NCBI GenBank assembly: GCA_964019415.1 | Contig: OZ025882.1 | Coordinates: 2,706,427 to 2,770,426, forward strand | Direction: 5' to 3' | Length of the DNA: 64,000 nucleotides | Source: Ianthella basta | Lineage: Eukaryota > Porifera > Demospongiae > Verongiida > Ianthellidae | Part shown: positions 1 to 64,000 of the stretch, piece by piece | How positions within the stretch are numbered: the stretch's first letter is position 1 | How the letters are laid out: every line of letters begins with the position of its first letter | The notes under the pieces: generated by a model | Seen by the model: the letters and a program-made list of their open reading frames with translations, nothing else | The model's database searches: none | Told to the model about the DNA's origin: nothing | Program-made: the position numbers and the translations under genes

Positions 1-564
1 TAGCTAGGTGCTGCGAACATAAGATAGCTTATACGTAACTCCGTCTGCTTGCAATATCCGGATAGCTGTACAAACTTCCTTTTAAGGCGAGTGTAAGTGA
101 AACATCAAGTTAAGGAGTAGAACCAAGAGAAGTACTAGTTGCAGTGCAGATACACGGCTTGTTTGGACCCTCTTGCCTTTGTTCATATCGCGGGCTCTGG
201 GTATAGAGGGGAGTTTCCATTAGCTACCTAGTGTCTTAAGTTGAGGGATTCTTGAGTCCGGTTTTACGTAGACCGACTCGAACACCAGTTGCTACGTAGT
301 TGGTGCCAAAGAACGGACAACAGTATTACTTTGGAGTTCATGAGTTTCAATATAGCAATTAGTTTCAGCTCTGCACCGTCAAACAGCTCGAACGCCTGTG
401 AAACACTGTGACGCACAGTAGTGGATACACTGCATGTCCGGCCGGGGATATTTTGAATATAAAACCTACACACTTACACTTACTGGATGCAAGCTACTTC
501 CTCACAACAAGTGTAGTGCAATATTGCGGAGATAGCACTATGCTCCTGTCTTCAGTCTCAGCAG
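1..564. other. Left-edge stretch without an assignable exon
   Basis: I see no convincing coding exon here. Open reading runs through about 408-564 in the frame of the membrane exon that follows, but no signal peptide or ectodomain motif is visible. An alternative acceptor, ending in tgtag at 516, would start the membrane exon at 517 in the same phase as the preferred acceptor at 564. The 5' exons of gene A probably lie left of the window. Confidence 0.5.
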
Positions 565-837
565 TTGCAGGATCTGCCACTACATCTCCAGCTGCCTCAT
601 CATTTATTGTGCTTGCCCCATCATCTACTATGACTTGGAATGTGTCGACCCCTCAGTCTGACACTGGAAGCCCGGCATATTATGCCACCATTGGAAGCGT
701 TGTAGCAGTAATTGCCATTGCAATTATGGCTCTCATGTTAGCCATATGTGTCGTCTCTGCTGTGCTTCATGCAAAGAAGAACAAAAGGAATGTGCCCCAA
801 GAAGTGACACAGACTGTAGCATATTTCAAGGATGGTG
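565..837 (+). CDS. Gene A: stalk and membrane-helix exon
   Basis: The exon encodes a Ser/Thr/Pro-rich extracellular stalk of about 45 residues, a hydrophobic helix of about 26 residues centred on IAIAIMALMLAICVVSAV, then a basic juxtamembrane stretch (HAKKNKR). This is a type I single-pass membrane layout. The acceptor is chosen at 564/565 and the donor is G|GTGAGG at 837/838; both are phase 1. A related exon at 28.43-28.61 kb keeps the AMCVVSAVL end of the helix and the same donor. Reading past 837 meets a stop at 902 and is probably intron. The protein belongs in the plasma membrane by inference; its ligand is unknown. Start at 517 is an alternative. Confidence 0.6.
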
Positions 838-970
838 GTGAGGTCACAGTCTACATGTTGCATGTAATGAAATTCTTCAAGGGGGCACAACTGAGGCTTT
901 AAGCAATACATGCGGCATGCGGGGAGGGGAGATGCTTGCATAGAAACAATGATACTTGAAGGATTTCAGC

Positions 971-1020
971 AAGGGGGGGGGGGGGGGGGGGAAGCATGAT
1001 TCCTCCCCCCCCCCCCCCCC
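971..1020. repeat. Poly-G / poly-C inverted tract
   Basis: A run of about 21 G is followed by a short spacer (aagcatgattcct) and a run of about 17 C, then C-rich DNA. The arms can pair as a hairpin, or the G tract can form a quadruplex. Tract length may be unreliable in the assembly. Confidence 0.7.
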
Positions 1021-1689
1021 TCCACCCCCATCCCCACCCCCATATACAGATTCATTCTTGGTCTTGTTTTAACATGGTCATACTGCATGAAATTAACGAT
1101 AAGTTGTATAGCTATTGCCTGCATCCCCTGCCTCTGAAGCATCTACATCTCAACCCTGCATGCATGGCCTTACAGTGACCCTGCATGTTTCCTATATAAA
1201 ATCTCTAACACGTGGCTGCCGTCGAGCCGCCGCATGCGTTGAGAAGTCGCCAAGCTCACAATTCGGTCTCGTCCAGCAACTCCCATCTCCCTTACAGCGG
1301 ATTCTTTAGCGGGTCCCCTGCGTTCGCTCCATACCTTTAGCTGGAGGGAAGAAGTAGCTACGAGGTGCGCTTTCTCTTCAGACCTGGACATCGCCGCAGT
1401 GGGGACTCCAGTCAGAGACTACGCGTCGTACTGTGTTTGATTCGTACCTAAGGCGTCCACCTCAGATGCTGAAGAGTACGTGCCAGTGTGTGGCCTAAGA
1501 TTCGCTGCTCCTCGGACCCCCGGCTTCTATTCGAGACCCGCAGCCTCTATTTGAGCCGGGCTTCTATGTAGCTATACGGACAAATACGTTAGTCACTTTA
1601 TTTTAGTCTATTTAGTATGTGCACCTGTCATGATAAATATGAACCCCCTGAAAAGTCCCCCCCCTCCCCAGTCCAAATCTCATTATCAA

Positions 1690-2850
1690 TCTTCATGGCT
1701 CTTTCTCCCTAGGAGGAGGTAGCCCAACAGAAAACAAGTACAGTATACAGAAACATGGAATAAATGGACACTGTATAGAGTTATGATAATATTTATATAC
1801 TGTCATTGAGTCATTCATCAATAACAGAGAATTTCTTGTGTTATCTCTTCCTGGGTCTCCCCCTCGGTCTCTTTCCCTTTGCTTCCTCCTCATATACACT
1901 ATCTTCGCCAACCTGTTGTCTCTCATTTGTTCCAATTTTGCCTTCCACTTCCTCAGCTTCTCCTTTACCATCTCAATCACTGCTTCCTACCCAAGTACCT
2001 CCCCACCTCCTCATTTCTGACTCTATCCATTCTTGTCAAACCTTGCACTCTACTCAAACACATCATTGCAAAAGCTTGCAGCTTGCTTACATGTCTCCTC
2101 TGCACTGTCCACGTCTCACATCCGTATCGGCACCACCATAGCATTGAAGACCCACATTTTAGTTTTCTTCTGCAATTCTCTTCTCTCCAATACTTCTTTC
2201 CACATTGCTCCCACCACTCTCGCTGCTGCACCAATTCTCTGCTCAATCTCATCATCAAATACACCATCTCCACTTATCATCACTCCAAGGTACTTCAACT
2301 TGTCCACTTAATTATTCAACTTCCTCCCCATCAACACTTATTTTGCACCCCTCACCTGTCCTGCTACCCATCATTGCTTTTGTTTTCCCCCAATGCATGC
2401 TCATTCCCTACTTCTCCATTACCCCTTTCATCTCAGCTAGATTTCTCTCCATATCCTCCTTCTTTTCAGTACATACAATTATGTCATCTGCAAATAGTAG
2501 CATCTCAACCAGTGTAGTAGTGAGCTGTACACCACCTTGTAGCCTTTCCTTCATCTCTCTCATAATTCTATCTATGAATACATTAAACAACCATGACGAC
2601 AGCACGCAACCCTGTCTCACTCCCTGGCTAATGGGAAACCAGCCTGACAGCATTCTAACTCCAACACATGTTCACTCCATACTCATCCAACACATGTACA
2701 CACCACAGCTTATCCCTACATACCTTGTCATATGCTTTCTCGAGATCCATACATGCTACTGTCATCTCCCTGCTCTTCTCCAGGATATTTTCGCTTAGTT
2801 GTCAGACAGTAAATATTTGGTCTACTATGCAGCTTCTTCCCTGTCTGAAC
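1690..2850 (-). mobile_element. 5'-truncated, decayed non-LTR (LINE) reverse transcriptase
   Basis: Read on the minus strand, this is the middle and C-terminal part of a LINE reverse transcriptase. In order I see ACMDLEKAYDKVCRDKLW (about 2790-2700), a region with GVRQGCVLSSWLFN and the catalytic core LLFADDIIV (2653-2408), then KYLGVMISGDG (about 2300) and a C-terminal YGCETW segment (about 2120). These pieces lie in different frames and are broken by stops, so the copy is dead. No endonuclease domain is visible, as expected for 5' truncation. The YGCETW tail and the spacing resemble RTE- or CR1-like LINEs; the clade is not certain. It lies antisense in the first visible intron of gene A. 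Confidence 0.85.
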
Positions 2851-3031
2851 CCCCCCCCCCCCCCCCCCCCCCAGCTGCACCCCCATAACCTTACTCTCAG
2901 TTCTGCTTCTCACTCAGGCATCCAATATTCTTGTGTAGCCAGTCCAAATAATTATTTCAAAATATTTGGACCCCAGAACTAATATTTCAGAAATCTTATT
3001 ATAATAAACGTAACGCACATTTTTGTTGTCC

Positions 3032-3395
3032 GGTGTCACAGGCTATTTAGTACCCCAGGAAATATGGCACCCCCGTACCTAATATCCTAGGAAATATGGT
3101 ATCCCCCTAGGATATTTGGTATTGGGATACTCTCCTTCAATTCTGGACCAAACTTCACGAAACGTGGTAGGATTACGAATTCGAGGCGTACTGTGAGAGA
3201 CCTCGCTGAGCCGAAATTTGGTTTAAGGTCTTTCCATCTGAGTTCTTGCCACTTTACGGTCGCCACCATATCTAAGAGATAGGGAAAAGATCGTGTTTCG
3301 TTTTCCAGAAACTCCTCCTTCAATTTTTCACCAATCTTCGCCAAACTTGGAAGAGTATATCACGGCAATACGGGGGGGTGACCTAAGGTGGGTAG
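3032..3395. repeat. Repeat with CCGGTGTCAC end and CCTAGG-rich subterminal array
   Basis: It starts CCGGTGTCACAGG and continues with short units of the form ATATGGTATCCCCCTAGG. The same architecture (GGTGTCAC end, C-run, CCTAGG or ATCC core) occurs in the elements at 23265-26888 and 26889-27459. Its right end is not resolved and the limit at 3395 is a guess. Confidence 0.45.
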
Positions 3396-3937
3396 CGTCT
3401 TCGCCGCGGAACTCCTTTACCCAAAATGGATTAACATAAGTAAATTCTGTACGCACGGAGTTTTACTGAGTGAGTCTACGGAATGCTACCAACCAAATGG
3501 ACAGTTTTGATTGGTTCAACGCTCAAATTACCAACTGTAGACTGGGAATCCACCCTAAGGGCGGGCATTCAGCTAGTGTACTGAAATATTTAAACCTCCC
3601 TTGAAATATTAAATTTGGGCCACCAGTTATGTTACCACAATCTATAGGCCTTTGCAACTAAGGCTTTGTTCACATAGCATTCCTGCAAAACAGTCATGCA
3701 ATACATATAAAGATACAATTTGAGCTACATGTACTTAGCTACAAGTTAAAAATACATGAAAATACAATACAAGTATAAGTATGAAATTATAGCTACAAGT
3801 TACAATACAATATATTACGTATGATGAAATATAAATGTTCAAGAATGCAATGTCTAGCTATGCCAAGACCATGCAGTAGTTTGTAAAGCTTGTAGTGTTG
3901 AAGCACAAGCTGCTTGTGTATGCATGTGCACCTGCAG

Positions 3938-4033
3938 ATGAAATATTTCTGAGATATAGACCTGTGCCTGAGTCTGAAGGTGCTGAAACAATTCAATCTC
4001 AAGGACACACTGGCTACAGCAGAGTACACTCAG
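3938..4033 (+). CDS. Gene A cytoplasmic exon (HTGYS type)
   Basis: A 96-base exon between a cctgcag acceptor and a G|GTGAGC donor, phase 1 at both ends. It encodes about 32 residues including YRPVPESEG and GHTGYSRVHS. A homologous exon at 29055-29153 in gene B keeps GHTGYSG and the phase. Conservation of frame and splice sites between copies supports real coding. The function of the Tyr is unknown. Confidence 0.65.
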
Positions 4034-4175
4034 GTGAGCCCTGAATGTGTAGTAACCTCATGTCTTCCCATTAAAGGATTGGAGAGCGTGCATGGTTGGA
4101 ATAATTATACTTATTAAGTCATTGTACATGTTCTGCATGATTGTGCATTCTTCTTCTTCCAATATTATGTGATAG

Positions 4176-4253
4176 ATGATTATGTTAACCCAGAAACTGG
4201 CTCTGCCTTGCAAAGCAGCCTATTGTGTTTATCATTGGACAATGCTGCTCAAG
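4176..4253 (+). CDS. Gene A cytoplasmic exon (YVNPE type)
   Basis: A 78-base phase 1-1 exon with donor GTAAGC, encoding DYVNPETGSALQ and a Leu-rich tail ending in DNAAQ. Gene B has the same exon at 29291-29757, split there by a transposon. Confidence 0.6.
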
Positions 4254-5266
4254 GTAAGCAGTTACCCATGCAGCACTCACTATCTGCTATAAGTGGTCAG
4301 CATAGGTGACTTGTTGGTTAAGGGCATGTTTTGCTTGTACTGGATTTTGAATGTCTATGTACATGGCATGTACAAATGGACTGCTATACTGAGCTTGCCC
4401 AAACACTGATTATATCCAATGAATTGCCCCCTTTGCTGTTTATGGCCAGTTTCAATGAAGTCCTTTTGCATTTGATTTGTCATCAGTGAATTACTTTGTT
4501 GTGTGTGTATGCATGTGTGTGTGTATCTGTGTGTGTGTGTGTGTGTGTGTATGGTGGGGGGATGGGCTCAGACTGCATTTTAGCATCATTCCTCTGTGGC
4601 CGTACAATGCAGCTCATGGCCAACACATGCATCCAAAACCTCTATGTTGTCTCTATCCCTCTTGTACTTATATGGGCACAATATTTATAGGGTATTGTTA
4701 TATCATACAATGCTGTGTGTATGTACTGGTAGGTATTTGTGTCGTGTTGTCGGAAGTGCAGCAGGTGTAAGAGTGTGAATGTTTGTGGGATGGAAATTTC
4801 TCATGCAGCTATTATGGCTAGCTGGTGAAACTCCTAATAGTTTGTAATCGACATTTTCAAGGGCCCTGTAAATTTGTCAGTCCAGTATAATTACACTAGC
4901 CCATCAGGTTATAGGTGAACCTTACCATCATTTAGTGTATTCTGGCTTTCACAACACGGCCTCAAGCTTAGGCTGCCATATAGCAGCTATACAGTGTGTG
5001 GCTGGTGTGTTCTGTAGCTGAGTAGGGCAAGGGGGAGCTAGGGTGAATGATGCTTGCTGGTTATACGGGTTGGCTCAGTGGTTGAAGCTCCATGTTAGAG
5101 TGTATGTCCAGGGAGGCAATTTTCTGTTGTGAGATCTCCAATTTATGTATGTACGTGTTTAGTGACCCCAACATAGAACTAATAACTGTCCTGTGCTTTC
5201 AATGGTTGATATGAAGTAATAACCAGACAATGTGAGACTTGGTCTCTGCTTGTGTCTCAACTGTAG
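4254..5266. other. Gene A intron, left copy of a 2-kb tandem duplication
   Basis: No exon seen. It contains a GT microsatellite near 4500-4550 and the start of a segment (about 4480-5530) repeated at about 6465-7720. A tRNA-like TGGCTCAGTGG string lies near 5080. Confidence 0.5.
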
Positions 5267-5317
5267 GGGAACACCCTGGAGAAGCCACAATGACATATAA
5301 ATCAGTGGATGACAATG
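5267..5317 (+). CDS. Gene A short cytoplasmic exon, copy 1 (SVDDNG)
   Basis: A 51-base exon after an aactgtag acceptor, ending at G|GTGAAT; phase 1-1. It encodes GEHPGEATMTYKSVDDNG. Homologous exons at 6349-6399, 7491-7541 and 30463-30519 keep length class, phase and the DDNG end, which supports the otherwise modest donor. Confidence 0.55.
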
Positions 5318-5595
5318 GTGAATGCATAATGCCTAATAATAGTAGGTACACAATTATTTACATGCACATGAGAAGTAATGGTTACAGTGTTGGACTTCAT
5401 AGTTTTGTGTTGTGCAAGGGAGGGTGTACTTTTAGTACCAATGAGAGTCATAATTATTATTGCTTCATATGCTCAATACGTTGCACAACAGCTCTGTGAA
5501 GTAGTGATTATCACAATGGGTTGTGAGTTGTGAATGTGTATAATGAATTGTACAGTAGCTGAATGCATAAATATCATTTGTGGTGTTCCTTGCAG

Positions 5596-5727
5596 TGGAG
5601 GACTCATCAGTGATTATGCAGAGGAACCCATCACATAATGCACTGGATGCTTTGGGAAGGAGTGAATGCGAAGTATCTGGAACGTACGTACTGGTATCAG
5701 CTGGCAGTGTTGGAGACCAAACTGCAG
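5596..5727 (+). CDS. Gene A NPxY-type tail exon, copy 1 (Tyr lost)
   Basis: A 132-base phase 1-1 exon (acceptor ttgcag, donor GTAAGT). It encodes VEDSSVIMQRNPSHNALDAL followed by GTYVLVSAG. The paralogs at 7827, 8507, 11293 and 13047 have NPSY at this position; here the Tyr is His, which would remove a standard PTB-binding or phosphorylation site. The second Tyr (GTYV) is kept. Confidence 0.65.
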
Positions 5728-6348
5728 GTAAGTAGGTGTACAGTAAGTAGGTGCTCTATGCAAGCATACTTTATGCTACCCCATTCTGTAATTAATTAAT
5801 TTATCACTGGTAGTGTTACACCTTGCCATGCAGCTTAGTATACCAAACTCAGCGTCAAAGAGGTGTGTACAATGTCATGTGTATGTGGGTGGGGGTGGGG
5901 GTGAGGCAGTTACTTTTTTGTATTTAATTGCTCTGAACATGTATGAATCCACTATACATTATAGTAGTCCAGGGGGGTTGTGGAACCATAGAATATTATC
6001 ATCATTGTTACATTGGTCTTGGCAGCATAGCCTTTGGTTGCCATTAAATTTGGCAGCTGTACGTAAGGGAGAATGGTATCTGCAAGGTTTCTTGACAAAG
6101 TTGGCTCGGTGGCTAAAGCTCTGTATTAGATTGTAGGCCCAGGGGGTGATTGTTTGCTGTGCAACTTTCAGTTTATGTGTTTGCTAGATAGAGACCCCTA
6201 TGTAGAAGCAGTAAAGTGGGCATAATATTATGTTTCACACATTACGTATATAATCACCTCTTCACATGTTCTCGCTGTTACCATGCATTGTTAATATGAA
6301 GCAAGTATGCATTCTAAGATTTGGGTTTTGCTTGTGTCTCATCTGTAG
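5728..6348. other. Gene A intron with G-rich repeat
   Basis: No exon seen. It carries a GGGGGTGGGGGTGAGG tract near 5888, within a stretch related to 10.70-10.88 kb and 12.43-12.63 kb. Confidence 0.5.
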
Positions 6349-6399
6349 GGGAACACCCCAAGGAAGCCACAACAACAAATGAATCCATGGATGACAATG
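6349..6399 (+). CDS. Gene A short cytoplasmic exon, copy 2 (SMDDNG)
   Basis: A 51-base paralog of the exon at 5267, encoding GEHPKEATTTNESMDDNG, with the same acceptor context and G|GTGAAT donor. It lies in a tandem repeat. No NPxY-type exon follows before the next short exon, so it may be skipped or spliced onward; being symmetric, either keeps the frame. Confidence 0.5.
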
Positions 6400-6476
6400 G
6401 TGAATGCATAATGCACAAAAATGCTCACAATACATAGTACAGCATTGACTACATCCTCTTGTACTTACTTTGTTGT

Positions 6477-6501
6477 GTGTGTATGCATGTGAGTGTGTGC
6501 A

Positions 6502-6573
<72 letters not shown>

Positions 6574-6605
6574 TGCGTGCGTGTGTGTGTGTGTGTGTGT
6601 GTGTT
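6477..6605. repeat. GT/GCGT microsatellite
   Basis: A long run of (GT)n with an internal (GCGT)n block. Open frames across it on both strands are artefacts of the dinucleotide repeat. Confidence 0.95.
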
Positions 6606-7490
6606 GTACCTACTGCCAGCTGTAGGTACAAAAGTGGAAAGGTAATGGTGGCAATGTGGGACAAGATAATTTTGTTTGTGCAGGGGAGGGTTTAAACTTT
6701 TGCCAATGACTGAATTTGTGTAAAAGAATCATTGCATGTGTGTACAAGCACATGCATTGCATTTCAGCACCTTTCCTCTGTGGCTGTACTTTGCAGTTCA
6801 TGGCCAACACATGCATCCAATAACTCTGTGTGTTGTGTCTATCCCGCTTGTATGTATAGGCACAACAATTAGGTATAGACTGTATCTGTCTAATCATACA
6901 ATGTTGTGTGTATGTACTGGTAGGTATATATTTGTGTCCTGTTGTCGGAAGTGCAGCAGGTGTAAGAGTGTAAATGTTTCTCATGAAGCTATTATGGCTA
7001 ACTGGTGAAACTCCTAATAGTTTGTAATATTGCTCACTGCAGTTGCACATGCATTCTGTACCAGATCGACATTTTCAGGGGCCCTGTAAATTTGTCAGTC
7101 CAGTATAATTACACTAGCCCATCAGGTTATAGGTGAACCTTACCATCATTTAGTGTATTCTGGCTTTCACAACATGGCCTCAAGCTTAGGCTGCCATATA
7201 GCAGCTATACAGTGTGTGGCTGGTGTGTTCTGTAGCTGAGTAGGGCAAGGGGGAGCTAGGGTGAATGATGCCTGCCTGGTCGAAAGGGGTTGGCTCAGTG
7301 GTTGAAACTCCATGTTAGAGTATATGTCCAGGGAGGCAATTTTCTGTTGTGAAATCTCCAATTTATGTATGTACATGTTTAGTGACCCCAACATAGAGCT
7401 AATAACTGTCCTGTGCTTTCAATGGTTGATATGAAGTAAAAACAGACAATGCAATGTGAGATTTGGTCTCTACTTGTGCAGCAACTGTAG

Positions 7491-7541
7491 GGGAATCACC
7501 TGGAGAAGCCACAAGGGCATCTGAATCAGTGGATGACAATG
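7491..7541 (+). CDS. Gene A short cytoplasmic exon, copy 3 (SVDDNG)
   Basis: A 51-base phase 1-1 paralog encoding GESPGEATRASESVDDNG, with acceptor aactgtag and donor G|GTGATT. It arose with the duplicated block 6465-8070. Confidence 0.55.
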
Positions 7542-7826
7542 GTGATTCAGAATGCATAATGCATAATAATAGTAGGTGCACAATTATTTCTACGTGGGAA
7601 GTAACTGTTACAGTGTTGGACTTCATAGTTTTGTGTTGTGCAAGGGAGGGTGTACTTTTAGTACCAATGAGAGTCATAATTATTATTGCTTCATTTGCTC
7701 AGTACATTGCACAACAGCTCTGTTAATTAATGGTTATCACAATATGGGTTGTGGATTATGGATGTGTATAATGAATTGTATAGTAACTGAATACATGAAT
7801 GATATCATGTGAGCTGTTCCTTGTAG

Positions 7827-7958
7827 TGGAGGATTCACCAGTGATTATGCAGAGGAACCCATCATATAATGCACTGGATGCTTTGGAAACGAGTGAATGC
7901 GAAGTATCTGGAACATACGTAGTGGCATCAGCTGGCAGTGGTGGAGACCAAACTATGG
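7827..7958 (+). CDS. Gene A NPxY-type tail exon, copy 2
   Basis: A 132-base phase 1-1 exon encoding VEDSPVIMQRNPSYNALDAL and then GTYVVASAG. NPSY is the canonical short motif bound by PTB-domain adaptors, and YNAL also fits a YxxL endocytic signal. The donor is G|GTAAGT. It differs from the copy at 5596 mainly by keeping the NPxY Tyr. Confidence 0.7.
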
Positions 7959-8038
7959 GTAAGTACAAATGCAGTTATGTATGTTCCATTGTGTATAACA
8001 TAACTTATCTACACTAGTGATGTGCAGAATGTAGGTGT

Positions 8039-8083
8039 AAGCTTGTCTAGTGTATCACTTGTGGTGATACACTAGACAAGCTT
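8039..8083. repeat. Perfect 20-bp-arm hairpin
   Basis: Two perfect 20-base inverted arms (AAGCTTGTCTAGTGTATCAC and its complement) are separated by 5 bases. It lies in an intron of gene A. The corresponding place in the other tandem copies lacks the duplicated arm. Confidence 0.9.
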
Positions 8084-8506
8084 ATTATACCGAATTCAGT
8101 GTCAAAGACATGTTTTTGTGTGTTTGTGTGTGTGTTGGGGGGGGGGGGGGGGGGTGAGGCAGTTGCTCTGCTGTATTATTGTTGACTCAGGATCTGATCC
8201 ATCTGGGCTAGCACTTCTGACTTCATTCATAGCTTGATACAAGTAGTCCTGAGATGATGCCATGCAGCTAAAGCTGGTCCAGCGCTTGCTCCTATATATA
8301 ATTATTGCAGTTGTAGGTATGCAAATGGCTGTAGGAATCACTTCATTGTGCCTCAGGATTTGGTGGCCTCTTCTACCTGAAATGAGGGGTGATGTTCTGG
8401 ATTTATATCACCACTCATCAAACCATTAAGCCTAATCTATCAGTACTGTTTGATTTGAGACGGTTGCTTACAGAGATTAGAAATTATCTTATTGCACATT
8501 ACACAG

Positions 8507-8632
8507 AGGAGGATGCACTAGTGATTATGCAGAGGAATCCATCATATGATGCGCTGGATAAATTGGGTGCGGCTGAGACGGAGGCATCTGGAACGTATGT
8601 GGTAGCAGATGAAGGAGTGTACCAATCCATTG
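8507..8632 (+). CDS. Gene A NPxY-type tail exon, copy 3
   Basis: A 126-base phase 1-1 exon encoding EEDALVIMQRNPSYDALDKL, then GTYVVADEGVYQSIG. It has three Tyr: an NPxY, TYVV and VYQSI. VYQSI fits the I/V-x-Y-x-x-I/L/V shape of an inhibitory (ITIM-like) motif. The donor is G|GTATGT. Confidence 0.7.
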
Positions 8633-9239
8633 GTATGTATGGTAGTCCACAAGACTGCATTAACAGCTGTTTGTTGGCTTGTGCTACAGTATAATGTACT
8701 CTGCATATTGCTTTTGTTTTGTGCTGCCTAGTGGGGTGTCAAAATTACATCAGGCCTTCACTTACTCCCCATCTTTACTATATACCACAATAGCCGAATG
8801 GAGAATGCAGATTAAAATGCTTGTCAATGCAGAAATAGTCAGACCTTTATATTTAATGGACCTTGTGCATGCCGTCATAATTATGGCATACAATTCACTA
8901 GTAGTTTCACCTACTGAGTGATACCGGTGTTATAAACCACCACCTTGTGGATGTGTGAGTCTATGCTGAGCATTTATGTATTTCATTGGAGTACTCTTGC
9001 AATGAAGGCACTAAAGTGCCAAACCCTTGGCATAATAAGCTATATAGAAAGTTTCATTCATCTGAATCAAAATGTTAATTAGAATGCATGGTTCTGCATT
9101 AAGAGCTGGGATTTGGTCAAATGTACTGCATAGAAGAATGCGAGCAATTGTATTTACACTGTAGTAAACTATACTATTTTCAGACTTGCATTAAGGCAAC
9201 AATGCTGACTCTGAAATATGGGCAATTATTATAGCAACT
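8633..9239. repeat. Intron segment repeated at 11.42-12.03 kb and 13.17-13.53 kb
   Basis: This intronic segment and its NPxY exon are present three times. The copies at 11.42 and 13.17 kb are more alike, so duplication seems stepwise. Short open frames in it are shared only because the DNA is duplicated; I do not call them genes. Confidence 0.75.
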
Positions 9240-10275
9240 AGAAATAATAAAAATTTTCTACAAAAATAGCAAGGATGTAGGGATGGCACAAAAAGTACAG
9301 AAACAAGTAAAGGCTGTTACGCAGTGGAGCATCAACCATGGTCCCTACATGCAAGAATGTCGCACCTTATAGTCCTACACCCTTGAATGTAGGGACGATG
9401 GTTGATGCTCTACTGTGTAACAGCCTTTACTTGTTTCTGTACTTTTTGTGCCATCCCTACATCCTTGCTATTTTTGTAGAAAATTTTTATTATTTCTAGT
9501 TTCTGTACTTTTTATAGTGTGCAAGCTGCACATGCTAAGTGCCACTAGAGGACATCCATGCAGGTTACAGTGTAGGACCTTATTTCTTTAATCCTGGAGC
9601 TCGAGGTGTCAGCTATCTCCTAGCTTCCGCGCCAGCCCACCTAAGAGCTTTGAAACAGTGACCGGAAGTTAGCCGAGTACTAATTAAAAATGGCGGGTCC
9701 ACGGATGACCTTTTGAAACGACGCGCAAGCTAACTTTGGCCTAAGCCCTTGTCTCGTATACACCTGAAACGGCCTAGTGATGGTGTTGGCTAGCTTTTGG
9801 ACAGAAACTGAAGGAACAGTAGGGGAAAACTGCCGTTCCGCAACGTCATCATAAAATGGCGTCTTGTGCGTAGCAACTTCTCCCGAAATACTCGGTAACC
9901 CCAAAGTCTGAACAATACGCTTTCGGAGCCTATACTTCGAAAGAATACAGCTCGGTTAATTTTCAGTAGTTTTGTGTTCGAATTAGTTCGATAGCTAATT
10001 CTGTTCGTCAGTTACAGCTGGCGAAGAAGAATATGAAGAAGAAGAAGAATATGAAGACGAAAATGGATGTTTTCGAGTGTCATTTTCTCGCCGACAGGCC
10101 GCGTTCGCTTGCCTTCCAGGTCAGTTTAGTGTATGAATATATCGTATTTAGCCCTACGAAGCCTCGTTTTGGCAGTTTTCGACACTTATCGCGATTTCGT
10201 CCCTATACCAATGTATTGTGAATTCGAAATACCCTGTACCATCCCTACATAGAGAGTACTATCGTACTCTCTGAT
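9240..10275. mobile_element. Foldback element, family K, copy 1
   Basis: A 1036-base insertion flanked by ACT. It is absent from the tandem copy near 12.02 kb, which gives an empty site. It begins with a long hairpin (9242-9499, arms of roughly 100 bases), followed by about 700 bases of GC-richer unique DNA, and ends with a palindrome (AGAGAGTAC/GTACTCTCT) at about 10251-10272. The family recurs at 39708-40748 at similar length, as a left fragment near 30815-30930, and as a divergent inverted relative near 42930-43420. An antisense open segment (9680-9904) contains THKTPFYDDV and is conserved among copies. No transposase is seen, so it is probably non-autonomous. Confidence 0.8.
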
Positions 10276-10313
10276 ACTCTGCTAGCTATTTATAGAGGTG
10301 GTAACCAGTCAGT

Positions 10314-10558
10314 GTGCAGCAATCTAACAATTGCAACATTATGGCAAATATTAAGAGCAGCCAACACATTAAGCTGGATGTGGCATCGTTGAAGGCTAAT
10401 AGTGCACTTGCATCCAAAACTGTAACACTTTCATCACTGGAGATCCTTGATGACTTCCAGAATGTGAGTATGAAGATCAAAGTGTTGAAAGTGAAGGACC
10501 GAGTGGAATTTGGGGGAAGAATGAAACAGGCTCTGCAGGGCATGAAATACCTCACTCA
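10314..10558 (+). pseudogene. Fragment resembling an RPA-like OB-fold protein, copy 1
   Basis: The open frame encodes LDVASLKANSALASKTVTL, DDFQNVSMKIKVLKVKDRVE and GGRMKQAL. The pattern (DDFQ, then alternating hydrophobic strands, then a Lys-rich turn) resembles the start of single-strand DNA-binding OB-fold proteins of the RPA70 kind. Only about 75 residues are present, and the reading then runs into low-complexity sequence. The same fragment is repeated at 12061-12291. It is probably a processed or repeat-borne fragment rather than part of gene A. The family call is tentative. Confidence 0.3.
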
Positions 10559-11292
10559 ATGGAGTATTGCCCTGAGTACATGGCTATACCTTCCTTCAGG
10601 CCAAAGAACACACCTTCCTTCAGGCAAAAAACACCACTTGGTCCAGAGCACCCACCAGAGATGCATGGCCTTACAGTGACCATGTTGTGTATGGTTGGTA
10701 TAACACTGGTAGTGTTACACCTTATCAGCTTAGTATACCAAACTCAGCATCAAAGAGGTGTGTGTGTACTTGGGTGGGGGGTGCGGGTGAGGGTGAGGGT
10801 GAGGGTGGGGGTGAGGCAGTTACTTTCTTGTACGTATTTGCTCTGAACATGTATTAATCCATTATACATTATAGTAGTCCGGGGGGTTTGTGGAACCATA
10901 GAACTTATACTTGTGGTTTGCAGAGGTTATCTTTCTTTTTCCTTCATGGATGCCTGCCATGTTTCATATTATCGTTCACATTGACTTCTGGTTTTTACTA
11001 TATAGACTTGATTCGCTGTCGTTCCACATTTGAATCTACACTGATAATCATCACACCAGCTATAATTTTATTTCTAGCTAGCTGTAACAGTAACAGTGGT
11101 TGCTGAGGGCATCGGGGGACAGGCATCGGGCGCCGTAGCTCGCCGAAGGCTGGCCTCTCTGCTAGTACATACTATAGTTCTCAACATAGTCCTAGTGGCA
11201 TAGGAATAACTTCATTGTGCCTCATAGGATTTGGTGGCCTCTTATAACTGAAATGAGGGTTGTTAAAAAATATCTTATTGCACATTATACAG

Positions 11293-11418
11293 AGGTGGAT
11301 GGACTAGTGATTATGCAGAGAAATCCATCATATGATCCACTGGATAAATTGGGTACAGCTGAGACGGAGGCATCTGGAACGTATGTGTTAGCAGATGATG
11401 AAGTGTACCAATCCATTG
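11293..11418 (+). CDS. Gene A NPxY-type tail exon, copy 4
   Basis: A 126-base phase 1-1 exon encoding EVDGLVIMQRNPSYDPLDKL, then GTYVLADDEVYQSIG. The donor is G|GTAAGT. It has DPLD in place of DALD and D-D-E before VYQSI. It sits in the first copy of the 1.75-kb tandem repeat. Confidence 0.7.
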
Positions 11419-12060
11419 GTAAGTACACTAGTCCACAAGACTGCATTAACAGCTGTTTGTTGGCTTGTGCTACAGTATAATGTGCTCCATGTATTGCTCC
11501 TGTTTTGTGCTGTCTAGTGGGGTGTCAAAATTTCATCAGGCCTTCACTTACTCCCCAACTTTACTATATACCACAATAGCCGAATGGAGAATGCATATTA
11601 AAATGCCTGTCAATGCAGTAATAGTCAGACCTATATATTTAATAAACCTTGTGCATGCTGTCATAATTATGGCATACAATTCACTAGTAGTTTCACCTAC
11701 TGAGTGATACTGATGTTATAAACCACCACCTTGGGTGTGTGGGTCTATGCTGAGCATTTATGTATTTCATTGGAGTACTCTTGCAATGAAGGCACTAAAG
11801 TGCCAAACCCTTGGCATAATAAGCTATATAGAAAGTTTCATTCATCTGAATCAAAATGTTAATTAGAATGCATGGTTCTGCATTAAGAGCTGGGATTTGG
11901 TCAAAAGTACTGCATAGAAGAATGATAGCAATTGTATATACACAATAGTAAACTATACTATTTTCAGACTTGCATTAAGGCAACAATGCTGACTCTGAAA
12001 TATGGTCAATTATTATAGCACTACTATGCTAGCTATTTATAGAGGTGGTAACCAGTCAGT

Positions 12061-12291
12061 GTGCAGCAATCTAGCAATTGCAACATTATGGCAAATATTA
12101 AGAGCAGCCAACACATTAAGTTGGATGTGGCATCGTTGAAGGCTAATAGTGCACTTGCATCCAAAACTGTAACACTTTCATCACTGGAGATCCTTGATGA
12201 CTTCCAGAAAGTGTTGAAAGTGAAGGACCGAGTGGAATTTGGGGGAAGAATGAAACAGGCTCTGCAGGGCACGAAATACCTCACTCAATAG
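12061..12291 (+). pseudogene. Fragment resembling an RPA-like OB-fold protein, copy 2
   Basis: A near copy of 10314-10558, lacking about five codons (VSMKI region) and ending in a stop just after KYLTQ. See the first copy for the basis of the call. It arose by the 1.75-kb tandem duplication. Confidence 0.3.
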
Positions 12292-12504
12292 AGTACTGCC
12301 CTGAGGACATAGTTATACCTTCCTTCAGGCCAAAAAACACACCTTCCTTCAGGCAAAAAACACCACTTGGTCCAGAGCACCCACCAGAGATGCATCGCCT
12401 TATAGTGACCATGTTGTGTATGGTTGGTATAACACTGGTAGTGTTACACCTTATCAGCTTAGTATACCAAACTCAGCATCAAAGAAGTGTGTGTGTACTT
12501 GGGT

Positions 12505-12516
12505 GGGGGGGTGCGG

Positions 12517-12549
<33 letters not shown>

Positions 12550-12560
12550 GGGGTGAGGCA
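12505..12560 (+). repeat. GGGTGA-rich G-tract array
   Basis: About five GGGTGA units are followed by GGGGGTGAGG. A shorter version lies near 10784-10820, and other G-rich versions near 5888 and 8137. Four or more G-triplets in a row could form a quadruplex on the plus strand. Confidence 0.85.
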
Positions 12561-13046
12561 GTTACTTTCTTGTACGTATTTGCTCTGAACATGTATGAAT
12601 CCATTATACATTATAGTAGTCCGGGAGGTTTGTGGAACCATAGAACTTATACTTGTGGTTTGCAGAGATTATCCTTCTATTTCTGCTTTTTCCTTCACGG
12701 ATGCCTGCCATGTTTCATATTATCGTTCACATTGACTTCTGGTTTTTACTATATAGACTTGATTCGCTGTCGTTCCACATTTGAATCTACACTGATAATC
12801 ATCACACCAGCTATAATTTTATTTCTAGCTAGCTGTAACAGTAACAGTGGTTGCTGAGGGCATCGGGGGACAGGCATCGGGCGCCGTAGCTTGCGGAAGG
12901 CTGGCCTCTCTGCTAGTACGTACATACTATAGTTCTCAACATAGTCCTAGTGGCATAGGAATAACTTCATTGTGCCTCATAGGATTTGGTGGCCTCTTAT
13001 AACTGAAATGACGGTTGTTAAGAATATCTTATTGCACATTATACAG

Positions 13047-13172
13047 AGGTGGATGGACTAGTGATTATGCAGAGGAATCCATCATATGATCCACTGGATA
13101 AATTGGGTGCGGCTGAGACGGAGGCATCTGGAACGTATGTGTTAGCAGATGAAGGAGTGTACCAATCTATTG
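13047..13172 (+). CDS. Gene A NPxY-type tail exon, copy 5
   Basis: A 126-base phase 1-1 exon encoding EVDGLVIMQRNPSYDPLDKL, then GTYVLADEGVYQSIG; donor G|GTATGT. It is very close to copy 4 and lies in the second 1.75-kb repeat. Confidence 0.7.
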
Positions 13173-13786
13173 GTATGTACACTAGTCCACAAGACTGCAT
13201 TAACAGCTGTTTGTTGGCTTGTGCTACAGTATAATGTGCTCCATGTATTGCTCCTGTTTTGTGCTGCCTAGTGGGGTGTCAAAATTTCATCAGGCCTTCA
13301 CTTACTCCCCATCTTTACTATATACCACAATAGCTGAATGGAGAATGCATATTAAAATGCCTGTCAATGCAGTAATAGTCAGACCTATATATTTAATAAA
13401 CCTTGTGCATGCTGTCATAATTATGGCATACAATTCACTAGTAGTTTCACCTACTGAGTGATACTGATGGTATAAACCACCACCTTGTGGATGTGCAGGG
13501 TCTATGCTGAGCATTTATGTATTTCATTGGAGTACATTTGCAAATAGTAGCTTTCTTAATTTGTGAACTGTGCATAACGCTGTGTAAGAGAAATGTAATC
13601 TGTTATGGTATTTCATAGAAACAAATGTATAGTACATAATATCCGTAACATATCTACTATAAAGACATATTCTACTTCTGTAAGTTTCTATTTCATAGTA
13701 CAACATTTCATCATGCTTCAGTGAGCAGCTAGGGTACCGTGAATCTTGTTGATCACTCTCTGTACTTTACTCCACTATACCTACAG

Positions 13787-13827
13787 GTGGCAGCAGTGTG
13801 GAATATTATTATGTGACGCCGAAATAG
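13787..13827 (+). CDS. Gene A candidate last coding exon
   Basis: After a ctacag acceptor, phase 1 reading gives GGSSVEYYYVTPK and a TAG stop at 13825-13827. A short Tyr-rich C-terminus fits the tail of this gene, and the phase matches all upstream exons. It is so short that it could be chance; transcript data would settle it. Confidence 0.4.
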
Positions 13828-14780
13828 TCTGAAGTGTGCATATTTCATCACTCCTATATAATTCAATATTGCATGAATGACTTGTGGTTGGTAAGTTCAT
13901 GTCCATCTTAAATGTTCAGCATTGAGTAATTGTTCTTGCTATCCCATCATTGTGACTCTGAATTTATGGAAATGTAGCTGGAGATTTATATCATGTACTA
14001 TAACAGCTGGAAAGTGGGAATGAAGGGAGGTATGAGGAAGAGACTAGGTGTGTAGGCTTTATCACAGCATGATGTGGTGATTAAATGCATAGAATCATGT
14101 ACTGCAAACTCATGCATGCAATGCATTACCCCAAGCTGTTTCAGAACAGGTGCAATTTAACCCATAACATAATACAATCTGTTTCATTACTGGAATGACA
14201 AAGATGCACATGCATTATGGTTCTGACAGAGTGCATGTCGCAGTGAAGAAACTAATCCAGGAAAAAACATAAAGATCTCAAATTAATTAAATCCAGTGAT
14301 CCTACTGTCATCAAGGACTTTTAGTAGATCATGGAGATAGTATGGTGAGAGTGCAATTGCACAATCTATTCAAAGAATGTGTGGCAATGAGTGAAATGCT
14401 CTATATAAAGATACTCATGCAGTTTGCATCCAACATGATGTACAGAAATAGAAAATGTCTAAGATGGTCACTGTGTTAGGCAGCCACCTCTCTAAAACAG
14501 CCAGTCTCCCCTTGCGTTATCAAGTAATTTAATTCATGTCATTGACCTGCATGGGTGTCTGTGTAGGATAAAGAAGTGCAATGCATGTATGCTCACATGT
14601 ATCTGAGCCTAGTGGGCTGAAGGGTGAGAGAATGACATGATAGTTTTTTTGTTGCATGGGTTCACTTTCATGTGTTCTATTGCAACATGCTCAATGTGAC
14701 AGGTCACAATATTTGACGAGCAGATCATAGCTTCAAGTATAATATATTCAATTTCCCTTACATATACAATCAAGTGCTTA
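13828..14780. other. Intergenic stretch
   Basis: AT-rich DNA without a convincing exon, RNA gene or element boundary. Confidence 0.5.
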
Positions 14781-14789
14781 TATATTCTT

Positions 14790-15310
14790 TAGGTTTTTCA
14801 CCTAACTCAGAGGCAGATGGTAGGTGCCTGTAGACAAGGTCTGGTCTGCAGTATGTACATACTAATTATATATTTCATAGTACATAGGGTCTGTGTATTG
14901 CAGTATGTGGTTTGGGAAATATGTGACTATTGGAATTTACCCTGTAGCAGTGTCTTCCTCTTGCTGTTACTCTATTGACACATAAATATTATTATGCTAA
15001 TGTAATGTAAATTGCTAATTAAATAAAGCTTATTAATATAATGTATGGTTGGATTGCAACATTTGCTCCTGCAGACTATCAAAGAGCATTTGATGACTTC
15101 ATATTTGTCTGTGGTGCAGAGTACAAGAAGAAAGTGCACATTCAGATATTGCGCTCAGTGGGTGTGTGAGTGTACAGCAGAGTGACTGAGGAGGTGTACA
15201 TCAATACATTAGGAAGTGAGAGGATAGCTACTGTTCCAGTGTCCATGTCAGTGATGACAGGAGACATGATTGGGTTCAATGGACAATTGCAACTATACAC
15301 TTTACGTGCG
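14790..15310 (+). pseudogene. Broken linker and ectodomain B copy
   Basis: At 15075, after a ctgcag acceptor, reading gives AFDDFIFVCG, then HIQILRSVG, RVTEEVYIN and VPVSMSVMTGDMIGFNG. This is ectodomain B of gene D (46428-46865) with about 35 codons missing from its first half, a GGA-to-TGA change after RSVGV, and no C-terminal third. A degraded linker exon lies just upstream (about 14790-14830), matching 46148-46192. The flanks also match gene D introns, so it is a remnant of a segmental duplication. Confidence 0.75.
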
Positions 15311-15878
15311 TAGGCAAGGTTTACAGTGTCTAGGGTCACAACCACCCACATGCCTTGTGCAATAATTCAATAATATGTAGTGCCACCATCTCTATTTGGA
15401 CTAGACAAGTTCTTGGGTGTAACTAGTATCTGCTCCACATAGTTAGACTGTGTTTTGGAGATGAGCACAATGTGAGAAGAACATGGGATTGCTATAAAAT
15501 ACAAGCACCAACAAGAACATACAGTGAATCCTCAGTTATCTGAACCCCATTGATTAAATGCCACGAACATTTCTTTCAGACAAGTGAAAAGTATGGATAA
15601 GTAAAATACAAATTATTGTACACATAAGTAGCTATATTATTATATATAATAATAAGTACTCTGATACATACATCATTCACTTTCTTAGCAATTAGTAAAG
15701 TTCTCTACTATAGGGATCAACTCTCCTCATTTGCAGACCACTTTAAAACATGGTCTATCACAAGAGCAGATGTGATTATTATGTAAGCCACCTGTAACAT
15801 TTACATTAAATTGGTGTTCTGGATAATAGAGAGGATCAGGTTAATGAAGGTTTGGATATATATATATATATATATATA

Positions 15879-16704
15879 TAGTATGGTGATTGCGCAACTA
15901 TAGGGATTTAAGCATTGGCAGGTGGTCCTATATATGTGATATAGACCTGAAAAGAGGTCTGATATCACGATATCAAAGCTCTGATTGCGCAACAGGTCTG
16001 ATATCAAGAAGGAATGTAATGAAACCAGAGCCAAATGTGTGTACTGTCAGGCGAAGCAGCCTTACCATTTCACTGTGGCCGTGACAATCAGTGCTGCGGA
16101 GGATCTTGACGCTCCAAGAAAAAACGCGACCGCTAAAAATCGTCGCACGAAGGAAAGTCAGTTGGACAAGATACATGCGTAAAGGAACGTATTCTAGGAA
16201 CCGAGCACTGAGTCCAGCTCTGTTGCGCGAAACTATGACGTGGAAGACGCGCAGACACGGTCCGTTGAGCGACTTCTTCAGATGACGAACACAAAGTCCA
16301 GCTGGATATCGTCGAAAGCTCTCAAATGTGGTTAAAATTGTCCCCTCTAGTTCTGAGTCCGCATCGAAGTCGGTGTTCTGCCAGAAAAGAAGCGTTTTCA
16401 GGACTCTCCGTCCAGCACCCTGTCACGGCCACAACCAAAACTGCTGACTGTGCATTATTTTGAATTCGGTAATCTCATTGGTCAGCGTACTGCCAATAGG
16501 CGCGCAGTATTCTCATTGGTCAGCCCTGAAGCTTGTTGTGACGTCACGGAGGCGTCTACTAAATGCAATGGTGCCGTAGCCCGTTCCAGAAGGTTCAGTG
16601 ACGTAATGCAGGCGCTTATGGAATGCAAATGGCGTCGTCGCCGGAGAGGTCTAGGCTCGATATTGCTGCTGAAGGTTCGTTCCTGTTGCGCACTCACCAT
16701 ACTA
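15879..16704. mobile_element. Element G nested in the Tigger-like MITE
   Basis: About 826 bases with inverted ends TAGTATGGTGATTGCGCAAC and a near-complement (GTTGCGCACTCACCATACTA). GC content is higher than the surroundings. No transposase is visible. It may be a non-autonomous TA-targeting element. Confidence 0.65.
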
Positions 16705-16712
16705 TATAAGAC

Positions 16713-16850
16713 ATATAGTACGGTAGGTCGGTCTATAGCCTCTATATAGGACCTCGGCGCTCATATTTACCTCGGCGCTTCGCGCCTCGGTAAATATGTA
16801 AGCGCCTCGGTCCTATATATCGGCTATAGACCTCCCTACCGTACTATATG
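16713..16850. mobile_element. Element H: 138-base foldback palindrome
   Basis: Arms of about 60 bases (start ATATAGTACGGTAGG) pair with about 88% identity by eye around a loop that itself holds GGCGCTTCGCGCC. It is adjacent to element G inside the split Tigger-like MITE. Confidence 0.8.
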
Positions 16851-18025
16851 TATTACATATATAACCGAGGATTCACTGTACTGGTACATGCCTTTGCTGA
16901 TGTTATTCAGTGTCTCTTACAAATGATGCCACCAAATAGTACACAGTGCCCAAGCAGCCTTTTGTACTGCTTAGAGAGAAATTCATATACAAATTCCATC
17001 CCATTTCAGCTATACACAAATTTAGCATTCAAGCTAGCTTCAGAACAGGACACCCAATATCTACTTCTGCAAAAAGCATAAATATTGCATGAGTCATAAG
17101 ATGTGTTGGTACTGCAAAACTACATGTGCTATAACATGGCTACAGAGTTTGTGTACAAAGACCACATGCAGAAGTTTCATGAATTCATCAGATGTACTGT
17201 AATAATAGTTGTCAATACATGGGGCTGCTGAAAAGGTATAATTATAACGCATCATTTTGTACATGACAGCATGACAAAATAGCAATACATTGGATACAAA
17301 ATCAATCTAAACAAAGCACAGCTCAAAAGAGAATGTTCACAGTTTTATCAATCTGTGTACATAATACGGATAGTACATATCTTTACTACCACACCATTGC
17401 ATGATGAAACAGCTAACACAGGTACATATATGATTGTGTCTCTTCTACTTCACCAAACCACAAATTGGCACAAAGCAGACCACTGATTAAGTATAATATT
17501 ATGTTCCCTTCCTATAATTAATTTTAATGGCTGCATGTATGCAAAACATTAAGTCATAATTATATTAGGTAGCATAGCATCTAAAACTTGCTTATAATTG
17601 CAAAACTACAGCATCTCAGTTTTAGGCTTCTAAACATACACACTGACACACATTACATAAAAATGTTATACACTTCTGTAGCATCCTCTGTACCCTTAAG
17701 GGGTTGTAGCTGAAGCTAGGGCATTGCACTCAGTCAGGATGAAGCAGTTAAAGGAGATGACTCTATATCCACTATACTATCACCTTCCCAAATTATTACA
17801 GTATTAATCCACCAAATGCATGTTGTCAAAGTTGCTTAACCTTAAAGGTATTATGTAATTAGACTTGCTGAACAATATAATTATGCAGGGATATCAAACC
17901 TTTAATAGCTAAGTGTCTGCATGACTGCAAACTATATATCAGTACCAAGCAGACCCAAATATAATAATCAATGCCTATAATTATCGTGGTCTCTTAACGT
18001 TTTTCTTTATATACCATCAATTGGC

Positions 18026-18150
18026 TCAAACATAGTCAGAGGTTTCTTGCATGGTTGAGTAGCATAGGTTTGGCTCCAGCTTCACTCCTTCCATTGAAGC
18101 ATATGATGGGCTGTCCTGCATGGTCACAACTATGTTTACTTATGCAAGAT
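18026..18150 (-). pseudogene. Tail exon 2 relic (NPxY family)
   Basis: An early TAA in frame is followed by readable VVTMQDSPSYASMEGVKLEP and CYSTMQETSDYV. The first NPSY has become SPSY. The paralog is 52334-52458. Confidence 0.75.
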
Positions 18151-18390
18151 CTACAGTATATATACATAGGACAGTGAAGTTGACAAGCAATCATGTGAGA
18201 AGGTTCTGCTTTCTGCTTAAGGATTTACAGAAATGTACAATTAGATCTTTGTCTAGAAATGAATGAACTGCCCTGTTTTGTTTAATTGTGCTCTGATCAA
18301 TTTGGGGCACTGTGAGTTGTATAGTTTATAAATGTCATCTGGTGCTATACATTGGCTACCACAAGACTGTGAATTAGTTGTGTCACTTAC

Positions 18391-18506
18391 CACTAGTTTG
18401 CTCATAAGTAGGGCTCGCCTCCATTACCAGACTCCTCCTTGGACTGCACAGTAGGATGAGTTGTGCTCCATGTTCATGACAGTACTGGCCTCCGGAGGGA
18501 GATGAC
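18391..18506 (-). pseudogene. Tail exon 1 relic (NPxY family)
   Basis: On the minus strand, GHLPPEASTVMNMEHNSSYCA is followed by a 2-base insertion after the GG codons, which shifts the frame and gives a stop. Splice sites (CTGTAG acceptor, GTAAGT donor) are still intact. Confidence 0.75.
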
Positions 18507-19697
18507 CTACAGCAGGACAGATGTGCCATTCACATCATAAAATGAGGAAATTATTGTTCGAACAAGTGGAGTTGTCTGTACTGGTTTGCTCTGTTTGCTT
18601 CCCATGTTCTTCTGCACAGTCATTCTCACATTGTGATCACTCTACAGAATGCACTCTAACTTAACAGTACTTGTGACAAGTTAAAGACATGGCTAACATT
18701 ACTCCACATACAATAGTCTTGTCTAACAGGAGATGGTGCCACTACTATATAGTTTCTCACAAAGCGAGGGGATCCGTGGCAGGATGTGACCCTAGCCACA
18801 GTGACTGTAAACTTTCCCTGTCAATGACAACAGGTGATTGCAGCTGATGACATGAAGCAACTGCTCAATAAACTTTAAAGATGAGCACTACATGTCCCTG
18901 GGGTTCATGACCAGGAAGGAATGCATGTAAATCATTGATCGAAGCAGTTGAGATTTATTTCTTCCACCTACAACAACAACTCAACATCCACGAATTGGGT
19001 GGCTACTTCCCTCAGTGGAATGAGTGCCCTGAGGCAGAGATCATACCATCCCACTAGTCCCACCTTTACTAGGGATGATTATAACAGAGTTTGTGGATAT
19101 GAGGAAAACAGAGCAGGTAGAATTCATTGCACATGATCACAGTGGAAGCTCTACTAGGCTGAGGGGGGTGCTTCACTTCATACAATTCCTTCGCAGGGTC
19201 AAAGTGCTGGAACACAGACACCACCCCAACTAGCTGGATTCTTGCAGAGGTGGTTACTCTCCACAAATGATAAGGAAAGCCTGCTGCTACGTATGTCACC
19301 TTGTACCAACACTGTTCCACATTGAGATTCTAGCAGAGAGTAGTATATACGTACGTAAGTCAAATATTGGTGCAGTGAAAGGGTGCAGTCTGGTGGACCA
19401 CCTAGCCATACACTGAGGCAGCAGTGGATGTATGTACAGCTGAAGCAGGGCAGCCTACATTGCAGTCTTCAATGTAAAGGCTGTCTCTAGCTGACGCCAA
19501 GGAGCTTGGTCTGGCATGATATATCAAGTGGCCTGACAGGTGGGTTGGTCACAAATGGAAAACAAATGAAAAGGGGCCTGAGGGTGACCATGTGGATGGC
19601 TCTGTATATTGATGACTGATATTGATGACGGTCTGAGGTGTGCATATATTACATATGGCCAGCATCATACAAACCCACAGAAAGGTATTAAGCTCAC

Positions 19698-19809
19698 CTA
19701 TAGCTGCTTTCGTTTCCCTCCAAGTTACTTTCCGTGCAATCAGTACTGCAGCAACAATGACTGATACAATAATGAGGATGACCACCACAGCCACCACTGC
19801 ATGCTCCAA
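19698..19809 (-). pseudogene. Membrane-helix exon relic
   Basis: Minus-strand reading gives VVAVVVILIIVSVIVAAVL, then IARKVTWRETKAAIG and a GTGAG donor, closely matching 50247-50615. The Ser/Thr-rich stalk portion is missing. Confidence 0.75.
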
Positions 19810-19849
19810 TCACTGGGAAAAACATGAAATTTCCTGAAGTATGTGACTA

Positions 19850-20095
19850 CAGGAAATGTACAGCAAAATTTATGAATGGCATTTCCTGTACATTTCAGTG
19901 ACCAGGAAATGTCAAATTTAAGGTACATTTCCTTTTTTGTACAGGAAATTTATAAGTTGCATTTCATGTACATTTCAGTGACCAGGAAATGTTCATATTT
20001 AAGGTACATTTCCTTAAATTGAATGTACAAGAAAATTGGAATTGCATTTCCTGTACACTTCAGTGACCAGGAACTGTTCAAATTTAAACGTCATT
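19850..20095. repeat. Minisatellite, about 85-base unit, three copies
   Basis: Three diverged units share ATTTCCTGTACATTTCAGTG, ACCAGGAAATGT and AAATTTAAGGTACATTTCCT. Each unit can partly fold, because CATTTCCTG and CAGGAAATG pair. Confidence 0.8.
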
Positions 20096-20831
20096 CAATG
20101 TAAACTGATCATAATCCTGTCTCAGGCCATGGAATGTATAGGCCATCAATGCATGACAGATATTCTGCATGCAGCTGCAGAATAAACATGCTAATTACCA
20201 GAAAACTCCTGCATTTCACATGTCATGTCACATTCGGGATAGATGCCTTGATGCCTTGATACAGGCCTTGATCAATATCTGTAACTGTCATGAATTCCTA
20301 TGTAACACATATACCTGTCATGCATGTACTTATGCATAATGAATTCTTCATAACTGTACATATTATTATGGTTACATGACTTGTACGTGCACATGCACAT
20401 GCTCTGCATTAATTTTGTCATTAATTGTTGTGTTCTTAATGGCACATAATAGATCTGTACCTACATTGTGCCAGCATACTATATAAAATAGTATGTCAGC
20501 ACATTATACCAGTCTGCAGAATCTGATTTGCAAGTGTACATGTACATGAACTCTAGCTAATTTCATAAATCGGAATGATAATAAACACAATTATGCAAAT
20601 TGCATAACAACTGTATAGTTACGTATAATGAATGAATGAATACCTCTGACAGCATGATCTCCAGTGCTGGAGGTAGCCCTTACAACATTGCAGTAATGTA
20701 ATCTTAAGTGCTGCATATGTTCATACTATAATTATACATTATACAAGTTACTTATTTCCTAGTCAGCTTGATGCCAGCACTAACTGGGTACATAATAAGA
20801 AGGTGTTTTATCCAGCACCTGCATACACGTG

Positions 20832-20832
<1 letters not shown>
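20096..20832. other. AT-rich stretch with no gene seen
   Basis: Nothing recognisable on either strand. Confidence 0.5.
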
Positions 20833-20881
<49 letters not shown>

Positions 20882-20886
20882 GTGTG
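20833..20886. repeat. GT microsatellite
   Basis: About 25 GT units. Confidence 0.95.
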
Positions 20887-21083
20887 TCTAGTGCTCTCTG
20901 TTTGTGTGCCTGTGCGGCTTCAGCGTTAGTCAGAGTACACTGCACTGAAGAGCCTCAAATAAGGCGAAGCAGCAACACGCTGTCTGCAGTTCTCTGCATT
21001 GCAGTCTTGCTTCGAATCACACTCGCACGCACACACACAAACCTGCACATGTCTAGCCAGGTACAAAAGAAGTAAATGTACAT

Positions 21084-21326
21084 GTGCACAGCCTATTAAA
21101 CGTCTCCAAACCAACCGGAGAGCCTGAGGTCTTCTATATCCGTGGTAGAGCTTGTCCCCTTAGACTTCTGCCTTTCCAAGGCAAGCTATATCATCCAATA
21201 CACGACGAAAGAACATGCGGAAAAGCAAAGATAAAAATCGAACCCAACTTCGAGAATTGGACCGGCTGCAGTCTGTGTTCTTGTTTTATTCTCTGTGATC
21301 ATAAACAATTAACTATACAAGCATGA
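21084..21326 (+). other. Unrecognised open segment
   Basis: Open for 80 codons and protein-like (GEPEVFYIRGRACPLRLLPF, HDERTCGKAKIKIEPNFENW), but I recognise no family, signal or splice logic. It may be an exon fragment or chance. Confidence 0.2.
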
Positions 21327-21618
21327 TTATTTTTTGTGTTATATTATCTTACTATCATGCTCACTTAATGCTATCAACTATAAATATATTATTTTATCAC
21401 AACCAATCATGCAAATCATTGTCCTCACAATTTCGTTTCTGAATTGGAATTATCAATGACTGATTGTTGTCATCATATTTATCATAGCCATCATATTATT
21501 TATATATCATTATACAATGATCGGCAAAGGATGTCATGAGCTCATAATTAAAGTGGCAGTACATCATAATGATTATGCATATGCATGATAAAATGTTCAA
21601 ACATGGCAGCTAGAACAG

Positions 21619-22660
21619 TCAGTTGCCCTTTAGGTACTCTACCAATGCCCTGCGGATAGCTTCAGCATCCTCATGCTCGCACTCCTGTGAGGCAACAGTA
21701 TCACATGGACTCTGAAGGTGCAGTGACTCTACCTCTTCAGTCCATTCTTCATTAAAAGTTTCACCATGTATCTCACATACATTGTGCAGGACACAGCATG
21801 CAATATCCATCTTTGTAACATAGTGAATATGCATGTCATTTTGCTTAAGCAATCTTCACCAGCGTGCCTTCAGCTGACCAAAAGCATTTTCTGTTACAAT
21901 CCTGACCCTTGAGAGATGATAGTTAAAATGCTTTTGATCATGTGTCAGATTACCTCTGAATGCATATGGTTTCATTAGCCAAGTAGTCAAAGGGTAGCCA
22001 GAGTCACCGACTAGCAGCACAGGCACATTCACACCTTTCAAACCATGCACTTCACCCTGTAGAACTTTACCATCACATGCTTTGGCATACAAGGAAGAGT
22101 TAACTAACACCCTTACATCATGGACACACCCAGGGAAACCACAAAAAACATCACAAAAAATATACTCGTGATCTACAACAGCCTGTAGGATCACTGAATA
22201 CCAGCCCTTGCAGTTGTAGTAATCTGTATGATTTAGATGTGGTGCTTGCACAGGAATATGACAGCCATCAATTCCACCAGCACACTGGGGGAAATTCCAC
22301 TTTGACTCAAACCCCCTGATCACATTTTGTAGCTTTTCTCCAGTAGAAAACTGAATATAGCTTGGTAAAAGTATGTTCACAATAGCATCAACCACACTGT
22401 GAACAATAATGCACACAGTTGATCTTGCAACACCAAACAAATGAGCAATGGTGCGGTATTCAGCGGGAGTAGCCAGGCACCACAAAGCAATCGCTACGTG
22501 CTTTTCCACAGTAATTGCTTTTCGAAAAAGTGTATTCTTCGTCTTCAAGATGGGCCTCAATTGTTCGCAGAGATACAAATATGTTTCTTCGCTCATTCTG
22601 AAATTTGTGAGTCAGTCATGGGAGCTAAACGTCTCCATGACGACAAATCCCACCAGTGAC
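21619..22660 (-). mobile_element. Decayed PIF/Harbinger transposase (HARBI1-like)
   Basis: Minus-strand reading gives the DDE nuclease of PIF/Harbinger transposons, which cuts and rejoins DNA at the element ends. Visible in order: HWWD (near 22659), TNFRMSEETYLYLCEQL, a helix-turn-helix-like stretch (HLFGVARSTVCIIVHSVVDA), GGIDGCHIPV (first Asp), LLVGDSGYPL (second Asp), RVRIVTENAFGQLKARW (Glu), and CCVLHN near the end. Decay: a TGA at 21856-21858 right after KARW, a TGA at 22612-22614 where family members usually have Trp before the NFRMS motif, and a frame change between HWWD and VVMETFSS. The usual MYB/SANT partner protein is absent. Autonomous activity is not possible without help. Confidence 0.9.
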
Positions 22661-22740
22661 TGGATCTATGTACGTGCAAGCATTTGAACACATCACACTG
22701 CAGTAGCCACACTGAAAGGTGCATACCAACTACTACTACA

Positions 22741-22782
22741 ACAACAACAACACACACAAACACGCACACACACACAGTAATA
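22741..22782. repeat. CA-rich and CAA simple repeat
   Basis: Short (CAA)n then (CA)n tracts just upstream of the transposase relic. Confidence 0.8.
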
Positions 22783-22959
22783 CATGGCTCTGCAATATTG
22801 TAAAACGGTACATACGTAAATAGCCATTGGTCCTACCTTGGACAAGACCACATCTGTCTGGGAGACCTCATGGTGAAGGCCAGGAAGACAGCACAACAGA
22901 TAAGAATAGCCAATCTAGTTCTCCGCTGCATCCTCCCCCTTATCGCCAATAATGTCAGC

Positions 22960-23205
22960 CGGGTACCTGATTCATATCTTGGAGGTCGACGTCCAACATG
23001 GAGCGTCAGCGCTGTACGTAATTGTAACATTCGTTCCGCCATTTTTGTCAAAACCGAACCGAACCGTGTCAGACCACCTCCTCGAGGTAGTCCAAAATCG
23101 CACGGTTCGGTACAGTTCGTTTGCGTTCACACTTCTCTCCGGTACCGTACTGAACGCATTGGACCCGTCTGGCACGGATTATTTGTTGTAGTGTAAACAG
23201 GGTAA
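22960..23205. mobile_element. Probable Harbinger-type right terminus
   Basis: The end reads, from outside in, ACCCTGTTTACACTACAACA, then ATCCGTGCCAGACGGGTCC and GTACCGGAGAGAAGTGTGA. A close copy in the opposite orientation lies at 27491-27540. It abuts the transposase relic, so it may be that element's end. I could not find the matching left end near 21.0-21.6 kb. Confidence 0.5.
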
Positions 23206-23236
23206 AATACCCTGTTTACGCTACAACAAATAATCC
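23176..23236. repeat. Head-to-head palindrome of transposon ends
   Basis: A 61-base near-perfect palindrome: two copies of the ACCCTGTTTAC-CTACAACAAATAATCC terminus face each other across AAA. Confidence 0.9.
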
Positions 23237-23662
23237 GGGGTATACTATCCGGGATATACTATCCGGTGTAACAGGATCTCAGTTCCCCCGGAACTGGAAT
23301 CCTAGGACTGGAGGTCCCCCTCTAGGATTCCAGTTCCCCCCTGCGAAACCGTGTCTGCGGAACTCCTGTCCTAGTACGGGAGTTCCGCTTAAGAAGTCAG
23401 GTGGTGCTGAGAACGTAGCGGCGTTTCAGTTGTGCGCAAACCTACGTACAGCTACCTCAACGACCGGGTACACGTGGGCCGGCTGGGACAAAGTCTAAGT
23501 GGAACAATACAAATCAGTATACGTGATAGTAGACGCCAGGTTCTACAAAGATCGAAGACATATTTGTCTCCTCCTCTGGCCTTGCTTATAGCGTGTTTAT
23601 ATGTACAGTTTGAGATAGAGAGAAGATCTTGAAATGTAGGAGTAGTAAGTAAACTTACTTAA

Positions 23663-25107
23663 AGGTCCACTGTCACGGTTATACAAGTTGCCTTTATATG
23701 ATAGATTATCGTCTAAAACCACCGAAAATCACTGTTAGAGCGCTTCGAAATTCCCTGGTAGAGCGATAATGGCTCACTTCCGGAAAATCGGCCGAAGAAA
23801 TCCGCCATATTGCTGTGACGTCACAGTAGGCTTGCCGTACACTTGTGCTATGCTTGAACGTCTCACACGCCGTGTGGGAAGACAATCGCCGACTGGCTAT
23901 TCACGTCCCTCTTGCTGATGAACTCGCCCCGATGCATCACAAATGCGTTGCTGGAGGATGTAGTAGGGGCAGTGGAGGAATAGATCTATGGTGGAGGCAA
24001 CGGTCGCTGCTTCATTTCACAAAGAGCGATAGTCTGAAGAAGCGGTGGCCAGCAGCTGTTGGCAGGGTCTTTCTGCACTTGGTAAGACTCTCCCGTACGT
24101 TAGAGCGCCTTTCGGATTGCGACTGATGCCCTACCTGCCATTTCGCTGTTTCTTGGTGTAAATATTCTAGCAATAACCACTTTGCTCACTCTAGTACATC
24201 CATCAGAATCCGAATGGCGCTTTAACTTACAGGAGAGTCTTTCCTAGCACAGAGAAAGCCAATCGAGAAGACGACAAATCGCTACAAAGGACGAAAGGGT
24301 GAGTAGTAGCTTTAGGACGACGAAAAAGGCGTCCCAGGGCCATTTCGATGCCCCCACCTCCTGGTGTTCTGCGCAGCTGTTCTCGGTAGAGAGCAGGGGA
24401 CGGTATTTCCTCTGAAGTCAGAACCTTTTGCTGCGACCAGAGCTTGTGTGTTCCCTACTGCCTAGCAAGTAGGAGTGGAGAGATGCTGACGCCTCGCGAT
24501 GTGCGAGCCAGTGACCTGAAATACGTGCCGAGTGCTCCGAAATATGTTTTCGGCACACTTCGTATTTCAGCTGTTACGCCTTGTAGGAGGTGACAAATCA
24601 GCTCTAGGATAGTGTACCATCTCTGTTTCGTATGCTCTTGTAACAGTCCAAGAATGGTGCGAATCGGCGTTTGTAGGGCTGAGAACGGGCGTCACCCTAT
24701 TATTGGTCGTGTCGCAAAATTGATGTCGTGCCGTACGGCTGCGCAACCCGCATGCCCAGATCTATTTCAAAATCAGCAGGGGCATCTCCTTCATTGTATC
24801 AAGAAGTTTCGCCTTCATCTTAAGATAAAGACTCGCAGGAGATAACGATTTCTTGTTCAGTCCGTTGCCTGGCCTACTCTCCTCCATACTTGTGCAAACA
24901 TTCCGGAGCCTACTGTGACGTCACGACGTTTCAGCATTGCTGCCACCGGAAAACCGGAAACGCCCACGCATAATTGGTCTTTTTTGCAACTTTGCGCCCT
25001 CGTAACTCCCCCATCGTGAGGCAGAGCACACTGAAATGGGTATCATTGAAGATGTTTCACAAAGCACTATCAATATAAAAACTAAAAAAAAATGTGACAG
25101 TGGACCT
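23663..25107. mobile_element. Element F: TTAA-flanked transposon (Kolobok/piggyBac-like)
   Basis: The inverted ends AGGTCCACTGTCAC and GTGACAGTGGACCT are flanked on both sides by TTAA (23659-23662 and 25108-25111), the target choice of piggyBac and Kolobok elements. It is 1445 bases long and inserted in element D. It carries a THAP-like coding exon near its left end, which favours Kolobok. A hairpin (CTGAAATAC...GTATTTCAG) lies at about 24517-24571. No catalytic transposase region is visible. Confidence 0.75.
23932..24090 (+). CDS. THAP-like zinc-finger exon inside element F
   Basis: From an ATG, reading gives MHHKCVAGGCSRGSGG, then SLLHFTKSDSLKKRWPAAVG. A Cys-x4-Cys pair close to the N-terminus followed by a hydrophobic-Phe segment, basic residues and Trp matches the first half of the THAP DNA-binding domain. 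The later Cys and His ligands are not found and would sit in another exon. A donor-like GTAAGA follows HL. THAP domains are known at the N-terminus of Kolobok transposases, so this is probably a remnant of one rather than a host gene. Confidence 0.45.
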
Positions 25108-25913
25108 TTAAAGTAGACGGCAGCTGCAAGCTAGCGCACTTGTTATTGTGAATGGTTGTTATCACCATATTCAGCTGACCATGGCTCTGCACTGACTGAA
25201 AATCATAATTCATGCATGCAGTAATTATTTGTGGATTTTCATTGTCCCAAATAAGCCACCAATTTTGGTAGTAATAATCCACCACCCATGTATGATGGTC
25301 CATTACCACCATGCTTGGTGGTTCATTGCCACCAAAGGTGGTGGTAACAGTACACCAGTAAATAGCCATGCAATCCAGCTTGGTCTAATTCCAATTTCAA
25401 TCAGGTTCAATACAAAATACAGTAAATGGCTTTAATACCATACTATTCACAACTGTATTATATGTACAAAATGCATGTTTATACTTCAGAATCAAACACA
25501 AAAATGGGGAACACACATTCCACCTGGCAGACACATGCACAGCTGCATATAGCTGTTGACTTGGTTGGTCCAGATAGCAAGTTCATCCGCCTCACAATGC
25601 AGTGTGCAGTGTGCCAGGAGAACAATCTAGCTGATTCTCCCCATTGCCACAAGCTTCAGGCACTAGACGCTGCATGCAGACCATACAGTACAGATGGTAG
25701 ACCATGAAATGTCACATTTACTTATGTAAAGGACAAAGCTACTCGGGCATGTATGTACTGCAGTCTCTGCTGCAAAATGTGGAGTGCAAGAAGGAACACA
25801 AGCCATGCAGCTAGCTATAAAGTATAGCTATACTAGCATGAGAACACAACTTAAGGATAACAGCATGAGAAGAGAATCTACAACTTACAACAAGCCACAA
25901 ACAGCCATCAGTT
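25108..25913. other. Remainder of element D body
   Basis: No recognised domain. There are CCACC-rich short repeats near 25255-25340, and an open stretch at 25426-25707 that matches no family I know. Confidence 0.4.
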
Positions 25914-26165
25914 TTGACTCAAATTCCAGTGCAATCTGCAGTTTGGCACCAGGTTGGCTTGGATATCATTGGACCATTTACAAGAAGTAAACATGGGAAT
26001 CTGCAAGTAGATACAAGGCAAGAAACTGATGTCACTGTGGCACATCTCCAGACACTCTATGAATTATATCTCGCACATGCTAATACAGTGACCATACAAT
26101 ATAATGAGAGTGACAAAGCTTGGAGTATACCAGGTGGAAAACTAATTAAAATGGGAAACCACTGA
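25914..26165 (+). mobile_element. Integrase fragment of an LTR-type retroelement (fossil)
   Basis: A short stretch resembles the start of the catalytic core of LTR-retrotransposon integrases (WHQVGLDIIGPF). Only this fragment remains and it is clearly broken. It looks old. A relative domesticated from such an integrase is also possible. Confidence 0.5.
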
Positions 26166-26234
26166 AGATGACAGTAAACTTCTGCAGACTAAAGATGTAC
26201 TATGAATGTAAAGACAAATTACCATGCTACTGAC

Positions 26235-26405
26235 ATCTGCCAACACCACCGCCAAACCTTCATCTAATCCCAGCAAGTCCACTCTCCCCAAGACACCACT
26301 TGCCCCACCACTGCTACACCTTCATTCTCTCCTAGCAAGTCCACCCTCCCCAATACACCATCTGCCACCAAAACAGCCAAACCTTCATCCTCTCTCAGCT
26401 GTAAC
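26235..26405. repeat. Minisatellite, about 68-base unit
   Basis: Two and a half C-rich units sharing CAGCAAGTCCAC, CTCCCCAA and ACACCA. Confidence 0.6.
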
Positions 26406-26663
26406 TAGCTAATAGCAACATTTTAAGCATATACTGCGACCAACTATTACTTAGCTACCTGTATAGTCCTGTAATGAGCAGAATTGCGATGTCCTAAATA
26501 TCTGGGACGCCTGTTTGCATGTGCAGCGCTCGTATTAGAAGGCTGGAAGCCAATTCCCCAAGGATAAGAAACGGTAGTCATCATGGAGAGCCTGCCAAGT
26601 AGCTAAGGCACTTGAATCCCAAAGTCGCCAGTCACTGTGGAAGAACACAACGACTCCCCTAGC

Positions 26664-26888
26664 AGCGCCTGACATGGGGGGGAACTGGTATCCTAGCGGG
26701 TGGAACCACGGTCCTAAGCGTCAAACCCAACGGGGAACTCGAATCCTAAGGCGGAACCCATGTCCTAGGAGGCACGTTCCGGGGGGGGGGACCGTAATCC
26801 TAGGAGCCCAGGTCCGCCGGAACCCGTATACTAGGATTGGGGTTCCAGGGGGAACTGAAATAGAGGGGAACTGAAATCCTGTTACACC
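26664..26888. repeat. Right subterminal repeat array of element D
   Basis: About eight degenerate units of around 20 bases in tandem: GGAACTGGTATCCTAGCG, GGAACCACGGTCCTAAGCG, GGAACTCGAATCCTAAGG and so on. GGAAC and ATCCTAGG are kept while the four to five bases between them vary. Confidence 0.85.
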
Positions 26889-27459
26889 GGTGTCACGGTT
26901 TATTCAATCCCCCCAGGATACTTCATCCCCCGACTTCGAATTTCTGAGTATTTCTTAACTCTTTTTGGTGTGTTTCACCTCGAGGGGTTGTTCTGACAGC
27001 CATCAACCCTGCTTTGACAAGCAGTAGCTAAGATTCAGACCGTTTCATGCTCCTCACATGCTCAGGCTGTAGCGTCGATGTACCTGCACATCGATGTCCA
27101 CCAGTTTGCGAAACTGCACGCCGTATTGCTACTCAAACACTTCTGCTCGTTGTAGTAGTGCCCTCTTGACATTCTTCGAGAACCCAGAGGACTACACAAG
27201 CATCCCAGCCATGGTAGAAGGACAAAAACCTCACCGCGGTCGTCAGTTAACAAGATCGATGTGGTCTTCTGCAAGGACTGCGAAGGAAGTGCAGGGTTCG
27301 CAGATATCATCACCTAACAGTCTCTTCTGGTAGTGGTAAGTCTCATCCTGCAGCAGGGTGCATTTTACTAGCTTCTATCAGCATTTCTGTGTCGTTTAAC
27401 CAACCTTCGGCTACCCGGGGGGATACTATATACGGGGGGGTAAAATAAACTGTGACACC
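26889..27459. mobile_element. Element E': 571-base MITE with GGTGTCAC ends
   Basis: Left end GGTGTCACGGTTTATTCAAT followed by CCCCCC; right end GGGGGGG then TAAAATAAACTGTGACACC. The inverted ends are about 25 bases. Sequence just inside has ATACTTCATCCCCC and GGGGGGATACTATA units, comparable to the array in element D. No coding capacity is recognised. Confidence 0.7.
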
Positions 27460-27490
27460 AGGACCTGTAATCCGGGATAATACAGGGTAA

Positions 27491-27900
27491 ACCCTGTTTA
27501 CACTACAACAAACAATCCGTGCCAGACGGGTCCAGTGCGGTATGCACACCCCCTACAGAAGAGCTGTATCCTGGTGGCAGCCCGGCAGCCTCCTTTTCAT
27601 CGGGTGTGGAGCCTAAAGAAACTGTGGAGCGAGGAGATACCGGACGAATATCCTCTCCTGTCAGACTGTGGGAGGCTCTGGTGCGCGTACTATGTCCTGG
27701 ATGTATAGCTATAGTATACACAAATAGTTTCACTGCAATGAGTATATATCTCATGATCAGGTAGCCCGATGTAGGGGTCATTTGTTCGTAATCGGCCGTG
27801 GTGAGACAGTTGATAGAACCACCACTAACAGATTTCCTCACATCGCACTCCTTGGTCCGGGAGACCCGACCGTCGCGCTCGCCACACGACACGGAATGAT
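27491..27900. mobile_element. Second Harbinger-type terminus
   Basis: ACCCTGTTTACACTACAACA followed by ATCCGTGCCAGACGGGTCC mirrors the terminus at about 23150-23205 in inverted orientation. The far end of this element is not found, so the limit at 27900 is arbitrary. Confidence 0.45.
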
Positions 27901-27907
27901 CGAGCCT

Positions 27908-28156
27908 CTACACACGGCGTTTCCAGGTCAACACGGCTCGATAGCTAACATTGAATGAGCTGGAGCGGGCATGGAAGTTGGTGTAAGAATTCCAAACCAT
28001 TGCTGAGATTCTAGAGACGGTGTCAGAGTGAATAATATTATACTCTATCCCCGGGAACACTGTGTCCCCCAAACAATACGGGCGCCAGATCTCAGCCGTA
28101 ACCTGGCTGTTTCTCTCAATTCTTGCTCCGTATACCCAGCAGGAAAATATCAACAT
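27908..28156 (-). pseudogene. Possible antisense ectodomain fragment
   Basis: Minus-strand reading gives FSCWVYGARIERNSQVTAEI, WRP and DTVSRIS. This resembles the F-x-C...W-x-x-G...Q-I-W-R-P core of ectodomains A and B, but the match is weak and short. It could be a relic of a related gene on the other strand. Confidence 0.2.
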
Positions 28157-28428
28157 AGTGCAGCTGTCAGAAGCCAGAGTGGCATTCTCCTTGAGAAGCT
28201 GTGGCGAAAAATGTTTCTTGTCGATCGGACCGATGGCCCATAACTGCGGACGGTGGCACGTTCAAACCAATGGGTACTATATGCATGCATCGGTAGTCTT
28301 TCATGGTGCAGTGTTGTGGAGAAAGTACTATGCTCCTGACTATACTCCCCTCATCCCATTAGCCCTACAGCTTCTACAGCAGAACCCGCCAACTCTTGAA
28401 CTGTCATTGACTACTGGTTGGAGCCACT

Positions 28429-28606
28429 ATGTCGGACCAACACTCTGCCATCATTGGAGGCATCTTTGGAGTAACTGCCATTGCATGTGTAGCTCATACG
28501 CTGGCAATGTGTGTTGTCTCTGCTGTGCTTTTAGGAAGGGAGTACAAAAGGAAAAAGGATAATGAAAAGCCTAAGGCATGGACAGTAACATACCACAAAG
28601 ACAGTG
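28429..28606 (+). CDS. Gene B: membrane-helix exon (gene A type)
   Basis: The reading SAIIGGIFGVTAIACVAHTL, AMCVVSAVLLGREYKRKK and WTVTYHKDSG ends at donor G|GTGAGA (28606/28607). It is the paralog of 565-837: the helix end AMCVVSAVL, basic residues, then TVxYxKDxG. The stalk upstream is not open in this frame (a TGA about 12 codons before), whereas the gene A copy is open, so this copy may have lost its stalk through a frame change. The coordinates start at the first Met for convenience; the true exon start is unresolved. Confidence 0.5.
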
Positions 28607-29054
28607 GTGAGACAATAGTTTATATTATAGAGCTGTAATTTTCAAGGAGGTTAAACTGAGGTTTAGTATATGGAGAACGAGGAGGGAGAAGCATGGAAAC
28701 AAAATTTCATGTTCCTGAGAGATTTCAACTTCCCATGTTTACCCCAAGTCAATTATTGTACTAAGACACTTCATTCTCTTAACGTAGAGTTGTATATGAC
28801 TGTAAAATGCAAACCACCTGAGAACAGTTACTTTATGTCAGTCCATAAGGAGTGCACACAGGAGAGCGACTTCTAGCTACATATACTGATAACCTGGTGA
28901 TCTATTGATGCATGATTAGTATATAAATAATGTAAACAACTATTGCAATACTTCTGCTGACTGTGTGTATGCACACCAACCGGTACTATAAAGGTGATGT
29001 AATGCAGTGTATATAGTATCTTAGGAATGACTTGTGTTACTTGTACATGTGCAG

Positions 29055-29153
29055 ATGCAGAAGAGGTACAGCTGTTCAAATGTAGACCTGATACTAATTC
29101 TGATGGTGCTGTAGTAAATAATGGACACACTGGCTACAGTGGACAAGACTCAC
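29055..29153 (+). CDS. Gene B cytoplasmic exon (HTGYS type)
   Basis: A 99-base phase 1-1 exon encoding DAEEVQLFKCRPDTNSDGA and NNGHTGYSGQDS; donor GTGAGC. It is homologous to 3938-4033, with the C-terminal GHTGYS conserved and the N-terminal half diverged. Confidence 0.6.
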
Positions 29154-29290
29154 GTGAGCCCTGAATGTATATTAACCACTTGACAATGTCTTATGTAAGG
29201 ACAGCAAGCATGGTTTGACTAATTATGAAGCTACAATTCCTGACCCACATATGTAACAATTCTGATGTACTTTGTATTGTTATGCAATAG

Positions 29291-29757
29291 ATGAATACGT
29301 TAGTAGCCCAGAAGCTGCTTATACACTGCCAAGCCGTCAACTGCATTCATAGGTGTAGGAACCAAGGGGGCACCAGGGGCACGTGCCCCCCTTGAAATTA
29401 AAGATTTGAGAGTGCCCCCCTTGAAGATTGACATGTTTGGAAACATTTTCAGTGCATTGTTTTGAATACTCAGTCAGTATACTGTATATTTCAGCAAATA
29501 ATGTCACTTAATGAAGAACTAACCTTCATCTTTCCCAATAAATGAGATATATATGTGCCTGGACATTGGCTAGTCTCGTGAGCCAAACCACCATTTGTTG
29601 CCTATAATGTAGGCATCCAAATGGCGGTCTAGCTCACAAGAATAGACATTGGCCCACTTTATAGTATGAAAGTGCCCCCCCCCCCTCCCCCCCCCCCCCA
29701 TCCTGAATTGTCTTCCTACACCCATGCTGCATGTATCATCAGAAAATGTTGCTCAAG
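29291..29757 (+). pseudogene. Gene B YVNPE-type exon split by a transposon
   Basis: The acceptor (caatag) and first 20 codons (DEYVSSPEAAYTLPSRQL) match the gene A exon at 4176-4253. The last codons and donor (GCTCAAG|GTAAAC) also match. Between them lies a 371-base hAT-like insertion, so the exon as it stands cannot code through. Skipping it would keep frame because neighbours are phase 1. Confidence 0.7.
29352..29722. mobile_element. hAT-like MITE inside a gene B exon
   Basis: Perfect 10-base inverted ends GGTGTAGGAA / TTCCTACACC. It has a palindromic GGGGCACGTGCCCC near the left end and a long C run near the right. The target-site duplication is not cleanly resolved. It is non-coding. Confidence 0.7.
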
Positions 29758-30462
29758 GTAAACTTATGCAATTCCTCATTCAGTGCTCATGCACTCTCTA
29801 AAAATTACTATATGCACCTATAGAGGCAGTACTGGCTACTACACTGAGCATAGCCCAAACACTGTCATTCCTAGATTATTATGGCTAGACTCTAACTGAT
29901 GAAGAGCCCCTTGTGCTGTTTTGGCCATGCACTGGCAATGAAAGCTTCTATATAATTATAATTGTCAATGATATGTCACCAATAAAATTGCATTCTTGTG
30001 TGCACGTGTATGTGGGAGGGTGAGAGGGGCTCACAGACTTGCGCGCATCTGCACTCCTGTCAAGCTGGTACTGTAAGTGTGACAATGTATGAATGTGTGA
30101 AGTGACTTTCTCATGAAGCAAAGGCTGTCTGAAACTATTACTATAATTATAGTTTGTAACATTTTTCTCCGCACCTGCACTGTTATAAAAATACATTATA
30201 TCAACCAAACAGAATTTAAAGGCTTGCAAAACTTCATCAATCCAGTATTGTGCTTGCTTTGAATTATAGCATATGCACCAGCATATCACACTAAACCCTT
30301 AGTGACATTACCTTTCTGCAATTGCATTGAGATCATAACTTGCTTATATTTAACTCATTGTATGAGCATCTTATTATGCTTTTGTTGTTTCAGTGATTGC
30401 CAGTTGTTGAAGTGATAACCAGGTAATGTATGATTTGGGCCCTGCCTCTGTGCCTTCTGTAG

Positions 30463-30519
30463 GGGAATACCCTGGGGAACTTGAAGCCACACTGACATAT
30501 GAGTTAATGGATGACAATG
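30463..30519 (+). CDS. Gene B short cytoplasmic exon (MDDNG)
   Basis: A 57-base phase 1-1 exon encoding GEYPGELEATLTYELMDDNG, with two codons more than the gene A copies (5267, 6349, 7491). The donor is G|GTGACT. Confidence 0.5.
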
Positions 30520-32010
30520 GTGACTGCATATTGCACAATTTCTAAAGTGAGAAATAATACCCCTAGTATACAGAAACTGTAGGTACACTTAATTGCATAT
30601 ATGGCAAGTGGGAATGTACGTACATCATGAATCTGTCAGAGATGTGAATAATTAAAAAAATCAATAATAATTATGAAATTTTATTTTGAACAAGTTAGGT
30701 ATGGATGGCTAATAATATGAAGTCTAATTTGTACTATTTCAGTTCATACACAAATACTTAACACTTGGTATTGATCATTTAATGGCTATGCCGCATAAAT
30801 GAAAAGAAAGAATCAAAATTTTCTACAAGAACTACTAAAGATGTAGGGCTGGCACAAAAAGGTACAGAAACAAGGAAAGGCTACTACACAATAGAGCATT
30901 CACCATTGTCCCTACATGCAAGAGTGTAGTACTTTCCATTTGTGACCAACCCACCTGTCAGGCCACTTGAAATATCATGCCAGACCAAGCTCCTTGACAT
31001 CAGCTAGAGACAACCTTTAGATTGATGACTGCGATGTAGGCTGCTCTGTTTCAGCTGTACATACATCTACTGCTGCCTCAGTATGGCTAGGTGGTCCACC
31101 AGACTGCACCCTTTTACTGCACCAATATTTAACTTACTACTCTCTGTTAGGATCTCAATGCGGAACAGTTGGTACAAGGTGACATACGTAGCAGAAGACT
31201 TACCTCATGATTTGAGGAGATTATATAACCACCTCTGCAAGAATTCAGCTAGTTGGGTTGGTGTCTGTGTTCCAGCATATTGACCCTGAAAACAGATTGT
31301 ATAAAGTGAAATAAGCATCCCACTCTGCCTAGTAGAACTTCCACAGTGATCATGTGCAATGAATTCTACCTGCTCTGTTTTCTCATATCTACAAACTCTG
31401 TTGTATCATCTGTCCTAGTAAAGGTGGGGCTGGTGGAATGGCTCCAATCTAAACCTTGGGGCACTCATATATAGTAGCAAGGGAAGTAGCTATCCTCTTT
31501 GTGATGCTGAGCTGTTGCTGTAGGCGGAAGTAATGATTCTCAGCTGCTTCCATGATTTACAAGCATTCCTTCCTGGTCACGAACTCCAGGGACATGTGGT
31601 GCTCATTTTTAAAGATCACTCAGAACTTAGCTTGCTTTATTTCATCAGTTGCAACCACCTGGTCATCAAGTATAAGAGAGGGAAGGTTTACAGTGGCTAG
31701 GGTGACATCCTGCCATTCCCCTCACTTTATGGGAAAATATGGTAGTGGCACCATCTCCTGTTAGACAAGACTATTACATGTGGAGTACTGTTAGCCATAT
31801 GTCTTTACTTGTCACGCGTACTGTTAAGTTTGAGTGCATTCTGTAGAGTGATCACAATGTGAGAATAAATAATTATGCAGAAGAACATGGGAAGCAAACA
31901 GAGAGAACAATTATCTAATATGGATTTGTCACACTAGTACAGGCAAATCCACATGTTTGAACAATAATTTCCTCATTTTATGATGTGAATGGCACATCCG
32001 TCTGCTGTAG
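30520..32010. other. Intron with a K-family fragment and junction to duplicated block
   Basis: About 30815-30930 matches the left arm of foldback family K. From about 30937 onward the sequence is a copy of the gene D intron at 50743-51983. The gene-D-type membrane exon is absent here, so the junction near 30935 marks where a gene-D tail was joined behind a gene-A-type gene. Confidence 0.7.
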
Positions 32011-32124
32011 GTCATCCCCCTCCAGAGGCCAGTACTGTCATGAACATGGAGCACAACCCATCCATCAGTGCAGTCCAAGGAGGATTGGTAATGGAGGCTA
32101 ACCCTGCTTATGAGCAAACTAGTG
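32011..32124 (+). CDS. Gene B tail exon T1
   Basis: A 114-base phase 1-1 exon, acceptor ctgtag, donor GTAAGT. It encodes ASTVMNMEHNPSISAVQGGL, then VMEANPAYEQTSG. The first motif is NPSI where paralog 51984 has NPSY; the second (NPAY) is intact. Confidence 0.7.
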
Positions 32125-32361
32125 GTAAGTGACACAACAATTCCTCACAGTCATGTGGTAGACAATGTTTTACACCAGATGACATTTAATGGCTATGCTA
32201 CTACTCACAGTACCCCAAATCAGTCAAAGCACAATTAAAGGGGAACACGGCACATTGTTCATATCTAGACAAAATTCTAACTCTACATTTCCGTACATCG
32301 TAAACAGAACCTTTCACAAATGATTACTTGTCAACTTCACTGTCCTATGTATATGCTGTAG

Positions 32362-32508
32362 GTCTTTCAGAAGCAAACACAGTTGTGAATATGCAGGCCA
32401 ACCCATCCTATACTCCAATGGAAGATGGAGTGACACTGGAACCAAACCCTAGCTACTCAGCCATGCAAACAGTCTCTGTCTATGAGCCAATCAATGACAA
32501 AGGAAAAG
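32362..32508 (+). CDS. Gene B tail exon T2
   Basis: A 147-base phase 1-1 exon encoding NMQANPSYTPMEDGVTLEP, NPSYSAMQTVS and VYEPIND. It has two NPxY motifs and a third Tyr. The donor GTTGGT is weak. If unspliced, translation ends two codons later (KGKGW, TAG), so this could also be a last exon. Confidence 0.65.
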
Positions 32509-32885
32509 GTTGGTAGACCATGATATAGACTTTAATGTGGTGCTCATTTCTATAGAGTTCATTTAGCAGTTGCTTCATGTCATCAGTTGCAACCACCTGG
32601 CCCTCAAGTATAAGAGAGGGAAGATTTACAGTATCTAGGGTCACATCCTGCCACTTCCCAGTGCCAACATCTCCTGTTGGACAAACTAATATTTGTGGAG
32701 TGCTGTTATAGTTAGAGTGCATTCTGAAGAGTGATCACTATGTGCATACGCAGAAGAACATGGGCAGCAAACAGGGAGAGCAATTATATATATTTAATTA
32801 AACCTACTGGTACAGGCACCTCCACATGTTTCAACTGATAATTAGCTCACTTTAGGACATGTATGGCACATTTGTCCTACTGTAG

Positions 32886-32999
32886 GTCATCCCCCTCCAG
32901 AGGCCAGTGCTGTCATGAATGTGCAGCACAGCTCACCCTACAGTGCAGTGCAAGGAGGACTGGTAATGGAGGCTAACCCTGCTTATGAACAACCTAGTG
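32886..32999 (+). CDS. Gene B tail exon T3
   Basis: A 114-base duplicate of T1 encoding ASAVMNVQHSSPYSAVQGGL, then VMEANPAYEQPSG. The first NPxY has become SSPY; NPAY is kept. Acceptor and GTAAGT donor are intact. Confidence 0.7.
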
Positions 33000-33276
33000 G
33001 TAAGTGACACAACAATTCATCACAGTCATGTGTTAGCCAATATAATATATAATATATCACACTAGAAGATCCGAAGTTTTAATAGATATGCTATATGCAA
33101 CTTCTAAATTGATCAAAGCATACTGATAGAAGGAAAACATGTCAAGCATTATTTCATTTCTAGACAAATCTCTAATTGTACTTTTCTGTACACCTTAAAC
33201 AGTACCTTCCACACCTGATTACTTGTCAACTTTATACTATCCTCCGTATATGCCCTATATATAATTTATGCTGTAG

Positions 33277-33423
33277 GTCATTCAGAAGTAAACACAAATG
33301 TGACTATGCAGGCCAACCCATCCTATACTCCAATGGAAGATGGAGTGACACTGGAGCCAAACCCATGCTACTCAACCATGCAAACAGTCTCTGCCTATGA
33401 GCCAATCAATGGCAAAGAAAAAG
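33277..33423 (+). CDS. Gene B tail exon T4
   Basis: A 147-base duplicate of T2 encoding VTMQANPSYTPMEDGVTLEP, NPCYSTMQTVS and AYEPINGKE. Two NPxY motifs. The donor is GTACTA, weak at position 4. Confidence 0.65.
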
Positions 33424-34097
33424 GTACTACAATGTGTCTAGGCATTGATGAAGTGGTAGTTTTTGTCATGCAGACACTTCTGAATATGGTTGGACATCCC
33501 TAGTAACATCCCTTAATAACTGCTACAACTCACAAAACTCAAAATTAATCATGGTCTTAATAACTGCTTTTTTCATAATTATTACAACAAATACAATATA
33601 CTGGGCAACATACATGCAGTAATAGTAACATTTGGTCTGTACATTAGGGGGAGGAGTGAATGTGTTATGATGGTTAGATGAAAGTGAGAGTAATGATTTA
33701 GTCCATCTGGAGTCTGGACTCCACAACAGTGACATCAGGAGTGCTGTCATGGAGTGCGTGGCCTGTTGACGATCTTGTCCCCCGAATGCACATCACTGCT
33801 GATCGTAACAAACTGAAGTTGAGCCTGGCCCGCAGCCAGCCAATAGTTGTGCTGTAGGCCATGTCTTGCTTCTCAGCCAGCCTTGAAGCCAGGTGCTTCA
33901 GGAAGGTGCTTAATAACTGCTACAACTCACAAAGCTCAAAATCAATCATGGTGCCATTAAAAAGGAAACACAACTATAGTCAAAGTTCAGTTAACTTTGT
34001 ATAATTTCGGTTAATATAGATGTATATAATTATGCTATTTGTACCTTCTACACATGATTACTGTGTCAATTTCACTAGCCTGCGTGCCCTACTGTAG

Positions 34098-34408
34098 ACG
34101 TTCCTCTTTCAGAAGTGAACACAGCTGTGAACATGCAGGACAACCCATCTTATTCGCCAATGGAAGATGAAGTGACAATGGAGCCAAACCCATGCTATTC
34201 AGCCATGCAAGCAAATACTGACAATGAGCCGATCGATGGTAAAGGAAAAAAGTTGGTAGACCATGATATAGACTTTAATGAATTGCATCTTGCTCTGCAC
34301 TGGTATATAGTTTATCATGCAGACACTAGCTGCAGCTGCAACCTAAGGGTACAAGGGAATGCTACAGAAGTGTGTGATCTTGTGTTATTCATCAGCATGC
34401 ATGTTTAG
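34098..34408 (+). CDS. Gene B tail exon T5, candidate last exon
   Basis: Begins in phase 1 after actgtag. It encodes NMQDNPSYSPMEDEVTMEP and NPCYSAMQANT, then reads through the position where T2 and T4 would splice (GKGKKLVDHDIDFN) to a TGA at 34406-34408. The last 45 or so residues look intron-derived (they match DNA after T2), so the true end may be an unseen donor. Confidence 0.55.
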
Positions 34409-36680
34409 AAGCTTAAAACTGAGATGCTGTAGTTTTGCAATTACGTATGTGCAAGTTCTAGATGCTATCAAATACAATAATTATCATTATGACTTAATGT
34501 TTTGCACAAATGCAACCATTATAGAAAGGGAACATACTTAATCATTGGTCTGCTTGTGACAATTCGTGTTTTGGTGAAGTAGAAGAAACCCAATATCATA
34601 TAAGTAGCTGTGTTAGCTGATTCATCAGTGCAATGGTGTGGTAGTATATTAAAGATATGTATATGCCCCTCCCACATTATGTACACAGATTGATAGGACT
34701 GTGACATTCTCCTGAATTTGAGCTGTGCTTTGTTTAAATTGACTTGTATCCAATGTAATTATACTTTGTCATGCTGTCATGTACAAAATAATGCTTGTTA
34801 TATACCTTTTCTGCAGCCCCATGTGATGACGACTATTATTACATCTGATGAATTCATAAAGCTCCTGCATGTAGTCTATATACACAGACTCTGCAGCTTT
34901 GTTATAGTTAAGCACACTTAATTTTGCAGTACCAACAAGTCTTATGACTCAAGTAATACTTATGCTTTTGCAGAAGTAGATATTTGGTGTCCTGTTCTGA
35001 AGCTAGCTTGAGTGTTATGTATGTCTAAAGCTGAAATGGGATAGAATGTCTTAATGATGTTCCTTCCAACCAGTACAAGAGGCTGCATGGGTGTACACTG
35101 CATACTATTTGATGGCATCATTTGTAAGAGACACTGAATAACATTAGCATTCTAAGCATATTGTAATTGACTGCTCTCCAGGTGGACAATGCAGACCATC
35201 CATGACCATTGTCTGGTTCCAGTTGAGTGACACTGGCTGGATATATGTATAGTGCTAATATTGGATGGCATTGACCTCTGCCATCTACATACATGCATGT
35301 ACATACAAGTGTGCGTGCATGCAATGGAAATGACAAGATCTAGAAACTATCATCTTCAGCCAACAAGGTAGTGCCACTGCCAAGAGAGCTTTCCAGAGCA
35401 ATATCTTACTTCACAGTAGAGAGGGTTTCAGCAGCCCAAAATGATGACAGCCGATCGAAGTATCTGCTATAGTGAAACAATTAATTATATGAATGGAGCT
35501 ACAGCAAACTTTCACATAAGTGCACAATACTCGGGAGAGTCAACCTGAGGAATGGAGAGTGCCTTAGAAATGCCTGGCTGCAAGACTTAGCTCCTTCCCG
35601 CTGGTCGTTATGAACATCACAACTGCACTCTTGAATTGACACAAGGTTCCACTATGAATTGCCATCATTATTCCAACAACATTTAAGAAGAACTCTGCAA
35701 TAGAGCGTAAGTCCCAAGTTCACACCCATGCAATGGTCATGGCTAATGTTTCGCCTGTTGCCTCCTATTCTTGAGCTGTGGAGTTTGAAAGCACTGCATG
35801 CCACAACATTTAGAATTATATTAGCATTGCTTCCAATTCACATGCAGAGAGGTTCCACAGTAGGCCTGCTTTTCTCATTCTGCATATGCCATGCATGCTA
35901 TATGATCACAGCAAAAGTGCGCACTAGTACAGTGAATCCTCGGTTATCCAAACCCTCAATTAACCTGATCCTCTCTATTATCCAGAACACCAGTTTAAAT
36001 GTAATGTTAAAGGTTGATTACATAATAATCTAGTCTGCTCTTGTGATAGACCATGTTTTAAAGTGGTCTGCAAATGAGGAGAGTTGATTCCTATACCAGA
36101 GAACCTTACTAATTGCTAAGAAAGTGAATGATGTATGTATCAGAGTACATATTATTATGTATAATAATATAGTTAATTATGTGTACAATAGTTAGTATTT
36201 TACTTATCCATACTTTTCACTCGTCTGAAAGAAAGGTTTGTGGCATTTACCAATAGGGGTTTAAATAATTGCAATGGGGTTCAGATAACTGAGGATTCAC
36301 TGTATGTAACTATATACTTGTTGGTGCTTGCAAATGAAAATATGTAAGCTGAAATCATAGCCTTTCTACTGTGGCCAACATTCAATGACTATGCTAGTAC
36401 ATGTTCTGTCAGTCACCCCTGGCACTCACAATGCATAATCTTAGCAAGTAGTGGTGCTAGCAATGTAAAATCTTAATACCTATTTATTAAAATGGGCTAG
36501 TTGGAATTAAAATCGTAGCATCATGAATAATACAGGCTATAAGATGCACTCATTTTCTCTAGGATGCTAGTCCATAGTTAGCTACCTATTGTCAACTAGC
36601 ACTGGTATGATCAATGCTTACCATGCTATACAATATAATGTGGACCAACTTGCATGGCTTCCTATGTACCTTATATTAAC
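34409..36680. other. Duplicated non-coding stretch
   Basis: It matches 52.85-54.47 kb and, inverted, 16.9-17.7 kb. No exon is seen apart from the MITE at 35930. Confidence 0.6.
35930..36302. mobile_element. Tigger/pogo-like MITE, intact copy
   Basis: 373 bases; ends CAGTGAATCCTCGGTTATCC and the matching inverted end, flanked by TA. No coding capacity. It is absent from the corresponding place in the downstream duplicate. Same family as 15522-16878. Confidence 0.9.
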
Positions 36681-36682
36681 AG

Positions 36683-36929
36683 ATTGATGTACAGATTGAG
36701 GATCAGGTCATCCTCAACAACAGGTCACTGAACAGCTACAGTCTTACCTTCACTGTCATCAAACAAGATGGAGATCCCCAAGTGTATGCAGCCCAGGTTG
36801 ACCTCACTGAAGGAGTGCACACCCTCTACCACAATGACACTGCAGCAACACTGGGAGTGATCATGTAAGGATTCACTCCAACCAAATCCTATGGACATCC
36901 TGGAGGACTCCAGCTCACTCAATTGCAAG
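36683..36929 (+). pseudogene. Gene C copy 1: IgGFc-binding-like ectodomain exon, broken
   Basis: The reading DVQIEDQVILNNRSLNSYSL, QVDLTEGVHTLYHNDTAATL and GVIM is followed by a TAA, then GFTPTKSYGHPGGLQLTQ. The end pattern (H-x-L-x-H...GV-x-x-YGF-x-P...SYG-x-PGG-x-x-L) is that of the IgGFc-binding N-terminal domain (named after human FCGBP), found in animal surface and mucus proteins. The stop sits where that family has Tyr, so one base change (TAT or TAC to TAA) explains it. The exon ends in phase 1 at a weak donor (GTGCAT). Its start is not certain. Confidence 0.65.
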
Positions 36930-37011
36930 GTGCATGCAGTGTTAACGTTGCATTGTGCTGCACATTACATGTATAATCTGCCATTTATTATATTGCATGT
37001 TTTATTTCTAG

Positions 37012-37071
37012 ATCTCTCTACAGGGTGTACATGCCCCAGCAGCCCTTCGCAATCCAGTGCCACCACACCAG
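37012..37071 (+). pseudogene. Gene C copy 1: linker exon with lost donor
   Basis: Encodes STGCTCPSSPSQSSATTP, a Cys/Ser/Thr linker. The paralog 54503-54562 ends G|GTGCGT, while here the same place reads GTTGCA, so the donor is gone and reading runs to a stop (STR, TAG). Confidence 0.6.
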
Positions 37072-37349
37072 TTGCATCCACCAGATAGGGATGTGACATG
37101 GAAATGAATGGTCTATAGCGACTCTGCATTATGTACCATTATGTGCATGCTTTTCACATCTAGGGTTTAAATTAGATGGATTCAAAATTAGTACAGATTT
37201 ATAATGCTGTATTCTGTATATTGCATATGTACTGATGTCTAAATATTCAGAGATGAATGGAATTTGATGATGGATGTTGAGCCACAAAACTGCAAACATT
37301 GAAAGTCTAAAAACTAAAGTGCACATGGTATCTCTTCTTTTTTCTGTAG

Positions 37350-37570
37350 GCCTCATAGCAGGAATCACTGCTGTTTGCTGTCTTTTCCTGTCGTTGCTCT
37401 TCAGTGCTGCATCAGTTGTTGCAACGTTCCTCATCACCAGGAAGTATTGCAGCAAACAGATAACTCAAGCGGGTCCATCTCTTTGAGAGAACAGCAAGCA
37501 CTCCTCCAGTGTTGAGCCAGACAGCCCAAAGTTGCAATCAAACCCAGCATATGAGCCTGTGTACTTATAG
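37350..37570 (+). pseudogene. Gene C copy 1: membrane exon with premature stop
   Basis: Phase 1 start after ctgtag. The helix LIAGITAVCCLFLSLLFSAA is followed by TFLITRKYC. A TGA at 37484-37486 replaces the GGA of the paralog and cuts off the last 28 residues, including NPAYEPVYL. The rest of the frame to the original stop (37568-37570) is still open, so the damage is recent. Confidence 0.75.
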
Positions 37571-39655
37571 TGATTCAACCTGACATCACTGTGGAATTGG
37601 CTGTATCTCTGTATGTAGTTTTCTTTTATTACTATACCTGCATGGTATTTAACGTATTTATACAGTATATATAATTGTGCATATAAAGTGTTTGATCATG
37701 ACGTTTAAAATAGCGAGAATGCACCAAATGGCTATTTGCTCATGATTCGAAGCGTGCTGCTGATATGTTCATGTAGCTATATATATATGTGTGTTGCTAA
37801 AATCTAGGCAAGCCATGTACCAGTGCTGGGTATTATAACATGCCTAACCACGGGGCAACGTTAACATGTCCCAGCCATAGTTGCAGGGCAAATTTTGTGT
37901 CCCATGGAGCCACAGGGCAAGCCACCACTGCTGCCTGCATAGGCACATGCAGTCAAGTTCAAAGGAGGTTGGCCAGCTGGTGGCGCAACAATAGGAGTTG
38001 CCAGGAAACATAAGTAGCATTTGCAATACAGGTCACACTGTGACTGTAAAATGTTTAGTACTATTCCATCTTCTGCACACCATAGCACTAGCTTAATCTA
38101 TGAAATGATTCTAGCCCTCTCCATGGGCCAGTTACCCTATGTCACTAAGGTGGTAGAGGTAGGTAAACTGTATTGTACGTGTCCTAGACAATGTCACAAC
38201 TAATACAACCAAACCAATGCAACTGTGCACCAGTGTCCCCTAGATGTATGCCTGTCACTGCATGTGGCTCACATTTGTGAATGTCACTTCCTACATAAAC
38301 TCCCTGAGAGCTGCGTGTGTGGCTATATGTATAGGATGGACAGAGTTGTAAAGGACCTTCATCAAACCTTACACACAGTAAAAGGCAAACTTCAAGACAG
38401 ATGCAGAGATAACCAATCAATTTGCTGACTGACATATAGGCCAGTTCCTTACTTCATACATGCATGTACAGTATAACGATTCTGTTATAGGTATTGTATT
38501 AAGCTAAACATTGGCATCAGTGAAATATATGCCACATAATTTGGTGTGATGACTCTACTCTTTCATAGTGTTTACTAAATCACACCATCCTTTAACTAAA
38601 GTGTAAAATGTTTTTGGATGATTTGTTGTGGTTTACCTACTTTTTGCGCTATACGTTCTTTCTGACGGTTCGTGTGTGCTACTTTGGCAATGTTAACGAC
38701 ATGCTCTCGTACGTATACCTTCCGTCTGTAATGTGAAGTGAGCAAGAAGCTGTTTCTCCTTCCTATTTAGGCGGGAGGAGCGAAGAAGTAAGGCTCGCCG
38801 ACAGAAGTACGCCCACGCAAACGGTTAACGAGCATGGAACCCACAGAGTTACAATTATTATTGAAACGTTAGCATGTATAATCAATATAATTTCGGGAGT
38901 TTCCTATCCCGGTTTAGGGTCGAGTATCTATGGCTGCACACATACACAAGATGTTTGTGTAGCTACAGTTGACAAAGCCCTATGTATATATCTATAGCAT
39001 TCATTGATCAATTCAGGATATATTTTGATTATGCAGGAGTCACAAAGGTGCCTTGTGTAGTATTGTCAGCAGTCGTCATACACAGCTGAACTCAATCACT
39101 CTGTTTTGCATGGTGTGGCCCAGGCCCCATGCACTGACCCTGTGGGAATTAACCGTGATGCCCTTCATAGTTAAAATGATTACTACTTAATTGTGCTCAT
39201 CAGCCAGACAACTCAGTCAGTTAAGACATGCACAGAGGGTAGCTAGCTATATTGCCTAAAATGCACTTTGCATGCTTTCATTTTTTCAGTTCATGCAAGC
39301 TGTCCTGCATTGCTCTTAGCAACGCTGTTTGCCCGTAATGTATGTCCTAGTTACATACAATGTGATGTTCACTCCATGCAACCAATACAAGGGACTAGTG
39401 TATGTGTACTGAATACCATCTGATGGGATTGCTTGTAAGAGGCACTGATTGACCCCAGCACTCTATGCTCATTGGCAGAGCATGCTAAGCCAATTGGCTG
39501 ACAGTGCGAGCCCCACTGGGACAAGTGCAGTGAGCTGATTCTATATGTGAACCACCAGCAAGGACAGCAAACATTGTAAACTCATGAATACATATATAAC
39601 TTGGTTATGATATCATATAGCATGGCATCACTGACATGGCCATAGTTCTAATGAT

Positions 39656-39657
<2 letters not shown>
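37571..39657. other. Intergenic stretch, duplicated at 55.05-56.6 kb
   Basis: No gene seen. It shares long segments with 55.05-56.6 kb, for example the block around 37860-38100 with 55430-55650. Confidence 0.6.

Positions 39658-39704
<47 letters not shown>
39658..39704. repeat. TA microsatellite
   Basis: About 22 TA units, directly before a family K element. Confidence 0.95.
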
Positions 39705-39706
<2 letters not shown>

Positions 39707-39707
39707 T

Positions 39708-40748
39708 AGAAATAATAAACATTTTCTACAAAAATAGCAAGGATGTAAGGATGGCACAAAAAGTACAGAAACAAGTAAAGCCTGTTACACAGTGGAGCAT
39801 TAACCATGGTCCCTACATGCAAGAATGTGTCGCACCTTATAGTCCTACACCCTTGAATGTAGGGACAATGGTTAATGCTCCACTGTGTAACAGCCTTTAC
39901 TTGTTTCTGTACTTTTGTGCCATCCCTACATCCTTGCTATTTTTGTAGAAAATTTTTATTATTTCTAGTTTCTATACTTTTTATGGTGTGCAAGCTGCAC
40001 ATGCTAAGTGCCACTAGAGGACATCCATGCAGGTTACAGTATAGGACCTTATTTCTTTAATCCTGGAGCTCGAGGTGTCGGCTATCTACTAGCTTCCGCG
40101 CCAGCCCACCTAAGAGCTTAGAAACGGTGACCGGAAGTAAGCCGAGTACTAATTAAAAATGGCGGGTCCACGGATGACCTTTAGAAACGACGCGCAAGCT
40201 AACTTTGGCCTAAGCCCTTGTCTTGTATACACCTGAAACAGCCTCCTGATGGTGTTGGCTAGCTTTTGGACAGAAACTGAAGAAATAGTAGGCGGAAAAC
40301 TGCCGTTCCTGAACGTCATCATAAAATGGCGTCTTGCGCGTAGCAACGTCTTCCGAAAGACTCGGTAATCCCAAAGTGTGAACAATACGCTTTCGGAGCC
40401 TATACTTCAAAAGAATACAGCTCGGTTAATTTTCAGTAGTTTTGTGTTCGAATTAGTTCGATAGCTAATTCTGTTCGTCAGTTACAGCTGGCGAAGAAGA
40501 ATATGAAGAAGAAGAAGAAGAATATGAAGACGAAAATGGATGTTTTCGAGTGTCATTTTCTCGCCGACAGACCACATTCACTTGCCTTCCAGGTCAGTTT
40601 AGTGTATGAATATTTCGTATTTAGCCCCACGAAGCCTCGTTTTGGCAGTTTTCGACGCTTTTCGCGATTTCGTCCCTGTATCAATGTATTGTGAATTCGA
40701 AACACCCTGTACCATCCCTACATAGAGAGTACTATCGTACTCTCTGAT
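39708..40748. mobile_element. Foldback element, family K, copy 2
   Basis: 1041 bases, colinear with 9240-10275 including the left hairpin, the middle block with the antisense TRKTPFYDDV-type reading, and the terminal AGAGAGTAC palindrome. ACT precedes it; no clean ACT follows. It lacks a partner in the downstream duplicate. Confidence 0.85.
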
Positions 40749-42497
40749 TACATTGTCTATACTTCAAATCAAGATAATTTCCCCAATTTTCCAGTTTCAG
40801 TACACAGCAGAATCATGATCAGCTACAGTATGGACCAGGGCCATATTGTGTGAGAGCCACAATTTCCGTATATATGAATAGAACTCGTGTATAATGGGCA
40901 AGGCAATTGGACACATCACCATTCATGTACTTTCTAACAATAAAGTAGGCAATAGGTAGCTGTAGGGAAACTTGTGTAGTCTGTCAAAATGAACTATTCA
41001 GCAGCCACAGTGTAAGCGGAATGGAGAGCAACAGGCTAGGCCTATTGTTTAGCATGTGAACTTTGATGCACCTTTCCTGTTTTTTTATATATATATTTAC
41101 CAAGGCCCATAGAACAGAAATAATATGAAGGCAAGCCGTAGTCAAAGAGTATGTATATACAGGGAGCGTCCTTTAATATAGATTCCATTGAATCATTTAA
41201 CATCACCCATGCACTCCTAGCTCTGAGTGTGGGAACATATAATAATTTATACAGAATGCTGTGATAATTAGTGAGAATAGTTCTCATATGTACAGATTTT
41301 AGGCATCATTCCATTACTTTGTCCTGGAAACACCTGTAAGGCTGTACTGTAACTGCACATTTGAAGTAAAATACGAAAGTATTCCTTTGGGTATATTCAT
41401 GGTCAGTAGTCATCTTCTATTCATGTCAAGAAGACTGAACTGCACTCTTATGTACTTCATCCATAGCTGCAGAAAGTCATCAGGGGACCGGACAGAAGGA
41501 TGGATGACATATATACACAGTAGTTTGTCCTCAAATGTGAATGTGCTGACAGGAATAGCCATAATTGTGTAAACTATAGAAGAGAGGGGGCGGCTGCTTG
41601 TAGTTAGCAATGCAGAGGCAATAAATCGAATGTCAATCACTAGCCATGGATATATAGCATTCTATCAATTGCCTCTGCAGTGGTTAGTTAACTGCTAGCA
41701 ACTGCCCCCTCTCAGCAATGCTTCAGTTGGGATGGCTGTATCCTCCCTTGTCTGCTTCTGTTGAAACCATAAGTGTTTAACTTGTGGTAGATTCAGGTGC
41801 AGCCACCCATTCAACATCAACCAGCAGTATGCAATGCTGATGAGCCCCAATCAGGGAAAACAGACAGCTGTCTGGATGTGGCTCTTCATTGTTGGATGAC
41901 TGGGGGAGGCAATCACTGGTTGCCAACTCAGCAGAGCTTGCTCCCCCCCACCACCACCAACTGAGACACCAATACAGGCATAGTTGGTATAGGTTGGCAC
42001 AGTATCCAGTGATTATATAGCATTTGATGAATATTACATTTCACCCATCCAGGTGTTCATGAGGCATGAAACTCTTAATAATGATTCACTTATAGCTATA
42101 TCACGAGTGTAAATTTATGGACATATGTATGTAAAGTGCACTGTATGTCCATATTGCTGCTGCTTTCAAGGCAAAGTGCACCTTACTTAGTGCATACAAT
42201 TAGTGCAATTAGAGGTATTCTGGAACTTATTTAAAGCAAGCACTCCATGGGCATAATTTTAGCCATGCCAAGAACTCTTCTCATGTAGCACAAAATATGA
42301 TGTTGTCTCATGTCGCGTGCTGGTAGCAGCAGTGCAGAGATTCTGAAGCTCATTCAGAATGCAGACAACTGCCTACTTGCACGCATAGTACGTAGCTGGA
42401 ATGCGGAAATCCAAATGTGGCAGGACGAGGCTATATGTTTAGCCTACATGCGTCAAGTGAAGTAAACTGCAATTATTCATATATCACGGTAGAAGGA
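40749..42497. other. Region upstream of gene D
   Basis: Duplicated at 56.58-58.65 kb. A promoter for gene D should lie here, but I see no clear core element. The partial end of a foldback J repeat lies near 41750. Confidence 0.5.
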
Positions 42498-42573
42498 ATG
42501 GCAGTGTGTTGGTGGCTAGCTGGCAGTATATTCCTCTTCGCGTGGAGACTGGAGACAATTCTGGCAAAAGGAG
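42498..42573 (+). CDS. Gene D exon 1: signal peptide
   Basis: ATG at 42498, hydrophobic MAVCWWLAGSIFLFAW, then RLETILAKG; donor G|GTAAAT leaves phase 1. The paralog at 58652-58727 has identical length (76 bases), the same phase and MAVCWWLAG, so both start and donor are supported by conservation. Confidence 0.75.
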
Positions 42574-45500
42574 GTAAATGTAGAACACGTACGGTACAAA
42601 GGTACCTTTAAATCGCGATGTATAATTCTTTGCAGCTTCGAGTTTGTAGCGAAGGACCAGGTGTTTGCTGTTCGCATTCACGATTGGTAAGACTGTTTAA
42701 CTGATTGGCTAACCTTCTTTGACTGCTATACTACATGAATCAGACAGCACGGCAGTGCTGTCAATGTAGGAATGGCGGTGGTTGCTTGTGTCTTGTAATA
42801 CAAACGAAAAGTAGCGCCACTCATTTTAACAGAGTGAAGATTAGAACCTCGACAAAAGTAACCGCCAACGAGGAAGGGATGTTGTATAGATTACAGAGCA
42901 AACCTTACTTCAAAGCGCCAGCGCGCCCCGTGTAGAAAGCGTCGTCACCTATTCCGGTATTTCGTCGTCTTCTTCTTCTTCTTCTCCATCAGCTGTAGCT
43001 CACGCACGCCGTGAAATTGGAGAATGATTTGACTACATTGCCTTCTGCCCGTTTCCCTGGCTGGTTAGAAACAGTAGCGTGCAAATATCAATCATTACGG
43101 TTACCGGGCCTGTCCAGAGACGTTGTTATGCGAGAGACGCCATTTTACGATGACCGTTCGGAGGCGTATTCGAGACAAGTTTCGGTCGAGGCTAGCTTGT
43201 GCGGCATTTCAAAGGACATCCGTGGTCATGTACGTATTATACTGCTATGTTTGATTAATACTCGGTTAGCTTCCGTTCGCCATTTTGCAGCTTCTTCTGG
43301 TGGGCTAGTGCGGAAAAGTGCTAGCTACAGGATAAGGTCCTGTATCTGCATGGATGCCCTGTGGTTGCAACTTAGCATGTGACACTTGCACACAATAAAA
43401 AGCATATAAACTAGAATTAAAAAAATGTGTGAAACAGGGGTGCAGGTGAAATAGTAAGTGGGGTATTCCATCATCACATAGCTATTGTGACTGTAATTAA
43501 GATGGTCTATGTACCATGGTGACACAAATGAAAAACAACATTCATAGCTTCAAAAGTTGTCTAAGACTTTTATTGTGGCTGTGTCCAAGTGTATCTGTTC
43601 TGCACTACAGATTTGCTCAATCTATAAAATGTGCATCACAATCTGGGATTAAGGTATGTAGTTTGGGACAATGCCACTGGCGTTGCTAAATGTATTAAGG
43701 CACAATTGATGTCTTCACTTTAACTTGCTAGGTGGTGTTAGGACCCACTCAAGCATTGGTCACAGTAGCAGTTTTGAATGAAACTACTCTATTGCCATAA
43801 AGCTCAATCTTTATGCGGCGCGTCAGCTAAGCGTAAGCTTACTCACTGTCAGCCACGTCAGCCACAGCGTTTCCCAGAGCCGTGTACGTAGCTACCAAAG
43901 CCTGTTCCCCGCGTAGCTTGTAACCAGCTGCAGTTCCAATTTCTTGGCTTTGGTTCGTAGCCGGATTGTTGCTGTACCCTGTTTATCGACGAAACAAGTA
44001 AGCCGGGTGACCTGTGCATCGTATCGTATGTTATGGCGCCACAATTGTTATCACAGCTGCAGTTCTCTTTAGTTGCAGGGATCTACGGGATTTAGACACC
44101 CGGTATCTAAATGATTTAGATACCGCGCGAAATACACGAGAAAGTCTACGAGTTTTAGAAACATCGCTTAGAACGCCCGTTACCATGGTAGCGGGATCTA
44201 TATTTAGATAGGCATTTCATCATTGAGGTCACTATACAGGCAATGCATGTGCAGCAGATTGCAGCATTTTAGTGAACCTCACAAGCACTGATTGAAATTT
44301 ATTTCCTCAGACAATTTCCATGACTTCAACTGTGTACCACGTGACAGAGCAGATGATGGCTACCAGTACATAGCCCCCAACCTGACCTTCCCCTGTGATG
44401 GGGTTGTGACCAAGTGGAAGATTGGAACAGAGAATGAGAACAATGCTACAGTATACCTCCAGATATGGCAACCTAATGGAACAGCCTACAGCCGTGTAAC
44501 TGAGACTGTTTATACCCACAGTGGTGGGGAAGCAATAGCAGAAGTCTCCACAGACATGACTGTATCAGCAGGGGATGTTGTTGGGTTCTATATGCAAACG
44601 TATAGGGAGGGGCTTAGATTGGCTTGGGCTTCAGTACCTGACCACACCCTCCTGCGAGGAAGTAGGAGTGCTCAAGGTGTCACTCCTGTAGCAACATTCA
44701 GTGACGTCTCTACAACTATCTTAAGTTCATCTCCTCTTGTGTCAGTTGAATTTGGTAAGTGTACCATGACTGTGTGATTACATGTTGTGCTCTTGACTGC
44801 TCTTGAGTTGTTATCTGTGTACCAGTTGTACAGTGTGAGCTGCAGAGACTGCATGGCTACTGATTAAATTTAAGACTGCTTTATGATAATTGCTAAAGCT
44901 AGCTAAATGCAAGCCTTTCCTTCCCTGCACATAATACACCATATTATACCAAACCATTCTACACCATCACTGGAGTTGGTCAAGACAGCATGGTGGTCAA
45001 AGCAGACAACCTGTTGTGCGACAATATGTGAATGGTTCAAGTGGTACTGTTGAAATGGTGCCACTGCACAGGCTTGGCTGATGACAGTAGGATCACTGGG
45101 GTTTGTGCCACCTGCCTGCTACAGCACTTTGGTGTCACAACAAGGCAGGGGAGGGGGCATAGGCCCTATTAATTCACTGCCAGACCTTCCCCCGAACAGG
45201 CTACACAGACAGCTTTAATTTGTGCTGTACAGTGTAGTGTAAGTTTAAGTGGTGGATGGGATATCTGCTTCTTCTATATACATGTATTCATGCACCAAAG
45301 TTTAAACACTTGAATTTGATTTAAGCAGAAGTGGAAAATTAGGGAGGAGCATTAGCCTGGAACACAGCTGGACTAGGAGTCAGGTTTGTTCATGTGAGAC
45401 CTTTCATTAACAGTCATTTAATAGGGCTAGTGTACGTCCTAATGTCATAATTTGAGACTTGACAGTGGCAAACCACTGCAAACGTCGCACCTAAACAAAC

Positions 45501-48500
45501 CTGATGCCAGCCATCTTCCTGGCTAATGCTCCTTCTGAATTTATGCCATTTCTATTGAAACGATAAGTGTTCTAACTTCAGTGGATACAAAGCAAAAGTA
45601 GCAGAAATCCTTTTCACGAACAATACATGCACCACAATGATGTGCCCCAGTCGGGTGCAACAGCTGTCTTTGGCTCTTCATCTCTATAGGATGTTAGGGG
45701 AAAGATCTGGCAACCCCCATGCAGCCTTGCTGGGACACCCACAGGTGTAGCTGGCTGGTGACATAATTATATAAACCCAATGATTTTATTATCATTAATA
45801 CTACTATAGTACTGTATACTTCACATGTGTGATTAACATGACTGAATATAGCAATGTCATACTTGGAATAATTTGAATAGCATTTGACTAGCAGATCATA
45901 ATCACATACATGACATCGTCATAGTTTTTCTTACTCATTGTCAATTTCCTCTAAGATCATAATTGCATAACACAATAAAACATACATAATAATAAACATA
46001 ATAATGCATATAATAAATATATGTAAATATGTAAATAAATATAATAAAATATATGTAAATATACATAATAATAAAAAATGCATAACACATGACATGTACA
46101 CTGTCATATAGTTTTGCCTACTCTATTTTCAATTTCCTTACATATAGAACCAAGTGCTTCTTCCTGTTCTACACCCAACTCAAGTGGAAATGGTAAGTAG
46201 CTGCTGGTCTAGTTTGCAATTCAGTGTAGAAGGGACTGTATATAGAGTGATTTTGGAAAATGTGACTCCATGGGAGCTTACCTGGTACTCTGTAACAATG
46301 ACTTTGTCTTGAGGAGACTCTCTTGCAAAGTGCCAATACAGTGTGTAAGCTGACCATTGTATTGTATTATTGATTATATTTTGCCAAATGTTTGAATGGT
46401 GTTGCACCTTTTCACCTCATCCTACAGACTGTCTAGGTGCATTTGCTGATTTCAATTTTGTTTGCGGTTATGAAGTCTCACGCAATACCCAGTACATCAT
46501 TCCACAACTCAACTTCTCCTGTAATGGTACTGTGACTCAGTGGAAGGTGGGACTGGAGGAACGTGACAAAAAGGAAAGAGTTAACATTCAGATATGGCGC
46601 TCAATGGGTGTAGGAGAGTACACCAGAGTGACTGAGGAGGTGTACACTAAAACAGTTTATGAGAAGATAGCTATAGCTACTGTTCCAGTGTCCATGTCAG
46701 TGATGGCAGGAGATATGGTCGGGTTCTATGTTCCTAGACTGCTGCGACTTCACACTGCACCTGATGTGGGCCTTACCATGTACACTACTAGGGGAAGTCC
46801 CACCTCATCACTAGCTGCACTTGAGTCTGTTGTGGGACCATCTCCATACATCTCAGTTGTGTTTGGTGAGTGATTGTAGCTATAATGTAATGACACAATT
46901 CACTGCTACTTGTAAGCAGACCCTAATGTTCACAGGATAGTCTGCACCGCTATTTGCAGGGCCGTCGGAGGCGGTACGGCCGGTACGGCCATGGCCGTAC
47001 CACTTTTTGAACAGCTAGCAGTTTTTTTTTTAATTTTCAAAAGCAGTGTTTTTAGCTACTAAACCAGATAACCCCTACCCTACCTTAACTATCCGTTGAG
47101 GAAACAAAGAAGCAATGATCTTAGGTTGTTAGCAGATGCAATGAAACAGGAGATACCAAGTAGGGTCCAATACTTCACGATTTGCAAGCACGCTCCTTTC
47201 TTCCGCCATGTTTTGTTACGTAATCGATTCAAAACGTAATAAAGATGGAGGCCAGCAGCGCGTACGTAGGCAATCGACCCACATCACCTGGCGCTACGAA
47301 GCATGGCTTGTAGCACCACACGTCAGCGAATCGCTATACCCTTAACGGTGATGTAAAAATTCAAAATGGTCTCATCGTCGAAGCACGTGGACCTAAGAAA
47401 CGCCGACAATATATGACAAGCCTCATCAGCCTCGCGCAGGTTTTTAGTACCCTAAGCGTCAATTCGGTGTGAAGAAGATCGTTTCTCGAACTTTCCAAGA
47501 GAGCTGGTATACCAGGTGAGGATTTTGCATAATAGCTAGCAACTTTGAAATGCTAGCTAGCTAAATCAAAGTCTAGCTATTGTATCTAATATTTAGCTAT
47601 ATAAACGTATGTGTAGCCTATGCATGGGCACGTATCTAGCTTCATGCAATGCTGAACGTTTAGTAAACATGATTTAGCTGCCTTTTGCTGTATATCACTG
47701 ATATCATTGTGAAATCTATGTAACCCTCTTAAAACGACTTACTGACTGATCGAGAGTGCATGCTCGGCTAGCAAAGGCATCACTATTCTTGAGGCACAGA
47801 TCCGTAGCAAACATTATCTGTATGATAATGAAAAGTAGCTAAAAAAAAATTTCCGCTCGCTTCGCTCTCAACATTTTGTATCCTTCACCCAATGGCCTTA
47901 CCACTTCTAAATTGCCTCCGACGGCCCTGATTTGTTATACACAATAAATTTGATCACATCAATCTGTATACTTACAAACTGTGCACACTATACACCACAC
48001 ACACCCATAGTACATTTGCAGCACAGAAGTGCAACATACATTTGGTGGCTTTATCATATACTCAACATAATTATGCAATTCTGTATGTTTGTTTGTGCAA
48101 TAGTTAAGTTTTAATACTAATATCTGTTCATTCGTGATTCAAACAAACACTGCAATACAGAATGTTGCCTACCTCCAATGGATTATGGAAAACAGATTAG
48201 GAAGTGTCTACCACAGCTATAATATGAGTACACAAAAATGGTAGACCAAGTAGACCTCCATTATTATTTCCATTGCAAGAGATTCTGGATATTCAGAGAG
48301 TGTCTATAATAGGTAGTCTTGCAATTAGAGATAATTGCTTCCTTTCCTATTAATGAATGCTTGGTTAAATGCGGTGTCCTGTGGCATGAAAATCAGCTAC
48401 AATGGCAGCTGGGTGCACTGCCTAGAATTGTGGTCCAATAGCTATGGGCTAAAGTCTTCCCCATGCAGTCTAATTAATAACGTCTGATACCTGAACAATA

Positions 48501-51500
48501 GGTGTATATTCAAACCATTCTCTTGATTTAAGTGGTGTGATAGCGGAACACTCTTTTATGAACTTTGTGATAATATTATTTGTAACGAATTATCATGATA
48601 TTCGACATTACTGTGATAGCAGCAGCTGACCATGAACACAACAAGTAAGAGATCATGATACAAAACAAAATACAAACCAATTCCAATAACTCTCAGACGT
48701 ACCGCAGCAATGGGAAATGCTTTCTTAAATCAAACGAAGGACACCTACTAATCTCTCTGTATTCCACTGGGTGAAGAGATCTGCACATATAATTAACAAC
48801 TGAGGGGAATTAAGCATTGCAATCAGGGAGCTAGCAAGGTACTGCGTATACGCACTGGATGATGCAAACATGCACTATTGCAGTGAGAAAGATCAAGAAG
48901 TGGCTGTCATGGGCCTCACAGGGAGTGATACAACAACTATCAACTATCATCCCGATGCCATCAAAATTTCATTCATCTCGGAACTTCTCTACCAAGGCCA
49001 AACATCCCTAGCTTCCTACCAACTTTATCGGTATCTCACATTTCAAGATGTCATGATCACTGATCTAGGAACTATACACACTAAAGAGTCCTTACTTAGG
49101 TGCTAAGGTGCCCCTACCATGCCACATCACTCCTACAGATGAATAAAAACTCCATCCATGATTGGTTATATAGAGGCAGTTGACCAATCAGTGTGGAAAT
49201 TGTACAGAGAAAATGGAGTTGGGACCTAGATTCACAAAACCAAACCTTCTAGACTTGCAACAGAAATTCATTGCTATTATAGAGCCAGAAGTCAACAGTA
49301 GGATGCGGGAGCAGACATAGGCAGGTCGCTCAGTTAGTAGGACAACTCTCCTTCTTTTGTGAGAACAATTCAGAAGCTTGAACACCCTCAACCCCCCACC
49401 CCTTTCAGGTGATGAACAATGAGAGTAGACTCCAGATGTCAATCCTGCCAGCTACCACCACTACTATACCTCATTGTGCAATGCATGTCCTGCTTGCCTG
49501 ACCAACAAACATATGGCAGTGTGTTACACCTGGAGATGACCAAGCATGAAAATCTAGAGATGTTCCCTGATCTCGAAGGTCCATGTCTGGCATCAAGTCC
49601 CGACTGCTAGGAGCCTAAGTGCTGGCAGAGCTGCTTGCACGGTCTGGAAATCAAAACTGCGAATATCCCTCCTCCACCATACCCAATGGAGCCCTTGTCA
49701 TTTCTATTTACCCAGACACTGTGGCATCACTTTGTGATGCTAACTGTGATATATACAACTTGCCAGAAAGCCTCACCGAATGCTGCAAGTAAATCAAGAC
49801 CAACTGCCATCTAGTCTTGACTGAACTAGGCTCATCACCATAACAATTTGTAATTAGATCTCATTGTGAGCTTTTATCAATGCATGCCATAATAATACAG
49901 TTGTATCTGTATATCACTATGCCACATAATTATTTACTATGAAAATAATTGTAGATAAAACCAGGAGTGCATATTGTGCTAACTCCTGATCAAACACTAA
50001 ATATGGCATTCACCCTTGCCATGCCTAATCCCACTTTCAATTGTGCGCTTGAACCATGTGACTAGATAATTATTATGCTTGGGTGTTTAGTGTTCCTCAA
50101 CCTTGGCTATGTCAGTTCTAATGCATGGTGTTTGTATATGCCATCACAGCAAGGGTGTTTGCTCTTTGTTGTGCACATATATACTGTGAAGCAGTGCAGT
50201 ATGCTTTAGTATAGCAGTTACTTATATATATATTTACTTTGTGCAGTGCCTGATGTCACAAGCACCTCAGTCTCATCAATGACATCAACTGCTCCACCTT
50301 CTCTAAGAACATCTGCTGCAGTCTCATCAGTGACAGTAGCCACAAGTGTCTCACCTAGTACTGCAGATTTGTCCTACTTTTCATTCTCATCAGAAAAGCT
50401 CCCAATTGCTGTGGAGTCATCCACCCCACAGAGTAGTACTGTAATAGCTGTGGGTGGAGGGAGCAATGTTGGTCTCACCCTCTCAGGAAGTGGGTCTGCA
50501 GCTATCATTGGAGCAGTGGTGGCTGTGGTGGTCATCCTCATTGTTGTGTCAGTCATTGTTGCTGCTGTACTAATTGCATGGAGAGTGAATAGGAGGGAAA
50601 AGAAAGCAGCTATAGGTGAGCAGAACGTAATACCTTTCCATGGGCTTGTATGAAGCTGGCCATATGTAATATCCACACCCCAGACCATCTATATACAGAG
50701 CCATCCACATGGACATCCTCCCCTTTTTATTTGTTTTCCATATGTGACAACCCACCTGTCAGGCCACTTGAAGTATCATGCCAGACCAAGCTCCTTGACA
50801 TCAGCTAGAGACAACCTTTAGATTGATGACTGTAATGTAGGCTGCCCTGCTTCAGCTGTACATACATCTACTGCTGCCTCAGTATGGCTAGGTGGTCCAC
50901 CAGACTGCACCCTTTTACTGCACCAATGTTTCACTTACTACTCTCTGCTAGGATCTCAGTGTGAAACAGGGTTGGTAAGTACAAGGTGACATATATACGT
51001 AGCAGCAGGTTTCCCTCATCATTTGAGGAGAGTAACTACCTCTGCAAGAATCTAACTAGTTGAGGTGGTGTCTGTGTTTGAGTGCTTTGAACCTGAAAAG
51101 GAATTGTGTGAAGTGAAACACCCCCCTCTGCTCAGTAGAGCTACCACTGTGATGTTGCGCAATGAATTCTACGTGCTTTGCTTTTCTCATATCCACAAAC
51201 TATGTTGTAATCTTTCCTAGTGTATAGGTACTGGTGGGATAACTCCAATCTAAACCTTGGGGCACTCATGGTAATGAAGGAAGTAGCCATTCTATTTGGG
51301 GTGTTAAGTTGTTGCTGTAGGCAGAAGAAATGATTCTCAACTGCTTCCATGATTTACGAGCATTCCTTCCCGGTCATGAACCCCAGGGACATGTGATGCC
51401 CATTTTTAAAGTTCACTCAGCAGTTGCTTCATGTCATCAGTTGCAAACACCTGGTCATCAAGTATAAGAGAGGAAAGGTTTACAGTGGTTAGGGTCACAT

Positions 51501-52458
51501 TCTCCTCACTTTATGAGAAACTATAGTAATGACACCATCTCCTGTTGGACAAGACTATTGTATGTGGAGTACTTTTAGCCATGTCTTTAACTTGTCACAA
51601 GTACTGTTAAGTTTGAGTGCATTCTGTAGAGTGATCACCATGCAAGAATATAATTATATGCAGAAGAACCTGGGAAGCAAACAGAGAGAGCAATATATAT
51701 AATAATTTATTAATTTGGCATACTTGTACAGGCAACTCCGCATGTTTGGACACTAATATTCTCAGAAAGGGTTGGTTCTCTAATGCCAGCTTCACAACAG
51801 GGTTGAAAACATTGCCGACGTTTCGACCAGAGCATCTGGTCGAAACGTTGGCAAGGTTTTCAACCCTGTTGTGAAGCTGGTATTAGAGAACCAACCCTTT
51901 CTGATGCCTGAGCCAGCTGAGAAGCCCTCACTTCACTAATATTCTCATTTTATGATGTGAATGACACATCTGTCCAGCTGTAGGTCATCCCCTTTCAGAG
52001 GACAGTACTGTTATGAACATGGAGCACAACCCCTCCTACTGTGCAGTTCAAGGAGGACTGGTAATGGAGGCTAACCCTGCTTATGAGCAAACTAGTGGTA
52101 AGTGACACAACAATTCATCACAGTCTTGTGGTAGCCAATGTTTAACACCAGATGACATTTAATAGCTATGCTACAACTCACAGTTCCCCAAATTGATTAA
52201 AGCACAATTAAACGGAAACAGGGCAGTTCATTCATTTCTAGACAAAGATCTAATTGTACATTTCTGTACATTTTAAGCAGAACCTTCTCACATGATCACT
52301 TGTCAACTTCACTGTCCTACGTATATGCTGTAGGTCTTGCAGAAGAAAAAACAGTTGTGACTATGCAGGACAACCCATCCTATGCTTCAATGGAAGGAGT
52401 GAAGCTGGAGCTAAACCCATGCTACTCAACCATGCAAGAAACATCTGACTGTATTTGA
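42498..52458 (+). CDS. Gene D: two-ectodomain receptor with NPxY tail (spliced model)
   Basis: Seven exons join in one frame, all internal boundaries in phase 1: 42498-42573, 44311-44754, 46148-46192, 46428-46865, 50247-50615, 51984-52097 and 52334-52458. The predicted protein of about 537 residues has a signal peptide (about 1-24), ectodomain A (about 26-173), a Ser/Thr linker, ectodomain B (about 189-334), a Ser/Thr-rich stalk, one helix, and a tail with three NPxY motifs. It should be a type I plasma-membrane receptor. NPxY motifs are known docking sites for PTB-domain adaptors and for clathrin-linked uptake. I recognise no named family for the ectodomains. The first intron holds a K-family relative and the fourth a hAT-like MITE. 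The tail looks shortened at its end. Confidence 0.7.
42930..43420 (-). mobile_element. Divergent K-family relative in gene D intron 1
   Basis: In inverted orientation this shares blocks with the middle of family K: the CCACGGATG region, the CTTGTCTCG-ATACGCCT region and the GAAGAAGAAGAAGA tract. Plus-strand reading of 43011-43382 includes MRETPFYDD, corresponding to the family's KTPFYDD. The hairpin arms are not present. It is absent from the gene E intron. Confidence 0.55.
44311..44754 (+). CDS. Gene D exon 2: ectodomain A
   Basis: 444 bases, phase 1-1. Key features: FHDFNCVP, QYIAPNLTFPCDGVVTKWK, VYLQIWQPNGTAYSRVTETV, STDMTVSAGDVVGFYMQ, and SPLVSVEFG at the end. Regular alternation of hydrophobic residues suggests an all-beta fold. 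NLT and NGT are N-glycosylation sequons. The paralog in gene E is 60924-61376. I do not know a named family. The fold is inference. Confidence 0.8.
45290..45595. mobile_element. Foldback element, family J
   Basis: Long inverted arms of roughly 100 bases: GAAGTGGAAAATTAG, GAGGAGCATTAGCC and CAGGTTTGTT on the left pair with AACAAACCTG, GGCTAATGCTCC and GCCATTTCTATT on the right. Other copies at 62038-62345 and 62958-63240. Confidence 0.7.
46148..46192 (+). CDS. Gene D exon 3: Ser/Thr linker
   Basis: A 45-base micro-exon encoding EPSASSCSTPNSSGNG between the two ectodomains; donor G|GTAAGT. The paralog at 62710-62754 has the same length. A single Cys is conserved. Confidence 0.75.
46428..46865 (+). 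CDS. Gene D exon 4: ectodomain B
   Basis: 438 bases, phase 1-1. FADFNFVCGYE, QYIIPQLNFSCNGTVTQWKV, NIQIWRSMG, YTRVTEEVYT, VPVSMSVMAGDMVGFYVP and SPYISVVFG match ectodomain A block by block (QYI-x-P-x-L-x-F-x-C-x-G; Q-I-W; YxRVTExVYT; SxxAGDxVGFY; SPxxSVxFG), so A and B arose by exon duplication. NFS and NGT are glycosylation sequons. Confidence 0.8.
46957..47929. mobile_element. hAT-like MITE in gene D intron
   Basis: Perfect 16-base inverted ends CAGGGCCGTCGGAGGC, flanked on each side by ATTTG, so the target duplication is 5 bases rather than the usual 8. 973 bases. No transposase is recognised; nested GGTACGGCC repeats lie near the left end. Confidence 0.8.
48100..50246. other. Rest of gene D intron 4, with possible decayed coding
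   Basis: About 48870-49850 reads in patches like old protein (ISELLYQGQTSLASYQLYRY; NIPPPPYPMEPLSFLF) in shifting frames. I recognise no family. It may be a decayed element. Confidence 0.3.
50247..50615 (+). CDS. Gene D exon 5: stalk and membrane helix
   Basis: 369 bases, phase 1-1. About 80 residues rich in Ser, Thr and Val (TSVSSMTSTAPPSL) form a mucin-like stalk. Then AAIIGAVVAVVVILIVVSV and IVAAVLIAW form one helix, followed by RVNRREKK, a stop-transfer signal facing the cytoplasm. Donor G|GTGAGC. The minus-strand relic at 19698-19809 matches it. Confidence 0.8.
50616..51983. other. Gene D intron 5, duplicated block
   Basis: From about 50743 it is copied at 30937-32010 and inverted at about 18507-19560. 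It contains the foldback insertion at 51765. No exon seen. Confidence 0.7.
51762..51904. mobile_element. Foldback insertion with 14-base target duplication
   Basis: A near-perfect palindrome with arms of about 68 bases, centred on CCAGA-GCATC-TGG, followed by about 29 bases. The insertion (51765-51933) is bounded by CACTAATATTCTCA at 51751-51764 and 51934-51947. The paralogous introns near 31970 and 18550 are empty. Confidence 0.85.
51984..52097 (+). CDS. Gene D exon 6: tail T1
   Basis: 114 bases, phase 1-1. STVMNMEHNPSYCAVQGGL, then VMEANPAYEQTSG: two intact NPxY motifs. Donor GTAAGT. Paralogs are 32011-32124, 32886-32999 and the relic 18391-18506. Confidence 0.8.
52334..52458 (+). CDS. Gene D exon 7: tail T2, shortened
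   Basis: VVTMQDNPSYASMEGVKLEL and NPCYSTMQETSDCI, then TGA at 52456-52458. Paralogs T2, T4 and T5 of gene B continue with (Y)EPI(N/D). Here the DNA still encodes a related ELIDG in another frame, so a small length change cut the tail. Two NPxY motifs remain. Confidence 0.65.
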
Positions 52459-54502
52459 GCTGATTGATGGTATACATAGGAAAACATTAAGATATAGGCA
52501 TTGAATATATATTTGAGTGTGCTTTGTACTGGTATATGGTTTCACATGCAGACACTTAGCTATTAATGGTTTGATATCCCTGCATAATTCTATTGTTCAA
52601 CAGGTCTAATTGCATAATACCTTAGGTTAACTTAAGCAACCTTGACAGCATGCATTTGGTGGATTAATACTGTAATAATTCGGGAAGGTGATAGTATAGT
52701 GGATAGAAAATCATCTCCTTTAACTGCTTCATCCTGACTGAGTGCAATGGCCTAGCTGCAGCTGCAACCCCTTAAGGGTACAGAGGATGCCACAGAAGAG
52801 TATGGCATTTATGTAAAGTGTATCATTGTGTATTTATTTTATGTTTAGATGCTTAAAACTGAGATGCTGTAGTTTTGCAATTATATGCAAGTTCTAGATG
52901 CTATGCTACCTAATATGATTATGACTTGAGTTTTGCATACATGCAGCCATTAAAATTAATTATAGGAAGGGAACATATACTTAATCAGTGGTCCGCTTTG
53001 TACCAATTTATGTTTTGGTGAAGTAGAAGAAACACAATCATACATGTACCTGTGTTAGCTGTTTCATCATGCAATGGTGTGGTAGTAAAGATATGTATTA
53101 TCCGTATTATGTACACAGATTGATAAGACTGTGAACATTCTCTTTTGAGCTGTGCTTTGTTTAGATTGATTTTGTATCCAATGTATTGCTATTTTGTCAT
53201 GCTGTCATGTACAAAATGATGCTTTTGATGCGTTATAATTATACCTTTTCAGCAGACCCATGTATTGACAACTATTACTACATCTGATGAATTCATGAAA
53301 CTCCTGCATGTGGTCTATATACACAAACTCTGTAGCCGTGTTATAGCACACTTAGTTTTGCAGTACCAACATGTCTTATGATTCATGCAGTGTTTATGCT
53401 TGTTGCAGAAGTAGACATTTGGTGTCCTGTTCTGAAGCTAGCTTGAATGCTAAATTTGTGTATAGCTGAAATGGGATAGAATTTGTATATGATTTTCTCT
53501 CTAAGCAGTACAAAAGGCTGCATGGGCACTGTGTACTATTTGGTGGCATCATTTGTAAGAGACACTGAATAACATTAGCATTCTAAGCGTACTGTAATTG
53601 ACTGCTCTCCAGGTGGACAATGCAGACCATCCATGACCATTGTCTGGTTCCAGTTGAGTGACACTGGCTGGATATACATAATTTTATAGTTCCAATATTG
53701 GATGGCATTGACCTCTGCCATCCACATACATGCAAGTACATACTCACAAGTGTGCATGCATGCAATGAAAATGATAAGATCTAGGACTGTCATCTTCAGC
53801 CAGCAAGGTAAAGCTGCTGCCAAGCAAGCTTTCCAGAGCAATAGCTTACTTTACAGTAGAGAGAGGGTTTCAGCAGTCCAGAATGATGACAGCTGAAGCA
53901 TCTGCCATAGCGAAACTAATAATATAAGTGGAGCAACATCAAACTTTCACATAAGTGCACAATACTCGGGAGAGCCAACCTGAGTAGTGTAGAGTACCTT
54001 AAAATGTCTGGCTGCAAGGCATATGCATGCAGTCTGAGTGACCATGTAGTACATCGTACTTGCACTGGAAAGCCAAGTAACAATGAAAGACAAAGTGGTA
54101 TACCTGTACAGTACATGTGGGCCTGCAGTAGTGATAATGCATTCATAGCAATTCATTGCTTGCCTAAAGTCAGGAGGGGGTCATGTGTATATATACAGTT
54201 GGATGTACTGTATGTACTGTCACAGTTAATTCTGTTACATAGAGCATCTGGCTATAGCTACAGTATAGATGTTTGGGCATGTTTTATCATTGACTGTTGA
54301 ATGTAAGTTTGCTACAAATGAATTAAGTCAAGCAGTCTCCATACCAAGGCAAGAGCTATGGCTCTTTCCCACAGGTCATTATACATTACAACTGCACGTG
54401 CACTGTTGGATTAACACAAGGTTGATCACATTATTCCAACAACATTTAACAAGAACTCTGCGATAGAGCGTAAGGACATCCTGGAGCATGTTTTATTTCT
54501 AG
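52459..54502. other. Intergenic stretch, duplicated at 34.3-35.7 kb
   Basis: No exon seen. About 54010-54350 has no counterpart upstream. Confidence 0.6.
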
Positions 54503-54562
54503 ATCTCTCTACAGGGTGTACATGCCCCAGAAGCCCTTCACAATCCAGTGCCACCACACCAG
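54503..54562 (+). CDS. Gene C copy 2: linker exon
   Basis: 60 bases, phase 1-1, STGCTCPSSPEALHNPVP-type reading in a Cys/Ser linker, with donor G|GTGCGT intact. The IgGFc-like exon expected upstream is missing: the DNA jumps from the equivalent of about 35710 to the equivalent of about 36890. Confidence 0.5.
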
Positions 54563-54831
54563 GTGCGTCCACCAGATAGGAAGGTGACATGGAATTGAAT
54601 GGTCTATAGCGACTCTGCATTATGTACCATTATGTGCATGCTTTTCACATCTAGCGTTTTTAAATTATATGGATTCAAAATTTGCACTGATTTACAGTTA
54701 ATGCTGGATTCTGTATATTGCATACATAATGATGTCTAAATATTCACACTTGGAATTTGACGATGGATGTTAATCCACAAAACCGCAAACATTGAAAGTC
54801 TAAAAAATAGAGTGCACATGATTTTCTGTAG

Positions 54832-55052
54832 GCCTCATAGCAGAAATCACTGCTGTTTGCTGTCTTTTCCTGTCATTGCTCTTCAGTGCTGCATCAGTTG
54901 TTGCAACGTTCCTCATCACCAGGAAGTATTACAGCAAACAGATAACTCAAGTGGGTCCATCTCTTGGAGAGAATAGCAAGCACTCCGCCAGTGTTGAGCC
55001 AGACAGCCCAAAGTTGCAATCAAACCCAGCATATGAGCCTGTGTACTTATAG
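54832..55052 (+). CDS. Gene C copy 2: membrane helix and NPxY tail
   Basis: Phase 1 start after ctgtag. The helix LIAEITAVCCLFLSLLFSAA is followed by SVVATFLITRKYYSKQ, then a short tail GENSKHSASVEPDSPKLQ and SNPAYEPVYL with a TAG stop at 55050-55052. The tail has one NPxY and a second Tyr three residues later. It is fully open, unlike copy 1. Glu within the helix is unusual; copy 1 has Gly there. With its ectodomain exon lost, this copy may produce no normal receptor. Confidence 0.65.
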
Positions 55053-58000
55053 TGATTCAACCTGACATCACTGTGGAATTGGTTGTGTCTCTGTATACGT
55101 ATGTAGCTTTCTTTTATTCTATACCTGCATGGTATTAAACATATTTATATTGTATAATCATAAGCTATTTGTACATACAAGAGACGTATCCCTCTTATAC
55201 TTAGTTATGCATGTATTTCAGTGTGCATATGGTTATATGAAGTGTTTGATCACAATGTTTATATTAGTGAGTATGCACTGAATAACTATTTGCTCATGAT
55301 GTGTGCTGATGATGTTCATGTAGCTATATATGCCATAATCTAGGCAAGCCACCCCAGCCATGTAACAGTGCTGGGTATAATTATGACATGCCTAACCGCA
55401 GGGCAATGCTATCATGTCCCAGTCATAGTTGCTGGACTAATGTTTGTCCCATGGAGCCACAGGGCAAGCCACCACTGCTGCCCACAAAGGCACATGCAGT
55501 CAAGTTCAAAGGAGGTTGGCCAGCTGGTGGTGCAACAATAGGAGTTGCCAGGAAACATAAGTAGCACTTATGTTTCAGGTCACACTGTAAAATGTTTTGT
55601 ACTGTCTTCTGCACACCATAGCACTATCTTTATCTATGAAATGATTCTAGCCCTCTCCATGGGCCCGTTACCCTATGTCGCTAAGGTGGTAGATGGAGAC
55701 TGTATTTCAAGTAATGTAATTGTTCTATAGACAATGTCACAACTAATACAACCAAGCCAATGCAACTGTGCACCAGTGTCTCCTAGATATATGCCTGTCA
55801 CTGCATGTGGCTCTCACTTGTGAATGTCACTGCATGCCTACTTAGACTCATTGGGAGTTCCATGTATGGCTATATGTATAGAGGATGGACCCTTTAAAGT
55901 GTCAGCTGCACATGTAAGTGTCCTAGAGAATGTCACAACTAATACAACCAAACCAATGCAACTGTGCACCAGTGTCCCCTAGATGTATGCCTGTCACTGC
56001 ATGTGGCTCACACTAGCTTGTGAATGACACTTCCTACTTAAAACTCCCTGAGAGCTATATGTATATAACTATGGCTATATGTAACAGTACAGGAGATGGA
56101 CACATTTGTAGGCCATGACCTTCATCAAACCATACACACAGTAAAAGGTGAGCTTCAAGAACAGATGCAGAGATAGCTTGCCTGACTGCCATATAAGCAA
56201 ATGCATAATGCATGCATAATGATTATTGCATTGATTAGTGCACTACACCTTACTGCATGCATAAGGATACTTTTATATGTACTGTACATGGCTAATCATT
56301 GGTACCAATGCAACACCATAATTTTGATTGGTGTAAATCCAGACTCTGCTCATTTATGGTGTATACTTATACCAAATTAAGCCAGTCTTCAAAGTGTTAG
56401 CTGCATGAAGCCCTATATTTACATATATCCTAATCATTCAATTTGGGTTACCTCAATTATGCAAGAGTCATGCAGGCACCTCATGCAATCATGTCAGCAT
56501 GCAGCTTTCACACATTGCTGATCTCACTTACTCTATTTGCATGGTGCGGCCCATGCCCCATACACTGACCCACGGGATCAGTACACAACAGAGTCATGAT
56601 CAGCAACAGTAAGCATCCCATTGCACGAGAGCCACAATTTCCGATTACATGAATATGGGCTGCATATATGGGTATGGTTATTGAACACATCACCATTCAT
56701 GTGTGCAAAGTTACCATGTCAACAATACAGTAGGCAATGGGTAGCTATAGGAACCACCAGAAAGTACCTTTTTGTGGAGAACAGTCAGAACTGAAGCATT
56801 GAACTATACAGCAACCACAATGTATATGGAATTGAGTGGGTATGGGTATGGTTATTGAACACATCACCATTCATGTGCATTGAATCACCAACAATACAGT
56901 AGGCAATAGGTAGGCAATAGGTAGCTATAGGAAACTGCCAGAAAGTACCTTCTTGTGGAGAACACTCAAAAGCAGAATATTGAACTATACAGCAGCCACA
57001 CTATATAAATATGGGATCGAACAATAACACCAGGTCTAGGGATTAGCATGTGCATTTCCATGTACCTTCAACTTCATACTACTTAGCAAGGCCTGTCATA
57101 GAACAGAAGGCAAGCTACACCCAATGCTTGCCAAACAGCAACACATGAACTATGGCACCATGCAAGCACTATACCATCAATGGTCACTTCACACACAAGC
57201 ACAGTGTGTGCAATGGTAGTGAACAGGTCCATTAGTCTCAGTACTACCTCACAGTGCACTCAGATTTCCTGCAAACCAAGCAGTGTTGACTTGAATTGCA
57301 TGTAAGTAGATCAATAATCAAACTCAGCAAGGCATTAGAACATGGTATATACAGACATTTGTCCTATTACTTCCTATTGTAATATATAATTAGGACAGCT
57401 GCTCTTATTATACAGAACCTAGTCATTGTACGCAACATACCATTTGTTGGGTTTATCTGCTAGTGACACAGACTAGATCATGTTACCTTCAAACTACACA
57501 ATTAGCATACTTATAGTCTGAGGAGCTACTTCCAACATAATACACAACATGCAGGCCAAGCTCTGCCCATGCAGAGTATGGACTTGTTGAGGGAATTCAT
57601 TGGAAATTTTGTTGAAACTATCATAAAAATATTATTACACAGAAACTGAACGTACTGAAACAGAAAGCAGCACAAGAATACACATCATGCATGCTTCCTC
57701 TGACTTTAGTGTATTTGAACAGTCCATATCCCATTGTAAGTTCATACACTTGCCAGAATTTCCCTGAGGTATGTAATAGTACATACATCTCCCTTCTACT
57801 CCTGGCTCCAAGTGTGGGAGCATAGACAGTATGCACAGGAACTGTTAGTATGAATACTTCAAGTATATCAGTGCAGATGTTTTTAATTAGTCAACCACTT
57901 CTTCTCTTTGACCAGGTTAACACCTGTAAGGCTCCAACTGCACACTGAAGTACGTAAATTGAAATAAATGTGCAGCCTTGCACATGCACATTCCTCTGGA

Positions 58001-58651
58001 TATGCAGACAGTACTGGTAGAGGGAACTTATACGGATGTTATGCCAAGAAATTAGAAATGCACCTTTATGAATTTCGTCCTTAGCTGTAGAGAGCTTGTC
58101 CTGTCATGAGGGGACAGATCCATGAATGGATGGCAATAGTAGGTCCTCATGCAAATGAGGATGAATGTGATGATAGGAATAGGCTGAGCCATATGCATGA
58201 TGTGAAACAAAATTATACTTCACCCATCCAGATTTACCATTAAACGCAATCTCTTATAATGTGTCACTCCATGTTTTGTAAGGCTGCACTGGATGTCTTT
58301 GTTGCTGCTGCTTGCTCTGCCTCACTTAGAGCATGCATTTAGTGCACTTAGAGCATTTAGTGCACTTAGAGGTACTTGGGGCTTCCCATCAAAGCACAGC
58401 ACGTGCTGCATAGCCATAATACTAGCCTTGAAAAAGACCTCATGATCATGTAGCATTTGAGATGGTTTCACTATGGCGTACTAGTAGCAATAGCGCAGAG
58501 AGCTCATCCACCACGCAGGCAAGCTCCCACTTGTGCGCATACTGCCGCTAGAATACCGAATGCGGACATACGAATGTGGCAGGCCAGAACCAGGCAATGC
58601 ACTTATACATGCATCACGTAGTAAACTGTAATCCATATCCCGGTGGAAGTA
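55053..58651. other. Intergenic region upstream of gene E
   Basis: It matches 37.6-38.4 kb and 40.8-42.5 kb. An internal duplication near 55730-56000 repeats the block CACAACTAATACAACCAA. No gene seen. Confidence 0.6.
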
Positions 58652-58727
58652 ATGGCAGTGTGTTGGTGGCTGGCTGGCTGTAGTTTACTCTTCGCATGGA
58701 GATCGGAGACAATTCTGGCACAAAGAG
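58652..58727 (+). CDS. Gene E exon 1: signal peptide
   Basis: ATG at 58652; MAVCWWLAGCSLLFAW, then RSETILAQRG; donor G|GTAATA, phase 1. It differs from gene D exon 1 at a few residues and keeps the frame throughout. Confidence 0.75.
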
Positions 58728-60923
58728 GTAATAGCTAGTAGGACGCGGTAGGTACTTTCATCCTCGCGCGCGCTGTCTATTTATGACATTGTAGCTATAG
58801 TGTTAGCTATGTGGTTGTTCGCCTCTTTCCTAACCTGAGGAAACTCTATAGCATTCACGATTAGTAGCTAAGACCGTACGTTTAACAAGTTTGGCGAACC
58901 TTTTCGAGTGTTATTTACATCTTAGCCAAATACATATCCCAGGGCTCTAACTAACTAGTTTGCGTCTTGCGATTTGTCTTGAGCGCATTACTCCACACGA
59001 TGAAGACTCACTAGACCATAATAGATCCTGTCTAGACTCCACGTCAAAAAGCTGATGGGCGAAGGGGGGCAAGTATTTAGGCCTATACGCCCACAGTGTC
59101 TAACGAGAATTTAAAGTTTTTATCTGTAATATATTCCCAAAAACAGGAGTGGCTAGTTGGTATAGAAGGCACTAGAGTGGATGTGTAACAGGGTTGCAGG
59201 TGGAATAGTAGGTGCATGGGGTAGTCCATCATCACATAACTATTGTGACTATGCCCAAGTGTATGTGCTCTGCGCTACAGATTTGCTCAATACAATGTGC
59301 ATCACAAATGGAATATTTTGGGACAATGTTGTTAGTGTTCCCAAGTGTAGGTACATTGATATCTTCACTTTAACTTACTAGGTGTTAGGGCCCACTCAAG
59401 CACTGGTCATAGCAGCAGCTTTGAATGAAACAACTCTGTTGCCATCTAGCTCAAACAGTTGGCATTGCTATTGGAGTCACGGTGGGATAGCTCATAAAGT
59501 TGTGCCCAAATATACTTTCTACTGCCATACATCTTTCTTGAGTGAGCTAGGCGTAATGCCTAGCAAGCAGATTGGAGAGATGCTTGTGTTTTGCAATGCA
59601 GCGTCTTGAAAAACATATTAATTGTAGCACTCCCAGAATCCATTGCTTAATCTATTGATTAAGCAACTCTGTGGGGGGAGCACTAATAAAGGTATCCAAT
59701 GTTCTGCAGTCCGTTTGTTCACCATTCAGAGAGCCCTAAGGATAGAGTTATTCTAACTTACTATTAAAGTAGTAACACAGCACGGTAATGGACAATAATT
59801 TGTGCAACATTGCGGCCACTGCTAAATGAAATATCTTGCCGCCTACCATTAAATGGCCTAAGAAATTGACATCACATCCTGTCGAGATTTGCCTAGATTA
59901 CCAACACACTACACCTGGTGACCTGGACCCACAGTGTGAAGTGTTGCACTATAGCATTATTGAGTTATCAGAATGCATTAGCTGTTGCTACGTAATGTAG
60001 TTCAGTATGATAAGTGTGAGATCAAGCTGTGACAAATCATAACTGATTTATTATTTGTCACATGAAAGATGACAAAACGATTTTATTTGTGACTCAGTTT
60101 GTGCTCACATGTGAGTAGGATATTGATAGTCTAAGAACTACCCCAGAATTGATCTGAGAACATCAAAATTTCGTGGTGACCAGACCCCCAACCTCCTCAG
60201 TTGTGTCCACTCTATAGTCCTGACCAGTTTCTGCACTATGGCCTCATGATGTTCATTGAATCGTGGCTGGACAGCACTATAGCTCACAGTCCCTAGTTCG
60301 TATAAAGCTTTATACCCATGGAGACTCTCATGCAAACACATCCACACTCCATCAAAGCTGCCCAAGACACAAAGTAGGAAGTGATGGTGTCACTTGCAAA
60401 GATGGTACACTAGTTAGACTGCAGAGGGTCAAGCAGTGAGCATGCCAACCTTGACCACCTTGAAGTGTTGAAATCGCCTCTAATAATTAATAGTCTACAG
60501 AGCATGAATTAACCAGAATGTAAATGACTTGATTGACATTTCTGGTTTCAAAGTGAACAATGCATACCTTTGTTTGTGGGCTAATCATTTGCAACTATAG
60601 ATAGGACAGTATGCTGACACAAATCAATACCACGCAAAGTTAGGAATGTTGTTCAGTGTTGTAAATGACATAATTATAGTTGCACTTCACTTAAGCTTGT
60701 TTGTGGATGATTGTCTTGTCAGGATCAACATGTGGAATAAGCTTACATAGTTGATTCATAGTAAATAGAGTTAATTGCTGTGTGTTCCACCCTGTGTTGT
60801 ATTTGGATACAGGCATTTCATCATTGAGGTCACTATACAGGCAGTGCATGGGTGCAGTTCATTGCAGCATTTTTAGTGGACCTCACATGCAAGGATTGAA
60901 ATTACATGTATGCATTTCCTTAG
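58728..60923. other. Gene E intron 1
   Basis: Related to gene D intron 1 at 59180-59450 and from 60810. A 59627-59692 inverted repeat (TAGCACTCCC / GGGGGAGCACTA) can fold. Minus-strand 60138-60365 reads ALYELGTVSYSAVQPRFNEH, vaguely like the ligand-binding region of GABA-B-type receptors; I do not rely on this. Confidence 0.4.
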
Positions 60924-61376
60924 AGAACTTCTACGACTTCAGCTGTGTGCCAACTGGAGGAGGCAGTAGAACACCTGACAAGTACCAGTACATAGCCCCC
61001 AACCTGACCTTCCCCTGTGATGGAGTTGTGACCAAGTGGAAGATTGGAACAGAGAATGAGAATAATGCTGCAGTATACCTCCAGATATGGCGACCTGATG
61101 GAACAGACTACAGCCGTGTAACTGAGACTGTTTATACCCACAGTGGTGGGGAAGCAATAGCACAAGTCTCCACAGACATGACTGTATCAGCAGGGGATGT
61201 TGTTGGATTCTTTATGAATGGAGGTGATGATGGGCTTAGAGTGGCTTGGGTTCCAGTTCCTGACTACACCATCCTGCGAGGAAGTAGGAGTGCTAGAGGT
61301 GTCACTCCTGTAGCAACATTCAGTGATGTCTCTACAACTATTTTAAGTTCATCTCCTCTTGTGTCAGTCAAATTTG
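60924..61376 (+). CDS. Gene E exon 2: ectodomain A
   Basis: 453 bases, phase 1-1. It matches 44311-44754 closely (QYIAPNLTFPCDGVVTKWK, YLQIWRPDGTDYSRVTETV, DMTVSAGDVVGFF). Differences cluster near the N-terminus (CVPTGGGSRTPDK against CVPRDRADDG) and after VVGF (FMNGGDD against YMQTYRE). Donor GTAAGT. Confidence 0.8.
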
Positions 61377-62037
61377 GTAAGTAAACCATTAATTGTGTGA
61401 TTGCATGCTGAGCTCTTGACTGCAGGTCTTATTGCCAGTAGTACATTGCCATTAGTACGTAATATTTATGTACATCTCATGTTTATGATTATATCATGAG
61501 TATGTATGCTGGGTTAGGGGTTAATACAAGTTACCCATGTACCTGTTGTACAGTGTGAGCTACAGAGATTGGCTGCTGATTACATTTAATGATGATTTGT
61601 GATATTTGCTAAGTTCATGTTCATTCTTACTACTTTTCCAGCTAGTTCTATACAAGGCTTTCCTTCCCTGCACATAATACACCATACCACACCATTCTAC
61701 ACCATGATCACTGGAGCTGATCAAGACAGTGTGGTGGCCAAAGCAGACAACCTATCGTGCGACAGTATGTAAACGGTCCAAGTGTTACTGTTGAAATGGT
61801 GTCACTGCACAGGCTTGGTTGATGACAGTAGGATCACTGGAGTTTGTGCCACCTCCTGCTACAGCATTGTCGGTGTCACAACAAGGCAGGGGAGGGGCAA
61901 AGGGCACTGTATTGTAATTCACTGTCAGACCTTCCCTCTAGCATACTATAAAAATGGAGAGCCAGCTTCATCCTATTCTGCACTCATCAATGTAGCATAA
62001 GTTTGGTAAATAGGATGCATGTCTGCTTCTTCTACAT

Positions 62038-62345
62038 GTATCCACCAAAGTTAAAACAATTAGGGTTTCAGCAGATGTGGCAAAAACATTAGAGAGGAGC
62101 ATTAGCCTGGAAGACAGCTGGCATCAGGTTTGTTCATGGGAGACCTTTAAATTGTTTAACAGTCATTTAATAGGGCTACTGTTCTACTGTCATAATTCAA
62201 GAGTTGGCAGTGGCAAACCATTGCATGCAAAGGTCCCACCTGCATGAACAAACCTGATGCCAGCCATCTTCTGGCTATTGCTCCTTTCTAATTTGTGCCA
62301 CTTCTGCTGAAACCATAAGTGTTCTAACTTTGGTGAATGCAAAAC
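62038..62345. mobile_element. Foldback element J, copy in gene E intron
   Basis: Long inverted arms as in 45290-45595. It is part of a direct repeat of about 920 bases together with 62958-63240. Confidence 0.65.
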
Positions 62346-62709
62346 AGAAGTAGCAGAAATTCTATTCTCCAACAGTACGTACACCACAATGATGTGCCCC
62401 AGTATAATTATAGGGGGGAACAGCTGTCTTTGGCTCACCATCTCCATAGGATGCTAGGGGGAAGATCTAGCAGCTCCCAGCCTTGCTGTGACACTAATGA
62501 CACTGGTGTAGCTGGCTGGTGACATAAACCCAACAATTTTATTGTCTTCACTGAAAATTAATTTACATGTATAATTAACATGACTGAATACAGCAATGTC
62601 ATACTTAGAATAATTTGAATAGTATTTGCATGGCTAGCAGATCATAATCACATACACATGACACTGTCATATAGTTTTGCTTGCTCCATTTTATTTCCTT
62701 TACATGTAG

Positions 62710-62754
62710 AACCAAGTGCTTCTTCATGTTCTACACCCAACTCAATTGAAAATG
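62710..62754 (+). CDS. Gene E exon 3: Ser/Thr linker
   Basis: 45 bases, EPSASSCSTPNSIENG, donor G|GTAGGT, phase 1-1. The ectodomain B exon should follow beyond the window edge. Confidence 0.7.
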
Positions 62755-62957
62755 GTAGGTAGCTGCAGCTACATTTGATTTGCAGTTTGTAGAAGCAGAT
62801 ACATAGTGATTTTGGAAAATGTGACTCCATGGGAACTTACTCTGTAACAATGTCTTGGCCTTGAGGAGAATGAAGATGGAGAGCCAGCTTCACCCTAATT
62901 TGCGCTAGCTAGTCAGTGCAGCATAAGTTTGGTGATAAGGATGTCTGCCTCTTCTTC

Positions 62958-63240
62958 GTGCATCCACCGAAGTTAAAACAGTTATGGTTTCAGCAGAAGT
63001 GGCAAGAATTAGCGAGGAGCATTAGCCTAGAAGACAGCTGGAGTCAGGTTGGTCCATGGGAGACCTTTTTTAATAGTCATTTAATAGGGCTACTGTTCTA
63101 CTGTCATATTTCGAGACTTGGCAGTGGCAAACCACTGCATACAAATGTGTCACTTGCATGAACAAACCTGGCTCTTGCTCCTTCCTAATTTGTGCCACTT
63201 CTATTGAAACCATAAGTGTTCTAACTTTGGTGGATGCAAA
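62958..63240. mobile_element. Foldback element J, second copy in gene E intron
   Basis: Arms of about 75 bases; ends CATCCACCGAAGTTA and TAACTTTGGTGGATG. Direct duplicate of 62038-62345 and its flanks. Confidence 0.7.
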
Positions 63241-64000
63241 ACAGGAGTATAGCTGAAATCCTCTTCACGAACAGTATACATGCCACAATGATGAGCCCCA
63301 GTTTATAGGGTGAAACAGTTGTATTTGGCTCACCATCTCTATAGGATGCTGGGGAAAGATCTAGCAGCCCCCAGCCTTGCTGCGGCACCAACACTGGTGC
63401 AGCTGCCTGGTGACATAAACCCAACGATTATATTGTCTTCACTATAAATTATTTCACATGTATAATTAACATGACTGAATACAGCAATATCATCTATATA
63501 CAGTACAAGTTACAATATACTAGGGTGAAGCCGTACAAAGAATGCACCCAAAATGCATATGGGGCAGCAGCGTGGCATGGCCTGGCAGAAATGTGCTTGC
63601 CATGATATTAAAGCTCTCATCATTTGGCACTTATCAAATATTCATTTTCCTGATTAGGCCTTTGTTTTGTGGGAGGGGGGCTGAAAGATTGCATATAAAT
63701 GCCCATAGGAGAATACTGAATGTACTGTGCATTCATACTGAGACATAGTGATGCCTACTATTGGAAAACGTGCCACATACAGTCATGAACCATAGCAGCC
63801 ATGGCCAGGCGGTCCATTTGACTTGTGCCATGGGCATGATTGTGCAACATGGCTCATGCGACCCACGCTATAGACAGGCAAACAGAGAAATACTGTTTGA
63901 GTACCTGGGATGGCCTGGCGGTAAAGTGCACACTGCGATATTAAAGTGCACGGCATTTGCCGACATACATTTCTTTAGTTTTTTTGCAGCAGGCCTTTGT
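63241..64000. other. Right-edge intron sequence
   Basis: No exon seen. It presumably lies inside gene E between the linker and ectodomain B. Confidence 0.5.

Follow-up and report, generated by a model that had tools for sequence, protein, structure and literature searches.

The window analysed here, a stretch of 64,000 nucleotides at C15:2706427-2770426 of the Ianthella basta assembly (209 Mb, 96 contigs), contains on its plus strand a gene, G1 (42498-52458), whose seven exons with AG/GT borders were joined by script into a frame of 536 amino acids without a stop. The predicted protein begins with a signal peptide and continues with ectodomain A, a linker, ectodomain B, a stalk with a transmembrane (TM) segment, and two tail segments with NPxY motifs. 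Exon 1 (42498..42573, +) provides the start codon and a segment that by eye resembles a signal peptide, and it ends in phase 1 at a GT that lies at the identical place in 12 of 13 plus-strand hits of this exon and 3 nt off in the remaining one. Exon 2 (44311..44754, +, phase 1-1) encodes ectodomain A, 147 amino acids plus split codons, for which an all-beta model was obtained. Exon 3 (46148..46192, +, phase 1-1) is, in the joined model, a linker of 45 nt, and exon 4 (46428..46865, +, phase 1-1) encodes ectodomain B, which by the joined model and by alignment belongs to the same family as A (41% identity over the alignment of the two G1 domains). A Ser/Thr-rich stalk, a single membrane span that was assigned by eye, and basic residues are encoded together by exon 5 (50247..50615, +, phase 1-1). 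The cytoplasmic part follows on exon 6 (51984..52097, +, phase 1-1; tail 1 with NPSYCAV and NPAY) and exon 7 (52334..52458, +, phase-1 start; tail 2 with NPSYASM, NPCYSTM, and the stop codon). In G1, these NPxY motifs follow a single membrane span. Among the plus-strand exon hits, NPxY is present in 12 of 14 for tail 1 and 19 of 22 for tail 2, and the 22 tail-2 hits contain 29 NPxYxxM motifs. In G1 and the other joined models, exon borders coincide with domain borders. A preliminary description of this DNA had held that all exons of the gene begin and end in phase 1, and indeed all six introns of the joined G1 lie in phase 1; strictly, the statement applies to the internal exons, as the first exon has such a border at its end alone and the last one at its start alone. 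The signal peptide, the two ectodomains, and the linker of that description were recovered, but its stalk/helix is one exon that includes the membrane span, and its tail is divided between two exons.

G1 belongs to a much larger group of genes. The genome search gave at least 81 matches for ectodomain A, all of them on C15 among the matches listed, and at least 87 for ectodomain B. An array at C15 2.72-3.37 Mb comprises at least 21 A and at least 31 B exons that are nearly full-length and stop-free, plus broken copies (L020 with six stops, a B exon at 2810742 with a TAG, and fragments), and its A and B matches lie on the plus strand throughout. A second group at 4.28-4.445 Mb occupies both strands with at least 16 relatives of nearly full length, and it also has several fragments. 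Within the window, the next array gene, G2, starts with a signal-peptide exon (58652..58727, +) and continues with an ectodomain A exon (60924..61376, +, phase 1-1) and the first of two linker exons (62710..62754, +, phase 1-1), before it runs beyond the window end. On the other side of G1, there are an inverted 3' cassette of the same family with a TM piece, a broken tail 1, and a tail 2 (18029..19800, -), a group of tail exon hits with no adjoining ectodomain hits (32011..34222, +; two of the tail-1 and three of the tail-2 type), and a broken B-like ectodomain fragment with stops inside (15075..15310, +). Near the window start, we also noted a receptor-like neighbour series, with a candidate stalk/TM exon at 570-803 (+) and further on five matches that resemble tails and carry NPSY or NPSH (VIMQRNPSYDALDKLG type), at 5598, 7829, 8485, 11271, and 13025 (+; series 5598-13186), which together are possibly a different NPxY receptor family that adjoins the array. 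Mobile-element frames, named by eye as reverse-transcriptase-like (with a FADD motif) and transposase-like, are found at window positions 2408-2671 (-) and 21856-22611 (-).

The phase of the exon borders was examined over 264 contiguous kb, consisting of the window and L021-L040, in which tblastn located 105 exon hits on the plus strand and five on the minus strand; the plus-strand hits that reached the relevant exon end were counted. The best-scoring splice sites were chosen regardless of phase, using a splice score trained on the same copies, which are related to each other and hence not independent. Among the exon copies, phase 1 was found for 68 of 73 best acceptors (two in phase 0, three weak) and for 67 of 74 best donors (one in phase 0, six weak). 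A plain consensus score gave phase 1 for 62/73 acceptors and 69/74 donors. In a control with 288 unrelated open reading frames and the trained score, phase 1 accounted for 29 of the 71 acceptors and 24 of the 56 donors that exceeded the threshold. The phase-1 borders are not due to chance, as the same borders recur among the copies of the 264 kb.

Eleven gene models could be joined in the 264 kb, nine of which have no internal stop; G14 and G17 are not intact as modelled. Five of the nine carry all seven modules, and these are the ones that also contain A among the seven stop-free models with an intact B. The two others, G15 and G16, lead from the signal peptide directly to B, with neither A nor linker, and in a low-stringency search between their signal peptide and B exons, matches to A or the linker were marginal at most (best E 0.21). 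Splice scores are weak at the B acceptor in G15 and at the TM donor in G16. In G2 and G8, the stop-free model comprises A and two linkers and no B. A clean loss of the whole B exon is ruled out in these two genes by a deletion within the exon: 320 nt are missing internally relative to G10, and a remnant of 124 nt is left, in G2 past the window end at C15:2771103-2771226 (64677-64800 in window coordinates) and in G8 at C15:2849812-2849935 (143386-143509). The remnant, whose splice sites are both retained, contains a stop, so that a membrane form requires the remnant to be skipped, and the frame is kept only then; if it were included, a soluble A-domain protein would result. Tail-exon hits also differ in number among the array genes. 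The preliminary description had proposed that any exon can be lost, duplicated, or swapped in frame, in keeping with extensive rearrangement around the gene. The rearrangement was found, as a block duplication, the inverted 3' cassette, and the orphan tail exons. The proposal itself fits the absence of A and linker from G15 and G16, the doubled linker of G2 and G8, and the tails reused on contigs C22 and C11 (see below), but not the way in which G2 and G8 lost B, namely inside the exon and with a stopped remnant left behind. As the sequence shows, each module has its own phase-1 exon, and the array grows and decays by duplication and deletion of blocks.

The ectodomains were compared with known families and folds. 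Neither the spliced G1 protein nor its two ectodomains matched a Pfam family above the cut-off, and a comparison of 47 aligned ectodomains with Pfam gave a best E of 0.011. This match, to UPF0556/myeloid-derived growth factor, is faint, as is the one in the PDB sequence search (E 0.47), and the candidate was set aside because the fold searches gave other proteins. Ectodomain A is modelled at medium confidence as an all-beta protein with a beta-sandwich, and fold searches with this model gave sugar-binding, TNF-like, and other beta-sandwiches, with no confident match among them. No immunoglobulin model matched in Pfam, and no immunoglobulin entry was prominent in the fold search, although an immunoglobulin fold may still be present. 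The domains of sponge aggregation factors, which we take to be Calx-beta, VWA, and VWD, were absent from the Pfam matches of the spliced G1 protein up to an E of 1. Variation is higher in loops than in strands (entropy 0.80 versus 0.43, p 0.0009; residues 1-11 excluded from the loops, strands assigned by a model whose pLDDT is below 50 at 1-11, 103-111, and 136-147). When pooled, pN/pS amounts to 0.80 for A (p 0.07 against 1) and to 0.69, thus below 1, for B; positive selection was considered as a sole cause and rejected, as neither value exceeds 1.

These data also bear on the question of whether the array is largely a decaying, pseudogene-rich relic of an earlier expansion with few working genes. 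The broken A and B copies, the B remnants with a stop that G2 and G8 carry, the orphan tails, and the two models that are not intact would all be expected from such a relic, and yet the stop-free A and B exons number in the tens, seven models with intact B splice without a stop within 264 kb, strands are more constrained than loops, and pN/pS is 0.67 for the TM exon (four copies) and 0.54 for tail 1 (nine copies). We therefore regard a relic as quite improbable.

The history of the array is best seen in its duplicates. A block duplication that spans at least 25 kb, with pieces of 95.7-98.9% identity, includes G1 and G7. Within this pair, A differs by 5.0%, B by 6.7%, the TM exon by 1.4%, tail 1 by 2.6%, and linker and tail 2 by 0%, whereas the introns differ by 0.8-2.5%, save the short intron before B with 4.3%. 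In intron 4 of G1, about 1 kb (window 46957-47929, +) is absent from the duplicate G7 and looks like a recent insertion. The comparison of A with its flanks covered eight out of nine disjoint closest pairs, and flank bins with fewer than 240 aligned bases or more than 25% divergence were dropped, which concerned one bin of G1/G7, one of G4/G10, and all bins in four pairs. A had diverged above its flanks in three of the four alignable pairs, namely G1/G7 (5.0% versus 1.3%, p 1.6e-5), G2/G8 (2.0 versus 0.6%, p 0.0097), and L010/L015 (6.2 versus 2.8%, p 0.0013), and G4/G10 showed no exon excess (10.6% in both). In the other four of the eight pairs, flanks were unalignable, and the synonymous divergence of their A exons was 0.06-0.13. 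Over 171 pairs formed by 19 A exons, the point at which similarity ends has a median distance from the exon of 99 nt on the upstream and 42 nt on the downstream side, and similarity extends beyond 1000 nt in only five pairs upstream and ten downstream. The differences between G1 and G7 often have both states present in other copies (18 of 22 in A, 20 of 29 in B), whereas random change would lead one to expect 24% and 41%, or 40% and 55% if only transitions are considered; this control weighs all sites alike, and real changes fall on variable sites. In A and B of this pair, synonymous as well as amino-acid changes exceed the intron level.

As the ectodomains have diverged above the introns in G1/G7, and as similar A exons stand beside unalignable introns, our data suggest that ectodomain exons are exchanged among genes, and that this exchange is limited to the exon. 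The ectodomain exons evolve apart from their adjoining introns, and this exon-limited pattern of divergence is a new observation that goes beyond the confirmed exon modularity. Counter to exchange, the PHI test within the ectodomain exons did not find significant recombination, and there is a weak correlation between the A and B distances within genes (rho 0.26, p 0.03; the pairs are not independent), a pattern that is expected from whole-gene duplication. It could alternatively be imagined that mobile elements replace the introns fast while exons are merely constrained, and that the excess in G1/G7 is caused by positive selection and not by conversion. Dispersed repeats do occur in and around the genes, and the additional 1 kb in intron 4 of G1 agrees with this. 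Against it, the synonymous divergence of the four pairs with unalignable introns overlaps with the 0.10 and 0.14 of two pairs with alignable introns, synonymous changes in A and B of G1/G7 are raised together with the amino-acid changes, and changes whose two states both recur in the array exceed random expectation. Intron replacement combined with selection hence seems an unlikely explanation to us.

Further evidence for mobile modules comes from the tails. The tail 2 exon has at least 55 matches in the genome, some of which form series, on C11 and at C15:0.73-0.81 Mb, while two lie as a pair on C22; tail 1 also matches C22 with 76% identity. The block on C22, about 875 nt, consists of tail 1, intron, and tail 2, and has 74-86% DNA identity to the array tails; none of the 39 DNA matches of the array touches the TM exon or the upstream ectodomain of C22. 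This ectodomain is a distant relative of the array ectodomain (profile comparison E 6.5e-6, probability 85%). It is present twice, with 99% identity between the two, and tail matches with an E of 0.001 or better follow the first only. C11 carries a related tail in eight copies, and VWD domains above the Pfam cut-off were found at 4751118 and 4804263, 2.7 and 2.5 kb upstream of two of these tail exons; the portion of the first VWD that lies in the analysed piece is by itself below the cut-off (E 0.032). In the gene of this first VWD, the one gene examined in this respect, the stalk exon resembles the array in its acceptor and start (80 nt, 77% identity), and a shuffle test of the stalk start on the protein level gave a p of 0.001. 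The VWD exon ends and the stalk exon starts in phase 1. No good donor was found for the TM exon of this gene, and the model is incomplete. By the gene models, the same tail module thus stands in different protein contexts, behind a distantly related ectodomain on C22 and behind a VWD on C11. The series at C15:0.73-0.81 Mb contains seven tail-2-like exons on the minus strand and a marginal ectodomain relative at C15:800155 (E 5.7e-4), and it is probably a further receptor array. As separate observations, a tandem repeat (about 3.2 kb) on C21:1535425-1570558 (-) contains two alternating VWD matches, and the assembly has 32 homeodomain matches, which agree with the small homeobox set of sponges but are no proof of a sponge. 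A DNA pattern for the active-site motif of silicatein had 0 hits, a result of little weight, as the motif may be interrupted by introns.

The reuse of the tails also matters for another view of the locus, namely that it is an ordinary lineage-specific adhesion or lectin family, produced by tandem duplication under relaxed constraint, with the phase-1 exons that are usual in metazoans, with no exon exchange and no role in non-self recognition. Class 1-1 modules are, as outlined in PMC8001218, the rule for exon-shuffled extracellular animal proteins, the overall pN/pS is below 1, PHI is not significant, and sugar-binding folds are among the unconfident fold matches. Such a family would nevertheless not be expected to have A exons that have diverged above their flanks in most alignable duplicate pairs, similarity that is confined to the A exon, variation that is concentrated in loops, and a tail cassette behind other ectodomains, and we consider this view somewhat unlikely. 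We find it reasonably probable instead that G1 is a member of a tandem array of single-pass receptors whose ectodomain exons are exchanged and whose NPxY tails signal recognition. For the protein itself, we infer surface expression, a ligand, signalling, and a recognition or immune role, the last of which the preliminary description had likewise put forward as an inference.

The mechanism that we propose is that gene conversion or exon shuffling trades ectodomain exons between genes and diversifies them, and the uniform phase would keep such events from harming the frame. The loops of the putative beta-sandwich may then bind variable ligands, such as cells of other individuals, microbes, or the glycans of either. 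Ligand binding would cause kinases to phosphorylate the tyrosines of the NPxY and NPxYxxM motifs, and the phosphorylated tails would recruit adaptors with PTB domains and SH2 proteins of the PI3-kinase type. NPxY motifs bind PTB domains, and phosphorylated YxxM binds the SH2 domains of PI3-kinase; it is the paired NPxY and the frequent NPxYxxM motifs of the tails that led us to propose diversified recognition receptors feeding one phosphotyrosine signal. The most far-reaching version, in which the array is an allorecognition or microbe-recognition complex formed by an undescribed beta-sandwich family, with exons circulating among about 30 genes and the tail cassette on others, is a tentative possibility and rather doubtful at present.

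Several known systems share features with the array. Symmetric phase-1 modules are a classic sign of metazoan exon shuffling, and the class 1-1 proteins of Metazoa have, like the array, domains on symmetric phase-1 exons that can be shuffled safely with regard to the frame, as summarized in PMC8001218; phase uniformity alone is therefore not new. Unlike in these classic cases, the exchange looks recent and seems to occur within one gene array and to involve a tail cassette together with its intron, and the array ectodomain has no Pfam family. By organisation, the nearest system is the allorecognition complex of Hydractinia, although we do not claim membership: the Alr complex, as portrayed in PMC11067881, also consists of tens of clustered single-pass receptor genes with interspersed pseudogenes and diversified ectodomains. 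The Alr ectodomains belong to the immunoglobulin superfamily, whereas those of the array lack a Pfam match to it and have a predicted structure that, at medium confidence, resembles other beta-sandwiches. Polymorphism and the control of allorecognition have been demonstrated for Alr, whereas the array is known from the sequence of one assembly alone. We know of no NPxYxxM tail cassette in Hydractinia that is common to other ectodomains. KIR and other leukocyte receptors of vertebrates likewise form tandem arrays with copy-number change and related ectodomains on different signalling tails, and in this they resemble the array; their domains are of the immunoglobulin type and their tails contain ITIM or ITAM motifs, as opposed to the NPxY and YxxM motifs of the array tails.

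Sponge aggregation factors are secreted and proteoglycan-like, and they contain VWD domains. The occurrence of VWD in the C11 receptors that share the array tail is thus a likeness to these factors, whereas the G1 receptor is unlike them in that it has no aggregation-factor domain in Pfam. To our knowledge, the receptors of self/non-self recognition in sponges are not settled. Such recognition is known from grafts, its specificity implies a polymorphic genetic system, and aggregation factors are candidate recognition molecules, as described in PMC5450542. In the titles and opening abstract lines of the papers covered, we found no description of such a receptor array in a sponge. The array offers a mapped and testable candidate locus for self/non-self recognition in sponges. 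It shows exon modularity in action, with loss, duplication, exon-limited similarity, and swapping of tails within one receptor system, and it bears on the retention of symmetric phase-1 exons in the cell-surface genes of animals.
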